Of a stretch of 32,569 bases of DNA, positions 1 through 32,569 are shown one piece after another. The notes below the pieces were generated by a model. The model was not told the origin of the DNA. It saw only the letters and a list, made by a program, of their open reading frames with translations, and did no database searches. The stretch comes from Gloeomargarita sp. SKYB120. Lineage in GTDB: Bacteria > Cyanobacteriota > Cyanobacteriia > Gloeomargaritales > Gloeomargaritaceae. Made by a program: the position numbers and the translations under genes. The stretch is taken from the NCBI GenBank assembly GCA_025062155.1, contig JANXAM010000027.1, forward strand, positions 1 to 32,569, written 5' to 3'. How positions within the stretch are numbered: position 1 is the first letter of the stretch; every line of letters starts with the position of its first letter.

Positions 1-1053
1 GAACGACCATACCTGCTTTTGCCGATTCCTTGCAGGTAGGGAAAAGGTGACATGACCGACCGATACTGTTTCCTGGCGAATTCCTGGCAAACGGGCCGCA
101 GGTCAGCACCAGCGCCGCTGCTTGGTGTGTCGAAATGCCAAGTCTCCTGGTCCACGCCGGCTCTATAGCAAAAAACATTTGAGCTGGCGTGTTTGAGCAG
201 CGGGCAAGGCAAAAGCGTCAAGGTCTCTAGTTGTAGCTCATGCCAAACATTGTGTGCTTAGCTATAGAAGCAGCGCGCTTGAGACCAGTGAAAAAGCTGG
301 ACAACTGGCGGCAACGGCGGGGCGATTCACTCTCTAACTGTTCCACGACTAAGGGTTCACCCTTGTCCGCCGCAAGCCTAACGACCTGGGCACACGTTTC
401 CAGCATGAATGCCTGTGTCTGGCCGCCAGGGGATGGCGCCAGGTTTGTTCGATACTGACAATCACGCGCCAGCCGTGCTTTGACAGTTGGTCGTTGCTTT
501 AGCACTACGGGCGGTGGTTTGTACCTTGTACTTGCTGTAGCGCTTGGACAAACCGAATGCCCGTTAATTCCAGGTAGACTTTCTTGCCCTTCCGTCCTGG
601 CCCAAAAGACAAGCAGTTTGCAAAGCGGAACAGGCGACGCGAACCGAAACACAACCGTATCTTGCCTGCTTGCCTGTCGGCTTCCAGACGCGCAAGTTAA
701 CTCTGGAACCTGGCTAAGCGCCGTTTGTTTTGGTGCAAGACAAGCCGGCGCTTTTTTTTGGCAATCACCCGTTCTGCTTGGCGTATTCGCTGTTGCGGCT
801 GCTCAACTTGCGTCGCTTGACTTTCCTTGACGGCCCGTATGCGTCCTTCCAGTTCCACACGGGCACTGGTGATACCAAAATGCTGCAGGAACGCCGGTTT
901 TGTCTGGTTTTTGTCTTGCCCGGCAACAGTAGCGGCAAAGCAAGACCGCATAGGCGGCCAGCGCCGCATGCTGTGCTGGTGCGGTGGCATGCAAACTTGG
1001 TAGCTAAATGTCAGAATTCCGGTACGAAATTCCCTGCCGTTTGACCCAGTCAC
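1..1053 (-). pseudogene. Decayed TnpB-like transposon protein gene (IS200/IS605 accessory type), runs off left edge
   Basis: No single frame is open, but read from right to left on the minus strand the pieces of one TnpB-like protein appear in the correct order in different frames. They are TFSYQV near 1010, AALAAYAVLLC near 960, HFGITSARVELEGRI and AERVIAKKKRRL (about 895-700), GRKGKKVYLELTGIRF (about 600-545), GWRVIVSIEQTW (about 480-440), VVRLAADKGEPLVVEQLE (about 390-330), AWTRRLGISTHQAAALVL (about 155-90) and VTFSLPARNRQKQVWSF (about 50-1). At least five frameshifts separate them. The block that should carry the first RuvC catalytic aspartate, between GWRVIVSIEQTW and VVRLAADKGEPLVVE, is missing, so this is a dead copy. 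The original start lies somewhere near 1030-1053 and the C-terminus continues beyond the window. Family assignment is from remembered family motifs. Confidence 0.72.
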
Positions 1054-1239
1054 TTAATTTCATTAACAGATGTCCATCTCTATGTGTACATAAATCAGCA
1101 GTTGTCTACCCCGCTTGAGTTGTTGCCAGAGCTGCGTATGGTCGTGAACCGAAGAGACCGTCATCGGTTTTTGCGCTCGTGCTCGCCCACCAGTGTAGGG
1201 CAAACCTGATATGATCAGGGCGACTCCCGTGCAACCGTC

Positions 1240-2313
1240 ATGACTGTCAAGCAAAAGATGGGTCTGGGTTTGCTGGTGTTTCTGCCGCTGTCCTGGGCGG
1301 CGGTTGCGTGGCGTTGGGGAGAACTGGCGACCTGCATCACGGCAGGCCTAGCGATTGTGCCCTTGGCCATCTGGTTGAGCACGGCGACGGAGGAACTGGC
1401 GCTGGTTATGGGTCCCACCCTGGGCGGCTTGCTGAACGCCGTATTTGGCAATGCGACGGAACTAATTCTGGCGCTGGTAACCCTGCGAGCGGGGTTAGTG
1501 GAAGTGGTCAAGGCCAGTATTACTGGGACGGTTGTGGCCAACCTCCTGCTGGTGCTGGGCCTGGCGATGTTGTTGGGGGGATTGCGCCACAAGGAACAGC
1601 AGTTCCAAGCGATTGTCCCCCAGGTGAACGCCCCCTCGATGACCCTGGCGGTGATGGCCATTTTTTTGCCGACGTTGCTGGCCCGCACAGCGGAAGGTCA
1701 AGGCCTTGCCCCCCACGCAATTGCTCATCTGTCGGTGGTGGTGGCGGCGGTGTTGATGGGGGTTTACGGGTTGACGCTAGTGTTTGCCCTGAAAACCCAT
1801 AGCTATCTCTACGACGTGGGTGTGACGGAATTGGGGGAACCCCACGACCGCCCCAATCTCTGGTTATGGCTAGGGGTCCTAGCGGCGGCAACGGTGGGCG
1901 TGGCGGTTGAGTCGGAAATCTTTGTGGGCGTCATCGAAGAGGCGACAGCGCAACTGGGACTCACGCCCTTGTTTACTGGGGTCATCCTGCTGCCGTTGCT
2001 GGGAGGTGCGGCAGAGTACGTGACGGCGGTGAACGTGGCGATGAAAAACAATATGAATTTGGCGGTGTCGGTGGCGATGGGGTCGAGTGCATTGGTGGCC
2101 CTGCTGGTGACGCCGGTGCTGGTGCTCGTCGGCGAATGGTGGGGCCAGCCGATGGACTTGAATTTCAACCTGTTTGAGGTGGTGGCGGTGGCCCTCGCGG
2201 TGACGGTGGCCAATATGATTAGCCTGGACGGGCGCTCTAATTGGTTGGAGGGCAGCCTGCTCCTGGCTAGTTACGGGGTGATTGCAGTGGCGTTTTACTA
2301 CCATCCGGCTTGA
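1240..2313 (+). CDS. cax: Calcium/proton antiporter, CaCA superfamily (Cax type)
   Basis: This 357-residue inner-membrane protein is built almost entirely of hydrophobic helices, as expected for an 11-TM cation/proton exchanger that exports Ca2+ using the proton gradient. Both CaCA alpha repeats are visible. The first has GNATELILALVTLRAG (about residues 69-84) followed by ITGTVVANLLLVLG. The second has GGAAEYVTAVNVAMKNN followed by AVSVAMGSSALVALL (about residues 248-285). The acidic residues in GNATE and GGAAE are the family's ion-coupling glutamates. The length is normal for bacterial Cax. The start is the ATG shortly after a TATGAT hexamer at 1210-1215 that could be the -10 of its promoter. 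I see no convincing -35 and no strong ribosome-binding site. A secretion transporter gene follows 68 bases downstream on the same strand, without obvious functional connection. Confidence 0.93.
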   Translation: MTVKQKMGLGLLVFLPLSWAAVAWRWGELATCITAGLAIVPLAIWLSTATEELALVMGPTLGGLLNAVFGNATELILALVTLRAGLVEVVKASITGTVVANLLLVLGLAMLLGGLRHKEQQFQAIVPQVNAPSMTLAVMAIFLPTLLARTAEGQGLAPHAIAHLSVVVAAVLMGVYGLTLVFALKTHSYLYDVGVTELGEPHDRPNLWLWLGVLAAATVGVAVESEIFVGVIEEATAQLGLTPLFTGVILLPLLGGAAEYVTAVNVAMKNNMNLAVSVAMGSSALVALLVTPVLVLVGEWWGQPMDLNFNLFEVVAVALAVTVANMISLDGRSNWLEGSLLLASYGVIAVAFYYHPA

Positions 2314-2381
2314 CGCCTGAGGTGAGAACGGGTTTTACTGGGGCTAGGTTCGCTGAAGAAAAATAACAAAAAATCGGGGTC

Positions 2382-4037
2382 ATGTTCAGACGCGTGTGGT
2401 GTGGGGTCGGTCTGACGATTTTATTTCTATGGGCGGGGGATACCATCGCCCAGGCATCGTCACGGGATGACCCGCCTTTACTGAAGGCTGCACCATTGAC
2501 AGTAGCGCAAGCCCCGCCGTTGGATTTGGACCAGGTCATTTTGGTGGAATCGCTAGAGGTGGTGGGCAGTACGATTCTCACCCCCGAAGACATTGCCCGC
2601 TTCATCCAACCGGTGGTGTCGCAGCGGGTGCCGCTCCGGCAAGTTCAGGATGTCGCCGACGCCATTACCCGTTTCTACGTGGACCGGGGGTTTATCACGT
2701 CTCGCGCTGTCATCGTGCCGGAGACGATTCCCACAGGGCGTTTGCGCATTGAGGTGATTGAAGGGCGCTTGACAGACATCCAAATCAGCGGCAATCGCCG
2801 GTTATTCAGCAGTTACATTCGCGACCGGTTGCAGTTGGCTGCGGGAACACCCTTGAACACGAATGCCCTAGAGGACCAATTGCGCTTGCTGCGGGCGTCG
2901 CCGTTTATTGCCAACCTGGAGGCTAGTCTGCGACCAGGGGAAAAACCGGGCGAAAGCCTCCTGGTGGTGCGCATTGAAGAAGACCCTCAACCCTTTGTCC
3001 TGTCGTTTGGGATTGATAACTACGTGCCGCCGAGCATTGCCCCCCAGCGGGCCTATCTCTCCTTGGGCTATCAGAACTTGAGTGGCCGCGGCGATGAAAT
3101 TTTTGGCTCCTATGCGGTGGGGTTGAATTTTACGGATTGGCAACGGGCGGCTCTCAATGAATACACCCTGACGTACCGGGTGCCCTTGAACGCCAAGGAT
3201 GGGACATTGCAGTTCCGGGCGGTGGTGACGAACAACCAGATCACGGAAAGGGCGTTTGCCGGGTTCAACATCACCGGCGAGTCCCAGTTCTACGAGCTGA
3301 GTTTCCGGCAGCCCCTGTTTCGCAGCATCCGGCAGGAATTGGCGCTGTCAGGGGCTTTTGCTTGGCAACAGTCTCAAACGTTTGTTTTCGATGTGATTGG
3401 CACCACGAGTCGCACCAGCGTCCTGAAATTCGGGGTGGATTACCTACGGCGCGACCGCAAGGGGGTGTGGTCGGCCCTAGGCCAGTTCAACTGGGGATTG
3501 CCCATCCTGGGTGCGACGGACATTCCCGATGGTCCAGGTGGTCTGGTGACCCCGGATGGCCGCTTCTTCAGTTTCCAGGCACAAGGTCAACGGGTGCAGA
3601 ACTTTGGCAATGACCTGCTGCTGATTCTGCGGGCGGATGCACAAATTGCCGCCAAACCCCTGCTCCCGCAGCACCAGTTCGTTATCGGCGGCGCCCAATC
3701 GGTGCGGGGTTACCGGCAAAATGCCCGGGCGGGGGACAACGGGTTTCGCATTTCGGTGGAGTCGCGCATTCCAGCGGCCCGGGATGGCGACGGGCGCGTG
3801 ATTTTCCAGGTGGCTCCCTTTATTGAGTTTGGGCGGGTGTGGAACAAGCGCAACAACCCGGATCCGCCTCTGCAACCCCAGACGCTGGCGGGTTTGGGAA
3901 CGGGGCTGCTGTGGAGTCCGGTACCAGGGCTGGACATCCGGTTTGATGCAGCCATCCCCCTGGTGTACAACCGCGACCGGGGCCGAGACGCCCAAGACTA
4001 CGGCCTTTATTTCAACCTGAACTACCGAGCGTTCTAG
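2382..4037 (+). CDS. Two-partner secretion outer-membrane transporter (TpsB, ShlB/FhaC/HecB family)
   Basis: This is a 551-residue outer-membrane beta-barrel protein. The N-terminus is a signal peptide (basic MFRR, hydrophobic stretch, cleavage around AQA near residue 25). A POTRA_2-type periplasmic domain follows at about residues 50-130, with the VDRGFITSRAVIVPET segment typical of this family and EVIEGRLTDIQISGN after it. The rest is a barrel ending in an aromatic residue (NLNYRAF). The family signature FVIGGAQSVRGYRQN, with GDNGFRISVESRIP downstream, is clear and contains the VRGY motif that lies on the inward loop of FhaC. Proteins of this family secrete a large TpsA exoprotein or act as related outer-membrane translocators. 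No TpsA gene is visible in this window. The stop codon directly abuts the stop of the convergent Tab2-like gene with no base between. Confidence 0.9.
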   Translation: MFRRVWCGVGLTILFLWAGDTIAQASSRDDPPLLKAAPLTVAQAPPLDLDQVILVESLEVVGSTILTPEDIARFIQPVVSQRVPLRQVQDVADAITRFYVDRGFITSRAVIVPETIPTGRLRIEVIEGRLTDIQISGNRRLFSSYIRDRLQLAAGTPLNTNALEDQLRLLRASPFIANLEASLRPGEKPGESLLVVRIEEDPQPFVLSFGIDNYVPPSIAPQRAYLSLGYQNLSGRGDEIFGSYAVGLNFTDWQRAALNEYTLTYRVPLNAKDGTLQFRAVVTNNQITERAFAGFNITGESQFYELSFRQPLFRSIRQELALSGAFAWQQSQTFVFDVIGTTSRTSVLKFGVDYLRRDRKGVWSALGQFNWGLPILGATDIPDGPGGLVTPDGRFFSFQAQGQRVQNFGNDLLLILRADAQIAAKPLLPQHQFVIGGAQSVRGYRQNARAGDNGFRISVESRIPAARDGDGRVIFQVAPFIEFGRVWNKRNNPDPPLQPQTLAGLGTGLLWSPVPGLDIRFDAAIPLVYNRDRGRDAQDYGLYFNLNYRAF

Positions 4038-4853
4038 TCACCACAGCGCCAGCGTTTGCATCAACCAGAAACCCGCCAACCGCTCGGCTTCGGGATGGGA
4101 TTGCACCGCCAGGAAGTGCACCCCCTGGGCTTGCTGTTGCTGGGTCTGAAATGTGGGGCCGCCGCTGGCTCTGGCAGCAAACAACCACCGCTCGTCCAGG
4201 CCGCTTAAGAGCACCACCTGGTCTCCCGTCACCTGCACCTCCGCCAGTTCCAGCCCACTCATCCAGGCCGCTAGCGCCGTCGCCCGCCCCGAATAAATCA
4301 CAGCGCCGGGAATCACCGTTTCGTCCGGCAAGTGGATGTACTGCAGCGGCAGCAATTCGCCAAAATCCGCCCACGCGTGCGCTTCCCGGCGAATATCCCC
4401 CCACAACAAGGTCGCCCAGGCCCACTTCTGGCCGCGCAGCGCTTCCGGCAATGGTTGGGGCGCAGCCGTAATGCCAGCGGGTGGGGGTGGCGTCGCCAGT
4501 GGTTGGAAACCGGGCATCTGGCTGTAAACGTGACGCCAGCGTTCCTGCAACCAGTGAGCTAACGCGACAACGCGCCGGCTGGGGAGTACTGTCACCTGCA
4601 GCGGTTCACAGGCCCGCTGGAGCATGGGCAACATCGGCGCCCGGAAACTCCGGAGATGGGTAATGCTGTGCTGCTGCACCGGAGATGCCAGCGTTTCCCG
4701 CAGCCATTGACTATTCACCTGGTCGGGGGGACAAGTTTGGGCTACTTGGTTTTTCCCTTGGGGGTCGCACAACAACAGTTCCCAGAGTTTTTTACCCTGG
4801 TCGTCCACCACCGGGCGGGTGTAAAAATCCACCTCCCACACTACCCGCGCCAT
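4038..4853 (-). CDS. Tab2/Atab2 family RNA-binding protein (DUF1092)
   Basis: This 271-residue soluble protein opens with VVWEVDFYTRPVVDDQGKKL followed by WELLLCDP, the hallmark of the Tab2/Atab2 family, and ends with the family's WLMQTLALW-like tail. In Chlamydomonas and Arabidopsis, members bind psaB or psbA/psbD mRNA and activate translation of photosystem proteins. Cyanobacterial copies are widespread but less well studied, so an RNA-binding role in photosystem expression is inference from the family. The start codon overlaps the 3' end of the upstream phosphorylase gene by 13 bases, so the two are probably co-transcribed. The gene ends immediately against the convergent secretion gene. 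Confidence 0.9.
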   Translation of the reverse strand: MARVVWEVDFYTRPVVDDQGKKLWELLLCDPQGKNQVAQTCPPDQVNSQWLRETLASPVQQHSITHLRSFRAPMLPMLQRACEPLQVTVLPSRRVVALAHWLQERWRHVYSQMPGFQPLATPPPPAGITAAPQPLPEALRGQKWAWATLLWGDIRREAHAWADFGELLPLQYIHLPDETVIPGAVIYSGRATALAAWMSGLELAEVQVTGDQVVLLSGLDERWLFAARASGGPTFQTQQQQAQGVHFLAVQSHPEAERLAGFWLMQTLALW

Positions 4854-7012
4854 GACCCGCTGACGGCTAGTTCTCGGCTGGGGGCATAAATGTACTGGAT
4901 GTAGTCCCGCACCATGCGGTCGGTATTGAAACGGGGCGCATTAGTACGGATGGACGCCTTCATGCGCTGGATCCACCGCCGGGGTAATCCCGCTTCGTCC
5001 CGCTCGTAGTACATGGGGACAATTTCTGTCTCGAGCAGGTGATACAGGGATTCGCTGTCTTGCTTGTCCTGCAATTCCTGATTGCTGGTGTGCAAGTCCT
5101 CGCCGATGGCCCAGCCGTTGACCCCCGGCACGTAGCCCTCGCACCACCAGCCATCCAGCACGCTGAAATTGATCCCGCCATTGAAACACACCTTTTGACC
5201 GCTGGTGCCCGATGCTTCTAAAGGCCGCCGGGGATTGTTCAGCCACAGGTCCACTCCCTGGATCAAACAGCGGGCCGTGTGCATATCGTAGTCCTCGATG
5301 AAGGCCACCCGCTTTTGCAGGTCCGGGTCGCGGCACCACTCCAGCAATCGTTGGATAATCCGCTTGCCCTCTTCATCGGCGGGGTGGGCCTTGCCGGCAA
5401 AAATCAACTGCACCGGTCGTTCGGGGTTGGTCAGGATGCGCTTGGCCCGGTCGGGGTCGCGAATGATGAGATAGGCCCGTTTGTAGGCACTAAAGCGGCG
5501 GGCAAACCCAATCGTCAACGCTTGGGGGTCCAGCCAGTGGGCAATCGCCTCCAATTGTTCCAGTGGCTCTCCCCGTTGCTGGCGACTGGCAAACAAGCGA
5601 CTGCGGGTGTAACTAATCAACCGTTGCTTCAGCAGTTGGTGCCGTTGCCAGAGTTCCGCATCGGGAATCTGCTCGACCCGTTCCCAGATTTCTGGCTCCG
5701 TCACATGGGCTTCCCATTCGGGATGGACATAGGTGCGGAATAGGTCGCCAAACAAGGGCGCGGTCCAGGTCGGGGCATGCACCCCGTTGGTAATCGCACC
5801 GATGGGCACCTGCTCCACCGGCCGGTCGGGATAGAGGATGGACCACATCTGGCGCGACACTTCCCCATGCAACTGGCTCACCCCATTGGCCGCCCGCGTC
5901 AAGCGCAACGCCAGCACCGTCATGTTAAACGGCTCCCACGGGTCGCCCAACCGCCGCGCCCCTAACGCCAAAAACTGCTCCCGCGACAGGTGCAACTGGG
6001 GCCAGTAGGTGGCAAAAAACGAATCCATCAAATCCGGCGAAAAGGCGTCGTGACCAGCAGGCACCGGCGTATGGGTCGTAAACACGGACTTTTGCCGCAC
6101 CCGGTCTTCCACCGCATAGAACGATTGTCCTGTGCGTTGCATCTCCAACCGCGCCAGTTCCAGCAAGGCAAATGCCGCATGACCCTCGTTCAGGTGATAG
6201 ACCGCTGGCTGCAACCCCAGCTTGTCCAGCAGGCGCACCCCGCCAATCCCTAGCAAAATTTCCTGGGCAATGCGCGTCTCCTGATTGCCTCCGTACAGAT
6301 GGGCCGTCAACCAGCGGTCAATCGGGTCATTCACCGGCACGTCCGAATCCATCAGGTACAAATCCGAGCGCCCGACCCGCACCCGCCAGACCTGGGCCAC
6401 CACGTGCCGTCCGCGCACCTCCACCATCACCGTCAAGGGGCGTCCATCTGGTTCCCGCACCAATTCCAAGGGCATTTCCTGGAACTGGTTATCCACGTAG
6501 TAGTCCTCTTGCCAGCCCTGGCGATTCAAGCGTTGCCGGAAATAACCCTGGCGGTAGAGCAACCCAATCCCCACCATCGGCAAGCCCATATCCGACGCCG
6601 ATTTCAGGTGGTCTCCCGCCAAAACACCCAGGCCGCCAGCGTAGAGGGGTAGAGATTCATGAATGCCAAACTCCGCACAGAAATAGGCCACCGGTTGCTG
6701 CGGCGTAATGTGGGGCGCCAGGGGACAGGTGCGGGGCTGCATATAGGCTTCAAAGCGAGCCGCCACGTTTTGCACCAACTGCACGTAATCGGGGTCTGTG
6801 GCCGCTTCGTCTAGCCGCTCCTGGCTCACCTTCTGCAAAAACAGCACCGGATTGTGGTGGCATGCCTCCCACAGTTGCTGGTCAATCGGTGCGAACAACC
6901 GTAACTGCTGACCCGACCACGTCCACCAGTAGTTAAACGCCAGCGTGGCCAAAGGCTGTAAAACGTTGGGCAAACGGTCGCGAATGGTCGTGAGCGGGTC
7001 CAACAGTTTCAT
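4841..7012 (-). CDS. glgP: Alpha-glucan (glycogen) phosphorylase, GT35, short type
   Basis: The enzyme releases glucose 1-phosphate from the ends of storage alpha-glucan using phosphate and pyridoxal phosphate. The protein is about 723 residues, matching the shorter bacterial/archaeal-type phosphorylases. It has an N-terminal DUF3417-like block (LAFNYWWTWSGQQLRLFAPI, residues about 24-43), then YAGGLGVLAGDHLKSASDMG, THTPVPAGHDAF, and the PLP site EASGTSGQKVCFNGGINFSV, whose lysine should carry the cofactor. I chose the ATG at 7012 (MKLLDPL); a TTG two codons earlier is possible. The 68-base gap to futA upstream contains a perfect 9-bp inverted repeat whose inner arm ends just before the start. 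The Tab2-like gene overlaps its 3' end. Other storage-glucan genes lie far away at 28.8-32.1 kb. Confidence 0.94.
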   Translation of the reverse strand: MKLLDPLTTIRDRLPNVLQPLATLAFNYWWTWSGQQLRLFAPIDQQLWEACHHNPVLFLQKVSQERLDEAATDPDYVQLVQNVAARFEAYMQPRTCPLAPHITPQQPVAYFCAEFGIHESLPLYAGGLGVLAGDHLKSASDMGLPMVGIGLLYRQGYFRQRLNRQGWQEDYYVDNQFQEMPLELVREPDGRPLTVMVEVRGRHVVAQVWRVRVGRSDLYLMDSDVPVNDPIDRWLTAHLYGGNQETRIAQEILLGIGGVRLLDKLGLQPAVYHLNEGHAAFALLELARLEMQRTGQSFYAVEDRVRQKSVFTTHTPVPAGHDAFSPDLMDSFFATYWPQLHLSREQFLALGARRLGDPWEPFNMTVLALRLTRAANGVSQLHGEVSRQMWSILYPDRPVEQVPIGAITNGVHAPTWTAPLFGDLFRTYVHPEWEAHVTEPEIWERVEQIPDAELWQRHQLLKQRLISYTRSRLFASRQQRGEPLEQLEAIAHWLDPQALTIGFARRFSAYKRAYLIIRDPDRAKRILTNPERPVQLIFAGKAHPADEEGKRIIQRLLEWCRDPDLQKRVAFIEDYDMHTARCLIQGVDLWLNNPRRPLEASGTSGQKVCFNGGINFSVLDGWWCEGYVPGVNGWAIGEDLHTSNQELQDKQDSESLYHLLETEIVPMYYERDEAGLPRRWIQRMKASIRTNAPRFNTDRMVRDYIQYIYAPSRELAVSGSWRG

Positions 7013-7017
7013 GGCCA

Positions 7018-7071
7018 ACCCATCAGATGAATACGTAGATTCAATATATATCTTGACCGCACCTGATGGGT
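7018..7071. repeat. Perfect 9-bp inverted repeat in the futA-glgP gap
   Basis: ACCCATCAG at 7018-7026 is matched by CTGATGGGT at 7063-7071, with 36 AT-rich bases between. That spacer contains a smaller near-palindrome (TCAA...TTGA around 7041-7056). On the minus-strand transcript the right-hand arm of the hairpin (7026-7018) lies 5 bases before the glgP ATG and includes its only Shine-Dalgarno-like purines (GATGGG). Pairing could therefore hide the start region, or the palindrome could be a protein-binding site. There is no T-run, so it does not look like an intrinsic terminator. Confidence 0.6.
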
Positions 7072-7080
7072 CGCCCCCGG

Positions 7081-8133
7081 TTAAGCCCAGCCCGCCCGGT
7101 CCGTAATTTTCAGCGCCAATTCGTTGTTGCGGCCAAAGACGCTGGCGTTGATCGGGTCTTGCTTAAAGGTCCCAAAGCTTGCCAGGACGGGATCAATCGG
7201 CACCCCCGCTACCGCCGGATACTCATTATTCCCCCGCGCCAGCACGTCTTGGGCCTCCCGCGACGCCAGAAATTCCAAAAACCGCACGGCATTCCGACTA
7301 TTCGGAGCACTGACAATCACGCCTGCGCCGCTGATATTCACGTGCGTTCCCCAGGAGTTTTGGTTCGGGAAAATAATGCCCATCTTTTGTCCGGCTTCTC
7401 GGTCGGCGGGATTGGGGGACTTGAGCAGGCGAATCAGGTAGTAGGTGTTACTGACCGCCAATGCCCCCACGCCAGCCGCCGCCGCCCGGATTTGGTCCGT
7501 ATCACCTCCCTGGGGTGGTCGTGCCAGGTTTTCGGCAATTCCCCTTGCCCAGCGTTCGGTGCGCGCTTGGCCCAGGTGCCGGATTAAAGCGCCCACTAGC
7601 GACTGGTTGTAGATATTCCGGGACGAACGGATTAACACTTGCCCCCGCCAGCGTGGGTCGGCCAATTCCTCATACGTAGAAATGTCCCCCGGTTTCACCC
7701 GGTCTTTGTTGAACATAATCACCCGTGCCCGCCGCGTAAACCCAAACCAGTGGTTCCCCGGTTCCCGCAACGACGCCGGAATCGAACGGGTCAAGATGGG
7801 AGAATCCACTGGACGGAACAAGCCCGCCTGCTGCGCTCGCCACAGACGCCCCGCATCTACGGTAAACAGCACATCCGCCGGCGAATTGCGTCCCTCGCTG
7901 CGAATCCGCTCGATGAGCTCATCATCTTTGCCCTCCAACACATTCACCCGAATTCCCGTCGCCTGGGTGAACCGCCGGAACAACTCCTTATCGCTGTCGT
8001 AGTGCCGAGAAGAATAGACATTGACCACCCCTCGCTGGGCCAACGCCGGTTGGTAGGCGGTAAAGCGCCCGATTGTAGTCACCGTCACCAGAGACGCCCC
8101 ACCAAGTAACACATCACGCCGCGAGATTCCCAT
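7081..8133 (-). CDS. futA: Periplasmic Fe(3+)-binding protein of an iron ABC transporter (FutA type)
   Basis: This 350-residue protein captures ferric iron in the periplasm for an ABC importer. The N-terminus is a Tat-type signal (SRRDVLLGG, hydrophobic stretch, AQR near residue 34), in line with Tat export of folded FutA proteins. The mature part starts VVNVYSSRHYDSD, typical of the FutA/FbpA/SfuA group, and contains ALAVSNTYYLIRL, whose paired tyrosines belong to the iron-binding tyrosine cluster. The N-terminal YSSRHY supplies further likely ligands. The FutB permease and FutC ATPase genes are not in the window, as is common for scattered fut genes in cyanobacteria. A good sigma-70-type promoter lies 40-68 bases upstream. 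Whether the cargo is ferric or also ferrous iron cannot be read from sequence. Confidence 0.93.
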   Translation of the reverse strand: MGISRRDVLLGGASLVTVTTIGRFTAYQPALAQRGVVNVYSSRHYDSDKELFRRFTQATGIRVNVLEGKDDELIERIRSEGRNSPADVLFTVDAGRLWRAQQAGLFRPVDSPILTRSIPASLREPGNHWFGFTRRARVIMFNKDRVKPGDISTYEELADPRWRGQVLIRSSRNIYNQSLVGALIRHLGQARTERWARGIAENLARPPQGGDTDQIRAAAAGVGALAVSNTYYLIRLLKSPNPADREAGQKMGIIFPNQNSWGTHVNISGAGVIVSAPNSRNAVRFLEFLASREAQDVLARGNNEYPAVAGVPIDPVLASFGTFKQDPINASVFGRNNELALKITDRAGWA

Positions 8134-8172
8134 AGTTGCTAAAAATTCCCAACAAACATCCTTTGCCGTGCT

Positions 8173-8201
8173 ATTTTAGGATTACTGCGACTAAATGGCA
8201 A
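8173..8201 (-). promoter_or_regulatory. Putative sigma-70 promoter of futA
   Basis: On the minus strand TTGCCA (8201-8196) and TAAAAT (8178-8173) are separated by exactly 17 bases, placing transcription start about 30-35 bases before the futA ATG. A Fur-box-like 19-mer starting GAAAATGTT just upstream matches the classical consensus at only about 10 of 19 positions, so iron control here is a weak suggestion. Confidence 0.6.
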
Positions 8202-8385
8202 CATTTTCCACGATCTTGTAACGTCGGGTAGCAGGCTAAGCCGGTAAGAGCGGAAATTCTGCTGCTGGCGCGGTTTACTGTTGGCAATAAATTTCACATC
8301 CTTACTGATGAGCGCTTGCAGATGGGGAGCGAAGGGACAGCGGGTGCGTTAAGATCATCGGCAATCGGTTTGGGGAGAGACAGCA

Positions 8386-9810
8386 GTGACAGTGCGGGTG
8401 CGGATTGCTCCGAGTCCGACGGGGAATTTGCATATTGGTACAGCGCGGACGGCGTTGTTCAACTGGCTCTTTGCCCGGCATCACGGGGGTGAATTTATCC
8501 TGCGGATGGAGGACACGGACCGAGAGCGCTCGCGACCAGAATTTGCAGAAAACATCATCAGCGGGTTGAAATGGCTGGGGTTGGACTGGGACATCGGCCC
8601 CATCTGGCAAACGCAGCGGTTGCACCGGTATCAGGAGGTGATTGCCCAGCTTCTGGCCCAGGGCTTTGCCTACCGGAGCTATGAAACGGAAGAAGAGCTA
8701 GCGGCGATGCGGGCGGCCCAGGAAGCCCAGAAACTTGCCCCCCGCTACAACAACCAGCACCGGCATCTGACGCCGGAGCAGGAAGCCGCCTTTCAAGCCC
8801 AGGGACGCAAGCCCGTGATCCGGTTCAAGATTGACGACGAGCGGGAGATTGTCTGGCACGACCTGATACGCGGAGAAATGCGCTGGCGCGGGAGTGACCT
8901 GGGGGGCGACATGGTAATTGCGCGGGCGGACGGCCAACCCCTGTACAACTTTGCGGTGGTGGTGGATGACGTGGATATGCAGATTACCCATGTAATTCGG
9001 GGAGAAGACCACCTAGCCAACACTGCCAAGCAGATTTTGATTTACGAAGCGCTTGGGGCACCCATACCCGCCTTTGCCCACACGCCGTTGATTCTCAACC
9101 CCGAGGGGCGCAAGTTATCCAAGCGGGACGGGGTGACATCTATTTCTGAATTTCGGCAGATGGGGTACGTCGCGCCGGCGCTGGTGAATTACATGGCCCT
9201 GTTGGGCTGGTCGCCGCCGGAGGGCAAAGAGCTTTTGACGCTCCAGGAAATGGTGCCCCTGTTTTCCCTGGAACGGGTGAACAAAGCAGGCAGCAAATTT
9301 GACTGGGACAAGTTGAACTGGATCAACAGCCACTACCTGCACCAGATGTCACCGGCCCAACTGGTCGCCGAACTGGTGCCGTTTTGGCAAGAGGCGGGAT
9401 ATGCGGTGGAGCCGGAACGAGACCAACCTTGGTTAGAGCAGGTGGCGGCGTTGATTGGTCCCAGCTTGGCCACGTTGAAAGATGGGGTTGCCCTTGCCCG
9501 TTTCTACATGACCGAGCAGGTGAGTTACGACGACGAAGCGAAAGCGCAATTGCAGCAACCCCAGAGCCAGGAGATTTTGCGACAATTTCTCGCAACGAGT
9601 GACCCCCAGCAACTAGAGGAGGCCCAGGCGCTGGTGCAAAACGTCATGCAGACCTGTGGGGTGAAAAAAGTCCAGGTGATGAAAACGCTACGGGCGGCGC
9701 TCATGGGAACCTTGCATGGGCCAGATTTGCTTCAGTCTTGGTTGATCCTGGCGCAGCGAGGTTTTGCGCAATCACGATTACGGGCGGCCTTGTCGTTGAC
9801 TCCCGCCTAG
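8386..9810 (+). CDS. gltX: Glutamyl-tRNA synthetase
   Basis: This 474-residue class I synthetase activates glutamate and charges tRNA(Glu). In cyanobacteria the enzyme usually also mischarges tRNA(Gln), which is later amidated. The N-terminus VRIAPSPTGNLHIGTARTAL carries the HIGH-type motif (HIGT, residues 16-19). The KMSKS-type loop is KLSKRDG at about residue 243. The C-terminal anticodon-binding region follows, and the length is normal for bacterial GluRS. Translation starts at a GTG, supported by a GGGGAGAG purine run about ten bases upstream. The 3' end is followed after 7 bases by a glycosyltransferase gene on the same strand. I found no convincing promoter in the roughly 180 bases between the futA promoter and this gene. 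Confidence 0.97.
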   Translation: MTVRVRIAPSPTGNLHIGTARTALFNWLFARHHGGEFILRMEDTDRERSRPEFAENIISGLKWLGLDWDIGPIWQTQRLHRYQEVIAQLLAQGFAYRSYETEEELAAMRAAQEAQKLAPRYNNQHRHLTPEQEAAFQAQGRKPVIRFKIDDEREIVWHDLIRGEMRWRGSDLGGDMVIARADGQPLYNFAVVVDDVDMQITHVIRGEDHLANTAKQILIYEALGAPIPAFAHTPLILNPEGRKLSKRDGVTSISEFRQMGYVAPALVNYMALLGWSPPEGKELLTLQEMVPLFSLERVNKAGSKFDWDKLNWINSHYLHQMSPAQLVAELVPFWQEAGYAVEPERDQPWLEQVAALIGPSLATLKDGVALARFYMTEQVSYDDEAKAQLQQPQSQEILRQFLATSDPQQLEEAQALVQNVMQTCGVKKVQVMKTLRAALMGTLHGPDLLQSWLILAQRGFAQSRLRAALSLTPA

Positions 9811-9817
9811 CTCCGCG

Positions 9818-10624
9818 ATGAAATTTTCCATCATCACGCCCTGTTACAATGCAGCAGCTTCCTTGCCAGAAACAATTGAGTCCGTCCTGCAACAAACAGC
9901 AGTGCGCTCTGGCCAAGTGGAATTGGAATACTGGATTTGTGATGGGGGTTCGACGGATGGGACGTTGGAATTGCTAAAGAATTACAACCATCCAGCATTG
10001 CGAATTCATTCCGCGCCCGACCAGGGGATGTATGATGCGTTGGCCCAAGGTCTATCCCAAGCCACCGGTGATGTGATAGCTTACATCAATGCTGGCGATT
10101 TTTATTACCCCCAGGCGTTTGCCGTTGTCGCCCAGATGATTGCCACCGGACAGGTGGATTGGCTCACCGGTTATCGCGTGATCTATAACCAGTTTTCCCA
10201 AGTAATTCAAGTGGATTTGCCCTATCCCTATCGCCGGGAATTGTTTGCCTACGGTTTGTACAACCAAGCCTGGTGTCGGGTGCAACAGGAATCCACGTTT
10301 TGGACGCGGAAAGTGAACCGGCAAATTGATGTTGAACGGCTGAAAACGTGGCGGTATGCTGGGGATTATTTTCTGTGGATGCAGTTAGCTCGGGTGACGG
10401 ATTTGCAGGTGGTGCAGAGTTATTTAGGCGGTTTCAAGCGCCATCCAGGCCAGTTGTCCCAACGGCGGGATTTGTACAACCAGGAGGTGGCTCGCATGAC
10501 CCAACCGGCACCTTTGTGGGCCAAACTCATCCATGCGTGGGACTATGGCTGCTGGCGTTGGCGCAAAAACTATCCGGGGGTTTGGCGGTTTGACCCTAAG
10601 ATAGATCAATGGCGTCGGTTTTAG
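9818..10624 (+). CDS. Family 2 glycosyltransferase (WcaA-like, GT-A fold)
   Basis: This 268-residue protein begins MKFSIITPCYNAAASLPETI, the standard GT2 N-terminus. It continues with the nucleotide-sugar motifs WICDGGSTDGT (about residues 45-55) and GDVIAYINAGDFYYP, where NAGD takes the place of the usual DxD metal-binding motif. There is no membrane segment, so it likely works at the cytoplasmic face on a cell-surface polysaccharide or lipid acceptor. Donor and acceptor cannot be told. It sits 7 bases after gltX and 6 bases before leuC, so it appears to share their transcript, although the three functions are unrelated. Confidence 0.88.
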   Translation: MKFSIITPCYNAAASLPETIESVLQQTAVRSGQVELEYWICDGGSTDGTLELLKNYNHPALRIHSAPDQGMYDALAQGLSQATGDVIAYINAGDFYYPQAFAVVAQMIATGQVDWLTGYRVIYNQFSQVIQVDLPYPYRRELFAYGLYNQAWCRVQQESTFWTRKVNRQIDVERLKTWRYAGDYFLWMQLARVTDLQVVQSYLGGFKRHPGQLSQRRDLYNQEVARMTQPAPLWAKLIHAWDYGCWRWRKNYPGVWRFDPKIDQWRRF

Positions 10625-10630
10625 GTATCC

Positions 10631-12028
10631 ATGAGTCGGGGAACGCTGTTTGATAAAGTCTGGGCCGAGCACGAAGTGGCCACCCTGCCGTCTGGACAAA
10701 CGCAACTATTTATCGCTTTGCATTTGATCCACGAAGTGACCAGCCCCCAGGCGTTTGCCATGCTGCGGGAGCGGGGGTTGTCGGTCATGTTTCCGGAGCG
10801 GACGGTGGCGACAGTGGACCACATCGTGCCAACGGACCAACGCCAGCGCCCTTTCCTGGACCCCCTGGCAGAAGAAATGATTGAAACGCTGGAGAGAAAC
10901 TGCAAAGACTTTGGCATTAAGTTATACAACATTGGGTCGGGGAATCAGGGAATTGTGCATGTGATTGCGCCCGAGTTGGGACTAACCCGACCGGGAATGA
11001 CGATTGCCTGTGGGGATAGTCACACGTCCACTCACGGGGCGTTTGGGACGATTGCGTTCGGGATTGGCACCTCGCAGGTGCGGGATGTCTTGGCGACGCA
11101 AACCCTGGCGGTGAATAAACTCAAGGTGCGCAAGATTCAGGTGGATGGGCCACTGGCGCGAGGGGTCTATGCCAAGGACGTGATTTTGCACATCATTCGC
11201 ACGCTGGGGGTGAAAGCCGGGGTGGGCTATGCCTACGAATACAGCGGCAGCACCATCCACGCTATGAACATGGAGGAGCGGATGACGATTTGCAATATGT
11301 CCATTGAAGGTGGGGCCCGCTGTGGGTATGTGAACCCTGACCAGGTGACGTATGACTATTTGCGGGAACGGCCCCTGCGACCGGCGGATTGGGAAGCTGC
11401 CGTTTCCTATTGGCAACAGTTCGCCAGCGACCCCGATGCGGAATACGACGATGTGGTGCAGTTTCAGGCGGAAAACATTGCGCCAACGGTGACCTGGGGC
11501 ATTACGCCGGGCCAAGGAATTGGGGTGGACGAGCGCATTCCCAAACTCGAGGACTTGCCGCCGTCGGAACGGGAGTTGGCCCAGGAAGCCTACGCATACA
11601 TGGGAGTGACGCCGGGACAACCGATTGCCGGGATGCCAGTAGATGTGTGTTTCATCGGCAGTTGCACCAACGGGCGGATTACGGATTTGCGGGAAGCGGC
11701 TAAGGTGGCCCAGGGGCGACGGGTGCATCCAGGCGTCAAAGCGTTTGTGGTGCCAGGCTCCGAAGCGGTCAAACGCCAGGCGGAAGCGGAAGGACTCCAT
11801 GAGATTTTCCTGGCAGCAGGGTTTGAGTGGCGCTCGCCAGGGTGTTCGATGTGCTTGGCGATGAACCCCGATAAGTTGCAGGGGCGGCAAATCAGCGCGT
11901 CGTCGTCCAACCGCAATTTCAAGGGACGGCAAGGGTCAGCGACAGGACGCACGTTACTCATGAGTCCGGCGATGGTGGCGGCGGCAGCGGTGACAGGCCG
12001 GGTGACAGATGTGCGGGAGTTGCTATGA
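10631..12028 (+). CDS. leuC: 3-isopropylmalate dehydratase large subunit
   Basis: LeuC is the aconitase-fold subunit that isomerises 2-isopropylmalate to 3-isopropylmalate in leucine synthesis. The 465-residue sequence begins [16 protein letters not shown] and has the family blocks [11 protein letters not shown] and [14 protein letters not shown]. Its three [4Fe-4S] ligands are C345 (FIGSCTNGR) and C405/C408 (CSMC), equivalent to C347, C407 and C410 of the E. coli protein. The small subunit leuD, often next door in other bacteria, is not in the window. In cyanobacteria the two are often apart. Its last four bases overlap the start of the DUF29 gene (ATGA). Confidence 0.97.
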
Positions 12029-12474
12029 ATTTCCTGTACGAGACGGACTTTTATGCGTGGACCCAGGCGCAAGCGCAAGCCCTAGCTGAGCGGGATGTCA
12101 CTAAGCTAGACTGGCCCCATTTGCAGGAGGAAATCGCCGCATTGGGCCGGCAGGAGTATCGAGAACTAGTTAGCCGACTCACCGTTCTCATCGGTCACCT
12201 GCTGAAATGGCAATACCAACCAGAGTGCCGTTCCCGCGGTTGGTTTTTGACGATTCGGGAGCAACGCCGGGCCATTCGACGTCATTTACGACGCAATCCC
12301 AGTCTCCAAGCTCTGGCAGATGAAGCCATGACGGATGCCTTTGAAGCAGGGGTGGACCTAGCGTTGCGAGAAACAGATTTGCCTCTGCGTACCTTTCCCG
12401 AACAATGCCCTTACGCCTTCCTGCAAGTGCTGGCGGATGACTTTCTCTGCGATACGCGCGCCGATTGGCCCTAG
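12025..12474 (+). CDS. DUF29 family protein
   Basis: This 149-residue protein of a family very common in cyanobacteria starts [20 protein letters not shown], followed by [20 protein letters not shown] and [13 protein letters not shown], all typical DUF29 landmarks. The C-terminal part has the [18 protein letters not shown] segment. It looks alpha-helical and soluble. The function of DUF29 proteins is unknown. The start codon overlaps the leuC stop (ATGA), so it is probably translated by coupling. A second DUF29 gene, broken by two stop codons, lies at 24.1-24.6 kb. Confidence 0.9.
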
Positions 12475-12516
12475 CACCTAGCTCACTCGGAAGGCCCATT
12501 GTTAGAAAAATCAAGG

Positions 12517-12533
12517 GCAGGGCTGCGCTCTGC
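12517..12533. repeat. Short hairpin with GGCTGCG core, possible dispersed REP-like motif
   Basis: GCAGGGC, loop TGC, GCTCTGC forms a 7-bp stem with one G-T wobble, 43 bases after the DUF29 stop. Related GGCTGCGCC-core hairpins occur at 22271-22285, 28358-28372 and 28701-28711. There is no following T-run. Confidence 0.35.
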
Positions 12534-12655
12534 AGGCATAGATAGTTCAGCTACAGTTACATGCCGGCGTCTCGAACTAGGCGGGATTGAAAGGGTCCTG
12601 CGAGCGGCTCTGGGGACGGGTTTTGTGTTAAATTAACTGGAAACAGGGTCGCTCG

Positions 12656-13354
12656 ATGAGACTCACAAGTAAGCAGAGCAAAGCACTGGCGAATCTAAGT
12701 AAAGCGGGCGTTGTTAACGCTTTTTTTCGCATTTCTGCCACTGCTGATGGTCGTTACGCAACGGTGGAGCGTGACTTCTCTGCTAGCGGCCCCGTCTTTG
12801 TGAGCAATGACGACTTGATACTTCTCGAGGGTCGATTGCGGAGTGCAGTCGGCGAACGGGCACGGGAAAACCATGCTCCCAAAGCAGTTGGAATGTTTAT
12901 GCTGAGAGTGCCCGAAAAGAAGCTCGAAGCAATTATCTTAGTTGCCCGACCAAAAGTAGCACAAGAAATCTCAGAACCCTTAGAAGCAGATTGGACAGCA
13001 CTAATAGATGCAGGTGTGCAGCGATTAACTATAAAGTTCCTCTATCCGTTGACCGAGATCGAAGAAATCGAAGCAACGGAGGGACCTCCCCCTATAGCCA
13101 TTCAAGTCGAACCGAGCGACCGCCAGTGTGACCTAGAGGCCACAGAGCCGCTACTTTCCCAGGCGATGGAATGGGGTCGTAAGCAGCTTGAAAAATTGGC
13201 CAGCGAACCAACTAACCTGAAACTACTCCTATCGAGCAAAGGTTCCCTGGAGCTATGGCTTGATGTGGCTCTCAAACAGGTTGGCATTCGCTTGCTTTCT
13301 GAAGACCTTGAGCTGGTAGTGGACAGCAATTTCACCCTTGAGACCAGTCGTTAG
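12656..13354 (+). CDS. Unrecognised protein, 232 residues
   Basis: I do not recognise this protein. It begins MRLTSKQSKALANLSKAG and is a soluble, acidic sequence without signal peptide or membrane helix. The first half (about residues 1-140) reads like an alternating beta/alpha domain. Then comes a proline- and glutamate-rich linker (EATEGPPPIAIQVEPSD, about residues 140-157) and a short helical C-terminal part (about 160-232). The open frame is long, starts with ATG and stops 30 bases before the convergent glyoxalase gene, so it is probably real. The AGGG run about eight bases upstream is only a modest ribosome-binding site. The 181 bases before it hold a GGCTGCG hairpin and a TTAAAT stretch but no clear promoter. 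Confidence 0.7.
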   Translation: MRLTSKQSKALANLSKAGVVNAFFRISATADGRYATVERDFSASGPVFVSNDDLILLEGRLRSAVGERARENHAPKAVGMFMLRVPEKKLEAIILVARPKVAQEISEPLEADWTALIDAGVQRLTIKFLYPLTEIEEIEATEGPPPIAIQVEPSDRQCDLEATEPLLSQAMEWGRKQLEKLASEPTNLKLLLSSKGSLELWLDVALKQVGIRLLSEDLELVVDSNFTLETSR

Positions 13355-13384
13355 TCTGTCAGGGCCTGAACCAGCCTGGGGTCC

Positions 13385-13810
13385 CTAGGTTGCTTGAGCT
13401 AGCTCTCGTTTTTGGGTGGGTTCATAAGTATCCAGTTGAATTAACTCAATTTTGTACCCTGTCGGGTCCTCTACAAAGGCAATCACCGTGGAGCCGTGTT
13501 TCATTGGGCCAGGCTCGCGCACCACTTTCCCGCCCTTGGCCTTGATGTGTTCACAGGTGGCGTAAATGTCCTCAACCCCTAGGGCAATATGGCCAAAGCC
13601 ATTGCCCAAGTCGTAGTTGCTTTGCCCCCAGTTGTAGGTCAGTTCAATCACAGCTTCCTGGGCTTCATCCCCGTAACCCAAATACGCCAGCGTAAATTGA
13701 CCGTCGGGATAATCCTGCCGCCGCAACAGTTTCATCCCTAAAACTTCGGTATAAAACTTGATGGACGCTTCCAGGTCGCTAACGCGGAGCATGGTGTGCA
13801 GGATGCGCAT
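13385..13810 (-). CDS. gloA: Lactoylglutathione lyase (glyoxalase I)
   Basis: This 141-residue single-domain glyoxalase converts the hemithioacetal of methylglyoxal and glutathione to S-lactoylglutathione, detoxifying a by-product of sugar metabolism. The start [20 protein letters not shown] and the segment [16 protein letters not shown] are family signatures. All four metal ligands are present at the same residue numbers as in the E. coli Ni2+-type enzyme: H5, E56, H74 and E122. The length is slightly above E. coli GloA because of a polar tail after residue 130. It lies downstream of the DUF58 gene on the same strand (42-base gap) and converges with the unrecognised gene. Confidence 0.95.
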
Positions 13811-13852
13811 GGACGTTCTCCCCCTAAACCGGACTCACCCCTATTATGGTGA

Positions 13853-14899
13853 TTAGAAAGAGATAGTGGTTAATAGTTGCGCGTCCCCCAGCGGCGGCGT
13901 GACACCGGCAGAAAAGACAATGCACCGGTCTTGAGCAGTCAGGGGCACCTGCACCGGCGGTTGCGTCGTAAATTCCACCACAGCCAGCACTCGCAAAATC
14001 GCATCCAAATGGCCTAGCCCGCGTCCCCAACTGGTCCGGGCATCCGTTGTCACCAGGGCCACTGGATATCCCTTCTCCAGTAAATCCCGTGCCAAACCCG
14101 CACAGGTGGCAACCCCTTGTTCCCCGCGCTGGGGTTCCATGCCGGCTGGAGCGACGTTATAGAAGTACAACGTCAAAGCGTCTGTCTCCTGGCGCTCCAA
14201 ATCTCGGACAAGCCACCTATCCCGCCGCGCCGAGACTTTCCAGTGAATCCGCCGCACATCGTCTCCCACCCGAAAATCCCGCAACGCTAAGAACTCACCT
14301 TCCCCACCCGCCCGCGCCTGGGGACGTTCTCCTTGACCCACCAGCGCCAAAGAACGCAACGGCGGCGGTTGCCCTAGGGACGGATAGACCAGTACCGTAA
14401 CAGGCGCCTGAATCACTCGCACCTTGCAGAACAAATCGAAGGGAAAGCGGGTGCTCAACTCATAGCCTGCAATCGTCCACCACCCACGCCGGGGAAAGGT
14501 TAAACGGTACGTCCCTTCCACTGTCTGGCCCGGGTCAATCCGCAGAAAATAATTGGCTGGGGCTGTCACTCCTTCACCGAGCCGGTCGGTAATGCTGATG
14601 GAAAAGGTGGGAATCCGGCGCTTGCGATTGTGGACCCTGAGAATCACTAGCGTTGGCACGCCCGCAAATATCTGGCTGGGAAAGACCCGTTCCACCGCCA
14701 GCCCCTTCATCACTTCTTCGGATAGGACGCCGCTGGCGATGATCAAACTCAGCAGCATTCCCAGCAACAGGTAGAGCAAGTTGTTGCCCGTGTTAAATGC
14801 CCCAATGCTCACCAGGACCGTAATTGTGGTGAAAATACCACCAACCCGGGTGAAGGTAAAGCGCCGGGGCAGCCGCTGAAACCAATCTCGGGAAAACAC
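13853..14899 (-). CDS. DUF58 domain membrane-anchored protein
   Basis: This 348-residue protein has two closely spaced N-terminal membrane helices (about residues 20-62, with NTGNNLLYLLLGMLLSLIIA). A long soluble domain follows, carrying the DUF58 signature FRVGDDVRRIHWKVSARRD and LVRDLERQE at about residues 210-240. DUF58 proteins are usually partnered with MoxR ATPases and transglutaminase-like or VWA proteins and have a chaperone- or envelope-related role. Neither partner is in the window, so the role here is open. Translation starts at a GTG immediately after the rpmE stop (TAG then GTG), so it is attached to the ribosomal protein operon. Confidence 0.88.
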   Translation of the reverse strand: MFSRDWFQRLPRRFTFTRVGGIFTTITVLVSIGAFNTGNNLLYLLLGMLLSLIIASGVLSEEVMKGLAVERVFPSQIFAGVPTLVILRVHNRKRRIPTFSISITDRLGEGVTAPANYFLRIDPGQTVEGTYRLTFPRRGWWTIAGYELSTRFPFDLFCKVRVIQAPVTVLVYPSLGQPPPLRSLALVGQGERPQARAGGEGEFLALRDFRVGDDVRRIHWKVSARRDRWLVRDLERQETDALTLYFYNVAPAGMEPQRGEQGVATCAGLARDLLEKGYPVALVTTDARTSWGRGLGHLDAILRVLAVVEFTTQPPVQVPLTAQDRCIVFSAGVTPPLGDAQLLTTISF

Positions 14900-15208
14900 C
14901 TATTTCTTTTTAGTAGGTTTAGGGGTTTTAGCGGTAGGCTTGGTGTCCTTGGTCGCTTTGGTCTCCGGTTTCTTCTCGGGCTGGGCTTTGGTTGCCGGAG
15001 CTGGCGGTTTGGTGTACTTGCGCATGAACCGCTCTACCCGCCCTTCGGTGTCCACAATTTTTTGGGTGCCGGTGTAAAAGGGGTGATTGCCCGACCAAAT
15101 TTCCACGTGCAACTGGGGTTTGGTCGAACCCACCGTCATCACCACCTTCCCCTCGCAGTAAACGGGCGCTTCAGGATACCACTCAGGATGGATACCAGGC
15201 TTGGGCAT
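14900..15208 (-). CDS. rpmE: 50S ribosomal protein L31 with a Lys/Pro-rich C-terminal tail
   Basis: The first about 66 residues (MPKPGIHPEWYPEAPVYCEG onward, with IWSGNHPFYTGTQKIVDTEG and RVERFMRKY) are a normal L31, the bacterial large-subunit protein that bridges to the small subunit. A single cysteine (C18) is present, so this is not the four-cysteine zinc form. About 36 extra residues follow, made mostly of K, P, T and A (PATKAQPEKKPETKATKDTK and similar, ending PTKKK). That makes the protein 102 residues, longer than I expect for cyanobacterial L31. The ATG at 15208 is preferred because AAGGAGG lies 7 bases upstream; an earlier in-frame TTG at 15232 would place that motif inside the gene. 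It is the last ribosomal gene of the rplM-rpsI-rpmE run. Confidence 0.95.
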   Translation of the reverse strand: MPKPGIHPEWYPEAPVYCEGKVVMTVGSTKPQLHVEIWSGNHPFYTGTQKIVDTEGRVERFMRKYTKPPAPATKAQPEKKPETKATKDTKPTAKTPKPTKKK

Positions 15209-15236
15209 GGGAACCGCCTCCTTCAACGGCAATATC

Positions 15237-15641
15237 TTAACGCTTGGAGTACTGGGGCGCCTTGCGGGCTTTCTTCAACCCATACTTACGGCGTTCTTTC
15301 GCGCGGGGGTCACGGGTGAGATAGCCTTCGGCTTTGAGGGGTTGCCGATTATCCGGGTCCAACTGGCACAATGCCCGCGCCACCCCCAACCGAATCGCTT
15401 CCGCCTGGCCGGTTAACCCGCCGCCGTGGGCATTCACTAGCACGTCGTACTCGTTCTCCAGACCCAGCGTTTCCAACGGCGCCTTGATCGCGGCCAAGCA
15501 CGTCGGCATCCCCTTGAGATATTCTTGCGCATCCCGGTCGTTAATCACCACCCTACCCGTGCCCGGACACAGCCGCACCCGTGCTACCGCCGTTTTCCGC
15601 CGTCCTGTACCCCAATAGGTCACCCGTTGCGCCGTCGCCAT
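15237..15641 (-). CDS. rpsI: 30S ribosomal protein S9
   Basis: This 134-residue protein has the S9 hallmarks [16 protein letters not shown] at the start, [20 protein letters not shown] in the middle, and the basic C-terminal tail ending in KAPQYSKR. That tail reaches the P-site tRNA in the ribosome. It starts 3 bases after the rplM stop, and rpmE follows after 28 bases, a layout seen at the end of the large ribosomal protein cluster in cyanobacteria. Confidence 0.97.
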
Positions 15642-15644
15642 GGC

Positions 15645-16085
15645 TTACGCTTCCTCCAGTCGAATTTCCTGCGGTTGCTGGGCGTGATGGGGATGGTCTG
15701 GCCCCGCATATACCCGCAATTTGGTAAATAACGCCCGTCCCAACCGGTTCTTCGGCAACATCCCCTTGACCGCCTCCTCAATAATCCGCTCCGGCAAGCG
15801 GGCGTTTAACTGGGCAAAGGTTTCGACTTTCATCCCTCCCGGTCGTCCCGAGTGCCGCCGGTACAGTTTCTGGGTGCGTTTTTTACCCGTTACTTCCACG
15901 TCCTTGGCGTTGACCACAATCACATAATCCCCTGTGTCCAAGTAGGGCGTGTAGATAGGTTTGTCTTTACCTCGCAAAATCCGCGCCACCTTGCTCGCCA
16001 GCCGTCCGAGCCGTTGTCCTTTGGCATCAATCACGTACCACTTAGGCTGGAGCGCTGCCGCCGAAGGAACGTAGGTGGTGTTCAT
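15645..16085 (-). CDS. rplM: 50S ribosomal protein L13
   Basis: This 146-residue early-assembly protein of the large subunit contains [40 protein letters not shown] and [20 protein letters not shown], all diagnostic of L13. I placed the start at the ATG at 16085 ([12 protein letters not shown]), because cyanobacterial L13 proteins begin in this way. A second in-frame ATG at 16106 lies only about 10 bases after the predicted -10 box and would leave almost no leader. It is the first gene of the rplM-rpsI-rpmE-DUF58 transcript. Confidence 0.96.
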
Positions 16086-16114
16086 GAACGGTTCCAAAAA
16101 CGTCATAATCTTTA

Positions 16115-16144
16115 ACTATACATCATGGGGCGACCTCCAGACAA
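16115..16144 (-). promoter_or_regulatory. Putative sigma-70 promoter of the rplM operon
   Basis: On the minus strand TTGTCT (16144-16139) and TATAGT (16120-16115) are 18 bases apart. They lie between the psaD terminator and rplM. Predicted initiation near 16108 supports the later rplM start at 16085. Confidence 0.6.
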
Positions 16145-16151
16145 GGGCCAT

Positions 16152-16172
16152 AAAAAAACACCCCGCAGGGTG
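16152..16172 (-). terminator. Rho-independent terminator after psaD
   Basis: On the minus strand the stem CACCC (16172-16168) and GGGTG (16163-16159) encloses the loop TGCG and is followed by seven T residues. It lies 36 bases after the psaD stop and separates psaD from the rplM promoter. Confidence 0.8.
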
Positions 16173-16207
16173 ATGGCGCGAGTGTTAGGAGCGCAGAACG
16201 TTGGCAA

Positions 16208-16630
16208 CTATTGCACGTCGTAGGGGTTTTGCCCAGTGAACTTGAGTCGGGCCGGTTCGGGGTTTTGGCCGATGCGCCGGTCGAGTTTGCCCACATAGGG
16301 ACGGCCCGGATTGACCTTTTCGGGATAGACCCCGTCGGCGGGATGGAGATATTGAATTTCCCCGTTGGGGTAAATCCGGTAGATTTTGTAGTCAATTTTG
16401 AATTTGCTGCGCAGTTGGGCGCCCAGGGCCAGGCATTGTTCCTTGCGGGCCAGATACAGCAGGTTCGGCCCTTCGCGCATGATGGCGGCGCCGCCAGTGG
16501 GCATTTCAAACACTTGCTCTTTGGGGCTGCTCCAGGTGATGGCGTACTTTTCCTCCACTTCGGCTTTGCGGAGCAACCCGCCCGTACTGCCGCCAAAAAT
16601 CGGGGCCGGCGTATTCAAATCCAGGGTCAT
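16208..16630 (-). CDS. psaD: Photosystem I reaction centre subunit II (PsaD)
   Basis: PsaD sits on the cytoplasmic (stromal) face of photosystem I and forms the docking site for ferredoxin. The 140-residue sequence has the strongly conserved [34 protein letters not shown] and [14 protein letters not shown] blocks, with [20 protein letters not shown] near the end. I chose the ATG at 16630 ([10 protein letters not shown]), preceded by GGAAG at a 5-base gap; an ATG five codons upstream is the alternative. The gene has its own terminator. The 76 bases between it and clpB contain a TACGAT hexamer that could be a -10, without a good -35, as is usual for light-regulated psa promoters. Confidence 0.97.
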
Positions 16631-16706
16631 AGGCACTTCCACCATGAAGAACTCGATGGCATCGTACCACTCCCACAGCGACGACAGGCGAGCTTGTGAA
16701 AAAGCT

Positions 16707-19307
<2,601 letters not shown>

Positions 19308-19350
19308 AGGGCTTTACCAGGATAGGAATTGCTTTTTCCGGTCTTTTTTC

Positions 19351-19356
19351 AGTATA
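19351..19356 (-). promoter_or_regulatory. Possible -10 element for clpB
   Basis: TATACT on the minus strand (five of six matches to TATAAT) lies about 44 bases before the clpB ATG. No matching -35 is found at the usual distance, so it could be an activator-dependent or alternative-sigma promoter. Confidence 0.3.
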
Positions 19357-19379
19357 AAACTGGGTTTTGCTGCTGCTGG

Positions 19380-19400
19380 TACGGTCGTCCGTATTTTTTT
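19380..19400 (+). terminator. Possible intrinsic terminator, plus strand
   Basis: The stem TACGG, loop TCGT, stem CCGTA is followed by seven T on the plus strand, between clpB and the DUF1614 gene, both of which lie on the minus strand. It would stop antisense transcription rather than end a known gene. The stem is only 5 bp. Confidence 0.35.
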
Positions 19401-19419
19401 AGGTTGATCTCCCAACGCC

Positions 19420-20094
19420 CTAGGTCAACAACAGGGAAAACAACCCACACAGGGCAATGCCATCGAACACACCCGCCCCGCCAATGCTCAAAATGCCCGG
19501 CGTCATCCGTTCAATCTGGGGCAAGTGCAGCAAATCCGCGCCGATCAAGGTCCCTAGCACACCCCCCGCAAAGGCTACCGGTGGCGCATTCACCCCGCCT
19601 GTCATCAAAATCGCCGTCATGGCTGCTGTTAGGGGAGCTACCAGCGCATTCATCTGAATCCCAATGCCGGGTACCACCTGGGCTGAGTAATAGCTCACCC
19701 CCGCCACAATCGCCGTCACCGTGAGAATTTGCAAGGGATTCGCTCGACCAAACTGGTACAGGGCTAGCAGCGTGGGAATCAGGCCACCCCCGACATTCAG
19801 GGCAACGATGGTCTTGCGTTCAATCTTGCGCAAGGGAATCCCCCAAAAAAACCGTGCGCTCCACAGCTCCGCCCAATCCGGCACATAAGTCACTTGCGAC
19901 ACGCGCTCATACAGGGGGATGTTGATGGTGCTCCCCAGTACCACCAGCGTAAACAGCAACAGCGCCGCTTGGGGTGAAAACCCTAGTTTCGCAACGGCCA
20001 CTTGTACCGCATCCAGCGTAATCACCAGCCACAGAAATGGGAAGGTGAGCAGGAAGAGAAGAAAGAGTAGGAATGTGACTGGCAAGTAAATCAT
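19420..20094 (-). CDS. DUF1614 family membrane protein
   Basis: This 224-residue integral membrane protein has about six hydrophobic segments, starting with MIYLPVTFLLFLLFLLTFPF. The family landmarks are LGSTINIPLYE (about residues 53-63), then VPGIGIQMNALVAPLTAAM, PPVAFAGGVLGTLIGADLLH and the near-terminal LSIGGAGVFDGIALCG. DUF1614 proteins occur in cyanobacteria, archaea and some other bacteria. Their substrate or role is not known to me; the paired glycine-rich blocks near the C-terminus suggest a transport-type fold, which is inference. The gene lies 15 bases downstream of the ChaB-like gene on the same strand, so the two are probably co-transcribed. Confidence 0.85.
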   Translation of the reverse strand: MIYLPVTFLLFLLFLLTFPFLWLVITLDAVQVAVAKLGFSPQAALLLFTLVVLGSTINIPLYERVSQVTYVPDWAELWSARFFWGIPLRKIERKTIVALNVGGGLIPTLLALYQFGRANPLQILTVTAIVAGVSYYSAQVVPGIGIQMNALVAPLTAAMTAILMTGGVNAPPVAFAGGVLGTLIGADLLHLPQIERMTPGILSIGGAGVFDGIALCGLFSLLLT

Positions 20095-20109
20095 AGAGCC
20101 ACAAATAAA

Positions 20110-20880
20110 TTACTCGGATTTGCGCTTGGAAAAAATCCCCCGCTCATCCCGGTCAAATAGATGTTTAATCCGTTCCCAGGCTTTTATCAAAGCATTTTGG
20201 GGTTCGGGATGTTCATCCAAGGCCTGGTTATAGGCTTCCACAAAGGTTTGCTGCGCTTCTTCGGATAAATCTCCCTTGATCTCCGGCGCAATTTGGTCTT
20301 TACTGGCCAATTTCCCTTCGCCTTCCTTGGGAATTTGCATATCTGTAATGGCCACTTCTTCCCCACCCGCACTTTGCAAGAGTAAAAAAATTTCTCCGGA
20401 TTTTTCCGCCGGTACTTCCACAACGAGAAGAAACTCGCCTGCTTGCACCCGCGTTTGGTAGATAGCCGCCTTATCTTGGGGCATTCCCAGGGAGATTAAC
20501 GCTGAACCCAAACCCGCTCCCAACGCGCCGTAGATAGCTCCCGTCGTGGCTCCTAGCAACGCCGCCGCCAAGGGTCCCGCTGCCACCACTGTGCCGATGA
20601 ACGGAATGAACAACACGCCTACCCCGGTCAGCAAGCTGAGTACCGAACCGAACAGAGACCCGTAGAGCGCTCCCGTTGCCAGCCCATCTAGGATCACATC
20701 CTTGCGGGTGAGAAAGCCAGTAATGCGGGCTTCAGTCTGGAAATTACGCCCAATAATGGAGATGCGTTCTCTAGGCACACCCCGGTTGAGCAAGCGTTGG
20801 ACAGCTTCCTGGAGCGCTTCTTGACGCTTAAACGTGGCGGAGACGCACTTTTCGGGGGGAAGGGCAAAGGCAGAAGTCAT
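20110..20880 (-). CDS. Glycine-zipper membrane protein with C-terminal ChaB-like domain
   Basis: This 256-residue protein has three parts. Residues about 10-50 (SATFKRQEALQEAVQRLLNR, then RISIIGRN) resemble the N-terminal ferredoxin-like unit of general stress proteins of the YflT/DUF1269 type. Residues about 64-130 are a glycine-rich hydrophobic stretch (GALYGSLFGSVLSLLTGVGV and following) able to cross or insert in a membrane, after which GEFLLVVEVP closes the first domain. Residues about 198-250 (LSEEAQQTFVEAYNQAL ... ALIKAWERIKHLF) resemble ChaB, a small protein named for a cation-regulation role in E. coli. The overall function is unknown, and a stress role is inference. A TAGTAT hexamer upstream could be its -10. 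Confidence 0.75.
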   Translation of the reverse strand: MTSAFALPPEKCVSATFKRQEALQEAVQRLLNRGVPRERISIIGRNFQTEARITGFLTRKDVILDGLATGALYGSLFGSVLSLLTGVGVLFIPFIGTVVAAGPLAAALLGATTGAIYGALGAGLGSALISLGMPQDKAAIYQTRVQAGEFLLVVEVPAEKSGEIFLLLQSAGGEEVAITDMQIPKEGEGKLASKDQIAPEIKGDLSEEAQQTFVEAYNQALDEHPEPQNALIKAWERIKHLFDRDERGIFSKRKSE

Positions 20881-20958
20881 GGCTGCTTTTCTAGTGACAG
20901 ACCCCAGCTAATACTAGCATATCCCCCCCTTCGTTAAAGCTAGCGCGTTACATCCTCC

Positions 20959-21285
20959 TTATTCGATGATGATGATGAGCCCTCTGCAGGTTTTTCCGTC
21001 CCACTTACCCAAACAGATGATAGTGCGCTGTGCGCCCGCCTGATCCTGCGGAGAAACCACCAGCCGCTTGCCCTGCAATGCTTTGGGGTCCACTTCAAAC
21101 ACACCCGGTGCGACCCTTTTGCCCACAGTTCCCAAATTCACTGCTGGCGAACGTTCTGATACCGGTTCGGCGGGCAACTGGATAGGTTCTGGTGCAGGCC
21201 GCTGCTTGGTTGGCTGTTGTGCCATGCTACCCATTGGAGCCAATAATGTCGAAGCCAAGACCACAGAAAGGACTGTTTTGTTCAT
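20959..21285 (-). CDS. Small secreted protein, unknown function
   Basis: This 108-residue protein has a clear Sec signal peptide (MNKTVLSVVLASTLLAPMGS, cleavage probably after SMA). A proline-rich stretch follows (QQPTKQRPAPEPIQLPAEP), then a small domain with two cysteines that could form a disulfide (TIICLGKWDGKTC) and a very hydrophobic isoleucine-rich end (GLIIIIE). GGAGG lies about 9 bases before the ATG. I do not recognise the family. About 270 bases upstream of it hold no gene that I can support. Confidence 0.72.
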   Translation of the reverse strand: MNKTVLSVVLASTLLAPMGSMAQQPTKQRPAPEPIQLPAEPVSERSPAVNLGTVGKRVAPGVFEVDPKALQGKRLVVSPQDQAGAQRTIICLGKWDGKTCRGLIIIIE

Positions 21286-21553
21286 CTTTTTGACCCTCCA
21301 ACGATGACCCCAAAGTTACAAGTAGCTACAACTCGACCTTTTTGTTTAGAGAGTCGTAACTATTTTGCATTCATTCAGACAGGTACAGTACCACAGTTGT
21401 TCCCCAGAACACCGGTCATCTGGGTGAAACGGTAGCGCCGATTGATACTGTAGGACCATTGAATTGGCGTCGGGATTCCCACAAGCTTAACGTTGTACTA
21501 GCAACAGGCAAGGGAGAATGCTCATTGCACTTGGATTACCATCATAACTAGCT

Positions 21554-22198
21554 CTACCGATTGGATAAACCAGCTTGTAGCGTCTCTAGTACAGTTTGTA
21601 ATTGCCCATTTAATAGGGCGGGGACATTAAGCCATAAACCAGGAAAAACTCGGCTTTTGATAATTCCTTGCGCGTCGGGCATTTCTCTGAAATAGACCTG
21701 ATTTTCTAAACAAAACCAGTAGAAGATTTGTTCGGACGCGACCCACACGAGATATTCCTTGACGCCACACCGACGATAGACATCTTTTTTGTCATGCAAA
21801 TCGTAGGCCGCACTGCTGGAAGCAATTTCAGCAATCAATTCCGGCGCACCCTCTATGTAGTTGTCTGGACTAATACGGGATTGACCACCCTGGGCCTCAT
21901 CCCAGCGAAGCAATAAATCAGGCTGTACTTCGTTCTTGGCATCTAAACGCACCGTCACATTATCTGCCGCAAAAACACCCGGCGTCGCACTCTGGTAAAC
22001 GCCTAGCCAAGTCGCAAGCTGGACGTGGGGTAAGCCATGGAATTCATACCGCACAGGGGATGCCACGTAAACAACTCCTTCGACAAGTTCAGCTTTTTTG
22101 ATATGGGTGCATTGTGCATAGCGGTACTCAAACTCTTCACGACTCAAGTGGTCGCCACTTTCTAAGGAAACAAAGTGTTTCATGGCTAGGGAACGCAT
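21554..22198 (-). CDS. Uma2 family (DUF820) restriction-endonuclease-fold protein
   Basis: This 214-residue protein belongs to a family greatly expanded in cyanobacteria with a PD-(D/E)xK nuclease-like fold. Visible marks are YELVEG-like KAELVEGVVYVASPV near residue 35, then NEVQPDLLLRW with the PD motif, APELIAEIASSSAAYDLHDK supplying the acidic residue and lysine, and YRRCGVKEYLVWV. The function of Uma2 proteins is not established; many appear to be decayed or toxin-like or mobile-element associated. The start ATG at 22198 is one of two; another lies five codons in. It is downstream of the porin gene on the same strand, with a 119-base gap. Confidence 0.9.
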   Translation of the reverse strand: MRSLAMKHFVSLESGDHLSREEFEYRYAQCTHIKKAELVEGVVYVASPVRYEFHGLPHVQLATWLGVYQSATPGVFAADNVTVRLDAKNEVQPDLLLRWDEAQGGQSRISPDNYIEGAPELIAEIASSSAAYDLHDKKDVYRRCGVKEYLVWVASEQIFYWFCLENQVYFREMPDAQGIIKSRVFPGLWLNVPALLNGQLQTVLETLQAGLSNR

Positions 22199-22270
22199 TT
22201 GACCTAGTCTTCATCCTACCAAAAGATAAGATTTAGACTGGGTAAATCCCATCTGCCGTCTCTTGGGTCG

Positions 22271-22285
22271 CAGGGCGCAGCCCCG
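22271..22285. repeat. Hairpin with GGGCTGCGCCC core after the porin gene
   Basis: On the minus strand CGGGGC, loop TGC, GCCCTG makes a 6-bp stem with one wobble, 33 bases after the porin stop. It is similar to the hairpins at 12517, 28358 and 28701 and may be part of the porin 3' end. Confidence 0.4.
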
Positions 22286-22317
22286 TTATCTTCCCTAGAG
22301 AAGAACCCGGAATAACA

Positions 22318-24015
22318 TCAGAACGAAAACGTCGTCCTAATCGCCCCCACTAACACAGTGGGATTATCCCGATTGCCTTCAGGGTTGAAGATGGCGAAAA
22401 TGCCCGGTGTGATTGATAGATATTCCGAATACTTAAAACGATAGGATGCTTCGACCAGGATGGGCACATCATCGCTACGACGGGCCACAAAACCATTGCT
22501 CACCAACCCCCGGCTGCTATTGAGATAGGGCGGCGCGCCCACCACCAATTGCGCTTGCGAACCCCGCGTCCCCACATCGGGAAAGGCAAACACCAGCGCG
22601 TAATTTAGGGCCGTGCCGCTGGCATTGATGCGCCGTTCTTCATCCCGAAACCAGGTCGCCCCAAACCATCCCCCAATGATAAAGTTCTGCAACGGTTGCC
22701 ATTTGAACTGAAAGCCTGCATTGTCCGCCGAAACGCGATGACCCGCCGCCAGCGCATCCACCGATTGATTGCCGACCAGACCACCTAGGTTCAAGGGCAC
22801 TGCATTTGGGTCGCTGTAACCCCGGATATACACTGCGCTCAACCCTAAATTCTCTAGGGGATAACCGGTCAACTGGGCATAGGCCACATAGGACGACCCA
22901 AATAACCCTTGACTCGGTGAGTAGGCCCCCGCTCCACTGTCACCGCTTGCCAAATACCCTAGGGTAAAGTTCAGCTTGTCGTTCAAGAAATTCACGCTAA
23001 AAGCTGCGCCGACACCCGCCCCGCCATTTTGGTTGTAAATTGGGTTGCGCAGACCAAAGGCGGAAATGGCCCCTTGACCGTCGTCATCCAACGGACTCAA
23101 GGTATCCACCTGGTCGTAAATGGCACCCCCTAACGCTGCAATCGTGATGCGTCCCTTGTCTCCTAACACCGGAAATTCATAGGTCAACGTATCTAAGCCC
23201 ACCTGACCACCGGAACCGCCGTTGAGAAAGCCATAACTCACACTGGCGCTATTGGTTCCCGTTGCAGCCAAGGCGCTCGTCCCAGGGATTGCCCCCAGCG
23301 GCACATCATCAATTTGGAGATTGGTGGTGAGTAAATCCTTGCCGGTGAAGCTGGTGTTGAACGTTAAATTTACCCGGTAGCCAAATGTGACTGCATCCTG
23401 TAAATTCTGAGTGCTTCGGGGTTGACCCTTGGGTACCGCTTGCCGGTTAGCGCCAAAGGCCCCTTGCACTCCAAAAATCACTTGCCCGGTTAGCTTGGTG
23501 GTGGTGGAGAATTGCTGGGCTTCTAAAGTTGCTGTACGGGCTTCTAATGTATCCACGCGTCCCCGTAAGAGCGCCAGTTCCGCCGCAAATTCTTCCTGCA
23601 AGCGCTGGAGCAATTTCATGTCTTCTTTCGTGACCAAATTCTCAGTGGAAGCGGCGATTAACTCATTCATTCGGTCCAGGCAAGCATTCAACCCGGCGGC
23701 GAATTCATAGCGCGTCAACGCCCGACGACCTTGATACGTGGGGGGCTTGGTCGGCAAACCCACAATACAGCCGTAACGTTCCACCAGTGATTGCAACGCC
23801 TGAAACGCCCAGTCCGTTGGTTTCACATCCACAAACTCCGAAACCGATGTCACCTGGCCCAGTTCGTCTTCGACCCGTAAATTCCGCACATACTCTCGAA
23901 CCTGGCGGATAGATTCCCGACTGTCGGTTACGTTGACTTGAGCGTGTACCCCAGCAGCCCAGACAATGCCCGTTACGATGGAACCGCTGACGAACCCACG
24001 CCACGTTAGCTTCAT
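22318..24015 (-). CDS. SLH-domain iron-uptake porin (OprB-type outer-membrane channel)
   Basis: This 565-residue outer-membrane protein is of the cyanobacterial SLH-porin family, members of which carry inorganic ions including iron. It has a signal peptide ending VHAQ (about residue 25). An SLH domain follows at about 57-120 (SEFVDVKPTDWAFQALQSLV, ERYGCIVGLP, RALTRYEFAAGLNACLDRM), which ties the protein to the cell wall. Next is a short coiled coil at about 125-165 (EEFAAELALLRGRVDTLEAR), then an OprB-type beta-barrel ending in IRTTFSF with the terminal phenylalanine needed for barrel assembly. I placed the start at ATG 24015, five bases after AGGAG; two more in-frame starts (24018, 24021) are too close to that motif. 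The promoter carries a Fur-box-like palindrome. Confidence 0.93.
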   Translation of the reverse strand: MKLTWRGFVSGSIVTGIVWAAGVHAQVNVTDSRESIRQVREYVRNLRVEDELGQVTSVSEFVDVKPTDWAFQALQSLVERYGCIVGLPTKPPTYQGRRALTRYEFAAGLNACLDRMNELIAASTENLVTKEDMKLLQRLQEEFAAELALLRGRVDTLEARTATLEAQQFSTTTKLTGQVIFGVQGAFGANRQAVPKGQPRSTQNLQDAVTFGYRVNLTFNTSFTGKDLLTTNLQIDDVPLGAIPGTSALAATGTNSASVSYGFLNGGSGGQVGLDTLTYEFPVLGDKGRITIAALGGAIYDQVDTLSPLDDDGQGAISAFGLRNPIYNQNGGAGVGAAFSVNFLNDKLNFTLGYLASGDSGAGAYSPSQGLFGSSYVAYAQLTGYPLENLGLSAVYIRGYSDPNAVPLNLGGLVGNQSVDALAAGHRVSADNAGFQFKWQPLQNFIIGGWFGATWFRDEERRINASGTALNYALVFAFPDVGTRGSQAQLVVGAPPYLNSSRGLVSNGFVARRSDDVPILVEASYRFKYSEYLSITPGIFAIFNPEGNRDNPTVLVGAIRTTFSF

Positions 24016-24058
24016 CATCACTCCTACCCACCATTCGTTTCATACACCGATGGTTTCA

Positions 24059-24087
24059 ATCTTATCGCCATTAAGAATTGTTATCAA
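24059..24087 (-). promoter_or_regulatory. Putative porin promoter with overlapping Fur-box-like site
   Basis: On the minus strand TTGATA (24087-24082) and TAAGAT (24064-24059) are exactly 17 bases apart. The 19 bases at 24085-24067, starting GATAACAAT, match the classical Fur consensus at 11 of 19 positions and cover part of the -35 and most of the spacer. Fur bound there would block polymerase. Confidence 0.55.
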
Positions 24088-24141
24088 GACCTAACCTGAC
24101 CAGGGCCGTAGAATGGTTGCAGGTGCAGTCCAGGTTAAAGG

Positions 24142-24597
24142 ATGTCGCCAGTGGGTGAGCAACCGCACTCCCTTTATGAACAGGACTATCAGGGGTAGAT
24201 TGGAAAAACAGTCCAGCTTTTGCGAGCCAGAGATTTCAACCAAATTGACCTGGAAAACCTAATTGAGGAGATAGAAAGCCTGGGGCGCAGTGAGAAGCGG
24301 GCTGTTTTGAGCCAACTGATCCGTTTGTGTGAGTAGCTGCTCAAGCTCAAATACTGGGAAAGTAAACGGGAGAACTGTTCTCGACAATGGCGGCAAGAAA
24401 TGGCTGATTTTCGGCTGGAAATCGAACTCATCCTACAGGATAGCCCCAGTCTAAAGAATTATCTCCAGGAACAGTTTATAGGGGCCTATCAAAAAGCACG
24501 CAGGCAATTTCTAGCTACGAGTGGTTTACCGGATCAAGCCGTTCCCAAAGCGCCAAACTATACCCCAGAACAAGCACTCGATGAATGGTGGTTATGA
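24142..24597 (+). pseudogene. DUF29 gene interrupted by two in-frame amber codons
   Basis: From the ATG at 24142 a complete DUF29 protein can be read: SLYEQDYQG, stop, IGKTVQLLRARDFNQIDLEN, LIEEIESLGRSEKRAVLSQL, IRLCE, stop, LLKLKYWESKRENCSRQW, and on to EQALDEWWL. The stops are TAG at 24196-24198, where the family normally has a tryptophan (TGG to TAG is one change), and TAG at 24334-24336, where a His/Gln is usual. There is no frameshift and the rest of the sequence is well preserved, so inactivation looks recent. The final TGA ends 2 bases before the convergent arsR stop. It differs clearly from the intact DUF29 gene at 12.0 kb and is not a recent copy of it. Confidence 0.8.
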
Positions 24598-24599
24598 AG

Positions 24600-24959
24600 C
24601 TACACCATGATAGCTGCATCCGTACTCAACACCTGGCGTAAAGCACTCAACAACTGGGGTACTAAACGGTAATAAATGCCAGTCCCCCGCCGCTCCCGCG
24701 TTAGCAATCCCGCGTCATACATGACTTTCAAATGATGACTGACAGTAGGTTGCGATAAGCCCAGGGTCTCCACCAGCGCACAAGCTTTGATTTCTTGACG
24801 GGGCTGCGCTGCAATCAAATTCAGCAAGTACAACCGCGTGGGGTCGCCCAGCACTCGAAAGACACCAGCGAGGGCTTCCGCCTGTTCAAACGTCAGCCGA
24901 CCCGTCAACAAGGGCGGGCAACAACGCCAAACCTGCGGATCAACCGTTCTGACCTTCAT
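24600..24959 (-). CDS. arsR: ArsR-family metalloregulator of the arsenic operon
   Basis: This winged-helix repressor of 119 residues is expected to leave the DNA when it binds arsenite or antimonite. The ArsR core is clear: VFRVLGDPTRLYLLNLI, then the recognition helix LSQPTVSHHLKVMYDAGLLT and the wing RRGTGIYYRLV. The usual CxC pair of E. coli ArsR is absent. Instead there is an N-terminal C13-C14 pair (WRCCPPLL) and a single C60 (EIKACALVE), the arrangement described for Corynebacterium glutamicum ArsR (C15, C16, C55). I prefer the ATG at 24959 because GGAG lies 5 bases upstream; a GTG two codons earlier overlaps that motif. It is divergent from acr3-arsC, with the shared control region between. 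Confidence 0.92.
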   Translation of the reverse strand: MKVRTVDPQVWRCCPPLLTGRLTFEQAEALAGVFRVLGDPTRLYLLNLIAAQPRQEIKACALVETLGLSQPTVSHHLKVMYDAGLLTRERRGTGIYYRLVPQLLSALRQVLSTDAAIMV

Positions 24960-24991
24960 ACCCACTCCACCCTAAGCCCATCATCACCCAC

Positions 24992-25031
24992 TGTATAGAT
25001 ACTTGTCAATATAGATGCAGGTTGATATAGT
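24992..25031. promoter_or_regulatory. Divergent arsR / acr3 promoter-operator with 16-bp-periodic repeats
   Basis: For acr3, TTGTCA (25003-25008) and TATAGT (25026-25031) are 17 bases apart on the plus strand. TATAG recurs at 24994, 25010 and 25026, exactly every 16 bases, and the first two copies extend to TATAGAT. For arsR a TATACA hexamer (24997-24992, minus) can serve as -10. An ArsR dimer bound to these repeats would cover both promoters. Confidence 0.6.
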
Positions 25032-25059
25032 GAGTTTGGATTTCGTTGAGATAGAGGCC

Positions 25060-26100
25060 ATGGGAAAGGCTGCGCCGTTGGGGGTTTTTGAACGGTATTT
25101 GTCGGTGTGGGTAGCGCTGTGCATTGTCGCAGGGGTGAAGTTGGGGTTAGCGTTTCCCCAGGTGTTTGGCTTCATCTCGCGCCTGCAATATGCCAACGTG
25201 AATTTTGTGGTGGCGGTGCTGATTTGGGTCATGATTTACCCGATGATGGTGAACGTAGATTTTGCTTCGCTGCACCAGGTGGGACGCAAACCCAAGGGAC
25301 TGTGTATCACGCTGGTGGTGAATTGGCTCATTAAGCCCTTCACGATGATGTTGCTGGGGTTGTTGTTTTTCCGAGTCATTTTTGCCGGGTGGGTGTCTCC
25401 CCAAGCAGCACAGGAATATATTGCGGGGATGATTTTACTGGGAGCAGCCCCGTGTACAGCGATGGTGTTTGTCTGGAGTCAATTGGTGCGGGGCGATGCC
25501 AACTACACGCTGGTGCAGGTGTCCATTAATGACCTAATCATGGTGTTTTTATTTGCCCCTATCGTGTCGTTTTTGCTAGGGGTGACGGATATTCAAGTGC
25601 CCTGGGAAACTTTGTTACTTTCAGTCATTTTGTATGTCTTGATTCCCCTGGTGGCGGGCTACTGGACGCGCAAACGGTTAGATGCAATCGGTCATGAAAT
25701 TGCCATTGCCAAGTTTTGTGAGCAAATTAAGCCCTATTCCATCGTGGGATTGTTAGCTACTGTTGTCTTGCTGTTTGGGTTTCAAGCGCAAACAATTCTG
25801 CAGCAACCGGCGGTGATCGCACTCATTGCCCTTCCCCTGCTGGTGCAAAGCTACGGGATTTTTGCGATTGCCTACGCCTGGGCGTATGTTTGGCGGGTGC
25901 CGTTTGAAGTGGCAGCGCCAGCGGCGTTGATTGGCACGTCCAATTTCTTTGAACTGGCGGTGGCGGTGGCAATTAGTTTGTTTGGCCTGGAGTCGGGGGC
26001 GGCGCTGGCGACGGTGGTGGGAGTGCTGGTGGAAGTGCCGGTGATGCTGTCGCTGGTGGCGCTGGCAAATCGCACGCGTCAATACTTTGCTCACACGTAA
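25060..26100 (+). CDS. acr3: Arsenite efflux permease, ACR3 family
   Basis: This 346-residue membrane protein of about ten helices exports arsenite from the cytoplasm. It has the ACR3 signature [20 protein letters not shown] with the essential cysteine of the fourth helix region, and [20 protein letters not shown] at the start. I placed the start at the ATG at 25060 ([17 protein letters not shown]). The longer open frame from 25015 would begin inside the promoter, upstream of the -10 box. AGAGG lies just before this ATG. arsC follows after 13 bases, so the two form one operon opposite arsR. In Synechocystis the equivalent gene is called arsB. Confidence 0.94.
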
Positions 26101-26113
26101 GGAGGGTTCGGCG

Positions 26114-26509
26114 ATGTACCGGATTATGTTTGTGTGTAAGAAAAATTCGCGGCGGTCGCAGATGGCGGAGGGATTTGCGCGGGCGTTGGGGGGCGAGAAG
26201 GTGCAGGTGGCTAGCGCCGGATTGGAAGCCAGTTTTGTGGACCCCTTAACTGTTCAGGTCATGGCGGAGGCCGGGATTGACATTAGCCAGCAAACGTCGA
26301 AACCCTTGAGTGATTTCCGGCCTGAGGATTTTGATGCGGTGATTTCCCTGTGCGGGTGTGGGGTGAGCTTGCCGCCGGAGTGGGTAACGCGGGATTACTT
26401 TGATGATTGGCAACTAGAAGACCCCGAAGGCGGCGACATGGAAACCTTCCGGCGGGTGCGCGACCAGGTGAAGGAACGGGTGGTCAAGTTGCTGCAGGAA
26501 TTGCCCTGA
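26114..26509 (+). CDS. arsC: Arsenate reductase, LMW-phosphatase fold, Synechocystis (glutaredoxin-linked) type
   Basis: The enzyme reduces arsenate to arsenite, which Acr3 then exports. The 131-residue protein has the phosphatase P-loop VCKKNSRRSQMAEGF with catalytic C8, and the pair C80/C82 in SLCGCGVSLPPEWV. These are the same three positions as in Synechocystis ArsC, which uses C8, C80 and C82 with glutathione/glutaredoxin rather than the thioredoxin triad of the Staphylococcus enzyme. Most relatives have a cysteine within the loop (NSCRS), where this one has arginine. I chose the ATG at 26114, nine bases after GGAGG (26101-26105), which directly follows the acr3 stop. Confidence 0.94.
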   Translation: MYRIMFVCKKNSRRSQMAEGFARALGGEKVQVASAGLEASFVDPLTVQVMAEAGIDISQQTSKPLSDFRPEDFDAVISLCGCGVSLPPEWVTRDYFDDWQLEDPEGGDMETFRRVRDQVKERVVKLLQELP

Positions 26510-26980
26510 TCTAGCCTAGCTACGTTAGATTGCTTCGTTGCTGGTGTAGTATGGGATGTCCCGTCCGGTTGCTCTTCGGTGGCATCTACAAACGCTTCAC
26601 CCAGCAGGTCTTGTGGCTCCCGGTCAAACTCTCGAATCTCGCGACAGTCAGCCAGTCTTAAAAGATGTGACCTCTGGCACGGCGATAAATTGGGCTAGCT
26701 CAGTTGAGGAGCGTGGCTCATTTTGCACGTGCGCCGGTTACAGGTGTGCAATCTCGTTCTCGCCATTGTCAACGATGGAGCGTGTTTGTAACTGATGCTA
26801 CAGACCTTGCCGCGACCTTCCCACTAGCCATTCAGCGAATTGCTTGGGCAATGGGACGCTCTTGCTAAAATTGTAGAGACTGTCACCCACGAGACGGGAA
26901 GGTTAGATAGCTAGATATTGAGTTTCAGTTGGTACTGTGCTTTTCATGGGCAAAAGGAAAAGTTCTAGGAGGACAGCATA
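26510..26980. other. 471-bp gap between arsC and the J-domain gene; no gene supported
   Basis: I see no gene that I can defend. Short open stretches exist on both strands: plus-strand residues ATDLAATFPLAIQRIAWAMG near 26795-26860, and minus-strand REIREFDREPQDLLGEAFVD near 26640-26580. Both read like protein fragments, which suggests decayed genes, but neither is long or recognisable. A tRNA-like D-arm sequence (26696-26713) has no matching anticodon or T arms. A TTGGGC-N16-TAAAAT pair near 26845-26875 might be a promoter for the next gene. Confidence 0.4.
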
Positions 26981-27994
26981 GTGAATTACTATGAAATTTT
27001 GGGCGTCAAGCCTACAGCAACAGCTGACGAAATTCGAGCAGCCTATCTACGGTTGTGCAAAGACCTGCATCCAGATAAGTTGCCCCACCTAAATGAGAAT
27101 CTACGTAAGATTGCAGAGGAGCAGCTTAAGGTAATCAATCAGGCTTATGCGACTCTCAAGGATGAGACACTGAGAGCAATTTATGACCAGATGATTGGTG
27201 TACAAGTGCCGTCCCCTAAACCTACTAGAGCCACTAATCTGACATTTGATGAACTGCTTTCTTCATCAGTACTAGAGGAGGGATTTCGTGACCTTGTCAA
27301 GGAAGAAGAAAGGTTGTGGAGAGACTTAACAAGAGAATTATATTCTTTGCGAAGAAAGCACAACATAAAGGAGAGTCAAAGTTTTCTTGAACTCATATTC
27401 CCCAGTGATTTAGCCGATAGATTGTCTCAAATAGCTTTAACTATGATTTTTCTGGTGATACTCCTAGTTTTCCCAGTACTACTAGTAGCATTTTTGAGCT
27501 TTTGCATCGTTGGCACCTTTAGATTGATATGTGAAAACGGTGAGCTTAAGCTTAGTGATGATGTTCGCCAAAAACTAGAGAAAGAAGAACTCATTTTTTC
27601 TCGGCTAGTCCAACAGTACTGGCAAGTGTCCAAGTCTTTCAGTCTAAGCTTTGCAATCCATAAAGTTTTTGGCCGCATCTATCCGAGCGCCTATGTAGCC
27701 GAAGTGACCAAGAGCCGCCGGAAGTTTGATAAAAAGCTTGCAGAGTTATTGAATCACAGGAAAAGAATAGCTAAATTATGCAAAGACCTTGATCCCAGCT
27801 CTCTAACAGTAGAATTTGTTTCTCATTTATCGGCATCAGAACGGCTGATTTTGGTGAGAATTCTTCAGCAAAAAATTCATGAGATAAAGGAACAGACAGA
27901 AGCTTTGGTGGCCACTCTCATCGGATTGGTAGGAACTGCAGTATTAATTAGCATTCTATTTGGTTCTTTCGGTGCTAGTAGAAGGCGATTTTAA
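26981..27994 (+). CDS. Membrane-anchored J-domain (DnaJ-like) protein
   Basis: This 337-residue protein starts with a canonical J domain (MNYYEILGVKPTATADEIRA, then CKDLHPDKLP with the HPD triad at about residues 31-33, and AYATLKDETLRAIYDQM), which stimulates a DnaK-type ATPase. After a polar linker there is a strong membrane stretch at about 149-180 (LTMIFLVILLVFPVLLVAFL). A second conserved part at about 250-310 has DPSSLTVEFVSHLSASERLI, followed by a final hydrophobic segment at about 310-330. There is no G/F or zinc domain, so it is a type III J-protein probably tethering Hsp70 to a membrane. Translation begins at a GTG 8 bases after a perfect AGGAGG. The gene is visibly richer in A/T than its neighbours. 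A second copy of the C-terminal part follows in the same frame after the stop. Confidence 0.85.
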   Translation: MNYYEILGVKPTATADEIRAAYLRLCKDLHPDKLPHLNENLRKIAEEQLKVINQAYATLKDETLRAIYDQMIGVQVPSPKPTRATNLTFDELLSSSVLEEGFRDLVKEEERLWRDLTRELYSLRRKHNIKESQSFLELIFPSDLADRLSQIALTMIFLVILLVFPVLLVAFLSFCIVGTFRLICENGELKLSDDVRQKLEKEELIFSRLVQQYWQVSKSFSLSFAIHKVFGRIYPSAYVAEVTKSRRKFDKKLAELLNHRKRIAKLCKDLDPSSLTVEFVSHLSASERLILVRILQQKIHEIKEQTEALVATLIGLVGTAVLISILFGSFGASRRRF

Positions 27995-28342
27995 CTTCTC
28001 AATCTTCAACACTGTAGTTATAGTAAGAAAAGAGCTAGTTATAGCAGTAATGTCCATTCAGATAATAGGGGTTCTCCAAAACCAAAATATAGCGATAGGG
28101 TCAAGGAGTTGCTGAAGCGTCGCAAGGAAAGGGTGCAGTTTTTCAAGGAACTCCATCCGAGCGCGCTGACCAGGGAATTTGTCGCCGGCCTATCCCCCTG
28201 TGAGCGGTTGCTACTCGTCAAAGCTCTGCAGCAAAAAGCGGAGGAGCTACAGCGGCAGCAGGAGCAGGAAGCCTGGGGAGACTTCCTACGGATCGCGGGA
28301 ACAGTTGTGCTCCTAGGGATTCTGATTCAGTCGGGGAGATGA
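27995..28342 (+). pseudogene. In-frame second copy of the J-protein C-terminal domain beyond its stop codon
   Basis: Directly after the TAA at 27992-27994 the same frame stays open for 115 codons. It encodes a polar, serine-rich linker (SYSSNVHSDNRGSPKPKYSD) and then a domain clearly homologous to the end of the preceding protein: LHPSALTREFVAGLSPCERL against LDPSSLTVEFVSHLSASERL, followed by LLVKALQQKAEEL against ILVRILQQKIHEI, and a closing hydrophobic segment. The only in-frame start codon is a TTG at 28109 with AAGGAG touching it, so independent translation is unlikely. The part after about 28100 is also richer in G/C than the J gene. The simplest reading is the remnant of a paralogue that lost its front half; read-through of the TAA is the alternative. 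Confidence 0.65.
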
Positions 28343-28357
28343 AAGCAAAAGCAGGAA

Positions 28358-28372
28358 CGGGGCTGCGCCTGG
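28358..28372. repeat. GGGCTGCGCC-core motif
   Basis: CGGGGCTGCGCCTGG lies 15 bases after the stop of the J-domain remnant and shares its core with motifs at 12517, 22271 and 28701. The hairpin is short (about 4 bp with one wobble). Confidence 0.3.
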
Positions 28373-28396
28373 TGACCTCGAGAACCCTAGGAGCAA

Positions 28397-28567
28397 TTAC
28401 TCAGCGTTTTCCAGCAACGAACCACAGATTGGGCAGGCTGAGCCATTGTAACAGTCAAAGCAGATCAGATGGCTGCGACCGTAGGTATTTTGGCAGCGTT
28501 TGGCCCATTGAAAGTCGCTGTAGGAGAGTTCTCTGCCGCAACGGTCACACCGCACTGTGTTCCACAT
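28397..28567 (-). CDS. Small Cys-rich (zinc-ribbon-like) protein, 56 residues
   Basis: This short gene begins MWNTVRCDRCGRELSYSDFQ and ends GSACPICGSLLENAE. It has seven cysteines in the pattern C7-x2-C10, C25, C36-x2-C39, C45-x2-C48. With H33 they could give eight ligands for two zinc ions, as in small ribbon or RING-like folds, or the protein could bind one zinc through two CxxC knuckles. GAGGAG stands 6 bases before the ATG, and a TTGACG -35 lies about 55 bases upstream, so it looks like a real, expressed gene despite its size. I do not recognise the family. It converges with the J-protein remnant (54-base gap). Such proteins often bind nucleic acids or other proteins, but no role can be read here. 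Confidence 0.75.
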   Translation of the reverse strand: MWNTVRCDRCGRELSYSDFQWAKRCQNTYGRSHLICFDCYNGSACPICGSLLENAE

Positions 28568-28596
28568 TGCCCACTCCTCGCTGGCCTCCCTAGGCT

Positions 28597-28626
28597 TAGT
28601 TACTACAGATGGGGGTGACCCGTCAA
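28597..28626 (-). promoter_or_regulatory. Possible promoter of the small Cys-rich gene
   Basis: On the minus strand TTGACG (28626-28621) is followed after 18 bases by TAACTA (28602-28597), or after 15 bases by TAGTAA. The -35 is good and the -10 is mediocre. Confidence 0.4.
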
Positions 28627-28707
28627 GAGCAAAGGGGCTTGCGCCAGCCGGACAAAATCGGAGCCTGGCTTAAGTCACTTGTTGGTTAGTCAAACAATAC
28701 GGCTGCG

Positions 28708-28723
28708 CCCTGGAACCCCAGGG
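28708..28723. repeat. Perfect palindrome CCCTGG-AACC-CCAGGG before the GT4 gene
   Basis: This 6-bp perfect inverted repeat has a 4-base loop and is followed directly by GATAATAA. It overlaps a GGCTGCGCC core at 28701-28711. No T-run follows, so it is more likely a protein-binding site or REP-like element than a terminator. Confidence 0.4.
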
Positions 28724-28806
28724 ATAATAAACGTCTTGTCAAAAGCCGCCGGTTTTTGCTAATTCCTGGGATATTCGCCGTTGGGTCGCCGCTTGGAGGT
28801 GTAGAA

Positions 28807-29871
28807 ATGCGCATTGCCCAAATTGCCCCTTTACACGAGAGCGTTCCACCCAAGCTCTACGGGGGAACAGAACGGGTTGTCTATTGGCTGACGGAGGAGC
28901 TGGTGCGCCGGGGCCATGAGGTCACCCTATTTGCCAGCGGCGATTCCCACACCCAAGCGCGGTTAATTCCCTTTTGCCCCCAGGCGCTGCGTCTGGACCC
29001 CAACGCCGTTGATACAGTAGCCCCCCATCTGCTGATGGTGGAAAAGGTGTTTCAGATGGCCCAGGAGTTTGACGTGATTCACGGCCACGTGGACTATTTC
29101 CCCTATTCCCTGGCGCGGCGGCATCCCCAGGTGGCGTTTCTGGCAACGTTACACGGGCGCTTGGACATTCCTGAATTAGGCCCCCTGTACGAGGAATTCC
29201 GCGATATTCCAGTGGTTTCGATTTCCAACGCCCAACGGGGACCCATCCCCCAGGCTCGCTGGGTCGGGACGGTCTATCACGGGTTGCCTCTGGATTTGCA
29301 CCCCTTTTACCCCCAACCGGGGGATTACCTGGCGTTTTTGGGGCGGGTCTCGCCGGAAAAAGGCTTGGATACGGCGATTGAAATTGCCACGCGCCTGGGC
29401 ATGCCCCTGAAGGCATCCATCAAAATTGACCGGGTGGACCGCCCCTATTACGAGTCCCAGATTGAACCCATGGTGCGCGCCAATCCGCTAGTGGAACTCA
29501 TCGGCGAGATTACGGAGAAAGAAAAAAGCGACTTTCTGGGTAAAGCTTACGCGGTGTTGTTTCCGATTCGCTGGCCGGAACCCTTTGGGCTGGTGATGAT
29601 TGAAGCGATGGCCTGTGGAACGCCGGTGATCGCGATGCGCTGCGGCTCGGTGCCGGAGGTGATGGTGGATGGGGAAACGGGGTTTATCGTGGATTCGGTG
29701 GACGCGGCGGTTGCAGCAGTACAGAAAGTCGGGGAACTCAGTCGCCAGCGGGTCCGACAAATTTTTGAAGAGCGGTTTAGCGTCGAACGCATGACCAACG
29801 ACTACGAGGCGCTCTATCAGCAATTGCTGGCGGAACGGACGACCGCGCCATCCCCGATGCCTACCCCTTAG
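28807..29871 (+). CDS. Family 4 glycosyltransferase
   Basis: This 354-residue GT-B-fold enzyme transfers a sugar with retention of configuration. It begins MRIAQIAPLHESVPPKLYGG, with TERVVYWLTEELVRRGHEVT forming the acceptor-side N-terminal domain. The donor-side domain starts with FLGRVSPEKGLDTAIEIATR (about residues 177-196) and has the GT4 signature FPIRWPEPFGLVMIEAMACG, whose EPFGLVMIE carries the E-x7-E motif, then TPVIAMRCGSVPEV. Donor and acceptor are not determined. I chose the ATG at 28807, 7 bases after GGAGG (28795-28799), over an in-frame TTG 17 codons upstream. The debranching-type gene follows after 55 bases, so a joint role in a glucan or other polysaccharide is plausible. Confidence 0.92.
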   Translation: MRIAQIAPLHESVPPKLYGGTERVVYWLTEELVRRGHEVTLFASGDSHTQARLIPFCPQALRLDPNAVDTVAPHLLMVEKVFQMAQEFDVIHGHVDYFPYSLARRHPQVAFLATLHGRLDIPELGPLYEEFRDIPVVSISNAQRGPIPQARWVGTVYHGLPLDLHPFYPQPGDYLAFLGRVSPEKGLDTAIEIATRLGMPLKASIKIDRVDRPYYESQIEPMVRANPLVELIGEITEKEKSDFLGKAYAVLFPIRWPEPFGLVMIEAMACGTPVIAMRCGSVPEVMVDGETGFIVDSVDAAVAAVQKVGELSRQRVRQIFEERFSVERMTNDYEALYQQLLAERTTAPSPMPTP

Positions 29872-29894
29872 CACTAGCGGTTGCGGACTGCTAA
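29868..29894. repeat. 6-bp inverted repeat at the GT4 stop codon
   Basis: TTAGCA (29868-29873), which includes the TAG stop, is matched by TGCTAA (29889-29894) across 15 bases. It may form a weak 3' hairpin before the next gene. It is short enough to be chance. Confidence 0.25.
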
Positions 29895-29926
29895 TCTAGG
29901 AACGTTGTACGGGAAGCGGGTACCGC

Positions 29927-32092
29927 ATGGCGGACGACATCATCCAGTACCAGGACCAGTACTACATCCGGGCGCAGGCGTCGCTGGTGGAAAGCCGGCC
30001 CCACGTGCTCAAACACGACAATTGCTTTGCGATTTTTGACCGGCTGGGGAACATGCGCCCGCTGGGGTTGGGGGACCACGGCTTATTCCGGGATGACACG
30101 CGGTTCCTGTCGCGCCTGGTGCTGGATTTGGAAGGGAAACAGTTCCTGCTGCTGAGTTCGGAGGTGCGCGAGGACAAGGACATCCTGGCGGTGGATTTGA
30201 CCAATCCCGAATTCACCACGTCCCAGGGCCAGTTCATCGGCCAAGATACTATTCATGTCTTCCGCACGACCTTCCTGTGGCACAACGTGGCTTACCAGCG
30301 CATCCGCGTGCATAACTACGGTTCCCACACTTTTCGCATCCCCATCACGCTGCGGTTTGAAGCGGATTTTGCCGATATTTTTGAGGTGCGGGGCATCCGG
30401 CGCAATCGCCAGGGCAATGGGTTGCCTTCTCTGGTGCAATCGGAACGGGTGGTGCTGCGCTACTGGGGGTTGGATAATGTCGAACGCCAAACCCATCTGC
30501 TCTTTGCGCCTGCACCGACGATGGTGGCGACCGACTTGGCCCAGTGGTGGGTGACCCTGGCGCCGCAAGCCGAACAGGACCTGTGGCTGACGGTGGTGTG
30601 CGCCTACGCGGGCGAAGCGATGACGGTGCTGAGCTATGACCAGGCGTTGCAGGCGGAACGTAGCCATCGCCACAAGTTGCGCAGCCAGTCGGCCCACATT
30701 GATACTGGCAATGCCCAGTTCAACGATTGGCTGAATGCGTCGCGGGACGATTTGTTGATGATGCTCACGGAAACGCCCTACGGGTTATACCCCTACGCTG
30801 GGGTGCCCTGGTTCAGCACGGTGTTTGGGCGGGACGGGCTTATCACGGCGCTGGCGACCCTGTGGTGGTATCCCGACATTGCGCGAGGGGTGTTGTTGTA
30901 TCTTGCAGCGCAGCAGGCGACCGAGGAAGACCCCAGCCGGGACGCTGAACCGGGTAAAATTCTGCACGAGCAACGCCAGGGGGAGATGGCCAAAACGCGG
31001 GAAGTCCCCTTCGGCCAGTACTACGGAAGTATTGATGCCACGCCCCTGTTTGTCGTGTTGGCGGGTCGGTATTTCCGGCGCACCGGCGACCGGCAGTTAT
31101 TGACCCAGTTGTGGCCCCACGTGGAAGCGGCGTTGCGCTGGATGGATACCTATGGCGACCGGGACGGGGATGGGTTTGTGGAATACGCCCGCAAGGTGCA
31201 TACGGGGTTGCGCAACCAGGGCTGGAAGGACTCGGACGACGCCATTTTTTATCCCGATGGCACCATTGCCGAACCGCCCCTGGCGCTGTGTGAGGTGCAG
31301 GGCTATGTCTATGAGGCCAAACTCCAGGCGGCCCACATGGCGGAAGCGCTAGAGCAATGGGAACGGGCGGCGGCCCTGCGACAACAGGCGTTGGATTTGC
31401 AACAGCGGTTCTGGCGGGCGTTTTGGTGCGACGACATTGGGGGTTATGCCCTGGCACTGGACAGCGAGAAACGCCCCTGCCGGGTGCGCAGTTCCAACAT
31501 GGGTCACTGTTTGTTTTCGGGCATCGCCCACCCTGACCATGCCGCTCGCATTGCCGCCCAAATCCTGGAACCTCATTTCTTTAGCGGTTGGGGGATTCGC
31601 ACGGTTCCCCAGGGCGAAGGTCGCTACAACCCCATGTCCTACCACAACGGCTCTATCTGGCCCCACGACAATGCCTTGATTGCCGCTGGCCTGGCTCGCT
31701 ATGGCTACAAGGAAGAGGCAGTGCGGGTATTGACGGCCCTGTTCGACGCCAGCCAATTTCTGGACCTGAAACGCCTGCCGGAACTGTTCTGCGGGTTTGC
31801 CCGCCGGCAACGGGAAGGCCCGACCCTGTATCCAGTGGCCTGTTTGCCCCAGGCGTGGGCGTCCGCCAGTGTGTTTTTGCTGTTGCAGGCCTGTTTGGGG
31901 CTGGAAATCGAAGGGGCAACCCAGCGGGTGTATCTGCAACAACCGACCTTGCCCCTGTGGTTACCCCATGTCACCCTGCAGAACATTGCAGTGGGGGCTG
32001 GTGCGCTGGATATCGGGCTATACCTGCACCACGGGGGCGTCAGTATCAATGTGCTGGGACGCCGGGGCCGGGTGGATTTGATCGTGCAATAA
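29927..32092 (+). CDS. Amylo-alpha-1,6-glucosidase / glycogen debranching-type protein
   Basis: This 721-residue cytoplasmic protein has two domains. The N-terminal beta-rich domain (about residues 15-220, with FAIFDRLGNMRPLGLGDHGL, FRDDTRFLSRLVLDLEGK) corresponds to the glycogen-debranching N-terminal family. The (alpha/alpha)6 catalytic barrel (about 265-700) has GVPWFSTVFGRDGLITALAT, GLRNQGWKDSDDAIFYPDG and NPMSYHNGSIWPHDNALIA, the usual substrate-binding landmarks of amylo-alpha-1,6-glucosidases. By family it would hydrolyse alpha-1,6-linked glucose stubs, but many bacterial members of this long-N-terminus group have not been tested and may act on other glucosides. It follows the GT4 gene by 55 bases and would complement the phosphorylase at 4.8-7.0 kb. 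Confidence 0.9.
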   Translation: MADDIIQYQDQYYIRAQASLVESRPHVLKHDNCFAIFDRLGNMRPLGLGDHGLFRDDTRFLSRLVLDLEGKQFLLLSSEVREDKDILAVDLTNPEFTTSQGQFIGQDTIHVFRTTFLWHNVAYQRIRVHNYGSHTFRIPITLRFEADFADIFEVRGIRRNRQGNGLPSLVQSERVVLRYWGLDNVERQTHLLFAPAPTMVATDLAQWWVTLAPQAEQDLWLTVVCAYAGEAMTVLSYDQALQAERSHRHKLRSQSAHIDTGNAQFNDWLNASRDDLLMMLTETPYGLYPYAGVPWFSTVFGRDGLITALATLWWYPDIARGVLLYLAAQQATEEDPSRDAEPGKILHEQRQGEMAKTREVPFGQYYGSIDATPLFVVLAGRYFRRTGDRQLLTQLWPHVEAALRWMDTYGDRDGDGFVEYARKVHTGLRNQGWKDSDDAIFYPDGTIAEPPLALCEVQGYVYEAKLQAAHMAEALEQWERAAALRQQALDLQQRFWRAFWCDDIGGYALALDSEKRPCRVRSSNMGHCLFSGIAHPDHAARIAAQILEPHFFSGWGIRTVPQGEGRYNPMSYHNGSIWPHDNALIAAGLARYGYKEEAVRVLTALFDASQFLDLKRLPELFCGFARRQREGPTLYPVACLPQAWASASVFLLLQACLGLEIEGATQRVYLQQPTLPLWLPHVTLQNIAVGAGALDIGLYLHHGGVSINVLGRRGRVDLIVQ

Positions 32093-32094
32093 GC

Positions 32095-32569
32095 TCACAA
32101 CCGGCTCAGCACCCGCTGGCGGTAGAGGGTGGCATCCATGCCGTCGCCGCTCAGGTTGGGAGGAAGCAAGCGCTGGAGTGCGGCAATGCGGGTTTCGGGG
32201 GCGGGATGGGTGCTCAAGAAGGCCAGCGCTGGGGGATAGCCGCGCAATTTCCCTAAAAACTCCGGCAAGCCCCGCCCGTCGTAACCGGCTCGCAACAAGT
32301 ACTGCAGGGCGCTGGCGTCAGCTTCAAACTCGTGCTGGCGACTCCGGGGACGGCGCAGGGCCAGTTCGATCAACAGGGCGTTCAACTGGCTGCCATCCGT
32401 GCCGAGCAAGGCGCTGACCCCCTGGGCGATGGCAACTTCTCGTAATTGCTGCACCAGGTGCCGGTGGACGATGTGGCCAATCTCATGCCCCAGGACCCCT
32501 GCCAACTGCGCTTCGTTATCGGCAGCTCGCAACAGTCCCGTGGTCACGTACACAAATCCCCCTAACGTG
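32095..32569 (-). CDS. M48 family metalloprotease (partial, runs off right edge)
   Basis: Only the C-terminal part is in the window; the frame is open to the last base (TLGGFVYVTTGLLRAADNEA). The zinc site is complete: HEIGH (two histidines and the catalytic glutamate), then HEFEADASALQYLLRAGYD with the third-ligand glutamate. The tail FLSTHPAPETRIAALQRLLP is typical of M48 peptidases of the HtpX/BepA/Oma1 group. BepA-like members trim or help assemble outer-membrane proteins, but the missing N-terminus (signal peptide or membrane helices) prevents a finer call. Its stop is 2 bases from that of the convergent debranching-type gene. Confidence 0.93.
   Translation of the reverse strand, partial: TLGGFVYVTTGLLRAADNEAQLAGVLGHEIGHIVHRHLVQQLREVAIAQGVSALLGTDGSQLNALLIELALRRPRSRQHEFEADASALQYLLRAGYDGRGLPEFLGKLRGYPPALAFLSTHPAPETRIAALQRLLPPNLSGDGMDATLYRQRVLSRL

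What the first reader, a model, noticed from the sequence alone, without database searches (positions are those of the whole stretch)
27995..28342. Duplicated C-terminal module stays open in frame beyond the stop codon of a membrane J-protein
The 115 codons after the TAA of the J-domain gene contain no stop and encode a serine-rich linker plus a second copy of that protein's own C-terminal module (LHPSALTREFVAGLSPCERL against LDPSSLTVEFVSHLSASERL, then LQQK and a terminal hydrophobic segment). The second copy has no usable start codon and is richer in G/C than the gene before it. Either a resident paralogue was beheaded when an A/T-richer relative replaced its front part, or a longer form is made by read-through of the TAA. 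The module itself (ExxHPSxLTxEFVxxLSxxERLxLVxxLQQK plus membrane anchor) appears to be an unnamed unit tied to J-proteins.
Basis: partly seen in the sequence, partly recalled or inferred. Interest (0 to 1): 0.62.

Follow-up and report, generated by a model that had tools for sequence, protein, structure and literature searches.

The report
Scar of a CRISPR-linked J-protein gene
The extra coding stretch is the leftover tail of a second, decapitated copy of its neighbour gene, and both copies sit in the ruins of a bacterial immune (type III-B CRISPR) locus; the useful discovery is that this family of membrane-anchored chaperone helpers repeatedly travels with type III-B CRISPR genes in cyanobacteria.

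Summary
After the TAA of the J gene (26981-27994) the frame is open for 115 codons. From 28079 on it encodes a second copy of the J protein's C-terminal module (43% over 83 aa, E=3e-14). Read-through is unlikely: every complete relative has one module and ends there, and the 28-codon linker has no homology and is open by chance. The tail is closest to the single J gene of other Gloeomargarita, so it is a beheaded paralogue. Just upstream lie remnants of cmr2 and csx18, in the order found in Gloeomargarita SKYG116 (cmr2, csx18, J). In three relatives the order is csx18-cas1-cas2-J-CRISPR array. In Thermosynechococcus the homologous J gene closes cas10-cmr3-4-5-6 operons, once with a 4-nt overlap; two related genomes lost the whole operon by one deletion that left only the J tail, which then evolved neutrally. 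So the window holds the ruin of a type III-B locus: one intact J gene and the tail of another. The family, a membrane J-domain protein linked to type III-B CRISPR in two cyanobacterial families, is not listed as such in the libraries searched. Its function is inferred, not shown.

The parts
26572..26653 (-). remnant of cmr2/cas10 (type III-B), antisense as in Gloeomargarita SKYG116
   Evidence: 26575-26643 is 87% identical to G006:C208 4850-4918, inside cmr2; translated match 69%, E about 1e-14
26708..26911 (+). remnant of csx18, broken by deletions
   Evidence: tblastn of G006 Csx18: 32% over 104 aa, E=5.6e-10; tblastx pieces 64-71%
26981..27994 (+). intact membrane J-protein gene (337 aa): J domain, coiled coil, TM segment(s), coiled coil, C-terminal module, C-terminal TM
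   Evidence: Pfam DnaJ E=1.7e-18; HPD at 30, hydrophobic segments 144-186 and 305-333; AGGAGG before GTG
27716..27991 (+). C-terminal module and membrane anchor of the intact J protein
   Evidence: aligned with tail and with relatives
27995..28078 (+). non-homologous spacer, open by chance
   Evidence: no match in relatives; P(open) 0.09-0.42
28079..28342 (+). beheaded tail (87 codons + TGA) of a second J gene
   Evidence: 70% to G006 J residues 274-359, ungapped; pN 0.18, pS 0.85
26511..28356 (.). segment absent from the collinear DNA of the near relative; both edges are rearrangement breakpoints
   Evidence: window 15967-26510 = G006:C196 (97.6%), 28357-32569 = G006:C225 (98.8%), nothing between

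Best explanation
The open frame after the J gene is the 3' remnant of a second copy of the same gene. Both belong to a family of membrane-anchored, class-C J-domain proteins that accompany type III-B CRISPR-Cas loci in Gloeomargarita and Thermosynechococcus. The ancestral order at this site was cmr2 (reverse), csx18, J, J'. Rearrangement and deletion destroyed cmr2 and csx18, joined the segment between arsC and the glycosyltransferase gene, and took off the front of J', leaving one complete J gene and the tail of another (order of remnants shown; order of events inferred). Inferred function of the intact family: the J domain (HPD present) stimulates DnaK; the TM segments and C-terminal module hold it at the membrane; it serves the type III-B system there, either in building or placing the Cmr or adaptation proteins or as a membrane-side effector. 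No step of this function is shown. The confidence given is for the remnant-in-a-CRISPR-ruin reading; for the functional link alone it is about 0.4-0.5.
For: Duplication. Tail nearer to the orthologue than to its neighbour. Relatives have one J gene with one module, in csx18-cas1-cas2-J-array order beside cmr2-3-4 (G001, G003, G004) or csx18-J (G006). Remnants of cmr2 and csx18 upstream in the window, in the same order. Breakpoints at both edges. Independent link: cas10-cmr3-cmr4-cmr5-cmr6/1-J in three Thermosynechococcus-type genomes (L127, L128, L155), 52 nt apart in G146 and overlapping by ATGA in G102. Independent beheading: in G049 and G153 one deletion runs from just before cas10 to J codon about 199 and leaves the tail; the two tails have pN/pS 0.86 against 0.26-0.36 between intact copies.
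Against: Not every member is CRISPR-linked: the C1 paralogue of this genome, G102's clpB-side copy, G081, G117, G119 and G255 show no cas genes nearby. The tail's frame is intact and its substitution pattern constrained, so a still-working small protein is not excluded. The tail's pairing with G006 is weakly supported (67/64), and pairing with the adjacent J gene is not rejected (p-AU 0.108). The genome is a 91-contig assembly and reads were not available.
Confidence: 0.8

Rival explanations
1. Partial replacement: an A/T-rich J gene came in from outside and overwrote the front of the resident J gene.
For: Sharp G/C step near 28080, where homology of the tail begins; the J gene has a long branch.
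Against: J genes of this family are A/T-rich in relatives too (0.38-0.49); the J gene falls inside the Gloeomargarita SKYG-type clade with 99/99 support; the J-side flank carries csx18 and cmr2 remnants in native order, so it is as resident as the tail.
Confidence: 0.2
2. The tail is still a gene: a short membrane protein (69-87 aa) made from GTG 28133 or by coupling to the J gene.
For: Frame intact over 87 codons, ungapped against G006, pN/pS about 0.2; 88 random substitutions would leave it stop-free in only 6% of trials; GTG 28133 has a weak Shine-Dalgarno-like AAGGA.
Against: Its constraint can date from before the beheading; the comparable tails in G049 and G153 evolve neutrally, with frameshift and deletion; no relative keeps a separate tail gene.
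Confidence: 0.12
3. Read-through of the TAA makes a J protein with two modules.
For: The frame is shared and open.
Against: About 20 family members seen; none has two modules; shared frame by chance 1/3 and linker open 0.09-0.42; TAA is generally the least leaky stop (own knowledge); linker not conserved anywhere.
Confidence: 0.03
4. Assembly artefact joining two loci.
For: Draft assembly; both edges are breakpoints relative to G006 and G002.
Against: cmr2, csx18, J and J tail lie in a biologically coherent order; the joint is inside a 32.6-kb contig; hemD on the other side of the break is likewise rearranged in this genome, next to a transposase-like gene.
Confidence: 0.07

Closest known systems
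J-domain proteins of class C (DnaJ superfamily, Pfam PF00226)
   Same: J domain with HPD, free architecture, membrane segments
   Different: carries an unnamed C-terminal module plus anchor; no Pfam, NCBIfam or PADLOC family convincingly covers anything but the J domain
Membrane ancillary proteins of type III CRISPR (Cam1, Csx23; PMC10808066, PMC11014256)
   Same: membrane protein encoded in a type III locus whose Cas10 has a GGDD motif
   Different: no CARF, SAVED or other known cyclic-nucleotide sensor found; has a J domain; never tested
Csx18 (NF040558), small CRISPR adaptation-associated protein
   Same: neighbour of the J gene in Gloeomargarita, with hydrophobic stretches
   Different: unrelated sequence; J protein has no such hit
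Type III-B locus of Thermosynechococcus CL-1 and SCTE542 (PMC7005997)
   Same: probably the same locus as in G062/G146 (inferred from position)
   Different: the paper mentions no DnaJ-type protein (0 occurrences), calls the system partial (no cmr1, cmr5) and horizontally gained; here cmr5 and a cmr6-cmr1-like fusion are found, and scars in G036, G049 and G153 speak for loss

Membership tests
J-domain protein (class C) | J domain with HPD | tested here: met
   PF00226 E=1.7e-18; HPD at residue 30 and in every intact member examined
J-domain protein (class C) | no DnaJ zinc finger or C-terminal peptide-binding domains | tested here: met
   only the J domain is matched above cut-off in Pfam
J-domain protein (class C) | stimulates Hsp70/DnaK ATPase | not testable with these tools
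   -
type III-B CRISPR ancillary protein | gene adjacency to cas10/cmr or adaptation genes in independent lineages | tested here: met
   Gloeomargarita (G001, G003, G004, G006) and Thermosynechococcus (G062, G146, G102 at another site)
type III-B CRISPR ancillary protein | always or mainly found with CRISPR | tested here: inconclusive
   7 complete copies linked, about 6 not linked, others beside remnants
type III-B CRISPR ancillary protein | known cyclic-nucleotide sensor domain (CARF, SAVED) | tested here: not met
   no such hit in Pfam, NCBIfam or PADLOC
type III-B CRISPR ancillary protein | contributes to immunity | not testable with these tools
   -
gene remnant (pseudogene) | 5' part missing against an intact homologue | tested here: met
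   matches G006 J residues 274-359 only; no head upstream
gene remnant (pseudogene) | neutral evolution after truncation | tested here: inconclusive
   no sister copy of this tail; analogous tails are neutral
stop-codon read-through extension | extension conserved in relatives | tested here: not met
   no relative has it

The most novel reading that the evidence does not exclude
The membrane J-protein is a working part of type III-B CRISPR immunity: anchored at the membrane by its C-terminal module, it brings DnaK to the Cmr or adaptation complex, or acts as a membrane effector, which would make it a chaperone-type CRISPR ancillary protein of a kind not found in the libraries and papers searched here.
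Probability: 0.4. Interest if true: 0.75.

Novelty: new variant of a known kind. Interest (0 to 1): 0.5.

Why it matters
The tail itself is an ordinary gene remnant. It matters as a pointer: it led to a J-domain membrane protein family that recurs as the last gene of type III-B operons, or between cas2 and the array, in two cyanobacterial families, and that PADLOC, NCBIfam and Pfam do not list as CRISPR-associated. If it is functional, it ties the Hsp70 system to CRISPR immunity. The J tails also serve as scars that reveal loss of CRISPR operons in Thermosynechococcus, against a published proposal of recent gain.

Tried and rejected
Chimera within the J gene: identity to relatives along its length shows no switch. 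Identity of the tail with the resident J gene of contig C55: rejected, because C55 is 98% to G006 while the tail is only 74% in DNA; C55 ends a few codons into the J gene, so its J body is unseen. C55 joined to the window by a shared repeat: no long shared end. Missing head elsewhere in the genome: none found. CRISPR array in the window near the J gene: no direct repeats. Plasmid-borne relatives: none. Structure prediction gave only a mostly helical, low-confidence model (pLDDT 63, pTM 0.43), so no fold search was run. Papers: no mention of a J protein linked to type III CRISPR was found in the held library.

Full report
What is there. The J gene runs from GTG 26981 to TAA 27992-27994 (337 aa). 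The frame after the TAA is open for 115 codons to TGA 28340-28342. Residues from 28079 on are a second copy of the C-terminal module: 36/83 identical to the J protein, E=3e-14. The 28 codons between are not homologous to anything found and are open by chance (0.09-0.42). In-frame TTG 28109 and GTG 28133 lie inside the module.

Whose tail it is. The window is contig C27 of a 2.48-Mb, 91-contig genome. Four relatives of the same genus have a single complete J protein of about 362-374 aa: G006 (Gloeomargarita sp. SKYG116), G001 (Gloeomargaritales VI4D9), G003, and G004 (3,049,282 bases, perhaps G. lithophora). The tail is 70, 56, 56 and 57% identical to theirs, but 41-43% to the neighbouring J protein. 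The neighbouring J gene is evenly divergent from theirs, 76% in the J domain and about 45% elsewhere, so it is a separate paralogue and not a hybrid. A tree puts tail, neighbour, the C1 paralogue and the G006 gene in one clade (99/99), with finer order unresolved. Tail against G006: pN 0.18, pS 0.85, so most of its history was under purifying selection.

The setting. G006 is 97-99% identical to this genome on both flanks, but the flanks lie on different contigs there (window 15967-26510 = C196; 28357-32569 = C225), and 26511-28356 has no such counterpart. In G006 and G002 arsC ends against hemD/cobA. The gene before the glycosyltransferase is icd in G006 and another gene in G002 (gene names by eye). 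In this genome hemD sits elsewhere beside a transposase-like gene. So both edges of the segment are rearrangement breakpoints. Inside it, upstream of the J gene, are a cmr2 remnant (26575-26643, 87% DNA identity) and a csx18 remnant (26708-26911, E=5.6e-10). Order and strand match G006 contig C208: cmr2 reverse, csx18, J.

The family is linked to type III-B CRISPR. In G001, G003 and G004 the J gene follows csx18-cas1-cas2 on one strand and precedes, by about 200 nt in G001, an array of 20 to 72 repeats of GTTTCCAACWAATCCAATTAACGCATTGGAAGCGAG; cmr2, cmr3 and cmr4 diverge. In G006 it follows csx18 directly. In a different family, Thermosynechococcaceae, the homologous J protein (J domain, TM segments, same C-terminal module) closes cas10-cmr3-cmr4-cmr5-cmr6 operons in G062, G146 and, at another chromosomal site, in G102, where its ATG overlaps the cmr6 stop (ATGA). 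Cas10 has GGDD in all those read. G036 (2,593,857 bases, by size probably strain BP-1) keeps a cmr6 remnant just before an intact J gene; G208 has part of cmr6 followed by a broken J gene. In G049 and G153 a single deletion runs from just upstream of cas10 to about codon 199 of J, leaving only the J tail. Those tails share a frameshift and have pN/pS 0.86 between them, against 0.26-0.36 between intact copies. This is the same outcome as in the window, reached independently, and it shows that a stranded tail is dispensable at least there.

Limits of the link. Other members have no cas genes within about 9 kb, as far as homologues of the queried Cas proteins tell: the C1 paralogue, G102's clpB-side copy, G081, G117, G119, G255. 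The module also ends a kinase-like protein without a J domain (L130; read by eye). Linkage was not put to a formal test over all genomes.

How it probably works. Shown: J domain with HPD, hydrophobic segments in the middle and, in most members, at the C-terminus, operon position. Inferred: DnaK recruitment to the membrane in the service of the Cmr or adaptation complex, or a membrane-side effector role like Cam1 or Csx23 (PMC10808066, PMC11014256). No sensor domain of the known kinds was found, so it is not filed as such an effector.

Relation to the literature. A 2020 paper on Thermosynechococcus CL-1 (PMC7005997) reports a type III-B locus in CL-1 and SCTE542, probably the G062/G146 locus, as partial (lacking cmr1 and cmr5) and horizontally gained. 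Here PADLOC finds Cmr5 in G102's operon and a Cmr6 protein with a Cmr1-like C-terminal part; the corresponding 129-aa gene of G146 is 76% identical to that Cmr5 and 88% to the one in G062; and the scars in G036, G049 and G153 favour loss of an older operon. The identity of the genomes is inferred from size and locus position. A systematic type III survey (PMC11229360) contains no mention of DnaJ or chaperone in its main text.

Verdict. The finding is real. Its tail is an ordinary remnant; read-through is unlikely. The interest lies in the CRISPR-linked J-protein family to which both copies belong.

Noticed in passing
L066 (G000:C55) 5449-6738 and 7208-7294: The genome's other type III-B locus: cas10 frame shortened against G006, and at the contig end the J start is missing 22 nt including the ATG.
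   Followed up: partly
L127, L128, L129, L131, L156, L158: Thermosynechococcus-type genomes show loss scars of a cas10-cmr-J operon next to serA, contrary to the published idea of recent horizontal gain.
   Followed up: yes
L031:6157-7587: The C1 paralogue's frame continues about 115 codons past the module and anchor; possible fusion or frameshift.
   Followed up: no
L130 (G072:C2:771000-790900): A 665-aa protein with kinase motifs ends in the same TM-module-TM unit without a J domain.
   Followed up: no
window 15967-32569 against G006; L102, L167: Identity of this genome to SKYG116 is a mosaic: 97-99% on window flanks and on the cmr locus, 80-85% at icd and ndh genes.
   Followed up: partly
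L157 (G011:C1) 8887-9832: J gene with a frameshift just before the module in another cyanobacterial family; the family is often broken.
   Followed up: no
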